Translations under genes and position numbers: made by a program
The notes under the pieces: model-generated
What the model was told of the DNA's origin: nothing
The model's database searches: none
Seen by the model: only the letters and a program-made list of their open reading frames with translations
In this document: positions 1-48,260 of the stretch, in pieces
How positions within the stretch are numbered: position 1 is the stretch's first letter
Layout: each line of letters starts with the position of its first letter
Origin: a virus
Length of the DNA: 48,260 nt
Direction: 5' to 3' (one strand)
Virus record (IMG/VR): IMGVR_UViG_3300032282_001387
Location: 1 to 48,260 of that record

Positions 1-2130
1 GGCAAACTTGGTGAATTTGTAGAAACCAACGTTAAAGCTGCCAACGAAGCCATTAAGTCCTATAACACAGAGAAAGGCCAGTTTGAATCTGCGGTAGATG
101 CCGCCAATGCGCAGCAGGTACTGGTTCAAAACACGCTTGGGGGCATGAAGGTTGGCGATCGTACGGCGCTTGATGTTTTCAAAGACATTGAAACTGAGCG
201 TAATACGTTTGAAGATTACAAAGCAAAGTTTGAAGCAGCTAAGGGTGCAGGCGATATAGAGTCCGCAAATAAATATGCAACACTTGCCAACGAAGCTGCT
301 GCCAAATACAGCGACCACTACAACCAAATAAAAGATATTCTGCCAACGATCAATCCTGAGATTGAGAAGTACAACACGCTGGTTAAAACTGCTGAAACTG
401 AATACGAACAGACCAGAGCAGCAGACCCCACCAAGGCCATCGAAGCCGCGACCGGTGCGCAGACTAAGTACGACACCGCACTATCTGAAGCAGCTACCCG
501 TGACTTCCTGATTGGGCAAATTAACAGCGGCTCGTTTGTACCTGTTGGCTACGAAGAGCGCACAGGACGTTTGGACTTTGGCAACGGCCTGACTTTTGAC
601 GGCACGGACTTCTATCAAAACGGTAAGAAGACGTTTACCCATGCCACAGACTTTGAATCAGATAAGGTTGGCACTGAGTTTACCGCCAAAGATGCCACCA
701 TTGATCTGGCTACTGAACTGCACAACAAAGGCTTTAACCTAAGTGCAGATGACTTGAAGGGAATGATCCCCGGCTACGACAAGTTGTCCTACGAAGGCAA
801 GCGGGCAGTTAATGAGTCCATCCTCAACGCTCTGGGGGATAGCAACTCGGCGTCTTCTTTCAATGCCGCTGTGCGTGCCGGTATTACCGAAGCCAACAAC
901 CAGACGCAGATTGCTGCCGAGCCAGAAACAACTACACAGCCAGACTTAGAGCCAGCATCGGATGTAGTTATTCCCGGGGAAGACGGCGGCACCATCACCA
1001 TCAACCCAAACACTGGCGAAACCACAACTAAGCCCCCCCCAAATACCACTCTGCCACCTGCCGATGACGTCAGTCTGTATAGCTATATGGATGCGGACGG
1101 CAGCACCGTTGTCATTGACAGCAACGGCCAAATCATCAGCAGAACCGGCGGCACGGGCATATTCCCCGGTGAAACCGAAGTAGAAGAACCTGAGCAGCCT
1201 ACGCTTGAACCGCCATCACCCGTGGTTATTAAGGGGGAGGATGGTGAAACTATTACGGTTGACCCAACGACTGGCGAAACCACGACTGAGCCTGCGCCTG
1301 AACCTGATATTGAGCCGCCCGGGCCAGTCACACCACCGCCAGTAGTGCCCGGGGATCCCACCGATCCTACAACACCCATTGAGCCTGAGATGCCGGAGCC
1401 ACCCGCTCCCGAACTACCCTCGCCAGTAGTTATTCCAAGCGAAGATGGCGGCACCATTACGATCGACCCTAGCACTGGGGACGTTATATCTACGGAACCC
1501 CCACCGGTTAACGACACGCCTATAGAGGATTGGACTACGCCCACGGACGTTACGCCTGCCAATGACACGCCTATAGAGGATTGGACTACGCCTACGGACG
1601 TTACGCCTGTCAATGACACGCCCATAGAAGATTGGTTTAACCCCACGGACGTTACGCCTGCGGAAGAACCCCCGCCAGCAGATACAACTTGCGCACCGGG
1701 TTACCACTGGGATGAATCGGCGCAGATGTGCATGCCTGACGAAGATCAGGAGCCGGTATCTCAGGATTGTCCCGAGGGTTATGTGTTTGATATGGCCTCG
1801 CAATCATGTGTGCCTATAAATACACCGGTTACACCAACCCCGCCCGTAACCCCGCCCAAGCCTACGGTAACCCCGCCCGTAACCCCGCCCAAGCCTACGG
1901 TAACCCCGCCCGTAACGCCAACAACCCCGGCGAATGCCCCGTTGGACTTGAACACCTTGTTGGCTTTGCTCGGTGGCGGGCAACAAGCAGCGGCTGCGCC
2001 TGTACAAGACCCGTATGCCAAGATAAAATCATTTCAAGGCGATTTGTTTGGCGGGGACATCAGCACCGACTTTTTGGGCGCTGCTGCTGGCGGGTCGATA
2101 AATGACCTGCTCAAACTGTTGAAGGACTGA
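1..2130 (+). CDS. Proline-rich repeat-bearing virion-associated protein (5' end cut off)
   Basis: The reading frame is open from base 1, so the true start lies left of the window; at least 709 codons are present. The N-terminal part (about 1-300) is polar and alpha-helical, with coiled-coil-like Glu/Lys/Ala stretches. From about residue 310 it becomes a long Pro/Thr-rich region with three degenerate repeats around VVIPGEDGGTITINP (near 958, 1216 and 1426), three 17-residue repeats (NDTPIEDWTTPTDVTPA), two Cys motifs of the form CxxGYxxDxxxQxCxP (near 1690 and 1770), and a PVTPPKPTVTP repeat. The C-terminus (LFGGDISTDF, then a Leu-rich end) is compact. It sits in the late block before other virion-type genes. 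I do not recognise a family. A structural or host-contact role is inferred from position and repeat architecture only. Confidence 0.75.
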   Translation, partial: GKLGEFVETNVKAANEAIKSYNTEKGQFESAVDAANAQQVLVQNTLGGMKVGDRTALDVFKDIETERNTFEDYKAKFEAAKGAGDIESANKYATLANEAAAKYSDHYNQIKDILPTINPEIEKYNTLVKTAETEYEQTRAADPTKAIEAATGAQTKYDTALSEAATRDFLIGQINSGSFVPVGYEERTGRLDFGNGLTFDGTDFYQNGKKTFTHATDFESDKVGTEFTAKDATIDLATELHNKGFNLSADDLKGMIPGYDKLSYEGKRAVNESILNALGDSNSASSFNAAVRAGITEANNQTQIAAEPETTTQPDLEPASDVVIPGEDGGTITINPNTGETTTKPPPNTTLPPADDVSLYSYMDADGSTVVIDSNGQIISRTGGTGIFPGETEVEEPEQPTLEPPSPVVIKGEDGETITVDPTTGETTTEPAPEPDIEPPGPVTPPPVVPGDPTDPTTPIEPEMPEPPAPELPSPVVIPSEDGGTITIDPSTGDVISTEPPPVNDTPIEDWTTPTDVTPANDTPIEDWTTPTDVTPVNDTPIEDWFNPTDVTPAEEPPPADTTCAPGYHWDESAQMCMPDEDQEPVSQDCPEGYVFDMASQSCVPINTPVTPTPPVTPPKPTVTPPVTPPKPTVTPPVTPTTPANAPLDLNTLLALLGGGQQAAAAPVQDPYAKIKSFQGDLFGGDISTDFLGAAAGGSINDLLKLLKD
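1510..1662 (+). repeat. Three tandem 51-nt coding repeats
   Basis: Units 1510-1560, 1561-1611 and 1612-1662 each encode a 17-residue unit starting NDTPIEDW. Units 1 and 2 are nearly identical at the DNA level; unit 3 has diverged (FNP in place of TTP). This looks like recent in-frame tandem duplication within a linker. Confidence 0.9.
1843..1918 (+). repeat. Tandem 33-nt coding repeat (PVTPPKPTVTP)
   Basis: Two full copies and a partial third of a 33-nt unit that is nearly identical at DNA level. It encodes an 11-residue Pro/Val/Thr/Lys unit and probably forms an extended rod or linker before the C-terminal domain. Confidence 0.85.
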
Positions 2131-2132
2131 TT

Positions 2133-3932
2133 ATGGCAATGCAGCAAGATGAACTGGGCAATTGGTACGATGATGGCGTCGTTGTTGGTGCTGTAGGCGA
2201 TCCTTCTGATCCGACCACTCCCGGGAACGCGATTGTTGCTGAAGACGGCACCATAATCTATAAACAGCCCGACGGTACCTACCTTAACAATAAAGGGGAG
2301 CCGGTTGGCAGCAATGGCGAGATCACGCCCACCGTCAATGTGCCGATTGACTCCAACGATCCTTGGGCAGCTATTAGCGGTCAACTCAAGAAACTTTACA
2401 CTTCCGGCCCCAACGGCACGCCTGACATTGGCAAGATTGCAACCTTAGCTGCGCTGGCTTCGGGCATGATGCAGTCCACCAACCGTACGCAGCCTGCTGG
2501 TTACCAAGGAAAAATCCCCACGTTAGCCGCAGTTCGCCAGCAGGTACCCCAAGGTATTGCAGCGGCTCCCCGTGCGTATGGCGCTCCTGCGATGGGCCGT
2601 CGTTATTTCACAGACACCCAGTATGTAACTCCGACAGGGCTGGCAGCAGCGCAAGACGCTGCCCAACAACAGGCACAACAGATGGCGGCTGCCCAGCAGC
2701 CCCAACAAGCACAACCGATTCAAGCAGCCAAGGGCGGTTTGGTCAGCGACGGCTTTGTCATTCCTGCCGATGTGATTTCGCATTTAGGTAATGGCAGCAG
2801 CGAAGCAGGGTTGAAAGTCGCCGCATCCAGACTGGGCGCTACTCCGATCAAAGGCAACGGTGATGGCATGAGCGACTCCATCAAGACCCATATTGACGGC
2901 AAACAACCTGCCCGTGTGGCAAACGAGGAGGCTTTTGTGAGTCCTAAAAAAGTTGCAGAACTTGGTGGCGGTGACCCCAAAAAAGGTTCCAAGAAGTTGT
3001 ACGACATGATGGACAAAATCCGCGCTGCTCGTACCGGCACAAAAGAGCAAGGCAAACAAATCGACCCTAGCAAATACATGCCCGGCGGTTCGGTTCATGG
3101 CTACGCAACAGGCGGCACTACGCTGCCCGCAGGCACTACCGGCACTGAATCCAACTTATCCAACTGGGCTGGCGATTATGTGACAGGCATGCTAGGTCAA
3201 GGCCAAGCACTAGCCAACGCCCCATACCAAGCGTATACCGGCCAGTTGACGGCAGGCACCTCACCACTTCAAGATAAGGTGTTTACAGGTTTGCAAGGGA
3301 TTAACTTCCCCACTAATCTGGGGCAGAGTTTTACTTCTACAGGTGCGCCTATTGCTGGCACGGCTGCGGCTGACGGTACGGTTACGGGCGGAACTGCTGG
3401 GCAGGGTATTGCGTCGCAGTACATGAACCCCTACCTCAAGAACGTGCTCGACCCTCAGATGGCTGAGTTGCAGCGTCAGAACCAGATTGCCAACATGAAC
3501 GCTAATGCCAAGCTAACAGGGGCAGGCGCTTATGGTGGCGGGCGTCAGGCCGTAATGAACGCTGAAAACCAGCGCAACATGATGCAGCAGATGAACACCA
3601 CGCTGGGTCAAGGCTACGCCAATGCGTACGATAAGGCCATGCAGCAGTTCAACACTGAGCAGGGTCAAGCTAAGACTCTGACAGATATGCTGGCCCAAGC
3701 AGGCACTGCGCAACGTGGTATTGAGTCTGAAGCCCTTGGCGCTGAGAAGGCGCAGTTTGAAGAAGAACGCGCTAATCCGTACAAGATGGTTCAGTTCCAA
3801 CAGTCGCTGTTGCAAGGATTGCCATTGGCTGCGCAGACATACAATCAAGCACCGACAAACATCTTGACTAACGCAGCGTCTAATGCAACAACCATGAACG
3901 CACTGCTTAAGTCTTTGGGCATCATTCAGTAA
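2133..3932 (+). CDS. Putative virion structural protein with a glycine-motif region
   Basis: 599 residues, starting 2 nt after the stop of the previous gene, so probably co-translated. The N-terminal third is low in complexity. Residues about 200-310 carry KGGLVSDGF, then a region with DSIKTHIDGKQ, EEAFVSPKKV and LGGGD followed by an MMDKIRAAR helix. I have seen this arrangement in environmental phage virion proteins without a function attached. The C-terminal half (about 430-599) is Gln/Asn/Ala-rich helix with ARGxxxxAEN-like sequence and likely coiled coils. No enzymatic motif was seen. Its place in the late block next to the giant protein suggests an internal virion or tail-associated component (inference). 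Confidence 0.75.
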   Translation: MAMQQDELGNWYDDGVVVGAVGDPSDPTTPGNAIVAEDGTIIYKQPDGTYLNNKGEPVGSNGEITPTVNVPIDSNDPWAAISGQLKKLYTSGPNGTPDIGKIATLAALASGMMQSTNRTQPAGYQGKIPTLAAVRQQVPQGIAAAPRAYGAPAMGRRYFTDTQYVTPTGLAAAQDAAQQQAQQMAAAQQPQQAQPIQAAKGGLVSDGFVIPADVISHLGNGSSEAGLKVAASRLGATPIKGNGDGMSDSIKTHIDGKQPARVANEEAFVSPKKVAELGGGDPKKGSKKLYDMMDKIRAARTGTKEQGKQIDPSKYMPGGSVHGYATGGTTLPAGTTGTESNLSNWAGDYVTGMLGQGQALANAPYQAYTGQLTAGTSPLQDKVFTGLQGINFPTNLGQSFTSTGAPIAGTAAADGTVTGGTAGQGIASQYMNPYLKNVLDPQMAELQRQNQIANMNANAKLTGAGAYGGGRQAVMNAENQRNMMQQMNTTLGQGYANAYDKAMQQFNTEQGQAKTLTDMLAQAGTAQRGIESEALGAEKAQFEEERANPYKMVQFQQSLLQGLPLAAQTYNQAPTNILTNAASNATTMNALLKSLGIIQ

Positions 3933-3941
3933 GGACTAAAA

Positions 3942-5891
3942 ATGTCAATCGCACAACCCAGTCCACAAGGTCTTGCTGCCCTGTCGATGGGCAATCCAGC
4001 GCCGTTGCAAAAGCGCGTTGCCGCGTCCCCCAAAGACCCGCAAACAGGTTTGCCGCAAGATTTGGCAGCGGCTTTGGCGTTGAGTATTGACCTGACCACG
4101 CAGAATGCTGCGCAACGTCAAGAAGCTATGAGCCAGTTGCAGCAAGCTGCCGGGCCTACCGGCCAGATGCCTACGGTTGTTCAAAGTCTGCAAGACGCAG
4201 CAAGACAAAAGCTAAACGCCCAAGCGCAACCTAACCCACAAGCTCAGACAGAACCGCCTCAAGAAGCGCCGCAACAATCTGCGGGCTTGGCGCAAGCACC
4301 TGTCGAGTTTGGCATGGCTGGCGGCGGTCTGGTGTCGTTTGCCAACGAGGGCGCTACGCTGAATGAAGTGACTCGTGAGGTTCTGAAAGAACTGGGCGTC
4401 ACCGCTAAAGACTACATCAGCAATCCTGAGACAGCCAAGACCGTTAACGATCTGGCTAAAGAGCGTTCCGCAGGTTTGCCTGCGGCACAACCGGCTACAG
4501 CCGCTGCGGCTCCTGCAACTTCTGCTGCGCCCACAGGTCGTTCGTATGGTGCTGGTCGTGTTGCTGGTAAGGTTCTTTCTCGTACCGCACCATTGGCTGC
4601 TGCCGGTGAAGTTATTTCTCACTTGGGCGACTATAAATTGGCCAGCCCTGACAATGTTGACACGTCTGCTGCCGGTACATGGAACGAACTCAAACAGGGT
4701 AATCTGGGTCGTACTGGAACCAGTCTGGGTCGTGGCCTTGCTGAAGCTGGGATGGACTTGGGTTCTGCCGCAGCCAACATCGCTGATTTGGTAGTGCCGG
4801 GCAAAGCCCCCGTGTCGTCGGCGTACGACGCTATGCTGCGCAGAAACTTTGACTTGCAAAAGAACAAAGACGAAAAAGCGCTGACACCACAACAGATTGA
4901 ACGTGCAGCCGCACAGCAAACATCCTTGCCTCCAACCGGTGCTGGTGCTGGGCGCGGTAATGTGAATCCTCCTATGGCCAATGCCGCTCCTGCACCCGCA
5001 GCCCCATCGCCTATTGATGACTTGGAAAAGGCTGTTACACAACGTGCACGCCCCGCTGCTGCCGCAGGTGCGGCCCCTGCGGCTGGTTTACCCGGTGCTA
5101 TTCCCACTGACCCCCGGTTGGAGAAGATGATGAATCTCGATCCCGCAGCCCGGGAAAAAGATGTCATGGAGCGTATGCAGGCTATGGCCCCCAATACGGC
5201 TGGCTACGACCGCATGGTTGCTGAACTGGAAAAGCGCAAGCAACAACTGGAAGGCCCGAAAGCTGGGTTTGAAGGTTTTATGGAATACTTGGAAAGGGTT
5301 GCCTTGGAAGGCCCGCAACGTACGGTAGGCGAAGCCGGTACCAAAGGCGCTGCTGGTTTGAAAGCACTTCAGAAAGAACGTGCTCAGCAGCAGTTCGACC
5401 TTACCAAAGAGCAGATTGGCTTGGAGGATAAGAAGAACGAAGCTGTTCGCGCATTCAAAATGGATGTGTTCAAGACCGGCCAAACTGCGTATGACAATGC
5501 GTATAAACAGGCGTTTGATGCTCTGAAGGAAAAGGGCCAGAACGACCGTCAGGCTTCTGCCAACGCTACACAGATTGCCACTAACGCTGCTACCGTTGCC
5601 GAGCAGGCACGCGGTCATACCCTGCAAGCACAAGCCGAGATTGCCCGTTTGAAGACCGCAGAGCGCCGTGCAGACAAAGAAGAGGCAGCCCTTAGTTTGA
5701 AGGCTTTGTCTGAAGCCGCCAAAGAACTTGGTGCTTTGCTGAAGGATCCCGCATACGCTACGACCAATGAAGCAGCATCCACACGCACACAACTCAACCA
5801 AATTACGGCTGAGATTGCCAAGCGGGGTGGGGTTAAGGATATGGGCTTCTCTGCTGCACCCGCTGCGCCTGTTGCAGGCAAACTAAAGTAG
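3942..5891 (+). CDS. Putative virion-associated protein, Ala/Gln-rich, coiled coil
   Basis: 649 residues. The start follows AAGGACTAAAA, 9 nt after the previous stop. It has an Ala/Pro/Gln-rich N-terminus, then the motif MAGGGLVSFANEG at about residue 124, which resembles the GG-x-V motif of its neighbours. A hydrophobic, Gly-rich segment around 205-280 could interact with membrane. The C-terminal half (about 390-630) is long charged helix typical of coiled coil (ERVALEG, QFDLTKEQIGLEDKK). It ends just before a strong terminator. A DNA-ejection or internal virion role is plausible from the context with the giant gene, but no family was recognised. Confidence 0.7.
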   Translation: MSIAQPSPQGLAALSMGNPAPLQKRVAASPKDPQTGLPQDLAAALALSIDLTTQNAAQRQEAMSQLQQAAGPTGQMPTVVQSLQDAARQKLNAQAQPNPQAQTEPPQEAPQQSAGLAQAPVEFGMAGGGLVSFANEGATLNEVTREVLKELGVTAKDYISNPETAKTVNDLAKERSAGLPAAQPATAAAAPATSAAPTGRSYGAGRVAGKVLSRTAPLAAAGEVISHLGDYKLASPDNVDTSAAGTWNELKQGNLGRTGTSLGRGLAEAGMDLGSAAANIADLVVPGKAPVSSAYDAMLRRNFDLQKNKDEKALTPQQIERAAAQQTSLPPTGAGAGRGNVNPPMANAAPAPAAPSPIDDLEKAVTQRARPAAAAGAAPAAGLPGAIPTDPRLEKMMNLDPAAREKDVMERMQAMAPNTAGYDRMVAELEKRKQQLEGPKAGFEGFMEYLERVALEGPQRTVGEAGTKGAAGLKALQKERAQQQFDLTKEQIGLEDKKNEAVRAFKMDVFKTGQTAYDNAYKQAFDALKEKGQNDRQASANATQIATNAATVAEQARGHTLQAQAEIARLKTAERRADKEEAALSLKALSEAAKELGALLKDPAYATTNEAASTRTQLNQITAEIAKRGGVKDMGFSAAPAAPVAGKLK

Positions 5892-5912
5892 TGCCAAAAT
5901 AGCTCAACCGAC

Positions 5913-5945
5913 ACGCCCCGGCCTGACTTACCGGGGCGTTTTTCT
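5913..5945 (+). terminator. Rho-independent terminator after the virion gene
   Basis: A perfect 9-bp stem ACGCCCCGG / CCGGGGCGT (5913-5921 and 5931-5939) with a 9-nt loop, followed directly by TTTTT. It lies 22 nt after the stop at 5891 and 24 nt before the giant gene, which therefore may have its own promoter or rely on read-through. Confidence 0.9.
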
Positions 5946-5968
5946 AACAGTCCAACAATCGAACTGAC

Positions 5969-8900
5969 ATGGCTAAATACCTGAACCTCCCCAACGGCAC
6001 ATCTGTTGAAGTACCTGACGAAATGTCTTACGGGGAGGCGATGGCAAAAGCCCAGCAGCAGTTCCCAGAAGCGTTTGCGCCCAAAGAAAAGCCCCGTACG
6101 GGTATCGGCGCTGCACTGAGCAGAGGTCTTGAAGGTTTAGTTTCTTCCGGCCAAACAAGCTATGAAGCCCTGACAGGTTCCCCCGAAGAAGCGGCTAGGC
6201 GCGGCTTGCAACGCGGCGCAAAGATGGCCGAGAAGTACCCAGAGCAAGTCAGTCTGGAGAAGGTCAAGCAGGCGTATGAGAAGAGCGGTTTGCTGTCCGC
6301 CGCAGGCGAAGCCCTTGGTCAAGTACCCGCTGCATTAGCAGAACAAGCCCCCAACATTGGTGCAACCATTGCAGGTGCACAGGCCGGTCAACGGCTAGGC
6401 GGTATGTTTGGTGCGCCCGGGCGTTTGATTGGTGCCGGTGTTGGTGCAGCAGTCCCCGGTTTGGCGCAGATGTTTGGTAGCAACATTGAACGCCAAGCAG
6501 CCGAACAGCAAAAAGAAGGCAAGCCCATTGAGATTAGCCGTGGTGCTGCCGCAGCCGCTGCTGTCCCCCAAGCCGCGCTCGATGTCGCGGGTACCTTCAT
6601 CCCACTGGGCGGGCGTTTGGTTAGCAAACTAACAGGTGTTCCCGAGAAAGCCTTGGTTGGCCGTACGGCTGAGCAGGCGCAGAAGCTGGCCGATGAGCGT
6701 CTGTATACCACGCTGGCTAAAGGTCTTGGTGTTGGCGTGATGGCCGAAGTGCCAACAGAGGTTGCCCAGCAGATGCTGGAGCGTGCGCAGGCAGGCTTGT
6801 CTCTGACCAGCCCTGACGCTTTGAAAGAGTACGGCGAGACAGCATACCAAGTGTCCTTGTTGGCCCCCTTGGGCGGTGCAGGCCGTGTCGTGGAGCGTGC
6901 CGGTGCTAGAGCGGACATTGTGCAGAAACAACAAGCCGAGATGGCTGACCAGCGTGCGCAAGAAGCCATTGATGCTGAAACTGCTGCCGTTGCTGAGAGA
7001 GAACGCAAAGCTCAGCCAGACTACGCCCTGTCTGTTGAGCAACAGTACAACGACCTGATTGCCAAGCGCGACGAGATTGACGCCCGTATCAAAGCCCCAA
7101 TCACCAAAGGCGACCTAGCCGCAGAGCAGGTGCGCAATGAAGCGAAGCGTGAGAAGAAAGAACTCCTTGGCAGTGATGAAACCAAGTCGCTGATTTCCGA
7201 GTACAACCAACTCAAATCCTCTGGCGCATTTACGCAGATCGAAGCTGACCGCGCAGCCAAGCAAGCCGAAGAGAAAGCCACAGAGCAACAGCGTCTAGCC
7301 GCAGAACTACAACGTCTGGGCACACAGAAACAACAGCAGGCTGATACCGACCGTCGCCAAGCATTGTTGCAAGGCCAGATTGAAGGTGAGCCGGAAGTTG
7401 ACTTGTTGGAAGCAGCCCGCACACGCAAAGCGTTTAAGGCACCCAAGCCCACCGCCGACATTCAAGGTTTGGTGAACTTCCTGCTTGCTGATCCTGTCCG
7501 TGCACAAGAAGCCTTGGCTAAACGTACGGAGTTCCCGGGCTTGACCAAGCAGCAGAACGAAGCTGTGCTGGGCGCAGTTGAGTTGGAGTTGCAACAAGAC
7601 CGTGAAATTGAAGCCAAGAAAGCCGAGCAACGCGCAGGCATGTTGGGCACACAGATGGCTGGCCAAGCCAACACTAATTTGCTAGGTGCTGCACGCGAAC
7701 GTGGCCCCGGCGCAGTGCCCGAGATTGTTGGCCTGCAAAGAATTGGGGAAAAGAATCGCCCTACGGAAACAGAGCAGGGTACCCCTTCAATCCGCAAAGG
7801 AACTGTAACTGGCGAAGGCACACAAGGCAAGCTAATTTCTGAGCGTTTGAAGTCTGCGCAGGACATGTTGGCAGAAGGCGAAGAAGAAACCATGTCGCCC
7901 GAAGACGAGGCGATGGTTGACAACCTCATCAAGACGTTGCCTTTGGGTGATCGCATCATTGCCCCGGGGCAAGTACAGCGCGGTGAAGGCTACAGCAACT
8001 ATGCTGAGCGCAGCAATTTGCTGACGATGCTGAAGTTTGCGCGTGAGACTCGCAACCGTCCCGAAGCTGCCCGCATTATTCAAGAACTGCGTAAGTTGGA
8101 AACGCCATCCGAAGTAGCGGGCACTGGCGAAGCCACCCGTGCCGGTGCTGAGAACTTGAACGAAGTCTTGGGCGCAGCCAACATGACGGAAGCCCGAGCC
8201 GCTGAAGCTGCGGCAGAGCGCCACATCAACGACCAGAACACAGCCATGCTGGGCTATGTGCGCTTCTTGGAGTCTATGCGCCGTGGCAAGCTGGTGCTGC
8301 CGCAGTCTGCACAAAACCGTCTGGATGCGCTGCGTAACGAATATCTGGAAAGCCACTTGGCTGAACTGGACGAGCGTCGTGCTGCGTTTGGTATGCCGCC
8401 TATGGCCGACTGGGAGCGCGGCGAAGCCCGTGCCCGGGTCATGGAGGGCTTCAACAAGATTGAGGCTGACTGGGGCAAAAAGGAAACCACGTTCGACAAC
8501 GTGCTGGCGGTTCAAAAAGAAATCCGCAAGAACATCTATGACAACCTGACCAATGCCGCCAAGCGTTTCCAGACCGAGCAACAGAATCAGATTGCTGAAA
8601 AAACTACGACTGGCACAGGTCGTCGCATCGCTACACCAGACAACCTCAAACTGACCGAGCGCAAGCAAGCTGAAAGCACCGAAGACATCATCACGCGTCT
8701 GCTGGACACTATGGGTCAGCGTCAACGCGCTGTGCCCACCGCAGCAATCAAGCCTGCACAGAAAGTTGGGAGCCTTGCTGATATTGGCAAGCTCATGGAG
8801 CCTGAGAAAGCTGCGGGTGCGTTGCAGCCGTTCAGTGCCAAGATGGTGGACACACTGGAGCGTATTCAGAACTGGCTCCCACAAACCACTGACGCTGAGT

Positions 8901-11900
8901 TCAAAGCGATGGCGCGTGACCTTGTGCAGCAGATTGAAGCTGGCAATGAACCCAACCAGTTTGACCTGCGTGATCTGAATGAAAAGATTCGCGGCTTTGA
9001 GGAAGCTGGGCAAAGCGTAACCCGTCCCGGTGCTACCCCGGAAGAACTGCAACGCACCAGTGCGCAGCAGCAAGGCACGTTGTTCCCAGAAGCCGAAGTG
9101 GCTGTTGGTCGTGCTACGCCTGCCAACTTCCAGCGCATGCTGGACTCCAAGAACATTCAAGGTCTGCGTCAGGCTATTGCTGACCAGAAGCAAGCCAACA
9201 TTGATGTGTTGCAGGACTTGCAAAAGACCATCCCCAGCGCCCAGAACTTGCTGGCCAAGGCTGAGATCAAGACCATCAAAGCACGAGCCAAAGTCAAGAC
9301 GTTGGACGAGCGGGCTAAGGAAGACCAGACCGACGAGGAAATCAAAAAGGCTTGGGCCGATGCAGCGCGTGAAGTAATTGCTGCCGAAACTGCGATGCAG
9401 TCTATTCCACGACGCATGGCGTACCTGATTGAAATTCGTGACAGTCTGGCTAAGCTGAACAAGACCGACAAGCAGACGCTGATTGCGTTGATTGACGAAG
9501 CGTTGAACTTTGCTTCTAACCCTGACACGCCTGCGGCTTTGCGCGACAGCTTGGAAGTTAAAGAGTTCAAGGAACTTAAACAGTGGCTTGATGCCGACAA
9601 AGTGAACGCTGAGATTAAGCGTCTGGACAATCTGTATAAAGCGGCCAAGAAAGCCGTTGAGCCTGCCCGTGCCAAGCTGCAAGCTGCGCTGGACAAGTAT
9701 GACCAAGAAGGTCTGATCCGCGAGTCGTTGGAGCGCGAGCACCAGAAAGCACTGGATGCTTTGAAGAAGGCCGAAGCTGCTGAGCGCGAAGCTAAGAACG
9801 CTGTGCGTGAGCAGGAGCAGGAAAACAAAACGGTTGAAGAAGACGCCAAGGAAACCGATCGCAAATACAAAGAGGCTTTGCTGCGTGCCCAGTCGGGTAT
9901 GGGCTTGCCCGGTATTCGTGTTGAAGAAGACATGGCAGCTATGCGCAAAAAAGTGCAAGGACTGCGCGGTGCTATGGGTTCCTTGGAAGATCAGGTCAAC
10001 GCAGAAAAAGACCCGGTGCGCAAGCAGGAACTCCAAGAGAAGTACCTTGCCAAGCAGCAAGAGTTGGAGCAGCTTACCCCGCCCAAGCAAGTCACCGAGC
10101 TTCGCACCCCAGAGGCAGAGCAAACAGCCAAGGAAGCCGAAGACCGTGCTGCTGCACAGCAAGCAGGCATTGATGCACGCCGTCGTGCCCGTACTGGTGA
10201 AGCCGCACCGAAGTTACCCACACGTCTGCAAGGCCCGGTGGCCCGTCTTGGCACAACCCAGCGCATTACACAGACTGGCACCAAGCGCGATAAAGATAAC
10301 GTCCGTCGTGCCGAACAGATTCTGAATGTGGTGACCAAGAGCCGCGCTGACCTTAAAGAGTTGCAAGACCGGATGAAGTTCTTGCGTGACACTGGCAAAG
10401 CCAAGGTGTCCAACCGCTACACGCCGCTGTTCAAGAAACTGGAAACCCGCGAGGATCAGCTTAAGAACCGTTTGGCTCGTGCAGAAAAAGCGCAGGCCAA
10501 AGTGCAGACAGAGCAGAAACAAACGTCTGAAGCCCTTGCATCCAGCCAGCGTCAAGCGAAGCCCTACAAGAAAGACGTGGTGTACCGCCCAGTTTCTGCG
10601 GAAGGGCCGGGCATGCAGACCGCTGCGGTTAAACGCCTGTTGGCGCGTCTTACTGAGGGTTGGGAGAATGTACCGCCAATTGAGGTGGTGGACAGCTTCG
10701 ATGGCCTGCCTGAAGCCATCAAGGAACAAGCCCGTGCAGATGGCGTAGCTGGGCAAATCCCCGGCTTGTACGACCCAGAAACCAACAAAGTGTATCTGGT
10801 GGCTGACCGTCTGCATACCGGCGAGGATGTGGTGGCGACTGTTGCCCACGAGGTGACAGGTCACTTTGGCCTGCGCAGCATGCTGGGCCGTGACTACACC
10901 GCCAAGATGGATGACATTTACAACGGCAACGCTGCGGTACGTGCGCGTGCTGACGCCAAGCTGGCTGAGATGCCGTCCCTTACACAGCAGACTGCCACTG
11001 AGGAAGTGTTGGCTGAGATGGCTGAACAGCCGCCCACAGAGGACACACGCTCGGCTCTGCGCAAGATATTCGATGCCATCAAGGACTGGTTCAAGCGGTT
11101 CACTGGCGAAACCGTGTCGGACGCTGCCGTGCAGCAGATCGTTGCCAATGCCCGCAGCCATGTGATTGAGGGTGGTGAATCTAGGATCGGCGAGGTGAGC
11201 GGCAAAGCCTTGTATCGCAGTCCTGCGCCTACGTACGCCAACCCAACTCTGGCCCGTGCTGGAGCCGTTGCCAACAAGACGATTGCCAAGCAGCGTGGGG
11301 TAATGGATGCCATTAAAGAAGAAGGCGCTGGCCTCAAGCTGATGACTCAGTTTGTTGACCGCTTTGCCCCGCTGGAGAAGTTGTCCAAGTACATGGAAGG
11401 CCACAAGGGTCTTCAGATGATGTACTACGCCCGCATGTACGACCAGCGCATGAACTTCGTGTCGCAGTCTGTGGGCAACGGTGCCCTGCGCCGTGTGGAG
11501 AAGACGCGTCCTGATGGCAAGAAAGAGTTCATCATTGAGAGTACGCCCGGTGCCAGCCTGAAAGGTGTGGTGAACATTCTCAAGCGCGGTAATGATCTGG
11601 TCGGCAGCGCCGAGGGCAACAGCCAGTTGTTCTCCATGTACCTGATTGCCAAGCGTGCTGAGCGTGTGGGTCTGGCTAAACTGAACTATGGCGGTCAAGT
11701 TACCGAAGCTGACCTCGATGACGTGCGCCGTGCCGTTGCTGGCACGCCCGGACTCAAAGCCATCTACGATGCAGCGCAGAGCGAATACAACTCTTACAAC
11801 CGTGACATGCTTCAGTTTGCTGTGGACTCCGGTGCACTGTCCGCCAAGACCCGCGAAGAACTGATTAAGGCGGGTGACTATGTGCCGTACTACCGTGAGC

Positions 11901-13804
11901 GTAACGGTGCGGTTGAGATGATGCTGGGTAACAGCACGATTGCCCGAATTGGCAATACCAAAGAGCAGCCGTACCTGAAAGAGTTGACCGGTGGCGAGAC
12001 ACCTATTCTGGACTTCATGACCAGCGCGGTGCAGAACACCAACATGTTGACCGACATGTCCCTGCGCAATTTGTCCACTAAGAACGCGGTGTATGAACTG
12101 CAAGCACTGGGCATGGCCAAGGTCGGCAAGGGCAACGCAGCGTCTGGCCCCAACGTGGTCAAGTACAAGGAAGACGGCGAAGACAAGTTCGCTTTGCTCG
12201 ATACCGAAGACGTGGTTATTAACGGCAAGCGTTATCCCACTGGCATCCCGGCTGATCTGGTGGTCAAGGGCATGGAGGGCATCCCTGTTCAGAACACCAT
12301 CATTACCAAGCTGATGGGCGGCCCTGCCCGAGCATTGCGCAAGTTCGTGGTGCTCAACCCTCTGTACGCTGCGCGTCAGTTGTTCCGTGACTCGTTGGCT
12401 GCACCCATGCTGTCCGGTGCTGACTTTGCTCCGATCTTTGGAGCGTTGAATGAGGTTGGTTCTGCCACAGGCAAGACACTGACACAGCGCGGTGTTACTG
12501 GCGGTCAAGTGTTTACCGGTACGCAGGAAGACTTGACCATGATTCTGCGGAACATGGCGGCTAACAAGTCCGGTTGGGCCGAAGGTCTGGCTAAGCTGGA
12601 AGCCATGTCGATGGAAGCCGATGCGCTGACTCGTCGTGCCCAGTACAACAGCTACATCAAGCAGGGTCTGTCTGAGATGGAAGCCACGTACATGGCGCTG
12701 GAGTCTATGAACTTTGGTAAGCGCGGCATGAACCCGGCTATGCACACGCTGTCTACAGTCATCCCCTTCTTCAACGCGCAGTTGCAGTCGCTTAACGTGC
12801 TGTTCAAAGCCTTCAGTGGCAACATGCCGTTCAATGAAAAGTTGAAGATTCGTGAGAAGCTGTACGAGCGCGGGCTGATGCTGGCTAGTATGACGATGGC
12901 TTACGCTGCGTTGATGCAAGACGACGAGACGTACAAGAACGCCACGCCTGAACAGAAGTACGGCAACTGGTTTATCCACGTACCCGGCGTCGAGGAAGCT
13001 GTGCGTGTGCCGATCCCATTTGAGATTGGCTACATCTTTAAGGCCATCCCTGAAGCTATCGTCAACAGCATGATGAACGAGCGCGGTGGCGAGGAAGCGG
13101 CCAAAGCCTTCAAACAGATTGCCTTGCAGATTGTCCCCGGCGGTACGTCTTACGGTATGCCGCAGGCTATGAAGCCGCTGCTTGAGGTTGGCTTGGGCAA
13201 GTCGTTCTACACAGGGCGTGACTTGGAGTCTGCGCATGAGCAGTCGTTGGAGCCGGGCTTCCGTTCTCGTGACAACACCACGGCACTGGCCCGCATGATT
13301 GGTGAGCAATTCAATATCTCCCCGATTAAGTTGGATGCGCTGATCTCTGGCTACTTCAGCACGACTGGTTTGGCCTTGGCTGATGCGTTGAGCTTTGCAT
13401 TGCCCGGCCCCGATGTGGAAGCGCCTACGAAGCGTACGTCTGAGATGCGTTTGGTTGGTGGTTTGTTCCAGCCGAAGGATGCTGGCGGCATCATCAATGC
13501 CACGTACGACCGCCTGAAAGAAGCCAAGCAAGTCACGGATACGTACAAGGACTTGGTTGCCAAGGGTCGCACAGCCGATGCCCAGCGGTACCTGCAAGAA
13601 AACTTGCAACAGTACGCTGAGTCTGGCTTAGAGTCGAAGTTCTCGTCCTACATGCAGAAGATTGCCAAGGCAGAGCAGGCAGTGCGCGGGTCTAAAGACC
13701 TGAGCGCCGATGAGAAGCGTGAGCGTCTCGACCGGCTGCGTGAGTTCAAGATCAACTTCGCTAACGACGTGAGGGCGGCGGCAGATAGAACAGCACCCCA
13801 ATAG
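5969..13804 (+). CDS. Giant internal-virion / polyvalent-type protein with gluzincin-like metallopeptidase motif
   Basis: 2611 residues, the largest gene here. Residues about 90-300 are Gly/Ala-rich and hydrophobic (APNIGATIAGAQAGQRLGG), like membrane-active ejection proteins. About 310-1560 is mostly charged coiled coil. Residues 1627-1632 read HEVTGH, a zinc-binding HExxH motif, followed about 46 residues later by EEVLAEMAE, which could supply the third Glu ligand of a gluzincin. Residues about 1800-2520 resemble the large polyvalent protein domain LPD38: LNPLYAARQLFRDSLAAP near 2127, then PFFNAQLQSLNVL, then hydrophobic helices. Such giant proteins are packaged in podovirus heads and injected with DNA; the peptidase could remodel host wall or host proteins. 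Zinc binding and virion location are inferred. No clear Shine-Dalgarno site precedes the ATG. Confidence 0.8.
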   Translation: MAKYLNLPNGTSVEVPDEMSYGEAMAKAQQQFPEAFAPKEKPRTGIGAALSRGLEGLVSSGQTSYEALTGSPEEAARRGLQRGAKMAEKYPEQVSLEKVKQAYEKSGLLSAAGEALGQVPAALAEQAPNIGATIAGAQAGQRLGGMFGAPGRLIGAGVGAAVPGLAQMFGSNIERQAAEQQKEGKPIEISRGAAAAAAVPQAALDVAGTFIPLGGRLVSKLTGVPEKALVGRTAEQAQKLADERLYTTLAKGLGVGVMAEVPTEVAQQMLERAQAGLSLTSPDALKEYGETAYQVSLLAPLGGAGRVVERAGARADIVQKQQAEMADQRAQEAIDAETAAVAERERKAQPDYALSVEQQYNDLIAKRDEIDARIKAPITKGDLAAEQVRNEAKREKKELLGSDETKSLISEYNQLKSSGAFTQIEADRAAKQAEEKATEQQRLAAELQRLGTQKQQQADTDRRQALLQGQIEGEPEVDLLEAARTRKAFKAPKPTADIQGLVNFLLADPVRAQEALAKRTEFPGLTKQQNEAVLGAVELELQQDREIEAKKAEQRAGMLGTQMAGQANTNLLGAARERGPGAVPEIVGLQRIGEKNRPTETEQGTPSIRKGTVTGEGTQGKLISERLKSAQDMLAEGEEETMSPEDEAMVDNLIKTLPLGDRIIAPGQVQRGEGYSNYAERSNLLTMLKFARETRNRPEAARIIQELRKLETPSEVAGTGEATRAGAENLNEVLGAANMTEARAAEAAAERHINDQNTAMLGYVRFLESMRRGKLVLPQSAQNRLDALRNEYLESHLAELDERRAAFGMPPMADWERGEARARVMEGFNKIEADWGKKETTFDNVLAVQKEIRKNIYDNLTNAAKRFQTEQQNQIAEKTTTGTGRRIATPDNLKLTERKQAESTEDIITRLLDTMGQRQRAVPTAAIKPAQKVGSLADIGKLMEPEKAAGALQPFSAKMVDTLERIQNWLPQTTDAEFKAMARDLVQQIEAGNEPNQFDLRDLNEKIRGFEEAGQSVTRPGATPEELQRTSAQQQGTLFPEAEVAVGRATPANFQRMLDSKNIQGLRQAIADQKQANIDVLQDLQKTIPSAQNLLAKAEIKTIKARAKVKTLDERAKEDQTDEEIKKAWADAAREVIAAETAMQSIPRRMAYLIEIRDSLAKLNKTDKQTLIALIDEALNFASNPDTPAALRDSLEVKEFKELKQWLDADKVNAEIKRLDNLYKAAKKAVEPARAKLQAALDKYDQEGLIRESLEREHQKALDALKKAEAAEREAKNAVREQEQENKTVEEDAKETDRKYKEALLRAQSGMGLPGIRVEEDMAAMRKKVQGLRGAMGSLEDQVNAEKDPVRKQELQEKYLAKQQELEQLTPPKQVTELRTPEAEQTAKEAEDRAAAQQAGIDARRRARTGEAAPKLPTRLQGPVARLGTTQRITQTGTKRDKDNVRRAEQILNVVTKSRADLKELQDRMKFLRDTGKAKVSNRYTPLFKKLETREDQLKNRLARAEKAQAKVQTEQKQTSEALASSQRQAKPYKKDVVYRPVSAEGPGMQTAAVKRLLARLTEGWENVPPIEVVDSFDGLPEAIKEQARADGVAGQIPGLYDPETNKVYLVADRLHTGEDVVATVAHEVTGHFGLRSMLGRDYTAKMDDIYNGNAAVRARADAKLAEMPSLTQQTATEEVLAEMAEQPPTEDTRSALRKIFDAIKDWFKRFTGETVSDAAVQQIVANARSHVIEGGESRIGEVSGKALYRSPAPTYANPTLARAGAVANKTIAKQRGVMDAIKEEGAGLKLMTQFVDRFAPLEKLSKYMEGHKGLQMMYYARMYDQRMNFVSQSVGNGALRRVEKTRPDGKKEFIIESTPGASLKGVVNILKRGNDLVGSAEGNSQLFSMYLIAKRAERVGLAKLNYGGQVTEADLDDVRRAVAGTPGLKAIYDAAQSEYNSYNRDMLQFAVDSGALSAKTREELIKAGDYVPYYRERNGAVEMMLGNSTIARIGNTKEQPYLKELTGGETPILDFMTSAVQNTNMLTDMSLRNLSTKNAVYELQALGMAKVGKGNAASGPNVVKYKEDGEDKFALLDTEDVVINGKRYPTGIPADLVVKGMEGIPVQNTIITKLMGGPARALRKFVVLNPLYAARQLFRDSLAAPMLSGADFAPIFGALNEVGSATGKTLTQRGVTGGQVFTGTQEDLTMILRNMAANKSGWAEGLAKLEAMSMEADALTRRAQYNSYIKQGLSEMEATYMALESMNFGKRGMNPAMHTLSTVIPFFNAQLQSLNVLFKAFSGNMPFNEKLKIREKLYERGLMLASMTMAYAALMQDDETYKNATPEQKYGNWFIHVPGVEEAVRVPIPFEIGYIFKAIPEAIVNSMMNERGGEEAAKAFKQIALQIVPGGTSYGMPQAMKPLLEVGLGKSFYTGRDLESAHEQSLEPGFRSRDNTTALARMIGEQFNISPIKLDALISGYFSTTGLALADALSFALPGPDVEAPTKRTSEMRLVGGLFQPKDAGGIINATYDRLKEAKQVTDTYKDLVAKGRTADAQRYLQENLQQYAESGLESKFSSYMQKIAKAEQAVRGSKDLSADEKRERLDRLREFKINFANDVRAAADRTAPQ

Positions 13805-13964
13805 CCCCACCAAGAATGCCCGGGGCAGCCCGGGCATTCAGCACCCTGTGAGTGACGGCCTGCTTTAGGCCGTACTCAACTAACGGTGCAGGGTCGAGGC
13901 AGGGTATGAAGAACGCCTGCCCCTTCTTAAGCTGCGGCCAAGGGAAGTGGTATCGAGTCAGCAT
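13761..13964 (-). CDS. Small phage protein (67 aa) overlapping the 3' end of the giant gene on the other strand
   Basis: Starts at an ATG inside the end of the primase gene with GGGGA upstream; a GTG at 13979 is a weaker alternative. The N-terminal sequence YHFPWPQLKKGQAFFIP matches a pattern I know from small phage proteins (Y-[PH]-F-x-x-[LM]-x-x-G-[QD]-[SA]-FF-[VI]-P), followed by a helix and a basic segment. The C-terminal 14 codons run antisense over the last 44 nt of the giant gene. Its place as last gene of the leftward operon fits a real gene. Function unknown. Confidence 0.6.
   Translation of the reverse strand: MLTRYHFPWPQLKKGQAFFIPCLDPAPLVEYGLKQAVTHRVLNARAAPGILGGAIGVLFYLPPPSRR
13814..13839. 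other. Strong 11-bp hairpin between the converging operons
   Basis: GAATGCCCGGG and CCCGGGCATTC form a perfect 11-bp stem with a GCAG loop, starting 9 nt after the stop of the giant gene. There is no U-tract on either strand. It may act as a bidirectional transcript-end or stability element. It also lies within the small minus-strand gene at 13761-13964, where it encodes an ARAAPGIL stretch. Confidence 0.65.
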
Positions 13965-16827
13965 CTGATTCCCCAACACGGCGACGAATCTTTATCGCAT
14001 TGACGCGCATCTGCGGGCCTTTGGTTTTCGACGTCATGTCCTTCTTCATACGCTCCACAAAGATGCCTTCGATCTCGCCAAGCTGATTGCAGAACGCCGC
14101 GTAACCAAAGCTCATGGTGGCACAGTATGCCTTGAGCAAAGACTCTTCGATGTAGTAGTCAATGAACCCGGGCGTTAGCTCGTGCTCAATACGACCTGCA
14201 ATGCTTGTGCGTGTGATGGTTTGGTCGATCTCCTGACCCCCGCCAAGCTGCGCCAGCAAGCCGCCATCGCTGCGCTTGACCACCACGAAGCGACCAAAGT
14301 GTTCCCCAGTGTAGGAATTGAGCACGTCCTCGGCAGATCTGCTGCTGGCCTTCATGGCCTTGCGCATGTACTTGACCGCATCCTTGTAGGCTTGAATGAT
14401 CTCGCGCATGGGCAGGTCGATGATGCCAGCGTACTTCTTGCTCCATAGGATGCCAGCCGCTACGCCAGACCCGATGCCAGCCATCCAGAACCGCTCGTCG
14501 TTGGTGGCGTTGAACTCTTGGTACATACGCGCCACGGTGTCGTTGGTCAGGGGGCCAAGCACTTCTTCGTTGTTGACCATGTAGTCGATCATCATGAACC
14601 CAGCGGTGCCGTAGTTCTCCTGCAATGACTTGATGATCTCGACCTCGTGTGGTTCCCACGACAAGGTGTCCTCCATCAGAATCTCCAGCAAGCGGCGCAG
14701 TTCACCCTCGGCAGCGTGCTTGCGCCCGCCAGTCAAAATGTCAACCATGTGGGTATTGGATGACAGTAAGGCATTGGTCTGCCATGTGGATAAGTTCAAG
14801 CGCTCTTTGTTGGAGCCAGCCTCCATACGCTCCTTGCCTTTGCCCTGCGTCATGTCCAGCAGGAACTCGGGCAACCACTCAAAGCTATCGCGGTTCTTAG
14901 ACGTGATTTCATCGGTGATAAGGGGGTGGCATTGGAGCAAGCCCAAACGCTGCTGCATGGCCACAGGAGACGTGCTCTTGCCGGTACGGTAGTGACCGGG
15001 GTGACCCCACACAGACGCCGCTGCTTCCAAGGCTAGGGATTTACCCGTACCCGACTCGGTTGAGGCGCAGTGGAAGGTCATGCCGAACAGCTTGGTGTAG
15101 CGCATCAGGGGTGAGCCAGCACCGGCAAGCATCACGGCTAAGTGCTTGTACATCTTCTTGGCGATCAGCAGGTTGACAAACTTGCGCCAGTTCTCGATGG
15201 TGCCCGATGGTTCTGTGAACGATGCCAAGTTCTCCAGCCCCGGCATGGGGAGCGTTACGGGTGTGCGGCCTTTGGTGAAGATGCGCCCCGCAAATACGTA
15301 CGAGCCATCGGGTTGCCAGCCGTAACTGCTTGGAACCTTCACGGCCACCTTGCTGGTACTGGCTTCCTCGACGCAGGCGCGTACATAGTCAAACAGGTTC
15401 TTGTCGTTGCCCTGCCCAAAGCTGGCAATCACGTTCTGCTGAGCCAGCGCCTTGACTGTCTCGTCCTTGGATACCACAGCCTTCTGCGCCATGATGAGGT
15501 CTGCTGGCCCCTCTGGGCGCATGGCTACCAAGTGGACTGAGTGTTCACCGTGGGTGTTGAGAATGTCCACCACGAACAAGTCATAAGGCAACACCGCCAC
15601 CAGTTTCTTCGCCTTGCTGCCATCGTCTTGCTCGACCATGCGCTCCACGTAGATGCCGCCCTTGTCGCCATAGGCGTAGCCTTTTGGCGCAGGCGGTCTG
15701 CGGATGGTTCGCGTCTCGTCGGCCACAACGTCGCTGGCAGAAGAAATGTTGATAGGGATCTCCTTCTCCTCGGTCGATACCTTGACCTCACGCCCCAGTG
15801 CCAGCGGGTTGGTGATGCTGCCCCAGTGTTTGCACAGGTGGCAGATGCCCGGGTTCTCCGAATCAAATTTGATACAGGGGTATGGCCCCTTGATGTCGCG
15901 CAACTTCTGGTGCATGCGGTCTGGTGGGTAGGGGTGCATCTGGCTGAGCCATCCCGCCGCTTTGTTACCGTCCTCACACTTCTGTGTGATCGAGAGCAGA
16001 CCACGCCACAGCGGCTCCATGCCGTCATCACTGGCGTTCTCGATGTAGTAAGCCAACTGACCGCAGCCATCACCACGCTGAGTAGCCAGCCAGATCGTCT
16101 TGAACTTGGTGGTGTTGTTCTCGAACAGCTTGACGCTGGTAGCCGAGGGTGCCTTGGATGGGCGTACACCGGGCAACTCAATGACGTTCTTTGGCGCTTC
16201 GTATGCGGGCGATGTCAGCTTGTCGTTGATGACTCGGGCAAGGTCAGCGAACTCAAACGTGTCACCTTCGGCTAGTAGGCGCACGGGGCGCGGCGTGGGG
16301 TACTTCTCTTTGAAGTTGGTTGTCCCCGGCACTCGCAGCACACGGGCGGCATCCGCCGTCACGGTCATGTCGATCGCCATCTTCTCCTGTTTGCACAGGC
16401 GCTTGAAGTTCTCGGCTACCGGCTTCCATGTGGTGATGTCGATGGTTTCGGTGAAAGGCCAATACACATGCAAGCCCCCGCCTGACCCAACGATGTAAGG
16501 GCTACCGAGTTCCGATAAGCCCACCGATTCCATAAAGTTAGTAAGTGCTAACGCCGCTTCTTTCTTACTGGCGTAGCCATCCATGTCAATGAACAGGGAC
16601 TTGATGAACTGTGCGTTCTCAGCCAGCCGGTTGTCGGGCGTCTTGTAAGTTGCCAGTGCAAAGTAAACATTCTTCTTTTGCGCATGCCATGCCTCGACTG
16701 GGGGCATTACGTCTGCAAGTGTCTCCTCATGTTGGTGCTCCTTGTATGGAGATGAAAGCTCCGCCACGCAATACGTGCCGTGTCCGGCAGATGGCAGAAC
16801 CGCCGCTAAAAACTCCAGCGGTGTCAT
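13927..16827 (-). CDS. Primase-polymerase / helicase fusion protein
   Basis: 966 residues. The N-terminal domain looks like an archaeo-eukaryotic primase (AEP, 'bifunctional primase/polymerase'): the catalytic acid pair is in FIDMDGY (D81, D83), followed by SGGGLHVYW (115-123, H120) and the ARVLRVPGTTNFK segment (161-173). Around 330-345 a CHLCKHWG motif may bind zinc. The C-terminal part has a Walker A, STESGTGKS (K596), then LITDEI as a likely Walker B and a sensor-like segment with LLSSNTH, as in D5/DUF927-type superfamily 3 or related AAA+ helicases. The likely role is origin melting, primer synthesis and fork unwinding for the phage. The start follows AAGGATCGCT. It is downstream of the HTH and small genes in the leftward operon. 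Confidence 0.88.
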   Translation of the reverse strand: MTPLEFLAAVLPSAGHGTYCVAELSSPYKEHQHEETLADVMPPVEAWHAQKKNVYFALATYKTPDNRLAENAQFIKSLFIDMDGYASKKEAALALTNFMESVGLSELGSPYIVGSGGGLHVYWPFTETIDITTWKPVAENFKRLCKQEKMAIDMTVTADAARVLRVPGTTNFKEKYPTPRPVRLLAEGDTFEFADLARVINDKLTSPAYEAPKNVIELPGVRPSKAPSATSVKLFENNTTKFKTIWLATQRGDGCGQLAYYIENASDDGMEPLWRGLLSITQKCEDGNKAAGWLSQMHPYPPDRMHQKLRDIKGPYPCIKFDSENPGICHLCKHWGSITNPLALGREVKVSTEEKEIPINISSASDVVADETRTIRRPPAPKGYAYGDKGGIYVERMVEQDDGSKAKKLVAVLPYDLFVVDILNTHGEHSVHLVAMRPEGPADLIMAQKAVVSKDETVKALAQQNVIASFGQGNDKNLFDYVRACVEEASTSKVAVKVPSSYGWQPDGSYVFAGRIFTKGRTPVTLPMPGLENLASFTEPSGTIENWRKFVNLLIAKKMYKHLAVMLAGAGSPLMRYTKLFGMTFHCASTESGTGKSLALEAAASVWGHPGHYRTGKSTSPVAMQQRLGLLQCHPLITDEITSKNRDSFEWLPEFLLDMTQGKGKERMEAGSNKERLNLSTWQTNALLSSNTHMVDILTGGRKHAAEGELRRLLEILMEDTLSWEPHEVEIIKSLQENYGTAGFMMIDYMVNNEEVLGPLTNDTVARMYQEFNATNDERFWMAGIGSGVAAGILWSKKYAGIIDLPMREIIQAYKDAVKYMRKAMKASSRSAEDVLNSYTGEHFGRFVVVKRSDGGLLAQLGGGQEIDQTITRTSIAGRIEHELTPGFIDYYIEESLLKAYCATMSFGYAAFCNQLGEIEGIFVERMKKDMTSKTKGPQMRVNAIKIRRRVGESDADSIPLPLAAA

Positions 16828-16839
16828 AGCGATCCTTGG

Positions 16840-17031
16840 TTATTGGTTCAGGAAAAGGTCGAGTTGGCGGTCGTCTTTGGGAGGGAACTCGTCGAGGGGC
16901 GCGAGTGCCATGAAGCGGCGCAGTAGTTCTGTCTGCCAGTCAATAGGCAGATTTTGATTCGAGTCAATCATCATTGCGCAGTATTTGATGAGTTCCCTGT
17001 TATTCAGGGTGCGAGGTTGTATTCTTGACAT
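16840..17031 (-). CDS. Small hypothetical protein (63 aa)
   Basis: ATG at 17031 with a good GGAG six bases upstream; a TTG four codons earlier would lie on the SD itself. The sequence is polar (SRIQPRTLNNRELIKY at the N-terminus), helical, with an acidic/hydrophobic C-terminus ending LDLFLNQ. Such a QLDLFLNQ-like tail resembles a sliding-clamp-binding peptide (QLxLF), which would fit a replication role. This is an inference from six residues. It overlaps the preceding gene by 28 nt. Confidence 0.6.
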   Translation of the reverse strand: MSRIQPRTLNNRELIKYCAMMIDSNQNLPIDWQTELLRRFMALAPLDEFPPKDDRQLDLFLNQ

Positions 17032-17282
17032 AGCGTTCTCCAAGCGTCTTGTTTGTTTTTGGAATGTTGCATGATATGCAACATGCCCTCTACCCGGTAC
17101 CGGTAAGCTACGAATACCTCTGTGCCCGTAAACCAGTTATAAACGGTCTGACGTGTCACACCCAAGGCATCCGCAATTTTGGTCACGGGGATGTCGTAAT
17201 GAATAGCCCAACGCCCTAGCTGGTTCCCCAGCGTCTTAGGCGTCTTCGCTACATCATCAATTATTTTTTGGGAATAAGCCAT
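17004..17282 (-). CDS. Helix-turn-helix DNA-binding protein (92 aa)
   Basis: Starts at ATG 17282 behind GGAAAG. Residues about 32-52 (PVTKIADALGVTRQTVYNW) form a clear helix-turn-helix of the XRE or Fis-like kind, followed by FTGTEV and a basic helix. It lies within the replication operon and overlaps both neighbours (26 nt upstream, 28 nt downstream), so it is translationally coupled. It could be the regulator that binds palindromic sites in this genome, but nothing in the sequence proves that. The fold is confident; target and role are unknown. Confidence 0.75.
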   Translation of the reverse strand: MAYSQKIIDDVAKTPKTLGNQLGRWAIHYDIPVTKIADALGVTRQTVYNWFTGTEVFVAYRYRVEGMLHIMQHSKNKQDAWRTLCQEYNLAP

Positions 17283-17772
17283 TGTTACTTTCCTTGCCGT
17301 TGCGGTGGGCAAACTGCGTCTGTAGCACAACGCCATAGTCGAAGTTGTCACCAAGGCACTGCTGGATGTAAACCTTTTCAGGGCCGTAGGCTTCCACGTC
17401 ACCGTTGTAGGTAAACACTTTGTGCGGCACAGACAGCGCACCGTTGGCAAAGTCATAGCCCTGCACAGTGGGACGCCACATGCCGCTGAACTTGGTCTTG
17501 TTAACGCCACGATTGGGCATGCGCTCCACCAGTTCCCACCAACGCAATGTCGGCAGTTGATTCGAGCGCACCAGCCACTGCGGCCCGGTGTTGGGTACGT
17601 CCACCCAACCTTCATCGTTCTTCTCTGCAAGGCACAGCCAGATCAAAGCGCGGGCCATTGTCTGATTGATCTTGCGGGCGTAAATCTTTCCCCAACGACC
17701 ACACACCGGACAGTAGCTGCCGTCGTGTTCAATCGCAGTGCGCCACGATTCTTGTAAATCTCTCAATGTCAT
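17257..17772 (-). CDS. Hypothetical protein with N-terminal CxxC
   Basis: 171 residues, with a canonical GGAGAAAACAA before the ATG. CPVCGRWGKIYAR at 21-33 is half of a zinc ribbon; a second Cys pair is not obvious, so metal binding is uncertain. The middle is rich in Trp (WLCLAEKNDEGW, RWWELVERM). The C-terminus is polar. The overlap with the next gene (26 nt) points to co-translation. I have seen such proteins next to phage primase genes, but no function is known to me. Confidence 0.7.
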   Translation of the reverse strand: MTLRDLQESWRTAIEHDGSYCPVCGRWGKIYARKINQTMARALIWLCLAEKNDEGWVDVPNTGPQWLVRSNQLPTLRWWELVERMPNRGVNKTKFSGMWRPTVQGYDFANGALSVPHKVFTYNGDVEAYGPEKVYIQQCLGDNFDYGVVLQTQFAHRNGKESNNGLFPKNN

Positions 17773-17882
17773 TTGTTTTCTCCTTATAGGTGGGGGTACT
17801 CGCTGCGTCTGTGATAGCTAAACGGGACGGAGTTGCACCGCGACCTGACACCCGCACAGCATCCGCTTTCCCCCCGATTTAA

Positions 17883-18869
17883 TTACTCGTCATCCCAATC
17901 AGCCACGATGTCGGCCAGCTTGCTTTTCTTGGCAGGCACAGCAGTCTCTTTGGCTTCGGGCTTGCGCACTTCTGGCTCGTCGTCAGCATCGGCAACAGGC
18001 GCGGCTTTCTTGGCCTTGGTCTTGGCTTTAGTCTCGGCCACAGCAGCGGCTTCGTCTTCTTCAGCCATCTCGGCAACAGTCTGCACAGGTGCAGCCGCAG
18101 GACGGGTACCACCAATCGACATCGGAGCGGGCTTGCTCACACCATCGGCTTGCGCCACGGTCATGTTGATGGCTTGATCGGCATCCTTGGTAGCGCCTTG
18201 ACGCTGGGCACTGGCGTACTCGTCATCATCCAACCAACGCACAGGAGAGAAGAACAACTTGGGCGACTCGGCCTTGGTGTCGAACTTCATGCGGGTCACG
18301 ATGGTGTCGAGGTTGACCGGAGGAGTCTGTGCAGCTAAGTAGCGGGCGTATGCCTGCAAGGGGCGCTTCTCACCGTCTTCCTTACCGAACAGGCTAGTGG
18401 CAGGCAAGGTCAGTTGCAGCACGTCGCCATCGGGGTTGTTAGCCAGCACCACAGCCAGACGCTGTTGGTAACGGCAGGCACGGCTTTGACCTTGGCCCGA
18501 ACCGGCAATGTTCTGCGCACACTGTGAGCAGTTTTTGGATTGTGGCTCACTGATAGATGCGTCAGGCTTCTCGCCGTCATTGCTCCAGCAGTCAGGGCCG
18601 GACACCTTCTCGGCATCGTACTTGGCAGCGTAGAACACGCGGGCTACCTTGGGCGCGGCCTTGACGATAATCACATCGAGGTGACGCTCTTCGATCGAAG
18701 CGATCTCTTTGCCGCCAGCGACCAGACGGAACACGCCGCCTTTGATCGACACGCGCTTGGTGCCTACGCCACCTGCACCACCCATCAGGGCTTTGGTTGT
18801 GTCGGACAGTTCCGCATTACGTGCGAAGGCAGGAACTTGGGAAGGGTTAAACATTGTGATGTTGCTCAT
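17883..18869 (-). CDS. Putative single-stranded DNA-binding protein
   Basis: 328 residues, ATG at 18869 behind AAGAGAGAAAG. The body (1-240) looks like a beta-rich core with an internal Cys cluster (GPDCWS, then NCSQCAQN, then ACRYQQR), possibly one zinc site. Next is a 75-residue Ala/Lys/Glu-rich linker and an acidic tip, DIVADWDDE. A flexible linker with an acidic terminus is the hallmark of phage and bacterial SSBs (T7 gp2.5, T4 gp32, E. coli SSB), used to recruit partners. The zinc-like cluster recalls gp32. The gene sits between helicase and primase genes. SSB assignment rests on architecture and context, not on a recognised OB-fold motif. Confidence 0.55.
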   Translation of the reverse strand: MSNITMFNPSQVPAFARNAELSDTTKALMGGAGGVGTKRVSIKGGVFRLVAGGKEIASIEERHLDVIIVKAAPKVARVFYAAKYDAEKVSGPDCWSNDGEKPDASISEPQSKNCSQCAQNIAGSGQGQSRACRYQQRLAVVLANNPDGDVLQLTLPATSLFGKEDGEKRPLQAYARYLAAQTPPVNLDTIVTRMKFDTKAESPKLFFSPVRWLDDDEYASAQRQGATKDADQAINMTVAQADGVSKPAPMSIGGTRPAAAPVQTVAEMAEEDEAAAVAETKAKTKAKKAAPVADADDEPEVRKPEAKETAVPAKKSKLADIVADWDDE

Positions 18870-18882
18870 GGTTCTTTCTCTC

Positions 18883-19284
18883 TTAGGTTGGTTTGCGAAC
18901 GGAAATGTCGTACTCCGCATTGGAGTTCAGACCGGGTGGCACGAGGCCGGGGTTTTCTTCAAGGAACTGGCTCATGTTGGTTTGGGCAATGCGCTTCTCC
19001 AACAAGTCCACCACGCGATGCTCAAGCACGAACTCTTTGAACGAGTCCCAGTCTTGCGTGTTGTAGCGGGTCTTGACGGATAGAACGACCGTGCCTTCGT
19101 TGGTACGAACAGACGTGACGCCCAGCGCCTTCATCTGATCCTTCATGGCATTTTTCAGTTCGTCTTGCTGCGCCTTGAGTGCTTCCACTTTCGTGTCGTA
19201 CTCTTGGGTAAGCGTTGCTATCTGCGATCGAATCTTGCGGTAGATTTTCGCAAGCCGATCCAGCGGGATCACTTCATCTGACAT
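18883..19284 (-). CDS. Hypothetical protein, coiled coil plus C-terminal beta domain
   Basis: 133 residues; GGAGAAGCAA precedes the ATG. Residues about 8-55 form a strong coiled coil (YDTKVEALKAQQDELKNAMK). Residues 56-130 look like a small beta-rich domain (SVRTNEGTVVLSVKTRY) with a helix and a PGLN turn. The same layout is seen in phage Gp157-like and Gam-like host-nuclease inhibitors, and a position between helicase and SSB-like genes would fit DNA-end or recombination functions. This is analogy of architecture only. Confidence 0.7.
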   Translation of the reverse strand: MSDEVIPLDRLAKIYRKIRSQIATLTQEYDTKVEALKAQQDELKNAMKDQMKALGVTSVRTNEGTVVLSVKTRYNTQDWDSFKEFVLEHRVVDLLEKRIAQTNMSQFLEENPGLVPPGLNSNAEYDISVRKPT

Positions 19285-19315
19285 TTGCTTCTCCTATAAA
19301 GCTGTTTTGTTTTGT

Positions 19316-19366
19316 CTAGGGTTTGACAATGTACTTGGTTTTTCTGCGTAGTGCAACTCCTTTCAT
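19316..19366 (-). CDS. Possible 16-residue peptide coupled to the helicase gene
   Basis: ATG overlaps the helicase stop as ATGA (19366-19363), the same stop/start overlap used by many real genes here. The reading frame encodes MKGVALRRKTKYIVKP and stops at TAG 19316. The product is very basic. There is no separate ribosome-binding site, so expression would depend on reinitiation. It could be chance, but it fills the otherwise empty gap before the next gene's leader. Confidence 0.35.
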   Translation of the reverse strand: MKGVALRRKTKYIVKP

Positions 19367-20919
19367 AAATTTATTTCTGTCTTGAACATGTCGGTCAAAA
19401 GCGAGTTGTCACTCACCTTGCCTTCGAGGGCTTTGAACATTCGTTTCTCAATGGCGCTGCCTTGGATGTGCACCACCGTCACCTTGTCAGAGTCCTGCCC
19501 CTTGCGGTCAGCACGGGCACAGCATTGGATGTATTGCTCAACGCTCATCAGCGGGCCATAGAACACCACCGTGTCAGCAGCAGTTAGGGTAATCCCGTGG
19601 GCTGATGCTTGCGGTTGCATGACCAGCACCCTTGGCTCTGGCTCGTTCTGAAAGCGGTGGATGATCTGACCACGCTTGGATGGCGTCACACTACCGTCGA
19701 TGATCTCAGCGACAATATTCTTCTTGGTCAGGTGGCGGTGGATGGTGTCGATGGCGCTGGTGAACAGCGCAAAGATGATGACCTTGCGGTCTGTCTCTTC
19801 CAACACTTCCTCCAGTACCGACAAGCGGGGCGATGCGTCAAACTCAACCACCTCTTTGTCATCGGTGTAGGCAGCACCACAACTGATTTGCAGCAGCTTG
19901 CTCACAGCAGCGGCAGCGTTCACGGCACTGATGGTTTCCCCGGCAGCTTGCACCAGCATGCGGTCTTTGAGCGTGTTGTAGTACTTGGCTTGCTGCGGTG
20001 TCAGCGGCACTTCACGCGTCATTGTGATGACAGGCGGCAGGTCAAGACACTGTGCCTTGGTGAAACGAATCGCAGGTTGCAGCGCATTGAACACCGTATC
20101 TTTGGCATCGAGTTTGGGTGACCACTTGTACATGCTGATCTTGTTCATCACCTTATCGCGCCACGATGTAAAGAACTTGGGCACACCCTCGGGGTTGACC
20201 AGCTTCGCCAAGCCGTACGCATCGACAGGCGACTGTGACGCAGGAGTACCGGTCATCATCCACAGATATGTGTCGGGCTTGATGATGGAGTTGAGTGACT
20301 TCCATCGTTGCGTTGTGGGCATCTTGTAGGCGTTGGCCTCATCCACAATCACGAGGTCAAAGCGCCCATCGTTGTTCACCTCGTTGGCAATCAGGTTCAA
20401 GCCTTCGTAGTTGGTGATAACGATCTCGTAGTCGTGCTGGATAAGCTCGATACGCCGCGCAGCTTTGGGGTGGTGGGCGATGACCGCAGAGCGGTGAATG
20501 ATGCTGCTGTTGATGTCCCCCATCCATGCGCTGTGCATGATCGACAAGGGGCACAGTATCAATACACGTCGCACCTTACCCAGTGTCATCAGGTAGTCCG
20601 CTGCCCACAGCGCGGAGAGTGTCTTGCCGGTGCCGGGTTCGCTGAACACGAAAGCCCTGCGGTTCATGGTCAGGAAGTCAGCCGTCTCAACTTGGTGCTT
20701 CATGGGCTTGTATCGCCCGGGCCAGTTGTAGCGTTTGGTGATGGGTGAAGGCACGTCCTTCACGCCCAGATTGCGCAGCACCCGCGCCTCGTCTAGACCC
20801 CAGTAAACCGCGACTTCGTACCCACCAGTCACAGGTATGACTTTGTGCTTAGGGATGATGCGGTACTTGTCGGGGTTTCTGGTTCTAAACAGCAGTGCTT
20901 TGTTCTCAACGATCTGCAT
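19363..20919 (-). CDS. SNF2-family DNA helicase / translocase
   Basis: 518 residues, with CGGAGAAAGCA before the ATG. It has all core superfamily 2 motifs: a Q-like lead-in PMKHQVETADF, Walker A EPGTGKT (94-100), motif Ia ILCPLSIM, Walker B VIVDEAN (DEAN 193-196), motif III MTGTPASQSP, motif V QASAHGITLTAAD, and motif VI QYIQCCARADRKGQ. The last is the SNF2/Rad54 signature with arginine fingers. DEAN replaces the usual DEAH, a common phage variant. The likely role is DNA remodelling, branch migration or replication restart. It belongs to the leftward replication operon, following the HNH-like gene. Confidence 0.93.
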   Translation of the reverse strand: MQIVENKALLFRTRNPDKYRIIPKHKVIPVTGGYEVAVYWGLDEARVLRNLGVKDVPSPITKRYNWPGRYKPMKHQVETADFLTMNRRAFVFSEPGTGKTLSALWAADYLMTLGKVRRVLILCPLSIMHSAWMGDINSSIIHRSAVIAHHPKAARRIELIQHDYEIVITNYEGLNLIANEVNNDGRFDLVIVDEANAYKMPTTQRWKSLNSIIKPDTYLWMMTGTPASQSPVDAYGLAKLVNPEGVPKFFTSWRDKVMNKISMYKWSPKLDAKDTVFNALQPAIRFTKAQCLDLPPVITMTREVPLTPQQAKYYNTLKDRMLVQAAGETISAVNAAAAVSKLLQISCGAAYTDDKEVVEFDASPRLSVLEEVLEETDRKVIIFALFTSAIDTIHRHLTKKNIVAEIIDGSVTPSKRGQIIHRFQNEPEPRVLVMQPQASAHGITLTAADTVVFYGPLMSVEQYIQCCARADRKGQDSDKVTVVHIQGSAIEKRMFKALEGKVSDNSLLTDMFKTEINL

Positions 20920-20932
20920 TGCTTTCTCCGTA

Positions 20933-21178
20933 TTATTTTGAACTAGCTCGATTCTTCGCTACGCTTGCCATGCGCAGGTTGCTCCGCGCTGAAGTGCCAC
21001 CGCTCTTGAGGGGCTTGATGTGGTCAACATCTTTGCCGTCGCCCTTGTGTGCTGCGCCTTCCTTCTCCATGATGCGGCGGGCTTTGACCCGTTCTCCGCG
21101 CTTAGCGATTTGCTCGGGCTTACCGTGGAACTCTTTGTACTCTTGCTTGTAGTCACGCTTGCTGGATGGTTGTGCCAT
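20933..21178 (-). CDS. Small HNH-endonuclease-like protein (81 aa)
   Basis: Start at ATG 21178 with a strong AGGAGG. It has a basic N-terminus with a helix, then DVDHIKPLKSGG (D52, H53), followed by SNLRM (N67) and AKNRAS (N76), the core of an HNH betabetaalpha-metal motif. The Cys pairs of larger HNH enzymes are missing. Possible roles are nicking, recombination or host DNA breakdown. Lysine/arginine-rich throughout. Seated between a Cas4-like nuclease and the SNF2 helicase. Confidence 0.75.
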   Translation of the reverse strand: MAQPSSKRDYKQEYKEFHGKPEQIAKRGERVKARRIMEKEGAAHKGDGKDVDHIKPLKSGGTSARSNLRMASVAKNRASSK

Positions 21179-21187
21179 GACGGCCTC

Positions 21188-21853
21188 CTAGTGCTTGGGA
21201 TTAAATTCACAGCCAGTGACTTGGCACCAGCCGCATAGCGGTGTTTGGTTGGGGTTCCACACACCTGTTTCAAAGCAGGCTTCGAGGCGGGCTGTGCGCT
21301 CACGGTATTTCCACCAGAACTGTTCAGCTTGCTCACGCTGCATCTGCATACGAACCATATCGTCTTTGACAATAAACAGCAAGGCGCTGTTGACCTTGCG
21401 GATATGGGGGAAGTGGGCGAAGACCATCAGGGACATGAGCACCAGTTGATCTCGGTCAGGGTAGCGATTGTTACCCGTCTTGTAGTCCACCACCCATGCG
21501 GTCAGGTTGTCGTCATCCACGATCAGCAAGTCAGCGATGCCCCGCACCCACACGTCCGGCCCCTTCCAGTTGGTTGGCTTGAGGTCAGCCGTCAGCGCCA
21601 TCTCGTACTCAGCCAGCTTGCGTCCGGGCTTCTCGATCAGTCGATCGACCACGGCTTTGAACTGGCTGTGCTCGGGAGGGATTGGCTTGCCGTCACGCAC
21701 ATACAACTCAAGAGACTCGTGCACCTGATTGCCGTAGCGTGTGGCCTCTGTCTCTTGGAAGGGATACTTCTTCAAGACCTTGACCTCGTGGTAACGGCGG
21801 GGGCACCCCTCAAAGTCTTTGAGGGAACTGTGTGACCATGCGGGTTTTTTCAT
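21188..21853 (-). CDS. PD-(D/E)xK exonuclease, Cas4/RecB-like, with four-cysteine cluster
   Basis: 221 residues. Catalytic core: GNQVHESLE (H45), GIADLLIVDD (D108) and VVDYKTG (D123, K125), followed by a Gln helix DRDQLVLM. C17 (EGCPRRY) and C207, C210, C215 (CGWCQVTGC) match the layout of the iron-sulfur cluster in Cas4 and AddB-type nucleases. The likely activity is 5'-3' exonuclease for phage recombination or DNA recycling. ATGA overlap with the preceding gene (21853/21850). No CRISPR repeats were seen, so a CRISPR role is unlikely. Confidence 0.88.
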   Translation of the reverse strand: MKKPAWSHSSLKDFEGCPRRYHEVKVLKKYPFQETEATRYGNQVHESLELYVRDGKPIPPEHSQFKAVVDRLIEKPGRKLAEYEMALTADLKPTNWKGPDVWVRGIADLLIVDDDNLTAWVVDYKTGNNRYPDRDQLVLMSLMVFAHFPHIRKVNSALLFIVKDDMVRMQMQREQAEQFWWKYRERTARLEACFETGVWNPNQTPLCGWCQVTGCEFNPKH

Positions 21854-22152
21854 TTGAACTTAGCTGAAAGGATTGCGTTGGCTAACAGGTACGCAAAGTG
21901 CTCAACAAACTTTTCGTTGAAGGCAAGTGGCGAGTCCATCTCGTGCAGCACAGCATGAGTTACCTCATGCCAGAACGTCTCGTTGAACTGCCTCGCTGTG
22001 TACATGTTGCGTGTGGGGTTCGAGGAACGACCGATCATGATTTCGTTTTGCGCATAGTACGTGCGCCCCATGTCTCCCTTGATTGGCATCTGCTCTACAA
22101 CGGTAATCTTGTAGCGGCTTTTGCCGATCTTTATTTGCTTTGGTATGACCAT
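21850..22152 (-). CDS. HExxH-motif protein, possible small zinc metallopeptidase (100 aa)
   Basis: Residues 60-73 read FWHEVTHAVLHEMD, a good zincin helix (H62, E63, H66), with a further Glu at 71 in the same helix. The N-terminal half is a beta-rich region with basic residues. The size and motif resemble the ImmA/IrrE or SprT-like catalytic core. Possible targets are a host repressor or a replication protein. A purely structural zinc site cannot be excluded. Coupled to the nuclease gene by an ATGA overlap. Confidence 0.7.
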   Translation of the reverse strand: MVIPKQIKIGKSRYKITVVEQMPIKGDMGRTYYAQNEIMIGRSSNPTRNMYTARQFNETFWHEVTHAVLHEMDSPLAFNEKFVEHFAYLLANAILSAKFK

Positions 22153-22160
22153 GCTTTCTC

Positions 22161-24146
22161 CTAGTTTTTAGCTAACCCATATCGACGGTGAGCGCCACCG
22201 TCAGCGGCCAAGGGTATACCCGGCATGTAGCTCGGCTCCATAGTCATCTGCGCCAAGACCCATGTCTTAGCTTCATCGACTTCTGCCTGCGGCACCACAA
22301 CGATTTGTTCGTCATGCACAGTACCCGCTACGAAGTACCGCTTTGACGTTCTCAACATCCCATCAGTCATCACGCATCTTGCTACGCCCTGCGTGACGTT
22401 GTTGGTTACTTTTCCTCCGTACAGTTTAGTCCTGTTTTCACCGTACGTCCACTCTTTTTGTGTCTTGCCTGTTTTTTCATCAACCCGGCGGGTCACGTTG
22501 AGTTTGTCGTACACGATGGGCATGCCGCTTGGCAGGATGATCTCCCCCTTGCGGAAGGTCAGACACTTGTGTCGGTACTCTTTGCCGTTGTACAGCGACT
22601 CCTCAATCAGCGTGGTCATCAAGTCCCAGAACTCCGTCACAGGCGTGGCAGTTTCCCGATACTTCTCGATGATGGCCTTGGCTGCAAGGCAGTGGATGAC
22701 TAGCTCCTTGGTGGTGCAAGTGTGCGGGATGGCTTCGAGCTTTTCGACGTTGACATCCCAGTCAAGGAACTTCTGCGCGGCTTCTTGGGTAACGCCGAGC
22801 GTCTTCGCAAAGGCCAAGTCATAGCGTACGGGTGGAGCGCCAAGGAATCCAACGAGAAGCTGGGCAGCGAAAGACGCCCAGCCAAGCCCGTACCCGCAGC
22901 CGAGCAACGCTGACTTCGCAGACTGTCGCAGGTCTGGATGGCTGTCTTTTGAAAGGCCGGGTATGTTGAACATCTGAGCACCGAAAGCCGCGTAAGGGTC
23001 ACCGCCAGCCCTGAAGATGTCGAGCATATCTTCGTAATCCGCCAGCCATGCGAGTACTCGCGGTTCAATCTGCGATAAGTCCCCGACAACAAGCTCGTGC
23101 CCCATCGGAGCCATGATTGCTTTACGAAGGAAGCTGCCTCGCTTGAGGTTTTGCATGTTGATGGCGCTGCCTTTCGCTGCCGTCCACCTTCCAGTAGCTG
23201 CGCCGTAGTACGAGAGCGGTACGGGGAGCGCCCCACGTTGGCTGATGTCGAGGAATCGCTGAGCACGGGTTCGCTCCGTTGTGGATTTAACCCGAAGACG
23301 CGCTTCACAAAGTAAGGCAACGTCCTCACGTTCACCGTTTTTGAGTAGCTGAAACATCGCATCATTCTTAGCCAGCGCGAAAGTCTCTTTGCCTGTGGTC
23401 TTGCTAACCTTGGTTGGAGGTGCGACCCCCAGCGTCCGTAGTATTTCCGCAAACTGCTGATTCGACGCCAGCGAAGCCTCCTCCACGCCGAGCTTTTGTA
23501 ATAACGACTCACGTTTTTCTCCTTCTTCTTTCAGCGCGTCAATCAGCATGCTGCGGTCAAGCTCAAGGCAAGCCCGCGTGTACATCTTGAGCGTCATGTC
23601 GATGAGCCGTAGCTCCTTGGCAGGGTAGCCCTTGACCAGCCGCTTGAAAATCTCAATGCACAGGAAGACGTCGTGCATGCAGTAGTCAGCTAACTCCCGC
23701 TCGATCTCAGGCGTGATCTCGGTCAACCCATCTGTGCTGTGCACAGCCTTGCCCTTGGGCGGCAGACCGAAGTCCTCCGCCAGCTTCATCAGCGAGTTGC
23801 CGACTTCGACTCCACGCAAGGCCCGAGCCATAGAGAGCGTGTCAAAGATAAAACACGGATGTATGCCGTATTGCCACTCCAAGATGGACACGTCGAACTG
23901 TGCGTTGTGGGCAAGGATTGCCGTGGTGCTCCAGTCGTATGTGGCAAGGATGCGTGGTAGCTCGTCCCCGTTGTACCACTGGGTGATGGGTGTGTCGTCT
24001 CCAACCTCTTTGATGCAAGCGCCAAAAGCCTTGAATCGTTTGTCACGTATGTACTCCTCTGTTGTCATTTTGGATAGCGTGTAGTCTGATCTGTCCCACC
24101 GAGTTTCAAAGTCGATGCACAGCAGCTTCTTGTAGGGCGCACTCAT
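22161..24146 (-). CDS. Family A DNA polymerase with 3'-5' exonuclease
   Basis: 661 residues. The start at ATG 24146 (MSAPYKK) overlaps the upstream stop as ATGA; the longer frame back to 24209 is less likely. Exonuclease motifs: DFET (D12, E14), HNAQFDVSILEW, and YCMHDVFL. Polymerase motif A GDLSQIEPRVLAWL (D356), motif B RQSAKSALLGCGYGLG, and motif C VHDE (H611, D612, E613). No 5' nuclease domain. This is a replicative phage polymerase resembling those of T7-like and HMO-2011-like phages. Position 4 after the catalytic Asp in motif A lacks a Phe/Tyr/Leu switch I can interpret safely. Confidence 0.95.
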   Translation of the reverse strand: MSAPYKKLLCIDFETRWDRSDYTLSKMTTEEYIRDKRFKAFGACIKEVGDDTPITQWYNGDELPRILATYDWSTTAILAHNAQFDVSILEWQYGIHPCFIFDTLSMARALRGVEVGNSLMKLAEDFGLPPKGKAVHSTDGLTEITPEIERELADYCMHDVFLCIEIFKRLVKGYPAKELRLIDMTLKMYTRACLELDRSMLIDALKEEGEKRESLLQKLGVEEASLASNQQFAEILRTLGVAPPTKVSKTTGKETFALAKNDAMFQLLKNGEREDVALLCEARLRVKSTTERTRAQRFLDISQRGALPVPLSYYGAATGRWTAAKGSAINMQNLKRGSFLRKAIMAPMGHELVVGDLSQIEPRVLAWLADYEDMLDIFRAGGDPYAAFGAQMFNIPGLSKDSHPDLRQSAKSALLGCGYGLGWASFAAQLLVGFLGAPPVRYDLAFAKTLGVTQEAAQKFLDWDVNVEKLEAIPHTCTTKELVIHCLAAKAIIEKYRETATPVTEFWDLMTTLIEESLYNGKEYRHKCLTFRKGEIILPSGMPIVYDKLNVTRRVDEKTGKTQKEWTYGENRTKLYGGKVTNNVTQGVARCVMTDGMLRTSKRYFVAGTVHDEQIVVVPQAEVDEAKTWVLAQMTMEPSYMPGIPLAADGGAHRRYGLAKN

Positions 24147-24427
24147 TGCAGCGTCCCCAGTGGCGGGAAGACCGTGGCAGCATCGCCACACAGCGCGTGA
24201 TAACCACACGCGATGATCTCTTTGGCTTCGGTTTCATCCGCCCCCGCGCTGTATGTGAACATGTTGTCGCCATCACTGATGAGGATGATGGCGCGTGCGT
24301 CTGAGTCCAAGTCGTAGCAACTGACAAGTTGTATCAGCAGGTTTGCGAAGTGGTTGCGTTGCTCTGACGGGCATTTGCCCAGCATATCAAGCGCCTTGCT
24401 CCACCGTGCTCTGGTGTGTTCATCCAT
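24143..24427 (-). CDS. Hypothetical protein (94 aa)
   Basis: GGAGAAACTAC lies before the ATG. Helical N-terminus (ARWSKALDMLGKCPSEQ), then a beta-like segment AIILISDGDNMF and a Cys-bearing C-terminus. Ends in an ATGA overlap with the polymerase start and overlaps the VRR-NUC gene by 8 nt, so it is made together with the polymerase. No family recognised. Confidence 0.7.
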   Translation of the reverse strand: MDEHTRARWSKALDMLGKCPSEQRNHFANLLIQLVSCYDLDSDARAIILISDGDNMFTYSAGADETEAKEIIACGYHALCGDAATVFPPLGTLQ

Positions 24428-24716
24428 GTAGTTTCTCCAGTAGTTTGTGTACGTCCGGCAGGTTGGTTTCGTTTACCACGATGGCACCGCCCCCGGCTTC
24501 TTGTATCCGTGCCAACTCCCGGTCTTGCAAGGCGGTGGTCTTGCCCTTGCCTGCCTTGCATTCGATGGCAAAGAACTTGCCATTATGACAACCCACGATG
24601 TCGGGTATACCCGCCCTACCGTAGCCGTTAGCAGGGGGCATGAAGTAGTACACACCCCACAAGTCCAGCATCTTTTTAACCTTTGCCTTGACGGCGGCTT
24701 CGGGTGTCATCGCCAT
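24420..24716 (-). CDS. VRR-NUC domain nuclease (98 aa)
   Basis: ATG 24716 follows GGAGAAAGAAAA. Motifs: E at the N-terminal helix (TPEAAVKAKVKK), GIPDIVGC (D39), FFAIECKAG (E52, K54) and a following Gln helix TALQDRELAR, the full PD-(D/E)xK set of a stand-alone VRR-NUC. Such proteins resemble a Holliday-junction or structure-specific nuclease and are widespread in phages next to SNF2 helicases, as here. Overlaps the upstream gene by 41 nt. Confidence 0.88.
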   Translation of the reverse strand: MAMTPEAAVKAKVKKMLDLWGVYYFMPPANGYGRAGIPDIVGCHNGKFFAIECKAGKGKTTALQDRELARIQEAGGGAIVVNETNLPDVHKLLEKLHG

Positions 24717-24966
24717 TTTTCTTTCTCCTTCCAAGGTTGGGTGGCTTCGGGCAGTGCGGTGGGGGCACCACGACACACCATACAGCGGTCAGTTGGCTTT
24801 GCCCCCCACGTATCCACCGGTCAATGTAGGTGTCGGGCATATCGTGCAAGAGTGTGCGTGTGTTGTTGCGGTCGCGCCCCAAGGTGTCAGCGATATAAAT
24901 AGCTGTCAGCCCATCGGCATGGGCACGCAGCAGCGCACGTACGGCTTTGACTGAACCTGTCCTCAT
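24676..24966 (-). CDS. Hypothetical protein with winged-helix-like N-terminus (96 aa)
   Basis: N-terminal helices with LTAIYIADTLGRDRNNTRTL, a likely winged-helix segment, then DTYIDRW, a short beta-like region AVWCVVVPPPHC and a basic tail. Begins in an ATGA overlap with the previous gene. Possibly DNA-binding. Confidence 0.65.
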   Translation of the reverse strand: MRTGSVKAVRALLRAHADGLTAIYIADTLGRDRNNTRTLLHDMPDTYIDRWIRGGQSQLTAVWCVVVPPPHCPKPPNLGRRKKNGDDTRSRRQGKG

Positions 24967-25250
24967 GCTTTCCCCCTGCTGGCTATGGCCTTTGTGAACG
25001 TGCCAAAAAACTTAAAGGCCAGTAGCTTTTCTGCTCTTTCTTTGGCAGTGCTCTTGTTCTCAAGGTTGTACAGCTTGGACACCGGCTTGCCAGCAGCTTT
25101 GTTCTTCTCACGTATCTCAGTAACAATCTGACCAGCGGTCTGACCCGCATCGTTCTTGGCACGGAAGTACTGGTCTTGAGCAAAGATGCTTGGCTCGGTT
25201 CGTTCAGTCCAGTGAAACGGCGAGTCAACCCCGCAGCGTTTGCATTTCAT
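24963..25250 (-). CDS. Hypothetical protein with CxxC N-terminus (95 aa)
   Basis: Begins MKCKRCGVDSPFHWTER, one CxxC that could be half of a zinc knuckle, then a basic helical body ending SRGKA. Starts and ends in ATGA overlaps (25250/25247 and 24966/24963). Function unknown. Confidence 0.7.
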   Translation of the reverse strand: MKCKRCGVDSPFHWTERTEPSIFAQDQYFRAKNDAGQTAGQIVTEIREKNKAAGKPVSKLYNLENKSTAKERAEKLLAFKFFGTFTKAIASRGKA

Positions 25251-25402
25251 TCAGTCTCCTTGTCTTCTTCAGGTTGTGGTGCTGGGCCAGCCAGTTGGCC
25301 CATCCTAAATCCAAGCTCATACGCAGCTTCGGCCACGTCGATTGCAGCAGGTGGTGCATTGCACACACGCAGCAGCGCCAGCAGTTCTTCTTTGGTGTTC
25401 AT
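25247..25402 (-). CDS. Hypothetical protein (51 aa)
   Basis: ATG 25402 with AAGGAGAAGAACAC. Sequence MNTKEELLALLRVC, then AAYELGFRMGQLAG and an acidic Pro-rich tail. A two-helix peptide, function unknown. ATGA overlaps at both ends. Confidence 0.65.
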   Translation of the reverse strand: MNTKEELLALLRVCNAPPAAIDVAEAAYELGFRMGQLAGPAPQPEEDKETE

Positions 25403-25560
25403 GTGTTCTTCTCCTTGAGTTTGGCTTCTGCAAATCTGTTGCACATCACCCATGCGTCCAACTCGGTAATGACCATAATTAGACGCCCCTCTGAGTCTTT
25501 ATAGAAGGTTTCGTATATGCAGTTCTTTTCTACCCAGTCTTTGAATTCTCCGTACTTCAT
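25399..25560 (-). CDS. Hypothetical protein (53 aa)
   Basis: Found by filling the gap between two ATGA-linked genes: ATG 25560 overlaps the stop of the upstream gene and its own TGA (25401-25399) overlaps the next ATG. Encodes MKYGEFKDWVEKNCIYETF, then RLIMVITELDAW and a basic end. Compact alpha/beta peptide. The double overlap is strong support that it is translated. Confidence 0.7.
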   Translation of the reverse strand: MKYGEFKDWVEKNCIYETFYKDSEGRLIMVITELDAWVMCNRFAEAKLKEKNT

Positions 25561-25811
25561 GTGTTACCCCTTGCTCGGATATTTTCTGCGGCAACCTCAA
25601 GGGCGGGTTTGCGTATGTCATCACAGCGATTTGCCATGTTGATACACACCTTCGCGCAAGCCTCACGTTCGGCCTCAACGGCACGTTGTATCTCAGCCTT
25701 AACGCTGGAGTTAGACCACAGTGACATCGGGCCAAGCTGGTCAATGACTTTCTGAATCGTGCATGTGCCTGCGGCTAGTTCACGCAGTGCCATTTCTTCT
25801 TCGTGTGTCAT
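25557..25811 (-). CDS. Hypothetical helical protein (84 aa)
   Basis: ATG 25811 overlaps the preceding stop as ATGA; in-frame codons upstream lack an SD. Sequence begins MTHEEEMALRELAAG and holds a helix KAEIQRAVEAEREACAKVC. The A-EAEREACAKVC-like segment occurs in many phage small proteins of unknown role. Confidence 0.7.
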   Translation of the reverse strand: MTHEEEMALRELAAGTCTIQKVIDQLGPMSLWSNSSVKAEIQRAVEAEREACAKVCINMANRCDDIRKPALEVAAENIRARGNT

Positions 25812-26050
25812 GGCTTCACCCCTGTCGTTGCGTTGCGGCTTTTGTATTCGCTCCATGCGTACCATTCACCGCCGTCTTTGATGTAGCACATACCTGTGCG
25901 GTACTGGGTAGCGCGGGCTGTGACTTGGCTGTAAGTGTTGCACTGCTTCTCTTCGTACACCTCAACCAGCCAGATAAGGCCAGCCACAGGTATGGCAAGC
26001 GCAGCCAAGCCAAAAATGATGGCAACAACTGTTGCTACAAAATCGTTCAT
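25808..26050 (-). CDS. Small single-pass membrane protein (80 aa)
   Basis: ATG 26050 behind AAGGAGAAATCAA. Residues about 5-28 (VATVVAIIFGLAALAIPV and on to GLIWL) are one transmembrane helix, followed by an acidic spot, EVYEEK, and a Tyr/Lys/Arg-rich outside or inside tail with two Cys. An early-expressed membrane protein; host takeover or superinfection exclusion are possible roles (inference). Confidence 0.7.
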   Translation of the reverse strand: MNDFVATVVAIIFGLAALAIPVAGLIWLVEVYEEKQCNTYSQVTARATQYRTGMCYIKDGGEWYAWSEYKSRNATTGVKP

Positions 26051-26265
26051 TTGATTTCTCCTTGTTGCATGCGCTTCTTGATCTCGCGCTCGATGTACCA
26101 ACGCGCTTTACGCAAGTCCTCGATGGCGTCAGCCTTGAGGTCAGCACGCCAGATATATTTGACAGCGTTGCCCAGACAGAAGCCCATGTGCTCGGTGATC
26201 TGGATGCACTCAACGCCACTGGGGTGCTCGGTGTAGTGCTTGGGGTGGTTTACTGGGTCATTCAT
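26047..26265 (-). CDS. DUF3310 protein (72 aa)
   Basis: Contains the family signature: VNHPKHYTEHPSGVECI, ITEHMGFCLGNAVKYIWRA, then EDLRKARWYIEREI. DUF3310 proteins are common in tailed phages, sometimes fused or linked to nucleotide kinases; molecular role unknown. ATGA overlaps on both sides. Confidence 0.92.
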   Translation of the reverse strand: MNDPVNHPKHYTEHPSGVECIQITEHMGFCLGNAVKYIWRADLKADAIEDLRKARWYIEREIKKRMQQGEIK

Positions 26266-26375
26266 AGTAGTGCGTCCTTGTATGGTTTGTTTTGAATTGC
26301 TTTGATTAACTCAGCGGATGCCCGCTTGAACGGGTCGTGAGTCAGCCAAAGTCTTAGGGCTTGCTCGTAGGTCAT
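26262..26375 (-). CDS. Hypothetical peptide (37 aa)
   Basis: ATG 26375 overlaps the upstream TGA and its TGA overlaps the DUF3310 ATG. Encodes MTYEQALRLWLTHDPFKRAS and a helix AELIKAIQ. Too short to classify, but both junctions match the coupling seen in the rest of the operon. Confidence 0.6.
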   Translation of the reverse strand: MTYEQALRLWLTHDPFKRASAELIKAIQNKPYKDALL

Positions 26376-26818
26376 TTTGTCTTGCTCCTTGCACCTTTGG
26401 TTACGTTCCAATCGGTGTCGTAGTTGCGGTTTGAATATGCTAGAGCACTCATGGCTGTGCGCTTCTGTGAAGTGCGCAGCCGCCTGCGTTCGTTTTTGAT
26501 TTCGTTGTCATACTCTGTGTTCACCGGCTCCTTGAGTACGTCGTACTTGGAGGCCGACAGTTTTTTGAGCAACTCAACATCACGATCACGCGGTTTGTCG
26601 AATAGCCATGTGCCAATCTTTGGTAGCCGCTGCGCTACAAACAACTTGACCCCCATCGAAGGCGGCGTGTAGCAGTTGTATGGTGAGCGCAGCAGTGGGC
26701 AATCAGATGGCAGCTTCTTGGTTATTGAATAGAACATACTCAACAGCCCCCGCATGGTGATACCGTCACGCCACGCCTTTATCAAGCAAGCGTCCCAGTA
26801 CTCTTGGTCGGTGCTCAT
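26372..26818 (-). CDS. Hypothetical protein, basic, C-terminal R/K-rich (148 aa)
   Basis: ATG 26818 with GGAGG eight bases upstream; the longer in-frame version overlaps a separate membrane peptide gene and is rejected. Begins MSTDQEYWDACLIKAWRDG, contains a CPLLRSPYNCY loop and ends in a basic stretch (NERRRLRTSQKRTAMSAL). Possibly nucleic-acid-binding; unknown. Confidence 0.7.
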   Translation of the reverse strand: MSTDQEYWDACLIKAWRDGITMRGLLSMFYSITKKLPSDCPLLRSPYNCYTPPSMGVKLFVAQRLPKIGTWLFDKPRDRDVELLKKLSASKYDVLKEPVNTEYDNEIKNERRRLRTSQKRTAMSALAYSNRNYDTDWNVTKGARSKTK

Positions 26819-26946
26819 GTCAGCATCCTCCAGCCAAACATAAACGCAGACCACAGCAAGCCCAACGCCAAGCCCAGCAGGGCAGCACCGGCAAGCATCG
26901 CGGCAAAGGAGCCGAGCCAAACGATAAATTCGTTCATGTGCTTCAT
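26815..26946 (-). CDS. Tiny membrane protein (43 aa)
   Basis: Reads MKHMNEFIVWLGSFAAMLAG and continues AALLGLALGLLWSAFMFGW, one long hydrophobic helix, then RMLT. Its TGA overlaps the next ATG, and its ATG lies 1 nt after the previous stop. A second start at 26937 (MNEF) is possible. A single-helix membrane peptide of early phage operons. Confidence 0.65.
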   Translation of the reverse strand: MKHMNEFIVWLGSFAAMLAGAALLGLALGLLWSAFMFGWRMLT

Positions 26947-26947
26947 G

Positions 26948-27661
26948 TCAGCCCCCAAAGATTTTCTTGAGTTCGTCATACACCTCGCGGGCTTGGATGA
27001 TGTTGAGTTCCGACAGGATTTGATGCGCGGATTTGACGACGGGTTTACCGTAAGGCATGGTCAGCAGGACATTCTCATGACTAGAACCTACCGCACCAAC
27101 AGCGCCAATGCTCGTAACGCCGGTAATGGCGGTGCCAACGGTCTTCTCGTAGGGTGTGACTGTCAGCGTGCCGCTGTTGCTCAGCGCGGTTACCGTCTTG
27201 TTCTGGTCGATAGCCTTGTCAATCTTATCGCGTAGCTTTTCGCCAAGGGTCAAGGTCTTAACAATCCTGCGTGCTGCGGTCATCTTCTGCTTACGTGCCT
27301 TCTTAACTTTCGTTGAGGTCATTCCCTTGTGTGAATCGCCTCTGGTGAATAGACCTTTGTTTACTTTGTACATCATGTCCACCGCCATGAACTGTGCGAT
27401 GAGTGACGATGTTGAGGACTCTTTACAGCCAAGTGCGGCTAAGCGTTTCATGGCCTCCATGCGGGTGATGCCGGGGTTGTCACGCACCATGTTGAACGTG
27501 ACTTCTGTCACTGTCTTTGGCTCTTCTTGAGGGGTCTGTTGTGTCTGTTGTGTCTGTTGCATTTGTTTCTCCTGTATCTGTTGGTGAGGTTCGTCGTCTG
27601 CGGCCCATTCGTTTGCGGCTTGCTGAAGTGCCGAGGTCAAAGCGGTGCGAAGGTCAGGCAT
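26948..27661 (-). CDS. Hypothetical protein with winged-helix-like domain and Gln-rich linker (237 aa)
   Basis: ATG 27661 behind AAGGAGAAAGAAA. N-terminal helix, a Q/T-rich linker encoded by short DNA repeats near 27535 (QMQQTQQTQQT), then residues about 50-105 with NPGITRMEAMKRLAALGC and MYKVNKGLF, a winged-helix pattern. A basic patch (KVKKARKQKMTAARR) and an amphipathic C-terminus follow (HQILSELNIIQAREVYDEL). DNA binding is likely; role unknown. Confidence 0.7.
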   Translation of the reverse strand: MPDLRTALTSALQQAANEWAADDEPHQQIQEKQMQQTQQTQQTPQEEPKTVTEVTFNMVRDNPGITRMEAMKRLAALGCKESSTSSLIAQFMAVDMMYKVNKGLFTRGDSHKGMTSTKVKKARKQKMTAARRIVKTLTLGEKLRDKIDKAIDQNKTVTALSNSGTLTVTPYEKTVGTAITGVTSIGAVGAVGSSHENVLLTMPYGKPVVKSAHQILSELNIIQAREVYDELKKIFGG

Positions 27662-27842
27662 TTTCTTTCTCCTTGGGGTTACAAAAGTTATAGCTCTTGG
27701 CAAACAGCCATTTGTCGCCTAGCCGGTGCACTGAACGTGCCCATTGCAAGACGTTGTGTCGCTGTGTACTGAGAGGGATGGGGAAGGCATTAGCGGCGCA
27801 GAGATAGTTACGCCTAGCCATTGAAAGCAATTTAGTGTTCAT
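27654..27842 (-). CDS. Small basic hypothetical protein (62 aa)
   Basis: ATG 27842 with AAGGAGAAAAAAC, directly downstream of a strong promoter. Encodes MNTKLLSMARRNYLCAANAF, then QWARSVHRLGDKW and a basic end. First gene behind that promoter; overlaps the next gene by 8 nt. Confidence 0.65.
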   Translation of the reverse strand: MNTKLLSMARRNYLCAANAFPIPLSTQRHNVLQWARSVHRLGDKWLFAKSYNFCNPKEKENA

Positions 27843-27864
27843 GTTTTTTCTCCTTGGGGAGGCC

Positions 27865-27894
27865 ATTATTTGTCCAAGGTTTTACGCTTGTCAA
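27865..27894 (-). promoter_or_regulatory. Sigma70-type promoter
   Basis: On the minus strand TTGACA (27894-27889) is separated by 18 nt from AATAAT (27870-27865), one base off TATAAT. Start of transcription would be near 27858, leaving a short leader with AAGGAG before the ATG at 27842. This would drive the gene chain from 27.8 kb leftward. Host RNA polymerase use is inferred. Confidence 0.75.
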
Positions 27895-27910
27895 TAGCCC
27901 CCCGATAAAA

Positions 27911-27927
27911 AAGATGTTGATAGGGAA
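27911..27927. repeat. 17-nt dispersed repeat, copy 1
   Basis: AAGATGTTGATAGGGAA occurs here and at 33025-33041 with no mismatch, each time within 5 nt of a minus-strand stop codon. Confidence 0.8.
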
Positions 27928-27931
27928 ATGC

Positions 27932-28045
27932 CTACGGCCTCCACCAATACAGGTCGAGCACCAGCACCACTACGCCCAGCAGGAATACCCCCCGCTCGAC
28001 GCGCTGCCACAGTGTGTGGTTAAGTTGATTTTCGGTCTGCTTCAT
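27932..28045 (-). CDS. Tiny membrane protein (37 aa)
   Basis: ATG 28045 behind GAGGAGAAAGCAA. Reads MKQTENQLNHTLWQRVERGV, then FLLGVVVLVLDLYWWRP, one transmembrane helix with an aromatic cap. Overlaps the upstream gene by 26 nt. Confidence 0.65.
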   Translation of the reverse strand: MKQTENQLNHTLWQRVERGVFLLGVVVLVLDLYWWRP

Positions 28046-28181
28046 TTGCTTTCTCCTCTGCAATGCGGTCGAACTCGGCATCGACCATCTCCTCTGCTAC
28101 GCGTGACATCTCATGCTCAACAGCATCGAAGTCATCGTCCACGTTCTCCATGAACCAGCGTTTGATTTGTCCCATGTCCAT
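28020..28181 (-). CDS. Small acidic hypothetical protein (53 aa)
   Basis: ATG 28181 with TAGGAGAAGCAA. Begins MDMGQIKRWFMENVDDDFDA and continues as a charged helix rich in Glu (SRVAEEMVDAEFDRIAEEK). The good ribosome site and overlap with the next gene support it. Function unknown. Confidence 0.65.
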   Translation of the reverse strand: MDMGQIKRWFMENVDDDFDAVEHEMSRVAEEMVDAEFDRIAEEKANEADRKST

Positions 28182-28373
28182 TTGCTTCTCCTAGTTAAGT
28201 TAAAGGTGAGGGGGATAAGTAGATTACACGCCCCCTCGGTCGTGCTAAAGGAACGGATGGTGAGGTTATATCCACTCGCTGGGGCTAGCGCTCCCCGCCA
28301 TCCCACAACACAGGGTCGCATCTACTGGGCTTGTCTGCGTCGTGTCAGAGTTCATTGGCTAACCCCGAATTCA
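28182..28373. other. 192-nt intergenic segment with a 7-bp inverted repeat
   Basis: No gene seen. GAGGGGG (28208-28214) and CCCCCTC (28231-28237) form a 7-bp inverted repeat with a 16-nt loop just upstream of the 28181 start. A TATAAC box (minus strand, near 28267) has no convincing -35 partner. Confidence 0.5.
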
Positions 28374-29336
28374 TTACGCTGTGACTAAGTTCAGCGCCTT
28401 GTTCTTGAGTGCATCGCCCGGCCCCCACAATGCAGAGGCTTGGCGGTTCTCGTCGCTACGTGCACGCACATGGTGGTCAGCATACTCTGTGACAGCGTTG
28501 AGCCAGCCCCATGCGGTGTCGTGTGCCGTCTCGAAGTTGCTACCCTTACCTGCCCCATCGAACAGCGACATGATGCGCGTGAACCCAGCCGAGGCACGGG
28601 CCACCTCTTCGTTGGATTTCATGAGCAGCTTGACCGTCAACTCCTCTGCTGCCTCGTGGTCAACCTTGATTTGCGCCAAGTTACGAGCCATCAGCATGAA
28701 CGCACCGAACTCTGCATTGGCCGCCTCAACAGCAGCCTTGGCATCATCAGGCTTGAACTCTGTGCGATGCGTTGCCTTGTAGGTGGCCTCGCCTTTACGT
28801 GCCAGCGTTAGCGTGTTGTTGCACACCGTGCGCACTGTTGTCCATCGGCACTCAGTCGAGAGCGAACCGTCAGCAGACGTAGAGAGCAGCGCATAGGGCA
28901 CCACCTTGTCACGCCCACCGTCAAGGGACACAGCATCAGCCAGCTTAGCCGTAGCGAAGTAACGCTTGCCCCCGAACAGGACACCTGCGCTCTCGATGGT
29001 CAGCCCGCCTTGCTCTGCCCACTCACGGAAGAACTCCAACACATCCGATGGCTGCACCACCTTGTAGCCATCCGACACCACACCCAACGCAGCGCCTGTA
29101 TCTGAGCGAAACAGTACGTGCTTGTCGTCGATGGTTTTGAATTGGCTAGGGTGCGTGAGGTCACGCTCAGTTGCGTAGCGGATGACGCTGCGCTGGATAC
29201 GGTAGTCCATACCCGCTTGCTTCTGCCAGTCCTCGATGGTTGCGCCAGCTACCATCAGTTGGCCGAGGCCGTGCCACTCACGCTGAGTAGATGCGTATTG
29301 AGCGATGCCATTGTTAAAGCTAATTTCATGTGACAT
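28374..29336 (-). CDS. DUF932 / TIGR03299-type phage protein
   Basis: 320 residues; AAGGAGAAATCAA before the ATG. Begins MSHEISFNNGIAQYASTQRE with EWHGLGQ, contains YKVVQPSDVLEFFREW, a CRWTTVRTVCNNTLTLA segment and WGPGDALKNKALNL at the end, all hallmark segments of the DUF932 (phage/plasmid-like, TIGR03299) family. Often plasmid or phage borne; function unproven. Separated from the peptidase gene by a hairpin. Confidence 0.9.
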   Translation of the reverse strand: MSHEISFNNGIAQYASTQREWHGLGQLMVAGATIEDWQKQAGMDYRIQRSVIRYATERDLTHPSQFKTIDDKHVLFRSDTGAALGVVSDGYKVVQPSDVLEFFREWAEQGGLTIESAGVLFGGKRYFATAKLADAVSLDGGRDKVVPYALLSTSADGSLSTECRWTTVRTVCNNTLTLARKGEATYKATHRTEFKPDDAKAAVEAANAEFGAFMLMARNLAQIKVDHEAAEELTVKLLMKSNEEVARASAGFTRIMSLFDGAGKGSNFETAHDTAWGWLNAVTEYADHHVRARSDENRQASALWGPGDALKNKALNLVTA

Positions 29337-29368
29337 TTGATTTCTCCTTCAGTTGCGAAAAGTAAATT

Positions 29369-29387
29369 ACCACTGAACCGCAGTGGC
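29369..29387 (-). terminator. Weak terminator-like hairpin
   Basis: CCACTG / CAGTGG stem with a 5-nt loop, followed on the minus strand by TAATTTACTTTT. It lies after the peptidase gene and before the DUF932 gene. The U-rich stretch is broken, so it may be partial. Confidence 0.4.
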
Positions 29388-29399
29388 CACGGATTCTAA

Positions 29400-30542
29400 T
29401 TAGACCTCGCAGTGCGTTGCGTCAAACAACGATGCGAGGATGGTGTCTACCCCATAGGTATCTGACCAGAGCATAGCGTCTGCTAGTAGCTGCGGCGTGA
29501 GGTCTTTCTTGCTGATGAACCTGCGCGCAAGGTCTGGGTCTTCAGGATACACAGACTCACACATGAGGTCAATCAGGAAGTCTTTGTAGCCACCCTGCGC
29601 ATCATAGATAGCCTCGCGTAGCGTGATGCGGTCGTACTCATCGTCGGATGGGTCAAACGCATAGTTAACATTGCTTGTCCATGACTTGTCTTGCCAGCCC
29701 ATATCCCATGTCTTGTCGTCGTGAGACGCGGTGTCCCACGAACCCCATGACTTGTGCCACTTGCTCTCGTGCACCGTTGGGTCACGGTCGGTAGGCAGGT
29801 TGTCCCAGTCAATGAGCAGGCAGCGGTTGGCTAGTTGCTGCAAGTGGATGATGTCGAGCTTCTCGTTGACCGTGTGCTCTGAGTAGTAACCCACGCTGAT
29901 GTTGGTGCACTCGGGGATGTGGTCAGTGAACTCTGCGGTATCCGTGTACACACCTGTGTCGTCGGGCATATACATGAGCGTCATGTCCTCGTTAAGCTGG
30001 TCGGCCAGCGCCTGCGCAAACTTGTCGGAGCAGCAGCGGCCATACCCTTGGTGAGTAATCACACTGTCGATACCACGACGGTCGAACGCAATGGCACGGT
30101 CGAACTCTTTGAGTAGCTTCTTCTTGTGCTCGGCAACGTGCGTAGCACCGATGCCACCACACTCCTCGCCCTGCGTGAAGATGTAATAGGCGGGCACACC
30201 GTAGTGCAGCAAGTGCATGAGCATGGCAACACCGGCACCGTCATCGGCACCGAGAGGCGCGTCAGCATGGGCATACCATATGCTGTTGGTCTTGCGTATC
30301 TTGTTGGGGCCAGTGACACGGTGCACTGTGTCTACGTGCGCAACGAACAGCGTTCGATTGTGCTTGCCTTGTCGTGCATCGATATGTACGTTACCCGCAG
30401 CGTCGATGTGTGGCTTGCCGAGATGCTTGGGCGTGTTGTTGGTAAGCCAAGCGGTTAGCTCTTGCGTACCGGTGGAGTTATGCGGGCGCTTGATGGACAA
30501 GGCACGCGCAAGGGTTTTGTAAAGCATTGAATGTTTGTTCAT
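29400..30542 (-). CDS. M20/M28-like zinc peptidase with Trp/Asp-rich C-terminal insertion
   Basis: 380 residues, TAGGAGAAATCAA before the ATG; an in-frame ATG at 30530 is an alternative. Metal-site residues are all present: FVAHVDTV (H69, D71), PLGADDGAG (D100 bridging, D101), TQGEECGG (E126 catalytic, E127), AFDRRG (D154) and YYSEHTVNEK (H223). This matches di-zinc aminopeptidases of the M20/M28/M42 clan (PepT-like). Residues about 252-300 form a Trp-rich acidic stretch (KWHKSWGSWDTASHDD) not expected in the family. No signal peptide, so cytoplasmic. Likely substrates are small peptides or an N-acyl metabolite; in a phage this could feed amino acids to replication or remove a signal. It is unusual for an early phage operon. 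Confidence 0.82.
   Translation of the reverse strand: MNKHSMLYKTLARALSIKRPHNSTGTQELTAWLTNNTPKHLGKPHIDAAGNVHIDARQGKHNRTLFVAHVDTVHRVTGPNKIRKTNSIWYAHADAPLGADDGAGVAMLMHLLHYGVPAYYIFTQGEECGGIGATHVAEHKKKLLKEFDRAIAFDRRGIDSVITHQGYGRCCSDKFAQALADQLNEDMTLMYMPDDTGVYTDTAEFTDHIPECTNISVGYYSEHTVNEKLDIIHLQQLANRCLLIDWDNLPTDRDPTVHESKWHKSWGSWDTASHDDKTWDMGWQDKSWTSNVNYAFDPSDDEYDRITLREAIYDAQGGYKDFLIDLMCESVYPEDPDLARRFISKKDLTPQLLADAMLWSDTYGVDTILASLFDATHCEV
29721..29739. repeat. Palindrome-family copy inside the peptidase gene
   Basis: GTGAGACGCGGTGTCCCAC matches the intergenic 19-bp palindromes at 32.0-35.1 kb, but lies in codons of the Trp/Asp-rich insertion. It could be chance or part of how the insertion arose. 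Confidence 0.5.
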
Positions 30543-30556
30543 TTGATTTCTCCTAA

Positions 30557-31996
30557 TTAGGCAACTTCAGCTTGCTCGGGTGCGAAGTCAGGGTGGTACT
30601 TGGCGGTGACGATGATGGGTGCTTGGTCGATGTCGTTGTGGTACCAGTTGCCACTGCCTGCACACTTCCAACACTCATCACTGAGCGCATACCTACCGTC
30701 GTGCAACTCGACACACTCGTCCTCGAGCGCATACCTACCGTCGTACATTTCTACACACTCGTCACGCAGTCGGTACTCACACTCGTAGTCAACTACGATG
30801 CGCTCGTCGTCGAGGTGGTACCAGTCACCGTTAATCTCGACAGCGTCGTCCTCCTTCTCATACTCACCGTTCTCTAGCTCAACGATGCTGTTGGTGGACA
30901 GGTAGTTGACGTCGTAGTGCGCATCTTGAGACTGGACGTAAACAACGTCATCGTCATGGATGTAACGCTCCCGCCCGTTGCGGGATATGACGCTTGTGTA
31001 GCTGTTCTCCATGCAGTTGTGACACACGCATCGGTCTTCGTAAGCACCCACGTATGAGTACTCGTCTTCGTCGACCATCTCACCGCAGTCCTCGCACTCG
31101 ACCTTGTCGTTGCCATCACTGACATAGCCTTGCGTCTCGTTGAAGCTGTACTCACCACGCTCCTCGATGAACAGGTGGTCGCCGCCATCGCTCACGTCCT
31201 GCATATCACCGTCGAGGTACGGTGCAAGGAAGCCACACTCAGCGGGAATCTTGGCAATCTTCTGCCCCTCGACATACCCACTCTCGTGCTTGTAGTCTTG
31301 ACCCTTGAGCCACGCCTCAAGCATCTCGTCGCTATAGCTGTAACTGTCGCCCTTCTTGAACGAGCGCACCCAGTACTTGCCGTCGTCGTTGCTGATACAC
31401 AGAGCACGACCGACAATCTCATCACCGTCCTTGCGAACAGCCATGTGCCAGCCATACTTGGGGGCATACACCGCATACGGATGCCGCCTGATACCGTCGT
31501 CGCAGTTGACACCGCCACGGTTGCTCCACTTCATACATGAGTGCGGGCCGTTGTTGACAACGTTCACCATCTCGTCGACTGTGTGTACGAAATACATCTC
31601 GCCTTTGCAAGTATGACGCGCAACGATGTCGCGTATCTCGTGGTCGGGCAGGTCGAAGTGACGCATCAAGTATTTACCGATGGTAGTCACCGTCTGCTTA
31701 TCGGCCTCGCCTGCACGCTCATCACGTGTGTAAGCGATGCGATTGACGTCTGTCTCCGCCTTGTGTGGATACTCAAGCACCAGCAGTTGCCAGTTAAGAG
31801 GACGGGTCAGAATGACTGCATCCCATACAGCCTGATGAAACTCGAAGCGATGGGCAAGATTGCGGAACCATTCGCGTGGCTTGCACCGATAAGACCACTG
31901 GTAGGTCTTTGGGTCACGCATCTCAACACCATGTTTGAGGATGCGGATGGCATTGCGCATGATTTCGCGCATAACGTCGTTGTCATAGTTGCTCAT
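30557..31996 (-). CDS. Hypothetical protein with Cys cluster and Tyr/Asp/Glu-rich tandem repeats
   Basis: 479 residues, with TAGGAGAAAACAA at the start. The N-terminal 260 residues form a globular domain (WSYRCKPREWFRNLAHRF, then MKWSNRGGVNCDDG, HMAVRKDGDEIVGRALC) of no family I know. Residues about 315-345 hold ECEDCGEMV and CVCHNC, probably a zinc ribbon. The last 130 residues are repeats of about 14 residues such as CVEMYDGRYALEDE, extremely acidic and Tyr/Cys-rich. The acidic mass could mimic DNA or bind a host protein (inference). It is preceded by a structured leader and a palindrome. Confidence 0.7.
   Translation of the reverse strand: MSNYDNDVMREIMRNAIRILKHGVEMRDPKTYQWSYRCKPREWFRNLAHRFEFHQAVWDAVILTRPLNWQLLVLEYPHKAETDVNRIAYTRDERAGEADKQTVTTIGKYLMRHFDLPDHEIRDIVARHTCKGEMYFVHTVDEMVNVVNNGPHSCMKWSNRGGVNCDDGIRRHPYAVYAPKYGWHMAVRKDGDEIVGRALCISNDDGKYWVRSFKKGDSYSYSDEMLEAWLKGQDYKHESGYVEGQKIAKIPAECGFLAPYLDGDMQDVSDGGDHLFIEERGEYSFNETQGYVSDGNDKVECEDCGEMVDEDEYSYVGAYEDRCVCHNCMENSYTSVISRNGRERYIHDDDVVYVQSQDAHYDVNYLSTNSIVELENGEYEKEDDAVEINGDWYHLDDERIVVDYECEYRLRDECVEMYDGRYALEDECVELHDGRYALSDECWKCAGSGNWYHNDIDQAPIIVTAKYHPDFAPEQAEVA
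30683..30744 (-). repeat. 42-nt tandem repeat in the acidic C-terminus
   Basis: A 20-nt block (GAGCGCATACCTACCGTCGT on the plus strand) recurs exactly 42 nt later (30683-30702 and 30725-30744), with more diverged copies around. It encodes the 14-residue CVEMYDGRYALEDE-type unit. Confidence 0.8.
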
Positions 31997-32018
31997 TTGT
32001 TTTCTCCTAAGTTGCTAG

Positions 32019-32050
32019 TGTCGGGCTTGAACGCCGCCCGACAGGGCGTT
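32019..32050 (-). promoter_or_regulatory. Leader that can fold as H-type pseudoknot or two exclusive hairpins
   Basis: In the minus-strand RNA the order is AACGCC, C, TGTCGGGC, GGCGTT, CAA, GCCCGACA. AACGCC pairs with GGCGTT and TGTCGGGC with GCCCGACA; both pairings are perfect and interleaved, the geometry of an H-type pseudoknot (or a switch between two hairpins). It follows a palindrome and lies 22 nt before the start codon of the gene at 30557-31996. Ligand or role unknown. Confidence 0.5.
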
Positions 32051-32069
32051 GTGGGACAGTGCGTCCCAC
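32051..32069. repeat. 19-bp palindrome copy 1
   Basis: GTGGGACAGTGCGTCCCAC, 7-bp perfect arms with a 5-nt centre. Directly abuts the stop codon of the gene at 32070-32270. Confidence 0.8.
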
Positions 32070-32270
32070 TCATTCATCGCTGCTCTCTGTCAGCTTGTTG
32101 GCTATCGTGTTGATGACGATGTGCAGTGCGGTGTAGGCACTGATGCGGTCACGTGGTGCGATGCCCCTGTCGATGAGGTGGTAGGCATCTTTGAACGCTT
32201 GCTCGAGGTCTGTGCCTCGGTCTGCGAACAGGCTGTTGCGTAGCTGTTGGGCTAAGTGTTTGTTGTTCAT
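32070..32270 (-). CDS. Hypothetical protein (66 aa)
   Basis: Begins MNNKHLAQQLRNSLFADRG and continues DLEQAFKDAYHLIDRG, then YTALHIVINTIANKL. Amphipathic helices; unknown. ATGA overlap with the preceding gene. Ends exactly at a palindrome. Confidence 0.7.
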   Translation of the reverse strand: MNNKHLAQQLRNSLFADRGTDLEQAFKDAYHLIDRGIAPRDRISAYTALHIVINTIANKLTESSDE

Positions 32271-32533
32271 TTGCTTTCTCCTTCGGTTTCTTCCTCGGTC
32301 TTGTTGCTCAGTGTCACGCCATAAAGCAGGTCGTCCATCATTTGCTCAACGGCAAAGCGGGTGTCCTCGATAAGGTCTGCGACGTACTCGGGCGGGTGGT
32401 TTTCTGCCATTTCCCAAATACATATTTCGTCGTTGTCATCTTTCAAAAGTAATGCAAGCACTTGTTTGTAGCTAACATCCTCGGGGTAGCCAGATAGCCA
32501 CTGATTTAATGCAAACCGTTCACTGTGTTTCAT
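32267..32533 (-). CDS. Hypothetical acidic protein (88 aa)
   Basis: ATG 32533 with AAGGAGAAACAAC. Begins MKHSERFALNQWLSGYPEDV and carries a long acidic helix region (NHPPEYVADLIEDTRF). Serial ATGA overlaps at both ends. Confidence 0.7.
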   Translation of the reverse strand: MKHSERFALNQWLSGYPEDVSYKQVLALLLKDDNDEICIWEMAENHPPEYVADLIEDTRFAVEQMMDDLLYGVTLSNKTEEETEGESK

Positions 32534-32691
32534 GTTGTTTCTCCTTCGGTTAGTTGTTTGAGCACAAGCACTGAGTGGTAGACGTGCCTCGTTGGGTCGC
32601 CGCCCATCACTACGTATGTCTCGTAGTGCTCCTGCTCTTCGGCAAGGTAATAGAGCACCTTCTTGAGTGCGTCCAGTTGTTCGTCGTTCAT
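32530..32691 (-). CDS. Hypothetical protein (53 aa)
   Basis: ATG 32691 behind AAGGAGAAAGCAA. MNDEQLDALKKVLYYLAEEQ then VVMGGDPTRHVYHSVLVLKQ. Two helices; unknown. The longer in-frame version lacks a ribosome site. Confidence 0.7.
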   Translation of the reverse strand: MNDEQLDALKKVLYYLAEEQEHYETYVVMGGDPTRHVYHSVLVLKQLTEGETT

Positions 32692-32879
32692 TTGCTTTCT
32701 CCTTCGGGTGTGTATGCGGGGCAACGAGCGGCAAGGCTGCGACACCGCTGGTCTGCCTTGACGTTCTCCTCGGTATTTTTGGACGTTGGTGCGACCTCCA
32801 TGTCATACACTGGGCACTCAAGCGCGGGGTTGTAACCCCAAGTGTGTCGGGAGTAGTTGCAGTTTCTGCAAGATTTCAT
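32688..32879 (-). CDS. Small Cys-rich protein (63 aa), possible zinc finger
   Basis: ATG 32879 with TAGGAGAAAGCAA. MKSCRNCNYSRHTWGYNP, then ECPVYDM, DQRCRSL and ARCPAYTPE: five to six Cys arranged like a small zinc finger. Ends in an ATGA overlap with the next gene. Confidence 0.7.
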   Translation of the reverse strand: MKSCRNCNYSRHTWGYNPALECPVYDMEVAPTSKNTEENVKADQRCRSLAARCPAYTPEGESK

Positions 32880-32935
32880 TTGCTTTCTCCTAGTTTCAGG
32901 TGCCGACCGTTTGAAGGTAGTACCGGCATGGTGGT

Positions 32936-32993
32936 CGGCGTAGCCATGCTCGATACTCAAAAGAAAACTGCACGGCGTAGCCATGCTCGATAC
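32936..32993. repeat. 21-nt direct repeat pair in intergenic DNA
   Basis: The same 21 nt (beginning CGGCGTAGCCATGC and ending GATAC) appears at 32936-32956 and 32973-32993, 37 nt apart start to start. The left copy also supplies one arm of a 7-bp inverted repeat GCCGACC/GGTCGGC (32902 and 32933). Confidence 0.8.
32959..32986 (-). terminator. Leftward intrinsic terminator candidate
   Basis: Minus-strand GCATGG, CTACG, CCGTGC (one G-U pair) followed by AGTTTTCTTTT. It lies downstream of the gene at 33042-33863. Confidence 0.55.
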
Positions 32994-32997
32994 GTAA

Positions 32998-33016
32998 GTG
33001 GGACACGCTGTCCCGC
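32998..33016. repeat. 19-bp palindrome copy 2
   Basis: GTGGGACACGCTGTCCCGC, 8-bp arms counting one wobble and a 3-nt centre. 25 nt after the stop of the gene at 33042-33863. Confidence 0.8.
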
Positions 33017-33024
33017 CTAAACAG

Positions 33025-33041
33025 AAGATGTTGATAGGGAA
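33025..33041. repeat. 17-nt dispersed repeat, copy 2
   Basis: Identical to 27911-27927 and placed just after a minus-strand stop codon (TAA at 33044-33042). Confidence 0.8.
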
Positions 33042-33863
33042 TTACTCCCCCTCTTGTTTCAATAGCCCGTGCCATGTTTGGGGTAAGGCTGCGTTGTCAC
33101 GTTTGCGGTGTAGGATGGTCTGCGCTTGCTTGATGCGTTGCATCTTGGCTTCGAATGAGCGTTGTGCCCCCTCCACGTCTTCCTGTGTGGTTGGCGATAG
33201 CTCTCTGTCGGTCTGCAACATATCGTAGGCAACTTGCAGGGTTGCGTACTCGTTAGCCATTGCGTCTTCTAATAGGCGGCGTCGTGACCTTGCGCTTGCC
33301 TTGGGCACGATGCGCTGGAAGGGGGCTTTGACCTTGGATTGCTTGCGGTATGGCACAGCCTCGAACAGGGCGGTTACTCGGTCTTTGACCTTCTCAGGTA
33401 CCCAGTCAGTCCAATGCTCAACCCTCGTCACGTAGCGGCACTTGCCTTCTTCCTGTTCCTTGCGCAGTACCTGCAAGGGCGTGTCGTTGGGGTTGCACTC
33501 AACCAGCGTGTCGAACTGCTCGATTAGCTTGCGCATGACTACCATGTACGCTTCATATGCGTCGCGCCTTGTGGTGTCCGTCTCGTCCAGCGTGTCGCCC
33601 CTGATTTCCTTGCGCTTGATGTACTCCAAGGATGAGCGGGTTGTTTCCATCTCCTGCTTGAGTGGGGTGCGCAGGTATCGCCAGTAAGCGACAGCACGGA
33701 AGTGTTTGATGCGCTGGCCTTTGAGCATTGCTCGTTCTCTGCGTACTTCTTCAATGACTTCCTCAATGCGACCCGCGCTGTATTGCAGGGCTTGAAGGGT
33801 CTTGCGTATCTCGTCGAGCGTGTAATGCTTGAACCCCGAAGGGGGTATGCGTGGTCTTACCAT
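33042..33863 (-). CDS. Hypothetical coiled-coil protein (273 aa)
   Basis: ATG 33863 behind CAGGAGAAACCA. N-terminus MVRPRIPPSGFKHYTLDEIR, then mostly basic helix (RRERAMLKGQRIKHF), with a charged loop at 145-180 and a second long helix at the C-terminus (AQRSFEAKMQRIKQAQTI). No membrane segment or enzyme motif. It has its own probable promoter with a palindrome over the start site. Unknown family. Confidence 0.75.
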   Translation of the reverse strand: MVRPRIPPSGFKHYTLDEIRKTLQALQYSAGRIEEVIEEVRRERAMLKGQRIKHFRAVAYWRYLRTPLKQEMETTRSSLEYIKRKEIRGDTLDETDTTRRDAYEAYMVVMRKLIEQFDTLVECNPNDTPLQVLRKEQEEGKCRYVTRVEHWTDWVPEKVKDRVTALFEAVPYRKQSKVKAPFQRIVPKASARSRRRLLEDAMANEYATLQVAYDMLQTDRELSPTTQEDVEGAQRSFEAKMQRIKQAQTILHRKRDNAALPQTWHGLLKQEGE

Positions 33864-33884
33864 TGGTTTCTCCTGTGGTTGAAG

Positions 33885-33903
33885 GTGGGACACGGTGTCC
33901 CGT
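33885..33903. repeat. 19-bp palindrome copy 3
   Basis: GTGGGACACGGTGTCCCGT, located 21 nt before the start codon of the gene at 33042-33863. Confidence 0.8.
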
Positions 33904-33912
33904 TAAAGTATA
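33885..33912 (-). promoter_or_regulatory. Promoter -10 box overlapping a palindromic operator-like site
   Basis: TATACT on the minus strand (33912-33907) would start RNA near 33900, inside the palindrome at 33885-33903. No good -35 hexamer; AAAAAAAGATTC repeats lie there instead. The layout suggests repression by a palindrome-binding protein (inference). Confidence 0.5.
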
Positions 33913-34318
33913 CAAGGTTCACGGAATCTTTTTTTGTCCTCGATAATCTTTTTGTGTCCACACAATATCGAAGGTGCCCTGTTTGCGAGGACATGGCGAA
34001 GCCGCATGAATACTGGGTTTGCGCACTTTGTGTACTGCTATATGCTGTTTGTGGAATGTGCAAAGGGGAAAACACCATAAGCTCATTGTGCTTCGCCGGA
34101 AACACAGACACATAGAGAGAGATATATATTATATTATTTAATAAATATAAATATATTATAGAGAGGGCCAAAAGCGGCATCGCTAGCATCCATGCGGGGT
34201 TGCGCGGGGTTGGGGTGCGCACGACCTTCGATAATGTGTGGACAGTAAAAACACGTGTCACAGAATCTTATTTTTTGCTTCAGAATCTTATGAGTGGGAC
34301 ATCGCGTCCCACTTTTCC
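33904..34318. other. Gene-free AT-rich control region; replication origin candidate
   Basis: 415 nt without a convincing gene. The centre (34111-34166) is nearly pure A/T with GA runs on both sides (ATAGAGAGAGATAT). A 20-nt inverted repeat with one mismatch flanks it: TGTCCACACAATATCGAAGG at 33955-33974 and CCTTCGATAATGTGTGGACA at 34225-34244. Outside this are short direct repeats around GAATCTT: 33924, 33945 (variant AATCTT), 34263 and 34283, spaced about 20 nt within each pair (CAGAATCTTA exact at 34261 and 34281). An AT-rich unwinding stretch with repeats is typical of an origin; a regulatory region is the alternative. Confidence 0.55.
34294..34312. repeat. 19-bp palindrome copy 4
   Basis: GTGGGACATCGCGTCCCAC, 7-bp perfect arms, 6 nt after the stop of the gene at 34319-34519. 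Confidence 0.8.
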
Positions 34319-34519
34319 TCATCGAAACATCCGCAACTGTTTCGATTCGCTCTTGATGGTTTCCCATTCCTGCATTGATTCCTTAACTTGCTGCTGGCGC
34401 AGCTTGGCTTTGCGTTGCTCGAGTGCGCGGGCATCGCGTTTGGCTTCCTCTGCTTGCTTGGCAAAGACCTTGCGCAGTTCGCGCAGTTGTTGCAGGTTGT
34501 GTTGCTTGATGCTGTACAT
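34319..34519 (-). CDS. Small basic helical protein (66 aa)
   Basis: ATG 34519 with TTGGAGTTCACC. MYSIKQHNLQQLRELRKVFA and then an unbroken basic/acidic helix (EEAKRDARALEQRKAKLRQQ) ending QLRMFR. Coiled-coil peptide; possibly nucleic-acid-binding. Unknown. Confidence 0.7.
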   Translation of the reverse strand: MYSIKQHNLQQLRELRKVFAKQAEEAKRDARALEQRKAKLRQQQVKESMQEWETIKSESKQLRMFR

Positions 34520-34529
34520 GGTGAACTCC

Positions 34530-34554
34530 AAAAGAAAAGCCGCACAGTGGCGGC
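34530..34554 (-). terminator. Leftward terminator or attenuator
   Basis: Minus-strand GCCGC, CACTGT, GCGGC followed by TTTTCTTTT, sitting just before the ribosome site of the 34519 gene. The same TTTTCTTTT tail occurs in the terminator at 32959-32986. May attenuate read-through from the gene at 34652. Confidence 0.55.
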
Positions 34555-34629
34555 GGGTTAGGGGAATAGACAAGGTTTTGCATCGCAGGGCAAGCCCTTA
34601 CGCTCGACTCCTGCGAAAAACTCGAACAA

Positions 34630-34648
34630 GTGAGACACGCTGTCCCAG
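34630..34648. repeat. 19-bp palindrome copy 5
   Basis: GTGAGACACGCTGTCCCAG, one mismatch in the arms, 3 nt after the stop of the gene at 34652-35041. Confidence 0.75.
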
Positions 34649-34651
34649 CAA

Positions 34652-35041
34652 TCAGGCGGCGAAAGCCAGAGCCAAGGCAGTCGAAGCCAACGACTTAGCC
34701 TTCTTGTACTCGTTGCACAAGGCAGCCAGCTTCTCGGCAGCCTTCAGAATCTCAGCGGGCACTGCGACTTCCTCTTTGCGTGCTGATGACTTGCCCATGA
34801 TGTCGTTAATGAGGCGGTTGGTGTATCGCTTCGCAGCGCAGTCGCTGTCTGTCCACTTGCCGTCGACGTATTCCGCACCGTAACGCTTGGCAGCACGAGG
34901 CGCAACGTAGTCTTTCACCGTGTCACGGTCAGCGCCCTTGAGTAGGCGTTGCAACTCTGCGACCTTCTCGCCGTATGTGTCACCGGCTTTGAAAGCACCG
35001 TCGATAGCGTTGTTGATGAGAGTGGTATTGAATGTAGCCAT
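34652..35041 (-). CDS. Hypothetical protein, first leftward gene (129 aa)
   Basis: ATG 35041 with TAGGAGTTCATC. MATFNTTLINNAIDGAFKAG, a central YGAEYVDGKWTDSD segment, and an Ala/Lys-rich helical C-terminus (KAAEKLAALCNEYKK). As the gene nearest the divergent region it is probably among the first expressed. Unknown family. Confidence 0.7.
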   Translation of the reverse strand: MATFNTTLINNAIDGAFKAGDTYGEKVAELQRLLKGADRDTVKDYVAPRAAKRYGAEYVDGKWTDSDCAAKRYTNRLINDIMGKSSARKEEVAVPAEILKAAEKLAALCNEYKKAKSLASTALALAFAA

Positions 35042-35057
35042 GATGAACTCCTAGTAA

Positions 35058-35076
35058 GTGAGACAACGTGTCCCGA
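35058..35076. repeat. 19-bp palindrome copy 6
   Basis: GTGAGACAACGTGTCCCGA, one mismatch in the arms, 16 nt before the start codon of the gene at 34652-35041. Confidence 0.75.
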
Positions 35077-35360
35077 TATCGATTGAAGCCAATCCCCAAC
35101 CGATGTCTCTATTGTACCAAAGGGGGTAGTGTAGCCATAGGTGATTGAATATCCGGCGGCTCTTGACCCCACTACTACCCCACCCCCCAAAGCTCTGAAG
35201 GGACTCCTGCGTCATGACATGAACACTATTCCACACCAACGCTGCACATTTCCCCGCAACTCAACCCCAGAACACCCCCCGGTATGTCGCCTTTTTCAGA
35301 ACCCCCACCCCCTATAAAAATGACCAGCCCCACAATGTCAAACATTTGACAAGCCCAATG

Positions 35361-35391
35361 AAAAAAAGCCCCCGGGTATTCGCCGAGGGCT
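35361..35391 (-). terminator. Leftward rho-independent terminator
   Basis: Minus-strand AGCCCTCGG / CCGGGGGCT pair over 9 bp (one G-U), 7-nt loop, followed by TTTTTTT. It would stop RNA moving left from the packaging genes, so it insulates the early operon from antisense or upstream transcription. Confidence 0.8.
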
Positions 35392-35423
35392 GAATGAGGG
35401 TTTGATCCTCAAGGAGAAAGCAA

Positions 35424-35468
35424 ATGCCGAAAGCAACTTGCGACACTGCGGGACAAAGTGTACACTAG
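35424..35468 (+). CDS. Possible 14-residue leader peptide
   Basis: ATG 35424 has a textbook AAGGAGAAAGCAA, the same ribosome site as the genes here, and encodes MPKATCDTAGQSVH then TAG. It lies 41 nt before the start of the probable small terminase. It may be a leader peptide or an accident of a duplicated ribosome site. Confidence 0.35.
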   Translation: MPKATCDTAGQSVH

Positions 35469-35509
35469 CTCAACCGAGGCCACAAGCTCACTTGGAGGCA
35501 CCTGCGCAC

Positions 35510-36115
35510 ATGTTGGAACATTTAATCTCTGCCGATTTGAATCCGGTTGTCTTTATGGACACGCCAGATGATTTCTTGCCGCTTGAAAATGCCGACCCCA
35601 GCCAAACCATTGACGCCAAAGTACAAACGGCAGATTGGTTAAAAGATTTGGGATTGGATGACGACCAAGCCAAAGCAGACGCCACAGCACAAACAGCCCG
35701 CGCTGCCTTTGCGGCGCTCACGACCGGCTCTACCCCCGCTTCCATCCAGCAATCCCTGACTAATATCAAAACGCCTGCGGCAGTGCAGCACCTTGTGGGG
35801 ATGTTGACCGCCTATGACTGGGAGTTTGTCGAGCAGGCCAAGGGGTTGCGGGGGTATGCGGTCGCCAAAATACTCGAAGATTGTGAGAATCCGAACCCCA
35901 ATATCAGGCTAAAAGCCTTGGGGCTGCTGGGTAAAGTCACGGAAGTTGGCTTATTCACCGAGAAAATCGAGGTCAAAAAGGTCGATTCGTCAGCCGAAGA
36001 ACTCGAAGAGCGCATCCGCCAGCGCCTGTCCAAGTATTTACCGCCGGTTGTCGAGATTGAAACCGTGCAGGTTAAAGAAATACCCACGCCAACAGACGAT
36101 GCAAGCCCGACCTGA
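35510..36115 (+). CDS. Putative terminase small subunit
   Basis: 201 residues. Chosen start ATG 35510 with GGAGG 11 nt upstream; the frame is open further left but lacks a good site. Begins MLEHLISADLNPVVFMDTPD; the central part (TAARAAFAAL-like helices, then YDWEFVEQAKGLRGYAVAK) and LKALGLLGKVTEVGLFTEKI resemble small terminases of T7-like and pelagic podoviruses (from memory). A charged C-terminus (EELEERIRQRLSKYLPP) may contact the large subunit. It overlaps the large terminase by 17 nt. Confidence 0.7.
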   Translation: MLEHLISADLNPVVFMDTPDDFLPLENADPSQTIDAKVQTADWLKDLGLDDDQAKADATAQTARAAFAALTTGSTPASIQQSLTNIKTPAAVQHLVGMLTAYDWEFVEQAKGLRGYAVAKILEDCENPNPNIRLKALGLLGKVTEVGLFTEKIEVKKVDSSAEELEERIRQRLSKYLPPVVEIETVQVKEIPTPTDDASPT

Positions 36116-37628
36116 TTTATCCCCGGAGCGTATAACGCAGCTTTTGGCGGCGTTACCTAATATGCCTGTGGCTGAAAAGGCGGCATTGCTGGACGAATTG
36201 GACGCGTTGGAAGAAAAGCGCCAGATCAAACTGTGCCACGATGACTTTTTGGAGTTCTGCGCGTACGTGTACCCGGACTGGAAGGAAGGCCCGCACCACC
36301 GCCACCTCAAACCGATCCTGCACACGGCGGTCAAAGAGGAAGATAGCCGCATCACCGTGTCCATGCCGCCACGTTTCGGTAAGTCTGAGACGATTGCGTA
36401 CCTCTTCGTCGCGTGGTATCTCGGTCATAACCCAACGCACCACATCATCATGGTGACGCACACCGCATCACTGTCGGCAACCTTTGGTCGCAAGATACGA
36501 AACCTCATCGACGGGCCGAAATACCAGTCGATCTTCCCCAAAACGCAGGTGTCCAAGGACAAAAGTGCGGCGGATGATTGGACGACGACCGAGGGTGGGA
36601 AGTATTTTGCGATTGGTATTGGCGCTAACGTGGCCGGGCACGGTGCACACTTGCTGATTGCTGACGACTTGGTGTCTGAGCAGGCGCTGGTGGCTAACCC
36701 GGACGTGGTGTTCGAGAACGCGTGGCAGTACATGCAGGTCGGCCCCTTGCAGCGTCTCATGCCGGGCGGTCGGATCGTGATGATTGGTACGCGTTGGGGT
36801 AAAAAAGACCCAATTGGCCGTGCGCTGGCGTGGGCGGAGAGCAATCCCGAGAGTCCGCAGTGGAACGAGATCCGGTTTCCGGCGATTTTGCCGTCTGGCA
36901 AGAGTCTTTGGCCGGAGCAGTGGCCCATCGACAAGCTCGAATCCAAACGTGCCAGCATGTTCCCGCAGTTCTGGGCGGCGCAGTACATGCAAGAACCCAC
37001 TTCTGAGGAAGGTGCCATCGTTAAACGCGAGTGGTGGCAGCCTTGGGAGGAAGAAGATGCGCCAGAATGTGAATATATCATCATGGTGCTGGACGCGGCG
37101 GCTGAAATGAACACCCGTGCTGACTTTACAGCCCTCTTAACGTGGGGCGTGTTCCGTCATGACCGTCTTACCAAGGGTTTACCCCATATTATTCTGCTCA
37201 ATGCCATCAATGTACGCGTGGAGTTCCCTGAGTTGAAGGACTTGGCGCTCAAAGAGTACGAAGAATGGGAGCCAGATGCGTTTGTGGTGGAGAAAAAGTC
37301 CAGCGGTACACCGTTGTTCCAAGAATTGCGCTCTTTGGGCATCCCGGTGTCTGAATTCACGCCACACAGGGGTACTGGTGACAAATATGCACGTCTTTCT
37401 GCCATTGCAGATATTTTCAGATCGGGTATGGTCTGGTATCCTGCTGGACGACGCTGGGCGCAAGAAGTGATTGACCAAGTTGCGGAGTTTCCTAACGGCG
37501 AACACGACGATATGGTGGACTGCACTTCGATGGCAATGGCCAGATATCGCAGCGGCGGGTTTATCAGGCTCGGCAGTGACTATACGGACAATGAATACTT
37601 CCGCCCCCGCAAGGCGGCGTACTACTAA
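36099..37628 (+). CDS. Terminase large subunit
   Basis: 509 residues. ATG 36099 (MQARPDLSPE) lies within the end of the small subunit gene. ATPase: Walker A MPPRFGKS (89-96), Walker B HLLIADD (184-190), and GTRWGKKD as coupling motif III region. Nuclease: VLDAAAEM (D332), AFVVEKKSSG and HDDMVD (D470), the RNase H-like metal triad. Packages DNA into the prohead through the portal. The segment order and AYVYPDWKEGPHH match podovirus headful-packaging terminases, which suits a circularly permuted genome. Confidence 0.93.
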   Translation: MQARPDLSPERITQLLAALPNMPVAEKAALLDELDALEEKRQIKLCHDDFLEFCAYVYPDWKEGPHHRHLKPILHTAVKEEDSRITVSMPPRFGKSETIAYLFVAWYLGHNPTHHIIMVTHTASLSATFGRKIRNLIDGPKYQSIFPKTQVSKDKSAADDWTTTEGGKYFAIGIGANVAGHGAHLLIADDLVSEQALVANPDVVFENAWQYMQVGPLQRLMPGGRIVMIGTRWGKKDPIGRALAWAESNPESPQWNEIRFPAILPSGKSLWPEQWPIDKLESKRASMFPQFWAAQYMQEPTSEEGAIVKREWWQPWEEEDAPECEYIIMVLDAAAEMNTRADFTALLTWGVFRHDRLTKGLPHIILLNAINVRVEFPELKDLALKEYEEWEPDAFVVEKKSSGTPLFQELRSLGIPVSEFTPHRGTGDKYARLSAIADIFRSGMVWYPAGRRWAQEVIDQVAEFPNGEHDDMVDCTSMAMARYRSGGFIRLGSDYTDNEYFRPRKAAYY

Positions 37629-37637
37629 GGATTGAAA

Positions 37638-40208
37638 ATGGCAGCTTCAGACATGGTTCCTGCAATCGGTGGTGCACCGCTTGGCTTGACAGATTTGGAA
37701 GACATCGTTCGGGACGACACCCCTGCCATCGAGATTGAAATCGAGAATCCTGAAGGTGTGCACATTGGTCTGGACGGCATGGAGATTGACCTGATGCCCG
37801 ACAGCGAGAAGGGCGACATCCCGTTCGACGCCAACTTGGCCGAGCACATGGATGAAGGCGAGTTGATGAAGATCGCGGGCGATTTGACCGAACTGATCGA
37901 GGCGGATATCTCCTCACGCAAGGATTGGGTCGAGACATACGTCAAGGGTTTGGAAGTTTTGGGCATGCGGTACGAAGAGCGTACTGAGCCGTGGGATGGT
38001 GCTTGCGGTGTGTTCAGCACCCTGCTGACAGAAGCCGCTGTGCGCTTCCAGTCTGAAACCATCATCGAAACATTCCCGGCAGCCGGGCCAGTCAAGACCG
38101 AAATCGTCGGTGCCATTGACAAGATCAAGGAAGAGGCGGCCAACCGCGTGCGCGACGACATGAACTGGCGTCTGACCGAGCAGATGCCTGAGTACCGCAC
38201 AGAGCACGAGCGAATGTTGTTCAACTTGGGCCTTGCCGGGTGTGCCTTCAAGAAGGTGTACTTTGACCCCAGTAAGAATCGCCAAGTGTCGATGTTCATC
38301 CCCGCTGAAGACGTGATCCTGCCGTACGGCTGTTCAGGTGTTCGCAATGCCGAGCGTGCTACGCACACTATGCGCAAGACCGAGAATGACATCAAGAAGC
38401 TGCAAGTCAGTGGCTTCTACCGTGATGTTGATCTTGGCGAACCACAGACGTTTTTTAGCGACATTGAGAAGAAAAAGGCTGAAGACCAAGGGTATACCCT
38501 TACCGACGATAATCGGTATCAGTTGTTTGAAACAGCGGTTGAGTACGACTTGCCGGGGTATGAGGACGAGGACGGCATCGCGCTGCCTTACGTCATCACC
38601 ATCGACCGAGGCACTAACAAGGTGCTTTCGATCTACCGAAATTGGGCGGAAGACGACGAGACACGCTCAAAAAGGGATCATTTTGTTCAGTACGATTACA
38701 TTACTGGCTTTGGCGCTTATGGTATTGGTTACATTCATCTGATCGGTGGATACGCCCGTGCTGGCACTGCCATCATTCGCCAGTTGGTCGATGCGGGTAC
38801 GCTGAGTAACCTGCCGGGCGGTTTGAAAGCCCGTGGCCTGCGCATCAAGGGTGACGACACCCCCATCGCTCCGGGCGAGTTCCGCGACGTGGATGTGCCA
38901 AGCGGGGCAGTGCGCGACAACATCATGCCGCTGCCGTACAAAGAGCCGTCACAGGTCTTGGCAGGTCTGCTCCAGCGCATCACGGACGAAGCACGCCGTC
39001 TGGGTTCCATCGCTGACATGAACGTCAGCGACATGAGCGCCAATGCCCCTGTCGGTACTACCCTCGCCTTGCTCGAGCGTCAACTGAAGACCATGAGTGC
39101 AGTGCAGGCCCGCGTGCACTACTCGATGAAGCAGGAGTTCAAGCTCCTCAAGGACATCATCCGTGACCACGCGCCTGAAGATTACGCATACCAGCCCGTA
39201 ACTGGCGACCGTCAGGCCAAGCAGGCGGACTATGACATGGTGGACGTGATCCCCGTGTCCGACCCCAACAGCAGCACGATGGCTCAGCGCATCATGCAGT
39301 ACCAAGCTGTGATTCAGCTTGCGCAGGGTGCCCCACAGATTTACGACTTGCCGTTGCTGCACCGTCAGATGATTGAGGTGCTGGGTGTGAAGAACGCCGA
39401 GAAGCTGGTGCCCATCGACGAGGACATGAAGCCACGCGATCCGGTCAGCGAGAACATGGCGTTCCTGACTGGCAAGCCGACCAAGGCGTTTATTTCCCAA
39501 GACCACGACGCGCACATCGCTGTGCACATGTCCATGCTGCAAGACCCCGCAGTTATGGGTCAGCTTGGTCAGAACCCAATGGCGCAGCAGATGCAGGCGG
39601 CCATCATGGCGCACGTTGCAGAACATATTGCGTTCCAGTACCGCGCACAGATCCAAGAACGTCTGGGCGCTACGCTGCCAGCCCCTGACCAAGATTTGCC
39701 AGAGCAGGTCGAGGTGCAATTGTCCAAACTGGTGGCGCAGGCTTCGACGCAGTTGCTGATGATGCACAAAGGTCAGGCGGCACAGGCCCAAGCCCAGCAG
39801 CAAATGCAGGATCCGATCATTCAGATGCAGCAGCAAGAGTTGCAGATCAAAGCACAGGACGTGCAGATCAAAGCCCAGAAAGTTCAGGGCGATCTGGCAA
39901 TCAAGCAGGCCGAGTTGCAGCTTAAAGCTCAGCAAGCTCAAGGTCAGCAAGGCGAAGATCCCGCGATGGTTGCGCAACGCCATCAGCATGAACTCATGGC
40001 CATGCAGCAGAAACATGAGCAGGAAATGGCGATGGCCCGCCAGAAACTCATGATGGAAACACAGCAGCACCAGCAGGGGCTGTACCAGAAAGATCAGGCG
40101 CATCAGCAAAACCTAGCGCACCAGCGTGCACAAGCCGCTGCCCGGGTAGCCCTGATGCAAAATCAAACGAAGCCGACTGCGAAACCGTCGGGTGGTAAAG
40201 GAGAGTAA
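37638..40208 (+). CDS. Portal protein (large, with Gln-rich C-terminal helix)
   Basis: 856 residues, starting at ATG 37638; a TTG two codons earlier is less likely. It contains the portal segments EHERMLFNLGLAGCAFKKVY, FIPAEDVILPYG, ERATHTMRKTENDIKKL, and MSANAPVGTTLALLERQLK followed by HYSMKQEFKLLKD. Residues about 700-850 form a very Gln/Ala/Lys-rich helix (QQQELQIKAQDVQIKAQ), a possible internal barrel like the long C-terminus of P22 portal. Forms the dodecameric DNA channel. Runs into the next gene with TAATG. Confidence 0.93.
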   Translation: MAASDMVPAIGGAPLGLTDLEDIVRDDTPAIEIEIENPEGVHIGLDGMEIDLMPDSEKGDIPFDANLAEHMDEGELMKIAGDLTELIEADISSRKDWVETYVKGLEVLGMRYEERTEPWDGACGVFSTLLTEAAVRFQSETIIETFPAAGPVKTEIVGAIDKIKEEAANRVRDDMNWRLTEQMPEYRTEHERMLFNLGLAGCAFKKVYFDPSKNRQVSMFIPAEDVILPYGCSGVRNAERATHTMRKTENDIKKLQVSGFYRDVDLGEPQTFFSDIEKKKAEDQGYTLTDDNRYQLFETAVEYDLPGYEDEDGIALPYVITIDRGTNKVLSIYRNWAEDDETRSKRDHFVQYDYITGFGAYGIGYIHLIGGYARAGTAIIRQLVDAGTLSNLPGGLKARGLRIKGDDTPIAPGEFRDVDVPSGAVRDNIMPLPYKEPSQVLAGLLQRITDEARRLGSIADMNVSDMSANAPVGTTLALLERQLKTMSAVQARVHYSMKQEFKLLKDIIRDHAPEDYAYQPVTGDRQAKQADYDMVDVIPVSDPNSSTMAQRIMQYQAVIQLAQGAPQIYDLPLLHRQMIEVLGVKNAEKLVPIDEDMKPRDPVSENMAFLTGKPTKAFISQDHDAHIAVHMSMLQDPAVMGQLGQNPMAQQMQAAIMAHVAEHIAFQYRAQIQERLGATLPAPDQDLPEQVEVQLSKLVAQASTQLLMMHKGQAAQAQAQQQMQDPIIQMQQQELQIKAQDVQIKAQKVQGDLAIKQAELQLKAQQAQGQQGEDPAMVAQRHQHELMAMQQKHEQEMAMARQKLMMETQQHQQGLYQKDQAHQQNLAHQRAQAAARVALMQNQTKPTAKPSGGKGE

Positions 40209-40405
40209 TGGACGACCAAATACTGGACATCCTCAGTCGCAAGATTGAGGAACAGATAGCAAGTCATTCTCAGGCTTTGGTGCAAGGCGTCAGTAAAGAC
40301 TACGCCGAGTACCGAGAGTTGTGCGGAGTTATCCGGGGTCTGCAAACCGCACAACGTGAAACTGCTGACCTCGTGCGTAAACTGAAAGATAATGACGATG
40401 ACTAA
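40208..40405 (+). CDS. Small hypothetical protein (65 aa)
   Basis: MDDQILDILSRKIEEQIASH and then a helix RELCGVIRGLQTAQRETADL, ending in acidic KDNDDD. Helical. Start overlaps the portal stop (TAATG). Probably a minor head or assembly protein by context. Confidence 0.7.
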   Translation: MDDQILDILSRKIEEQIASHSQALVQGVSKDYAEYRELCGVIRGLQTAQRETADLVRKLKDNDDD

Positions 40406-40796
40406 CTTTGATGTTCAGGCAGTCGATTTGTCTGGCATTCTTAACCGCGACACGGAAGAGAAAGCCAAGCAAGTACCCGACCCAGCCACTTTCCACCTCC
40501 TGTGCGTTCTGCCGGATGTTGACGATGAGTATGAGAGCGGCTTGATTAAAGCAAGCCAAACCATGCACTTTGAAGAAATACTGTCCCCAGTACTCTTCGT
40601 CGTCAAGATGGGGCCGGATGCTTACAAAGACGCGACTCGTTTCCCGTCTGGCCCTTCCTGCAAGGTGGGCGACTTTGTGTTGGTGCGACCAAACACCGGC
40701 ACACGCCTCAAGATTCACGGCAAAGAGTTCCGCATCATCAATGATGATTCGGTCGAAGCTGTGGTTCAAGACCCTCGTGGCATTAAGCGTGCATAA
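40392..40796 (+). CDS. GroES-like co-chaperonin
   Basis: 134 residues. After a 30-residue lead, LLCVLPDVDDEYESG starts a Cpn10-like fold; LIKASQTMHF (51-60) sits at the mobile-loop position, then VLFVVKMGPDAYKD, SCKVGDFVLVRP (89-100), GKEFRIINDDSVEAVV. Phages with their own GroES (T4 gp31 is the model) use host GroEL to fold capsid protein. The place between portal and scaffold genes fits. Two in-frame ATGs at 40392 and 40398; overlaps the previous gene by 14 nt. Confidence 0.85.
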   Translation: MTMTNFDVQAVDLSGILNRDTEEKAKQVPDPATFHLLCVLPDVDDEYESGLIKASQTMHFEEILSPVLFVVKMGPDAYKDATRFPSGPSCKVGDFVLVRPNTGTRLKIHGKEFRIINDDSVEAVVQDPRGIKRA

Positions 40797-40806
40797 GGAG
40801 TAAATC

Positions 40807-41760
40807 ATGGCCGATATGGAAAAAGTCGAGTTTGAATTTCCAGACAGCAAAGATGTGGCTGAAGAAAAAGCCAATTCAATGCTTGCGGAAGACAAAGACA
40901 CCGATATTGAAATCGTTGACGATACCCCCGAGCAGGATCGCAACCGTAAACCGATGGTGGAGCCGCCTGCGGAACCCACTGAGGATGAGTTAGCGACGTA
41001 TTCGGAGAGCGTGCGTCAGCGGTTTAAGCACTTCACCAAGGGCTACCACGAGGAACGCCGTGCCAAGGAAGCCGCGCAGCGGGAGAAAGAAGAGGCTTTA
41101 CGCCTTGCCCAAGCCGTTGTCGAAGAGAACAAAAAGCTTAAGGGTTCTTTGTCGCAAGGCCAAGCCGCGCTGCTTGAGCAGGCTAAAAAGGTGGTGGCAA
41201 ATGAAGTCAGTCAGGCTGCGGCTAAATACAAAGCTGCGCTTGAGGCTTTTGATACTGAAGCCACTGTTGCGGCTCAGCAAGAGTTATTGGCGGCACAGAT
41301 TAAAGCTGACCGCGTAAATAATTTCAAACCAGCCCCTTTACAGGAAGAAAAAGTTCCTGTACAAACGCAACAAGTGCAGCAACCTGCACCGCAAATCGAC
41401 GGTAAATTGCAATCTTGGATTGACCGTAATTCGTGGTGGGGGGTTAACAAGCGCATGACGGCTTACGCTCTTGGCCTTCATGATGACTTGGAGGCTGAAG
41501 GAATTCCGGCAGGCAGCGACGAATACTATAAACGTATCGACGCAGACCTGAAAGACAGATTCCCAGACCAGCTTGGAGGGAGGGAATCCGCTGATGCGCC
41601 TACTCAGCGAACCAAATCCAGCAATGTTGTAGCTCCTGCTACGCGTAGCACAGCGCCCAAAAAGATCGTGCTTACGCAGTCACAGGTTGCAGTCGCCAAG
41701 CGGCTTGGTGTTCCACTGGAACTCTATGCTCGTAAGGTTGCGGAAGAAATGAGGAAATGA
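40807..41760 (+). CDS. Putative scaffolding protein
   Basis: 317 residues, AAGGAGTAAATC before the ATG. Acidic disordered N-terminus (1-60), a long coiled coil (about 60-160, REEKEEALRLAQAVVEENK-like), a Pro/Gln linker, a conserved-looking WIDRNSWWGVNKRMTAYAL patch, and a basic C-terminal helix for capsid contact. This length and layout is typical of podovirus scaffolds upstream of capsid genes. Confidence 0.75.
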   Translation: MADMEKVEFEFPDSKDVAEEKANSMLAEDKDTDIEIVDDTPEQDRNRKPMVEPPAEPTEDELATYSESVRQRFKHFTKGYHEERRAKEAAQREKEEALRLAQAVVEENKKLKGSLSQGQAALLEQAKKVVANEVSQAAAKYKAALEAFDTEATVAAQQELLAAQIKADRVNNFKPAPLQEEKVPVQTQQVQQPAPQIDGKLQSWIDRNSWWGVNKRMTAYALGLHDDLEAEGIPAGSDEYYKRIDADLKDRFPDQLGGRESADAPTQRTKSSNVVAPATRSTAPKKIVLTQSQVAVAKRLGVPLELYARKVAEEMRK

Positions 41761-42221
41761 ACATGGATCAAACTACCGACGCACGCGCTCCGCGCGCTAC
41801 AAAATCACGCGATGCTTCCGAGCGTCCAAAAAAATGGATGCCCGCCCAGCTTTTGCCTGATCCGACTCCCGAGCCGGGTTATGCTTTTCGCTGGATTCGC
41901 ATTGCCATGATGGGTAAGGATGATCCTACGAACATTTCCGGCAAATTACGTGAAGGCTGGGAACCTGTGAAGGCGTCAGACCACCCCGAAATTCGCATGT
42001 TTGGCTCGACCAATGGTCGATTCCCTGACTCGATTGAGGTTGGTGGATTGCTTCTTTGCAAAACCCCGGTGGAATTTACCGAACAGCGTGACGATTACTA
42101 CCGCACACAAGCAAGTAATCAGATGCAGTCGGTGGATAACACCTACATGCGCGAAAATGATCCTCGTATGCCGCTTTTCAAAGAGCGTTCATCGAAGGTT
42201 ACTTTCGGTAAAGGTACTTAA
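41757..42221 (+). CDS. Head-associated hypothetical protein (154 aa)
   Basis: Starts in an ATGA overlap with the scaffold; a second ATG at 41763. Basic N-terminus, then WMPAQLLPDPTPEPGYAFRW, an alpha/beta core with RMFGSTNGRFPDSIEVGGL, and a C-terminal polar tail (RSSKVTFGKGT). I know such proteins from environmental phage head modules without a defined function. Confidence 0.65.
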   Translation: MNMDQTTDARAPRATKSRDASERPKKWMPAQLLPDPTPEPGYAFRWIRIAMMGKDDPTNISGKLREGWEPVKASDHPEIRMFGSTNGRFPDSIEVGGLLLCKTPVEFTEQRDDYYRTQASNQMQSVDNTYMRENDPRMPLFKERSSKVTFGKGT

Positions 42222-42237
42222 TTTTTAGGAGCTAAAC

Positions 42238-42816
42238 ATGGCTTACCCCACCGTTAGCGCCCCCTATGGCCTGAAACCGATCAATCGTATTGACGGCATG
42301 GCTTATGCGGGTGCAATTCGCCAGATCCCTATGGCTTCTGGCTACACAGCTTGCTTTTTTGGCGACACTGTGAAAATCGTAAACGGCTCTCTTGACAAAG
42401 ATGCCGGTACCACTGCGGCCACCCCTTGCGGCGTGTTCGTTGGCGGTTCTTACGTTAACTCTTTGGGCCAGACTGTGTACGCACAGAACCTGCCCGCTGG
42501 CGCTACTAACCCCATCGGTTACGTAGTTGATGACCCAATGGCCCTGTTCAAAGTGGCTGTTGTGTCCGGTACCACCGTGATCGCAAGCGTGAGCCGCGAC
42601 GTGGTTGGTTCCAATATGGCTTTGGTGCAAAACGCCGGTAACACCACCACTGGTGATTCCGCTGTTGCCGTGCTGTCTACCAGCACCAACACCACTGCCA
42701 GCCTGCCAATCCGCGTGATTGACGTTGTGCCCGATACCGCCACTGGTACCGATGCGTATGTGGAACTGTTGGTGAAAATCAACACCCACCAATACAACAA
42801 CACCACTGGTGTTTAA
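42238..42816 (+). CDS. Putative capsid decoration / head protein (192 aa)
   Basis: TTAGGAGCTAAAC before the ATG. MAYPTVSAPYGLKPINRIDG, then a beta-rich, Thr/Ser/Val-rich body with Gly turns (GTTVIASVSRDVVGSNMALV). This N-terminus is familiar from structural proteins next to environmental phage capsid genes. Location and composition suggest a decoration protein; unproven. Confidence 0.65.
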   Translation: MAYPTVSAPYGLKPINRIDGMAYAGAIRQIPMASGYTACFFGDTVKIVNGSLDKDAGTTAATPCGVFVGGSYVNSLGQTVYAQNLPAGATNPIGYVVDDPMALFKVAVVSGTTVIASVSRDVVGSNMALVQNAGNTTTGDSAVAVLSTSTNTTASLPIRVIDVVPDTATGTDAYVELLVKINTHQYNNTTGV

Positions 42817-42826
42817 GGAGTAACAA

Positions 42827-43738
42827 ATGGCTATTTCACGCGCACAACTGCTCAAGGAATTGCTCCCCGGCTTGAACGCCTTGTTCGGCCTTGAGTACGC
42901 CAAATACGGCGAAGAGCACAAAGAAATCTACGAAACCGAAACCTCGGAGCGTAGCTTTGAAGAGGAAACCAAACTGTCTGGTTTCTCTGCTGCACCGGTC
43001 AAAAACGAGGGTTCTGCCGTCGCTTATGACAATGCACAGGAAGCATGGACTGCACGTTACACCCACGAAACCATTGCGATGGGCTTCTCCATCACTGAGG
43101 AAGCTGTGGAAGATAACTTGTACGACAGCCTCTCCAGCCGCTACACCAAGGCTTTGGCCCGTGGTATGGCTTATACCAAGCAGGTTAAAGCTGCCTATGT
43201 ACTGAACAACGCCTTCACTGGCGGCCCCACCTACGGTGACGGTCAAGTTCTGTGCTCGACAGCCCACCCCCTGATCTCTGGTGGCACCAACAGCAACCGC
43301 CCCGCTACCGGCGCTGACCTGAATGAAACTTCGTTGGAAAACGCTGTGATTCAGATCGCTGCTTGGACTGATGAGCGCGGCTTGCTGATCGCTGCTAAGC
43401 CCAAGAAACTCGTGGTTCCCCCAAGCCTGATGTTCGTTGCTACCCGTCTGCTCGAAACCGAGTTGCGCGTTGGCACCAACGACAATGACATCAACGCTTT
43501 GAAGAACAACGGTTCGATTGCAGAAGGTTACACCGTTAACCACTTCTTGACCGACCCGAACGCTTGGTTCTTGATTACCGACGTGCCTAACGGTCTGAAG
43601 CACTTCGTTCGTACCCCGCTGCAAAACAGCATGGACGGCGACTTCGACACCGGTAACGTGCGTTACAAGGCCCGTGAGCGTTATTCGTTCGGCGTGTCTG
43701 ACCCACTGGGCATCTTCGGTTCGCCCGGTTCGTCTTGA
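42827..43738 (+). CDS. Major capsid protein (HK97 fold, Mu gpT-like)
   Basis: 303 residues, AAGGAGTAACAA at the start. Segments LYAKYGEEHKEIYE-like at the N-arm, RYTHETIAMGFSITEEAVED, YTKALARGMAYTKQV, then LSAKPKKLVVPPSLMFVAT-like and GLKHFVRTPLQNSMDGDFD at the C-terminus match the Mu-like head subunit (gpT) family of HK97 folds. The size is right. A strong bidirectional terminator follows immediately, as expected after a highly made capsid gene. Confidence 0.85.
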   Translation: MAISRAQLLKELLPGLNALFGLEYAKYGEEHKEIYETETSERSFEEETKLSGFSAAPVKNEGSAVAYDNAQEAWTARYTHETIAMGFSITEEAVEDNLYDSLSSRYTKALARGMAYTKQVKAAYVLNNAFTGGPTYGDGQVLCSTAHPLISGGTNSNRPATGADLNETSLENAVIQIAAWTDERGLLIAAKPKKLVVPPSLMFVATRLLETELRVGTNDNDINALKNNGSIAEGYTVNHFLTDPNAWFLITDVPNGLKHFVRTPLQNSMDGDFDTGNVRYKARERYSFGVSDPLGIFGSPGSS

Positions 43739-43744
43739 TAGACT

Positions 43745-43771
43745 AAAAAAGGGGCCTTGCGCCCCTTTTTT
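43745..43771 (+). terminator. Terminator after the capsid gene (bidirectional)
   Basis: AAAAAA, GGGGC, CTTGC, GCCCC, TTTTTT: a symmetrical stem-loop with A and T runs, 6 nt after the capsid stop. Confidence 0.9.
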
Positions 43772-43807
43772 ATTTGGGTTATATTCTTTTCAAGCCCGGG
43801 AATTCCG

Positions 43808-43850
43808 GTGCATCAAACTGACCCGGCAGACGACGTACCGATTGATGCAC
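43808..43850 (+). other. 9-bp inverted repeat in the leader before the next gene
   Basis: GTGCATCAA (43808-43816) and TTGATGCAC (43842-43850) are perfect complements with 25 nt between, lying 28 nt before the start codon at 43879. May be an mRNA leader stem or a protein-binding site for a new transcript after the terminator. Confidence 0.55.
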
Positions 43851-43878
43851 TGATCTTGTACGTAAGGACAATTTAATC

Positions 43879-44334
43879 ATGGCACTCTCAACCACCCAGA
43901 GTATTTGGCGTTCGGGCGGCGGCGATCAGACTCGCACCGCTTACTGTGGCTCCGGCGTTATGGCTGCTCAGTTCTACATTGCTGACGCCTCTGTTGCTAC
44001 CGCAACCAACGTAACCGTTTCTTCCGCTGCTGGCGCTCCCGCACTTATTCTGCCCGCTGGCGCAGTTGTGCTGTCCGTGGCAATCAATGACGCAGGCGCT
44101 GGCTCTGTTGATATTGGTACTCGCAACTACGGCACCGGTTCCGTGACTGGCGCAGCTATCGCCAACAACATTTCTGTGGCTGCTACTGGCGTTGTGACCA
44201 GCGGCCTGACTCTGAGCCCTATCGCTGCACTAAGCTACGTGACTGTGACCATCGACACTTCTGGTTCCGGCACTGTTGGCGGTTACATCACTTACTTCGT
44301 CGCAGACCCGCTGGTTGGCCAGCAGAACGACTGA
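43879..44334 (+). CDS. Putative virion decoration protein, beta-rich (151 aa)
   Basis: AAGGACAATTTAATC before the ATG. Sequence is Ser/Thr/Gly/Ala-rich beta strand (TATNVTVSSAAGAPALILP), similar in flavour to head-decoration or fibre proteins. No family recognised. Confidence 0.65.
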   Translation: MALSTTQSIWRSGGGDQTRTAYCGSGVMAAQFYIADASVATATNVTVSSAAGAPALILPAGAVVLSVAINDAGAGSVDIGTRNYGTGSVTGAAIANNISVAATGVVTSGLTLSPIAALSYVTVTIDTSGSGTVGGYITYFVADPLVGQQND

Positions 44335-44350
44335 TTAGGAGCATCACACC

Positions 44351-44641
44351 ATGATGCAAACCGACGTTAAATCAGCGCATACCGGTGGTGCTCAAACCAA
44401 TCAGGCGCTCGTTTCGGGTCGAGTGCGTCTCAAGTCTGTAATCATCACTGGCGGCGCGACCGCCGGTATGGCTAGATTCTTGGACGCCTCGGGCGGCAAC
44501 ATCTTGTTGGAACTGGATACGGGTTCAAACTCGAACATGACCAACGTGATTTTGCCGGGCGAAGGTATCTTGTTCCCTAACGGAATTTGGTACACCGCCG
44601 TCGCAACAGCGCCTACTGGAATCACCGTTTGCTATGGCTAA
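44351..44641 (+). CDS. Small beta-rich virion protein (96 aa)
   Basis: TAGGAGCATCACACC before ATG. Contains RVRLKSVIITGGATAGMARF, then NVILPGEGILFPNGIWY. A jelly-roll-like small protein seen in similar phage modules. Overlaps the next gene by 8 nt. Confidence 0.6.
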   Translation: MMQTDVKSAHTGGAQTNQALVSGRVRLKSVIITGGATAGMARFLDASGGNILLELDTGSNSNMTNVILPGEGILFPNGIWYTAVATAPTGITVCYG

Positions 44642-44879
44642 GTCTCCAGCATGGCAGCGCAAGGAAGGCAAGAACCCCAATGGTGGGTTGAATGCCAAGG
44701 GCCGCGCTTCTGCCAAAAAGCAGGGGATGAACTTGAAGCCCCCTCAACCCGAGGGCGGCTCAAGGAAAGATTCTTTCTGCGCCCGAATGGAGGGCATGAA
44801 GAAAAAGCTGACCGGCGAGAAGGCCAAGAAAGACCCGGATTCTCGTATCAATAAAAGCCTGCGGGCTTGGAAGTGCTGA
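44634..44879 (+). CDS. DUF6321-like small basic protein (81 aa)
   Basis: MAKSPAWQRKEGKNPNGGLN, then AKGRASAKKQGMNLKPP and FCARMEGMKKKLTGEKAK, DPDSRINKSLRAWKC at the end. This is a widespread small phage protein (DUF6321 from memory). Possibly packaged with DNA because of its basic charge. Confidence 0.8.
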   Translation: MAKSPAWQRKEGKNPNGGLNAKGRASAKKQGMNLKPPQPEGGSRKDSFCARMEGMKKKLTGEKAKKDPDSRINKSLRAWKC

Positions 44880-44880
44880 C

Positions 44881-45093
44881 ATGAAACCCGAATCTACGGA
44901 AACAGTTAAACAAATTGCTGACGGTGTGGCGGTTGTCACAGCGGTTGGCTCTTTGATAAATGTCTTACCTGCGGTTGCAGCGTTGTTCACGATTGTTTGG
45001 ACAGGCATGCGCATCGCTGAAATGGTCACGGGGAAGGAATTCTCTGTGCTTATCGGTATGAAAAAGGTGGCTAAAGATGCCGAGCAGCAGTAA
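44881..45093 (+). CDS. Putative holin (70 aa)
   Basis: KQIADGVAVVTAVGSLINVL and AVAALFTIVWTGMRIAEMV form one or two membrane spans; the C-terminus is charged. Size, spans and polar tail fit a small holin, and WTGMRI-like ends are known from pelagic phages. No endolysin gene lies in the window next to it. Confidence 0.6.
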   Translation: MKPESTETVKQIADGVAVVTAVGSLINVLPAVAALFTIVWTGMRIAEMVTGKEFSVLIGMKKVAKDAEQQ

Positions 45094-45379
45094 GAAACAA
45101 CATAATTTCATGGAAGCCGTGGCGCATAGCCCGGCTTTTGCGAAGAAGGCAGGCGTCCCACAGTCCGTGGGCAAAGATTTTTCTAACGCGGACAAGGGCC
45201 GCAAATTTTCAAAAGGTGGTGACATCATGGCTACAGAGAAAAAAGTTCCTACGACTCCTATGGGCAAAGTGAAGACCGCTGCTCCCAGCCGCGACGGTAT
45301 TGCTGCTAAAGGCAAGACCAAGGGCAAACAAATCGTCATGGCCGGTAACAAGGGCATGAAGCGCGGCGGCAAGTGCTGA
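45077..45379 (+). CDS. Small basic virion protein with GG motif (100 aa)
   Basis: MPSSSKKQHNFMEAVAHSPA, FAKKAGVPQSVGKDFSNADK, then KFSKGGDIM and a Lys/Gly-rich tail (KGMKRGGKC). This N-terminus is very widespread in uncultured phages. Overlaps the holin gene by 17 nt. Role unknown. Confidence 0.75.
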   Translation: MPSSSKKQHNFMEAVAHSPAFAKKAGVPQSVGKDFSNADKGRKFSKGGDIMATEKKVPTTPMGKVKTAAPSRDGIAAKGKTKGKQIVMAGNKGMKRGGKC

Positions 45380-45393
45380 TCTAGGGGATATCT

Positions 45394-45627
45394 ATGATGG
45401 CAAGTCGCGGAATGGGCGCTATTAGCCCCAGCAAAATGCCTTCCGGCGTGAAGAAAGCCCGCCGTGACGACACCGACTTCACTCAGTACGCCGAAGGCGG
45501 AAAGGTGGGGTTGTATGCCAACATCAACGCTAAGCGCAAGCGTGGCGAAAAGATGCGTAAGCCCGGCCAAAAGGGTGCCCCCACCGCGCAAGCGTTCATT
45601 GACTCTGCGAAAACGGCCAAAAAATGA
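45394..45627 (+). CDS. Small virion protein with AEGGKV motif (77 aa)
   Basis: MASRGMGAISPSKMPSGVKK, then QYAEGGKVGLYANINAKRKR and APTAQAFIDSAKTAKK. Recurrent small protein of phage late modules, function unknown. Two possible ATGs at 45394 and 45397. Ends in an ATGA overlap. Confidence 0.8.
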   Translation: MMASRGMGAISPSKMPSGVKKARRDDTDFTQYAEGGKVGLYANINAKRKRGEKMRKPGQKGAPTAQAFIDSAKTAKK

Positions 45628-46325
45628 CCACTTCTGGAACGACTTCGTTTAACCTCGATCTCACCGAGATTGTCGAGGAAGCCTTTGAGCGTTGCGGTGC
45701 CGAGTTGCGTACCGGTTATGACCTCAAGACTGCGCGTCGTTCTTTGAATTTGTTGTTTGCTGACTGGGCTAATCGGGGTATCAACATGTGGACGTTCGAG
45801 CAGGGCACCATTGCCCTGACTCCCGGGGTTGCCACATACGACTTGCCTGCGGATACCGTGGATTTGATGGAGCATGTGATCCGTACCGGTGCGGGTTCGG
45901 CCTCTACGCAGGCTGACTTGACCATCACACGCATTAGCGTCTCTACCTACGCCACGATCCCCAACAAGTTGCAGCAAGCCCGCCCGATTCAGGTGTGGAT
46001 TGAGCGTCTTCAGCCCGCCCCACGAATCACTGTGTGGCCTGTGCCTGATAACTCGCAGCCGTATACGTTCGTGTACTGGCGCTTGAAGCGCATCGACGAC
46101 GCTGGCTCCGGCTCCAATACGATGGCGCTGCCCTTCCGCTTTTACGGCGCTATGGTGGCTGGTTTGGCGTACTACTTGGCAACCAAGATTCCGAATGCCA
46201 TCAACCGTCTGGACGTGCTCAAATCGCAGTATGACGAGGCTTGGGACTTGGCATCCTCCGAAGACCGGGAAAAGGCTGCTGTGCGGTTTGTGCCCCGTCG
46301 TATGTTCATTGGTAGCGGTGCGTAA
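45624..46325 (+). CDS. Head-tail adaptor / tail-tube-like protein
   Basis: 233 residues. FNLDLTEIVEEAFERCGAEL, ARRSLNLLFADWANRGINMW, GVATYDLPADTVDLMEHV, then FVYWRLKRIDDAG and LPFRFYGAMVAGLAYYLA. This follows the pattern of P22 gp4-like or T7 gp11-like neck proteins. The role would be to connect portal and tail. Coupled by ATGA to the previous gene. Confidence 0.75.
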   Translation: MTTSGTTSFNLDLTEIVEEAFERCGAELRTGYDLKTARRSLNLLFADWANRGINMWTFEQGTIALTPGVATYDLPADTVDLMEHVIRTGAGSASTQADLTITRISVSTYATIPNKLQQARPIQVWIERLQPAPRITVWPVPDNSQPYTFVYWRLKRIDDAGSGSNTMALPFRFYGAMVAGLAYYLATKIPNAINRLDVLKSQYDEAWDLASSEDREKAAVRFVPRRMFIGSGA

Positions 46326-46711
46326 TGGCTAATCGGTTCGCTTCTGGTAAACGGGCAATTGCCCAGTGTGACCGTTGCGGACAGCGGTACAAGCTAAAGC
46401 AGCTTAAGACCGAGATCATCAAGCAGCGCCGCTATGAGTTGATGGTGTGCCCTGAGTGCTGGGATCCAGACCACCCACAGTTGATGCTGGGCACGTTCCC
46501 AGTGGATGACCCGCAGGCGTTGCGCAACCCGCGTAGGGACACAACGTATTACACCTCGGGTGTTGACGTGAACGGTTATTTGTCAGGTGGTTCGCGGGAC
46601 ATTCAGTGGGGCTGGAATCCAGTCGGTGGCTCCAAAAATTTTGATGACGCGCTGACGCCAAATAACTTGGTGGCAACGGGTTTTGTTGGTACAGTAACGA
46701 TAGTTGTTTAA
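46325..46711 (+). CDS. Zinc-ribbon phage protein (128 aa)
   Basis: QCDRCGQRYKLKQL and MVCPECWDPDHPQLMLG give a four-Cys zinc ribbon with a DPDHP turn, then a Gly/Asn-rich tail. It is a recurrent neighbour of adaptor genes. TAATG start. Role unknown. Confidence 0.75.
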   Translation: MANRFASGKRAIAQCDRCGQRYKLKQLKTEIIKQRRYELMVCPECWDPDHPQLMLGTFPVDDPQALRNPRRDTTYYTSGVDVNGYLSGGSRDIQWGWNPVGGSKNFDDALTPNNLVATGFVGTVTIVV

Positions 46712-46721
46712 GGAGCCAGAA

Positions 46722-46901
46722 ATGGACAAGAAAGATTTGGCGCAAGACAAAAAGATGGTTGCATCTGCTGTGCATAAGCACGAAGCCAAGATGCACCCCG
46801 GCAAGCCCATGACCAAGCTGAAAAAAGGCGGCGTGACCAGCGCATCCATGAAGGCTGTTGGTCGCAACATGGCTCGTGCCATGAACCAGCGCGGAGGCTA
46901 A
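46722..46901 (+). CDS. Small basic protein with KKGGV motif (59 aa)
   Basis: ATG 46722 behind AAGGAGCCAGAA. MDKKDLAQDKKMVASAVHKH, then KLKKGGVTSASM. Very basic. Another member of the small GG-motif set in the late block. Confidence 0.75.
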   Translation: MDKKDLAQDKKMVASAVHKHEAKMHPGKPMTKLKKGGVTSASMKAVGRNMARAMNQRGG

Positions 46902-46902
46902 T

Positions 46903-47169
46903 ATGGCTACTTTTAGCAAGAAAATGGGCGGCAAAGAGGTTGGCAGTGCCAGCGTCTACGCCAAGCCGCACACCATGAGTGGCAAAGCTGTAACCGTGGA
47001 AGAAAATCCCGGCAAAGGCATGAACCGCAGCAAAGCCGATACGCTGGATGTGTCGATTGGCGCAATCAGCAAGTCTGCTGGCAACGAGCCTACTAAAACT
47101 GACGGCATCAAGATTCGCGGTACTGGCGCAGCGACCAAAGGTGTGATGGCACGCGGCCCTATGGCTTGA
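46903..47169 (+). CDS. Small virion-module hypothetical protein (88 aa)
   Basis: MATFSKKMGGKEVGSASVYA, then SGKAVTVEENPGKGMNRS and a Gly/Ala-rich basic tail. Starts 1 nt after the preceding stop. Unknown. Confidence 0.65.
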   Translation: MATFSKKMGGKEVGSASVYAKPHTMSGKAVTVEENPGKGMNRSKADTLDVSIGAISKSAGNEPTKTDGIKIRGTGAATKGVMARGPMA

Positions 47170-47176
47170 GGTCGAG

Positions 47177-47836
47177 ATGAATTACGCCGATCTGGTCACC
47201 GCAGTATCTGACTACTGCGAAAATACGTTCCCAACTGCGGACATGAATGTGTTCATTAAGCAGGCGGAGCAGCGCATTTATAACTCTGTTCAGATCGCCA
47301 ACCTGCGTAAAAACGTGACGGGCAACGTCACCATTGGCAACAAATACGTATCGTGCCCAGAAGATTTTCTGTCGGTCTATTCGATCGCAATCATCAACAC
47401 GGACGGCTCGTACGAGTACCTGCTCAACAAAGACGTGAATTTCATCCGTCAGGCGTATCCGCAGCCAACCGACACCGGCTTGCCCAAGTACTACGCCATC
47501 TTTGGCCCGACAGTGAATACCGGCGTTATCACGACTGAGTTGTCCTTCCTCGTTGGCCCGACCCCTAACTTGGCCTACGGCCTTGAGTTGCACTATTACT
47601 ACTACCCAGAGTCAATCGTGACTGCGGGCACAACGTGGCTGGGCGACAACTTTGATTCTGCGCTGCTGTACGGCACCATGTGCGAGGCCATCACCTACAT
47701 GAAGGGTGAAGCTGATATGGTCAAGCTGTACAACGATCGGTATGTACAAGCCATTGCACTGCTCAAGAACTTGGGTGACGGCAAACAACGCATGGATGCG
47801 TACCGCGACGGTCAAGTTAGGATTCCAGTGTCATGA
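47177..47836 (+). CDS. Adaptor-like neck protein (219 aa)
   Basis: MNYADLVTAVSDYCENTFPT, FIKQAEQRIYNSVQIANLRK, then YVSCPEDFLSVYSIAII and a Tyr-rich ELHYYYYPESIV. A phage adaptor (gp6- or DUF6682-like) pattern, as in neck proteins binding the portal. Ends in ATGA overlap with the next gene. Confidence 0.7.
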   Translation: MNYADLVTAVSDYCENTFPTADMNVFIKQAEQRIYNSVQIANLRKNVTGNVTIGNKYVSCPEDFLSVYSIAIINTDGSYEYLLNKDVNFIRQAYPQPTDTGLPKYYAIFGPTVNTGVITTELSFLVGPTPNLAYGLELHYYYYPESIVTAGTTWLGDNFDSALLYGTMCEAITYMKGEADMVKLYNDRYVQAIALLKNLGDGKQRMDAYRDGQVRIPVS

Positions 47837-48246
47837 TCGTCCAAGGAATGACCACCAGCTTCAAGGGCGAGTTGCCCTTGGGTATTCAGGCGCTGACAAC
47901 GGACACGTTGAAGATGGCCCTCTATACCGGCAATGCCAATCTGAATCTCGACACTACCGTGTATTCCACAGCCAACGAAATTACCGGCACTGGGTACACC
48001 GCAGGTGGTCAAACGATTACGGGCGTTACGGTAGCCACATCAGGTACGACTGCGTATATCAGCTTCAATAACGTGGTGTGGAACCCGGCAGCGTTTACAA
48101 CACGCTGCGCCCTCATCTACAATGCAAGCAAGGCCAATCGGTCAATTGCTGTGTTGGATTTTGGTGCTGACAAGACAACGACCACTACATTTACTGTGCA
48201 GCTTCCGACCAACAACGCGGCGGATGCACTTCTTAGGATCGCGTAA
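47833..48246 (+). CDS. Putative tail/structural protein (137 aa)
   Basis: MIVQGMTTSFKGELPLGIQA, LKMALYTGNANLNLDT, GTGYTAGGQTITGV, then WNPAAFTTRCALIYNASKAN. Similar beta-rich proteins occur in podovirus late blocks, often annotated only as structural. Unproven. Confidence 0.65.
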   Translation: MIVQGMTTSFKGELPLGIQALTTDTLKMALYTGNANLNLDTTVYSTANEITGTGYTAGGQTITGVTVATSGTTAYISFNNVVWNPAAFTTRCALIYNASKANRSIAVLDFGADKTTTTTFTVQLPTNNAADALLRIA

Positions 48247-48255
48247 GGAGCAATC

Positions 48256-48260
48256 ATGAC
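48256..48260 (+). CDS. Start of the next late gene (cut off)
   Basis: TAAGGAGCAATC lies before an ATG at 48256 at the window edge. Only one codon is visible, so nothing can be said about the product. Confidence 0.5.

Follow-up and report, generated by a model that had tools for sequence, protein, structure and literature searches.

Lambdoid phages possess phage-specific hairpin-forming sites (boxB/nut), which are paired with small basic early N proteins; boxB is read mainly via its loop, as RNA. In phage phiC31, many near-identical palindromes of the type CTACTCACGTGAGTAG are located in the gaps between genes. These conserved inverted repeats (CIRs), the operators of the c repressor, are distributed along the whole genome of this temperate phage, and the repressor is long (CDS 19274-21325). 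The Cluster A mycobacteriophages (L5, Bxb1), which are likewise temperate, contain stoperators, i.e. dispersed repressor sites that stand mostly in one orientation to transcription and whose motif varies together with the repressor between phages (PMC6550527). Stoperators are asymmetric 13-bp sequences bound by a monomeric two-domain repressor, and the motifs compared in PMC6550527 resemble each other. According to PMC9283540, the Cluster A repressor halts elongation at these sites.

The window, that is, the whole stretch of 48,260 nucleotides analyzed here, belongs to a clade of uncultured tailed phages. This clade is probably aquatic, judging from its nearest named terminase relatives. Its early region contains a palindrome family whose layout and coevolution resemble those of the phiC31 CIRs and the Cluster A stoperators, although neither its sites nor its protein place it in either system. 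As in phiC31, many near-identical palindromes occupy gene gaps. However, the sites of the clade are restricted to the early region, do not resemble CTACTCACGTGAGTAG and, unlike the CIRs, have arms that differ from phage to phage; the candidate binder, the product of a gene designated gene A, comprises about 130 residues, has no known fold and belongs to no known family. As in Cluster A, the sites are found near gene starts and stops in one orientation to transcription, and their motif co-varies with the putative regulator, here gene A. In contrast to stoperators, they are dyads with far more diverse arms, and no Pfam tyrosine integrase or resolvase was detected in 13 records of the clade, which may be incomplete. 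Hairpin-forming sites and a small basic early protein are shared with boxB/nut; the loop, however, is free in the clade, and there is no RNA-pairing signature.

Palindromes of the early region and their distribution

Six sites of the window, beginning at positions 29721, 32051, 32998, 33885, 34294 and 34630, deviate from GTGGGACACGCTGTCCCAC by at most three mismatches; the number expected by chance, as determined with dinucleotide-preserving shuffles, is 0. The copy at 35058 (GTGAGACAACGTGTCCCGA) is weaker, with four mismatches to GTGGGACACGCTGTCCCAC, but its slot is conserved and is occupied by the perfect palindrome GTGAGACACGGTGTCTCAC in L143, a relative that is 60% identical. The palindrome family postulated in the original prediction is thus real. 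No copies were found in the whole window genome outside a stretch of 5.3 kb. The same scan, applied to phiC31 as a positive control, recovered the CIR de novo in 15 copies.

If the early-gene strand is read, the palindromes come after stop codons or before ribosome-binding sites. Note that greedy gene calling was unreliable in the short contigs; orientation was taken from the ribosome-binding sites instead. The first slot (35058..35076; early strand TCGGGACACGTTGTCTCAC) is located in the 5' leader of gene A, 16 nt before the start codon and at about +28 to +46 from the expected transcription start. The predicted early promoter upstream of gene A has the -10 box TACAAT (TGGTACAAT; 35111..35116, minus strand), with the same context in L143 and most relatives. 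The second slot (34630..34648; early strand CTGGGACAGCGTGTCTCAC) directly follows the stop codon of gene A. Behind this slot, most relatives possess a G+C-rich hairpin followed by TGTTTCATTCYNTGTCCAA (window ~34540-34620), which is probably an intrinsic terminator. The third slot (34294..34312) directly follows the stop codon of a 67-aa gene and precedes an AT-rich, repeat-bearing gap. The next copy (33885..33903) is 21 nt before a start codon and covers the expected transcription start of the gene for a 273-aa early protein (33042..33863, minus strand), as deduced from the -10 box TATACT (33907-33912, minus strand); in the equivalent slot of L097 and L011, the palindrome comes after TATAATAG. 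Two further copies follow stop codons, one 3' of the 273-aa gene (32998..33016) and one between small early genes and a 479-aa gene (32051..32069). The remaining copy (29721..29739) is within the peptidase gene (29400-30542), and in-gene copies are also present in relatives. All of these placements had been anticipated, namely four copies after stops, two before starts with one of them over a predicted transcription start, and one inside the peptidase gene.

The AT-rich gap between the third slot and the copy at 33885 (33904..34293) is probably a replication origin, as judged from its base composition and repeats. Inverted repeats of the form TGTCCACACA(A/T)TATCGAAGGT flank its AT-rich stretch, and relatives share the layout. 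Since two palindromes bound this gap and the sites cluster in one part of the genome, they might be targets of a replication, partition or genome-organizing protein (ParB- or nucleoid-like). We regard this as very unlikely, given that sites are found at gene starts, at gene ends and over a promoter, with the first in the leader of gene A.

The exact palindrome family was detected in 71 IMG/VR stretches, many with 3-6 copies, by means of a 16-base pattern, which was chosen because the plain GTGGGAC-N5-GTCCCAC gives chance matches. The terminase of the window and the conserved protein adjoining it (35510..36112, plus strand), which served as clade marker and evolutionary control, are encoded in 34 of the 38 array-bearing contigs analyzed, with about 50% amino-acid identity to the window. 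A search with the terminase neighbor yielded a clade of at least 594 IMG/VR contigs; the 80 relatives that were read are partly fragments and include some loci that are close relatives. Nearly every member examined contains 3-8 copies of one palindrome in the same slots of an early region of 3-8 kb; in genomes of 40-66 kb, the arrays are limited to this region. The 104 early regions comprise 383 perfect sites versus 0 in shuffles. When the window DNA, gene A, the clade marker and the 273-aa protein were compared with named and GenBank phages, no match emerged. Such arrays were also absent from the terminase relatives DSL-LC04 and HTVC023P, of which 50 kb each were read, and a literature search with the palindrome letters gave unrelated papers only. 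Elsewhere in the window, positions 5969-13804 (plus strand) code for a 2611-aa virion protein with an LPD38 polyvalent-protein domain near its end.

Arm and spacer classes

The sites are dyads with arms of 6-8 bp, whose sequence is specific to the phage. We distinguished at least 17 arm/spacer classes, for example GTGGGACA-N3, GTGGAACA-N3, GGGGAG-N4/5, GGGGAA-N4, GATTCA-N3 and GTTGCA-N3. Between the half-sites lie 2 to 4 nt or more. A change in one arm is accompanied by a change in the other, usually in every copy of one phage, and in 68 of 71 phages the proximal and distal sites are of the same class. For example, the same two paired bases are altered at all five aligned sites when L118 is compared with L131, the flanks being otherwise well kept. 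From L097 to L011, promoter and gene start are retained while GTGGGACAGCGTGTCCCAC is replaced by GTGTTGCACTGTGCAACGC; another slot contains three different palindromes in L097, L122 and L011. Conservation in relatives and covariation of the arms, on which the original prediction had staked the family, were thus both found. Two palindrome classes are interleaved in L011, L122 and L252, which are apparently recombinants; in one slot of L011, GGGGGTAGA-N3 is present as a third type. Many relatives (early regions of L280, L286 and L275) also possess GATTATTGA/TCAATAATC, a second dispersed motif that differs from the palindrome studied here and recurs within genes as well as in gaps.

The mode of change bears on the suggestion, made earlier, of a phage-borne repeat. 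A selfish, REP-like element spreading in the phage genome would leave near-identical copies scattered in gaps, as is seen here. Yet the slots are conserved among phages with different arms, and the sites change by paired point substitutions with intact flanks. Moreover, 34 of the 38 array-bearing contigs represent one terminase clade, and 257 Gb of cellular genomes contained 86 pattern matches, which is near chance, and no arrays. An insertion-type repeat is therefore extremely improbable.

Copies within genes are informative at the codon level. In 19 relatives, the first copy lies in frame within gene A and encodes GGTPCPT. The codons GGT, ACA, TGT, CCC and ACG are fixed and GGG is found in 18 of 19 cases; the central proline codon is free. 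In contrast to the fixed TGT of the palindrome, the other conserved cysteine of gene A is encoded by TGC in 18 of 19 sequences. In L118, the in-gene dyad is kept by the silent change of GGG to GGA and by the change of CCC to TCC, which replaces Pro by Ser. The in-gene palindromes are under selection at the nucleotide level: synonymous codons are frozen, and an amino-acid change can be forced.

Gene A as candidate regulator

Gene A (34652..35041, minus strand) is the first early gene and encodes a basic helical protein of 129 residues, which is a candidate for the palindrome-binding regulator on account of its coevolution with the class. Gene A identity predicts the class with a partial Mantel r of 0.50 (p 0.001), corrected for the terminase neighbor and the 273-aa protein; these tests correct partly for phylogeny, and several loci are close relatives. 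If the class was deduced from distal sites only (>1.3 kb), r was 0.52 (p 0.001) for gene A and -0.21 for the 273-aa protein, whose gene is nearer to those distal sites. Gene B had no effect on the class after allowing for gene A, and the gene A product is the only class-tracking protein among those tested.

Individual pairs illustrate this relationship. In L273 and L275, two control proteins are 98% and 95% identical; gene A products share 16% and the palindromes differ. A GGGGAG palindrome located within a gene of L273 is disrupted in L275, and gene A and palindromes were replaced together. L261 and L285 have 273-aa proteins that are 99% identical and the half-site GGGGAC in common, but two of their sites differ in spacer; outside the shared helix YEACRKALGRT, the gene A products differ. 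GGGGAA and GGGGAG phages are separated by four columns of protein A, among them residues 81 and 88, which lie on one face of helix 80-98. As the palindromes change in concert with gene A, this first early gene probably encodes a palindrome-binding switch protein.

Protein A is uniformly basic (median pI 9.6), and its models are helical with a mean pLDDT of 83-86 (86 for the window protein) and a pTM of about 0.6. It has no family relative in Pfam, PHROG or PDB and no recognized DNA-binding fold. A fold search with two models gave no significant PDB match, and BFVD returned only unnamed proteins of uncultured phages. Relationships between distant gene A subfamilies are weak, and the first-gene proteins of the GGCGGAA, GGGGGAA, GGACAA, GTTGCA and GATTCA classes were outside the recruitment by the gene A profile. 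The tail of protein A is modular: the C-terminal part (columns 150-200 of alignment A2) comes in at least three types that look unrelated and are joined to different N-terminal parts.

Two other proteins were considered as recognizers and rejected. The 273-aa protein had been suspected for its fast evolution; it is conserved without tracking the palindrome class and reaches 99% identity in phages whose classes differ. The small HTH protein (17004..17282, minus strand), named as regulator in the original prediction, is contradicted by its recognition helix RQTVYNWF, which is the same in phages with very different palindromes. This HTH protein is conserved in the clade (L311-L320) and is perhaps a late-gene regulator.

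DNA operators, RNA hairpins and the proposed mechanism

The majority of sites belong to transcribed leaders, gaps or gene ends and have a constant orientation to transcription, which is evident from the asymmetric outer bases. In the GGGACA classes, the right outer AC is more constant, and the window copies are not fully symmetrical either, the right half being GTCTCAC at 35058, 34630 and 29721 (early-gene strand). In most classes the hairpins are stable (-9 to -16 kcal/mol) and have loops of 3-4 nt. These properties would suit an RNA target, in which protein A or another factor binds hairpins of the early message and controls translation, processing or antitermination, comparable to boxB or coat-protein hairpins. 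However, one-sided changes comprise 16 A-C and 13 G-U pairs, and this lack of a G-U bias favors DNA dyads over RNA hairpins. At the flanking pair outside the core, C-A (84) exceeds T-G (46), and the two sides are independent without covariation, which fits two half-sites that each accept a pyrimidine. Furthermore, the loop is the unconserved part, the GATTCA hairpins are weak (mean -5.9), the sites of L254 and L261 have centers of two nt, and the L305 site is upstream of its promoter. The RNA-hairpin option of the original prediction is therefore disfavored, and we consider an RNA target unlikely. DNA operators are ranked first and an RNA target second because of the missing G-U bias, the independence of the flanking pair, the two-nt centers, the L305 site and the weak-hairpin class.

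Hairpin shape would also be expected of intrinsic terminators or of stabilizing or processing hairpins that have no specific partner, and in L110, and partly in L037 and L058, the stem is preceded by an A-tract and followed by a T-tract. The window copies, in contrast, lack a T-run, and none appeared in the terminator scan; the palindromes belong to no Rfam family. Such a role would leave the identical arms within each phage, the change of class with gene A and the in-frame copies unexplained, and is highly improbable.

Of the options originally offered, operators of a phage regulator are thus best supported. The palindromes are likely to serve as dispersed DNA operators for a regulator that each phage encodes itself, in gene A. 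We infer from the sequence comparisons that protein A would bind the sites, would do so as DNA, and would thereby repress or block transcription. Several observations count against this reading. Protein A lacks a recognized DNA-binding fold, and the pTM of its models is about 0.6. Half-sites spaced 2 to 4 nt or more apart are unusual for a single family of dimeric proteins, and a simple dyad leaves the directional asymmetry of the outer bases unexplained.

According to the proposed mechanism, gene A would be transcribed early after infection, and its product would bind the copy in its own leader and limit its own synthesis. Binding to the copies at the starts, ends and gaps of other early genes would lower or block early transcription. 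Autoregulation combined with repression or roadblocking is suggested because the regulator's own gene contains the first copy, in its leader or its body, and the others are located over a promoter, behind stops and before later genes. Protein and sites would diversify fast, such that a change in the specificity of the protein is followed by the copies of the genome.

A further point against the operator reading is that neither an integrase nor a lysogeny gene was detected, so that the reason for which phages usually possess many repressor sites does not apply here. Tentatively, and with less confidence than in the operators themselves, it can be imagined that these are virulent phages with private operator sets and a matching regulator from an undescribed DNA-binding family, whose many mutually blind specificities arose from competition between co-infecting relatives. 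This would correspond to an immunity-type specificity without lysogeny.

With at least 17 protein/operator specificities that appear to be matched, found in more than 80 related phages, the clade offers a natural series in which neighboring pairs differ by one half-site base pair or by the length of the spacer and the candidate protein family has no known fold. The evolution of a DNA-recognition code thus becomes directly testable, as does the question of why operators should diversify in phages that lack detectable lysogeny genes. At the same time, the first early gene of this very common clade of uncultured phages is given a likely role.

Follow-up and report, generated by a model that had tools for sequence, protein, structure and literature searches.

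A very likely iteron-type replication origin with paired divergent boxes in a phage encoding a DUF927 primase-helicase

Iteron-type origins of replication are known as such; what appears new in the phage locus described here, judging from its letters, is the box that accompanies one. The element-encoded initiator helicases SaPIbov1 Rep/SCC Cch (DUF927) and SaPI5 Rep/Cch2 are of the same DUF927 class as the phage protein, and their origins are likewise made up of short repeats located in noncoding DNA (PMC7581432). Cch, a DUF927 helicase, has a relative in SaPIbov1 Rep, and helicases of this kind recognize the iterons of the origin through their C-terminal domain (PMC7581432). Phage P4 resembles the locus by the primase-helicase fusion of its alpha protein and by the short iterons that flank AT-rich DNA at ori/crr (annotated record). 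RSF1010 oriV offers a further likeness, with one priming site per strand (ssiA and ssiB) in an iteron origin and an AEP primase (PMC4434180, PMC6925257). The iteron oriV of Rep_3 plasmids combines iterons, AT-rich DNA, and the same box beside the rep gene.

The window, i.e., the whole stretch of DNA analyzed, is a viral record of 48,260 bases. Its early genes point leftward and occupy 35041 to 13927; from ~35.4 kb onward, genes for terminase, portal, and head proteins point rightward. Inside the leftward block, between the gene starting at 33863 and the small genes from 34319 on, lies a 415-nt stretch (33904–34318) that an earlier note had described as gene-free and as an "origin or master control" candidate. 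This stretch is very likely the replication origin of the phage, namely a bidirectional iteron origin served by the DUF927 primase-helicase of the phage and functioning in the manner of SaPI/SCC Rep origins. The origin half of the earlier label is supported by the conserved position and layout in relatives and by a box in common with the origin regions of two Rep_3 iteron plasmids. The stretch is indeed gene-free: both flanking genes (33042–33863 and 34652–35041, each on the minus strand) have homologues in relatives, whereas the inner ORFs have no convincing one. Two weak matches of inner ORFs to the relative L003 (E ~1e-4) fall on noncoding L003 DNA or opposite the neighboring gene. The region taken as a whole gave no DNA match to named phages, and the Rfam search of the region gave nothing at the gathering threshold, with permissive matches lying elsewhere than at the box.

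Table 1 Features of the candidate origin and proposed replication proteins in the window
Feature	Position	Strand	Remarks
966-aa primase-helicase, proposed initiator	13927..16827	-	DUF927 helicase; AEP-like N-terminal motifs by eye
PolA-family DNA polymerase, proposed primer extender	22161..24209	-	PolA-type
Palindrome GGGACACGGTGTCCC, operator-like, left border	33887..33901	.	directly upstream of the leftward gene that begins at 33863; L003 has GGGCGGAACCGTTCCGCCC there
Three tandem 20-bp iteron-like units, left	33920-33939, 33940-33959, 33960-33979	+	three similar units in L003
Inverted repeat, left arm	33949..33975	+	beyond all 200 shuffles
Left box AACCCAGTATTCATGCGGCTT	33999..34019	-	points away from AT core; PWM 24.7 bits
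AT core, candidate unwinding element	34099..34169	.	purine-rich GAGAGA at both edges
Right box	34180..34206	+	CTAGCATCCATGCGGGGT core at 34183-34200; points away from AT core; PWM 30.9 bits
Inverted repeat, right arm	34224..34250	-	contains TGGACAGT element
Two tandem 20-bp iteron-like units, right	34259-34278, 34279-34298	+	AATCTT at 34264 and 34284
Palindrome GGGACATCGCGTCCC, operator-like, right border	34296..34310	.	sequence

The center of the stretch is formed by an AT core, whose 56 bp, placed at 34111–34166 in the earlier note as well, are the lowest in GC of the window (0.143 versus 0.286 for the next lowest elsewhere). The core is environed by an inverted repeat that had been reported as 20 nt long with one mismatch (at 33955 and 34225). 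It is present and longer than claimed, with 27-nt arms paired at 24 of 27 positions; the best inverted repeat in 200 composition-matched shuffles reaches 19 of 27. Direct repeats occupy both outer sides, again in agreement with the earlier description: AATCTT is found at 33925 and 33945 and again at 34264 and 34284, with a distance of exactly 20 bp within either pair, and three of the four copies read GAATCTT. The AT core, the inverted repeat, and the iterons all exceed chance. As in iteron origins, direct repeats are found near an AT-rich candidate unwinding region, and the stretch is noncoding with a place conserved across relatives.

The strongest feature, absent from the earlier note, is a pair of divergent boxes CYAGYATYCATGCGGGTT(T) that lie within the inverted repeat and around the AT core at a spacing of 187 bp. 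The box profile matches the 48-kb window at these two places only and gives no match in shuffles. The box is nearly invariant over 18 to 22 letters and has apparently not been described before: no description was found in the open literature searched, where its letters occur, among the matches listed, in primers only.

Close relatives were retrieved via the terminase and a further one via the primase-helicase. Repeat conservation, which had been suggested as a check on the origin reading, is observed in that relatives retain the position and layout of the stretch. In L003, L008, and L010 (TerL identity of 83–86%), the AT core is kept between the same genes. L003 has counterparts of nearly all elements of the plan—three 20-bp units, AT core, CTAGTATCCATGCGGG, CCTTCGATAAT arm, and TGGACAGT, the last of which is also retained in L008 and L010. 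These two relatives keep the AT core and the boxes with differing iteron letters; in L007, the AT core is retained together with a single box. L351 has 81% identity in the primase-helicase, and its origin stretch was read as L353, where the AT core is 85% identical over 59 nt at the syntenic place and is accompanied by one diverged box only. Some relatives thus lack one or both good boxes, and since L353 has one diverged box and L007 one, two good boxes are not essential. In place of the right box, L353 (11100–11320) and L007 (700–950) carry CGCTAATRAAATCAAC...TTASGC, possibly an alternative element. A second box type, GCTAATRAAATCAAC (L007 and L353), was rejected as a general element (5/81).

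The window encodes its own primase-helicase and polymerase, as had been stated before, in the form of a DUF927 protein and a PolA-type enzyme (Table 1). The primase-helicase matches PF06048 with E 3e-19. The AEP primase motifs at its N terminus were read by eye; in Pfam, a PrimPol domain scores no better than E 0.19. A further match (E 1.7e-5) is to 8tch, a Pathogenicity island protein of solved structure and presumably a SaPI Rep-type helicase; the predicted structure has a pLDDT of 31.

Compared with the known systems, the locus shows several differences. In SaPI/SCC replicons, the helicase gene is immediately followed by the origin, whereas the phage stretch is ~17 kb away (33904–34318 versus a helicase gene at 13927–16827). 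Helicase and primase are separate proteins in those replicons but appear to be held in one protein in the phage, and no description of the box for them was found in the open literature searched. Phage P4 has iterons of the sequence TGTTCACC and no copy of the box; the box motif is absent from G4, P4, and the half of R100 searched. In RSF1010, whose type of ssi site is a hairpin flanked by single-stranded tails, ssiA is defined by the hairpin structure, whereas a hairpin for the phage box is unsupported by flank-swap folding. Rep_3 plasmids use a Rep_3 initiator in place of the DUF927 primase-helicase of the phage.

In the mechanism proposed for the origin, the DUF927 primase-helicase of the phage would bind the 20-bp iteron-like units and the inverted arms on both sides, upon which the AT core would melt. 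Two helicase rings would then load onto the opened strands and depart in opposite directions. The two divergent boxes, one per strand, would act in initiation, most likely as first-primer sites or as the docking place of a helper protein, and the PolA polymerase of the phage would extend. What is observed is the anatomy of the stretch, its conservation, the gene content, and the presence of the box in iteron-rich regions; the binding, melting, loading, and priming steps and the choice of the box-reading protein are inferred. The leading ideas on the box are a priming or helicase-entry site or a site read by a host factor. A RepB'-type primase as the common box reader was rejected because no primase domain is seen in the MOBQ relaxase and the L302 protein looks TOPRIM-like by eye.

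The distribution of the box was determined by scanning the pattern CYAGYATYCATGCGGGKT in 2.9 million viral contigs, which gave at least 120 matches in other contigs. Among the matches listed, an AT core adjoins the box in 45 of 92 contexts. Boxes around 60 distinct AT cores point outward in 53 cases versus inward in 22, and in all 15 two-box cases the pair straddles the AT core at 171–220 bp, 11 of them being divergent. Iteron-rich flanks (p<=0.05) occur at 82 of 136 boxes versus 15 of 131 control windows, an enrichment seen in viral and genomic loci. The consensus from 153 unrelated contexts is AAAnCYAGYATYCATGCGGGTTTSMGG, the 17-letter core of which was fixed by the search, so that unbiased preferences are seen in the flanks only. 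The box is a near-palindrome, and the AAA favored upstream reads as TTT on the other strand; both would suit an ordinary hairpin (terminator or insulator), with the paired boxes just shielding the AT core from read-through, a reading that could hold inside an origin. Controls of similar degeneracy in the same collection yielded merely 3 matches for a bulge-less palindrome and 2 for a loop variant versus the at least 120 for the box; therefore, its letters matter and not the hairpin alone. Swaps of the 3' flank between loci do not worsen folding (p=0.61), which together with these counts makes the hairpin reading unlikely. An extended hairpin with covarying flanks is unsupported as well, no covariation being found by flank-swap folding.

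Besides viruses, the box is found on plasmids. In complete Escherichia coli genomes, the 22-letter box occurs at 504 places, 497 of them on plasmids, a count that is inflated by many near-identical 4-kb plasmids. The left box of the window matches an E. coli plasmid box at 22 of 23 letters. On the 4-kb E. coli MOBQ plasmid, the box lies near iterons and ~390 bp from the Rep_3 initiator gene, and on a Klebsiella IncFIB plasmid it adjoins iterons and the Rep_3 gene. In both of these Rep_3 iteron plasmids, the origin region contains or adjoins the box. Plasmid matches below 95% identity were not counted as boxes because they are mostly not near rep genes. These plasmids also bear on the idea that the stretch is a packaging start (pac or cos), which would agree with the terminase genes at a distance of 1.2–1.6 kb. 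Such a role is highly improbable in view of a box that is shared with plasmids not packaged as phages, e.g., the 4-kb MOBQ plasmid, and that occurs in iteron-rich places generally.

In sampled bacterial genomes, each sample including its seed genome, the exact 18-mer occurs in 25 of 399 from the Comamonas order, 8 of 399 from its phylum, and 3 of 300 from the Clostridia-side phylum, versus zero matches for a reversed-pattern control. At 17 loci, a primase-helicase cluster lies ~230 bp from the box; two of its members were read by eye. Box neighbors include integrases, tRNA ends, glmS, and IS66. In Burkholderiales genomes (L262, L268, L233, and L272), the box is located ~60–80 bp downstream of glmS between AAAGTCGTAAACA repeats, possibly as the end of a transposon or island. 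Elsewhere it follows a few bases beyond the 3' end of a tRNA, as in integrated elements (L263, L269, L271, L297, and L167). A repeated Clostridial element carries it between ParA-like and serine recombinase-like ORFs (L206, L218, L277, and L282), and an IS66 element has an exact 24-letter box that separates its tnpB from its transposase gene (L329, 8001–8024). The boxes by tRNA ends, by glmS, and in IS66 count against the origin reading, as no origin is known there; such boxes could belong to the origins of integrated elements or point to a different function of the box.

Boxes a few bases past tRNA 3' ends in some bacterial genomes, and inverted and direct repeats that resemble attP arms, would also fit a reading of the stretch as an attP, i.e., a core with arm-type repeats. 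This is exceedingly improbable: the window record, which is perhaps incomplete, holds neither a tyrosine integrase (PF00589) nor a resolvase-type recombinase (PF00239), and the window has no tRNA gene. Since the window is perhaps incomplete, another origin may lie outside it.

Operator-like palindromes and small early genes adjoin the stretch, as had been noted, the palindromes being located at 33887 and 34296. Palindromes of the type GGGACAnnnTGTCCC are found at early leftward gene boundaries at 29723, 32053, 33000, 33887, 34296, 34632, and 35060. The corresponding sites read GGGCGGAACnGTTCCGCCC in L003, L008, and L010 and GGGGACA..TGTCCC in L007—a layout that is retained while the letters change, as in a switch of operator specificity. 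As regards the control half of the earlier label, the bracketing palindromes look like operators, but such palindromes occur at most early gene boundaries and not at the stretch alone. In a rival reading, the stretch serves mainly to control transcription, supplying the leftward genes with early promoters and operators, and the AT core is an upstream promoter element. This is in keeping with the palindromes, found at either border and at several further early gene boundaries, and with four weak promoter-like matches that the wider region contains, all inside the stretch; however, shuffles give 1.8 such matches (sd 1.4), so that four are barely above. Transcription control as the main role is quite unlikely, leaving unexplained both the fixed-spacing divergent box pairs around the AT core in 15 phages and the box beside plasmid Rep genes, but it may coexist with an origin.

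GC skew over the window is flat with no turning point at 34 kb. The inflection suggested earlier as a check is hence not seen at the stretch, and AT skew merely tracks the switch of coding strand; the skew is uninformative.

If the origin reading is right, a phage group whose origin is not named in the open literature searched gains one, and the box offers a simple tag by which origins could be located in uncultured phages and integrated elements. A near-invariant box in replicons with different initiators suggests a common step at the start of mobile-element replication. Tentatively, and with somewhat more doubt than confidence, CYAGYATYCATGCGGGTT could be a portable initiation element of many unrelated mobile replicons (phages, plasmids, and integrated elements) in at least Pseudomonadota and Bacillota. 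It would then be read by a factor independent of the initiator of each element: either a protein of the host or, as a step common to these replicons, single-strand priming or helicase entry.

Further genes of the window include those for an M28-family peptidase (29400–30542) and a DUF932 protein (28374–29336) among the early genes, as well as that for a 2611-aa protein with an LPD38 domain on the plus strand (5969–13804).
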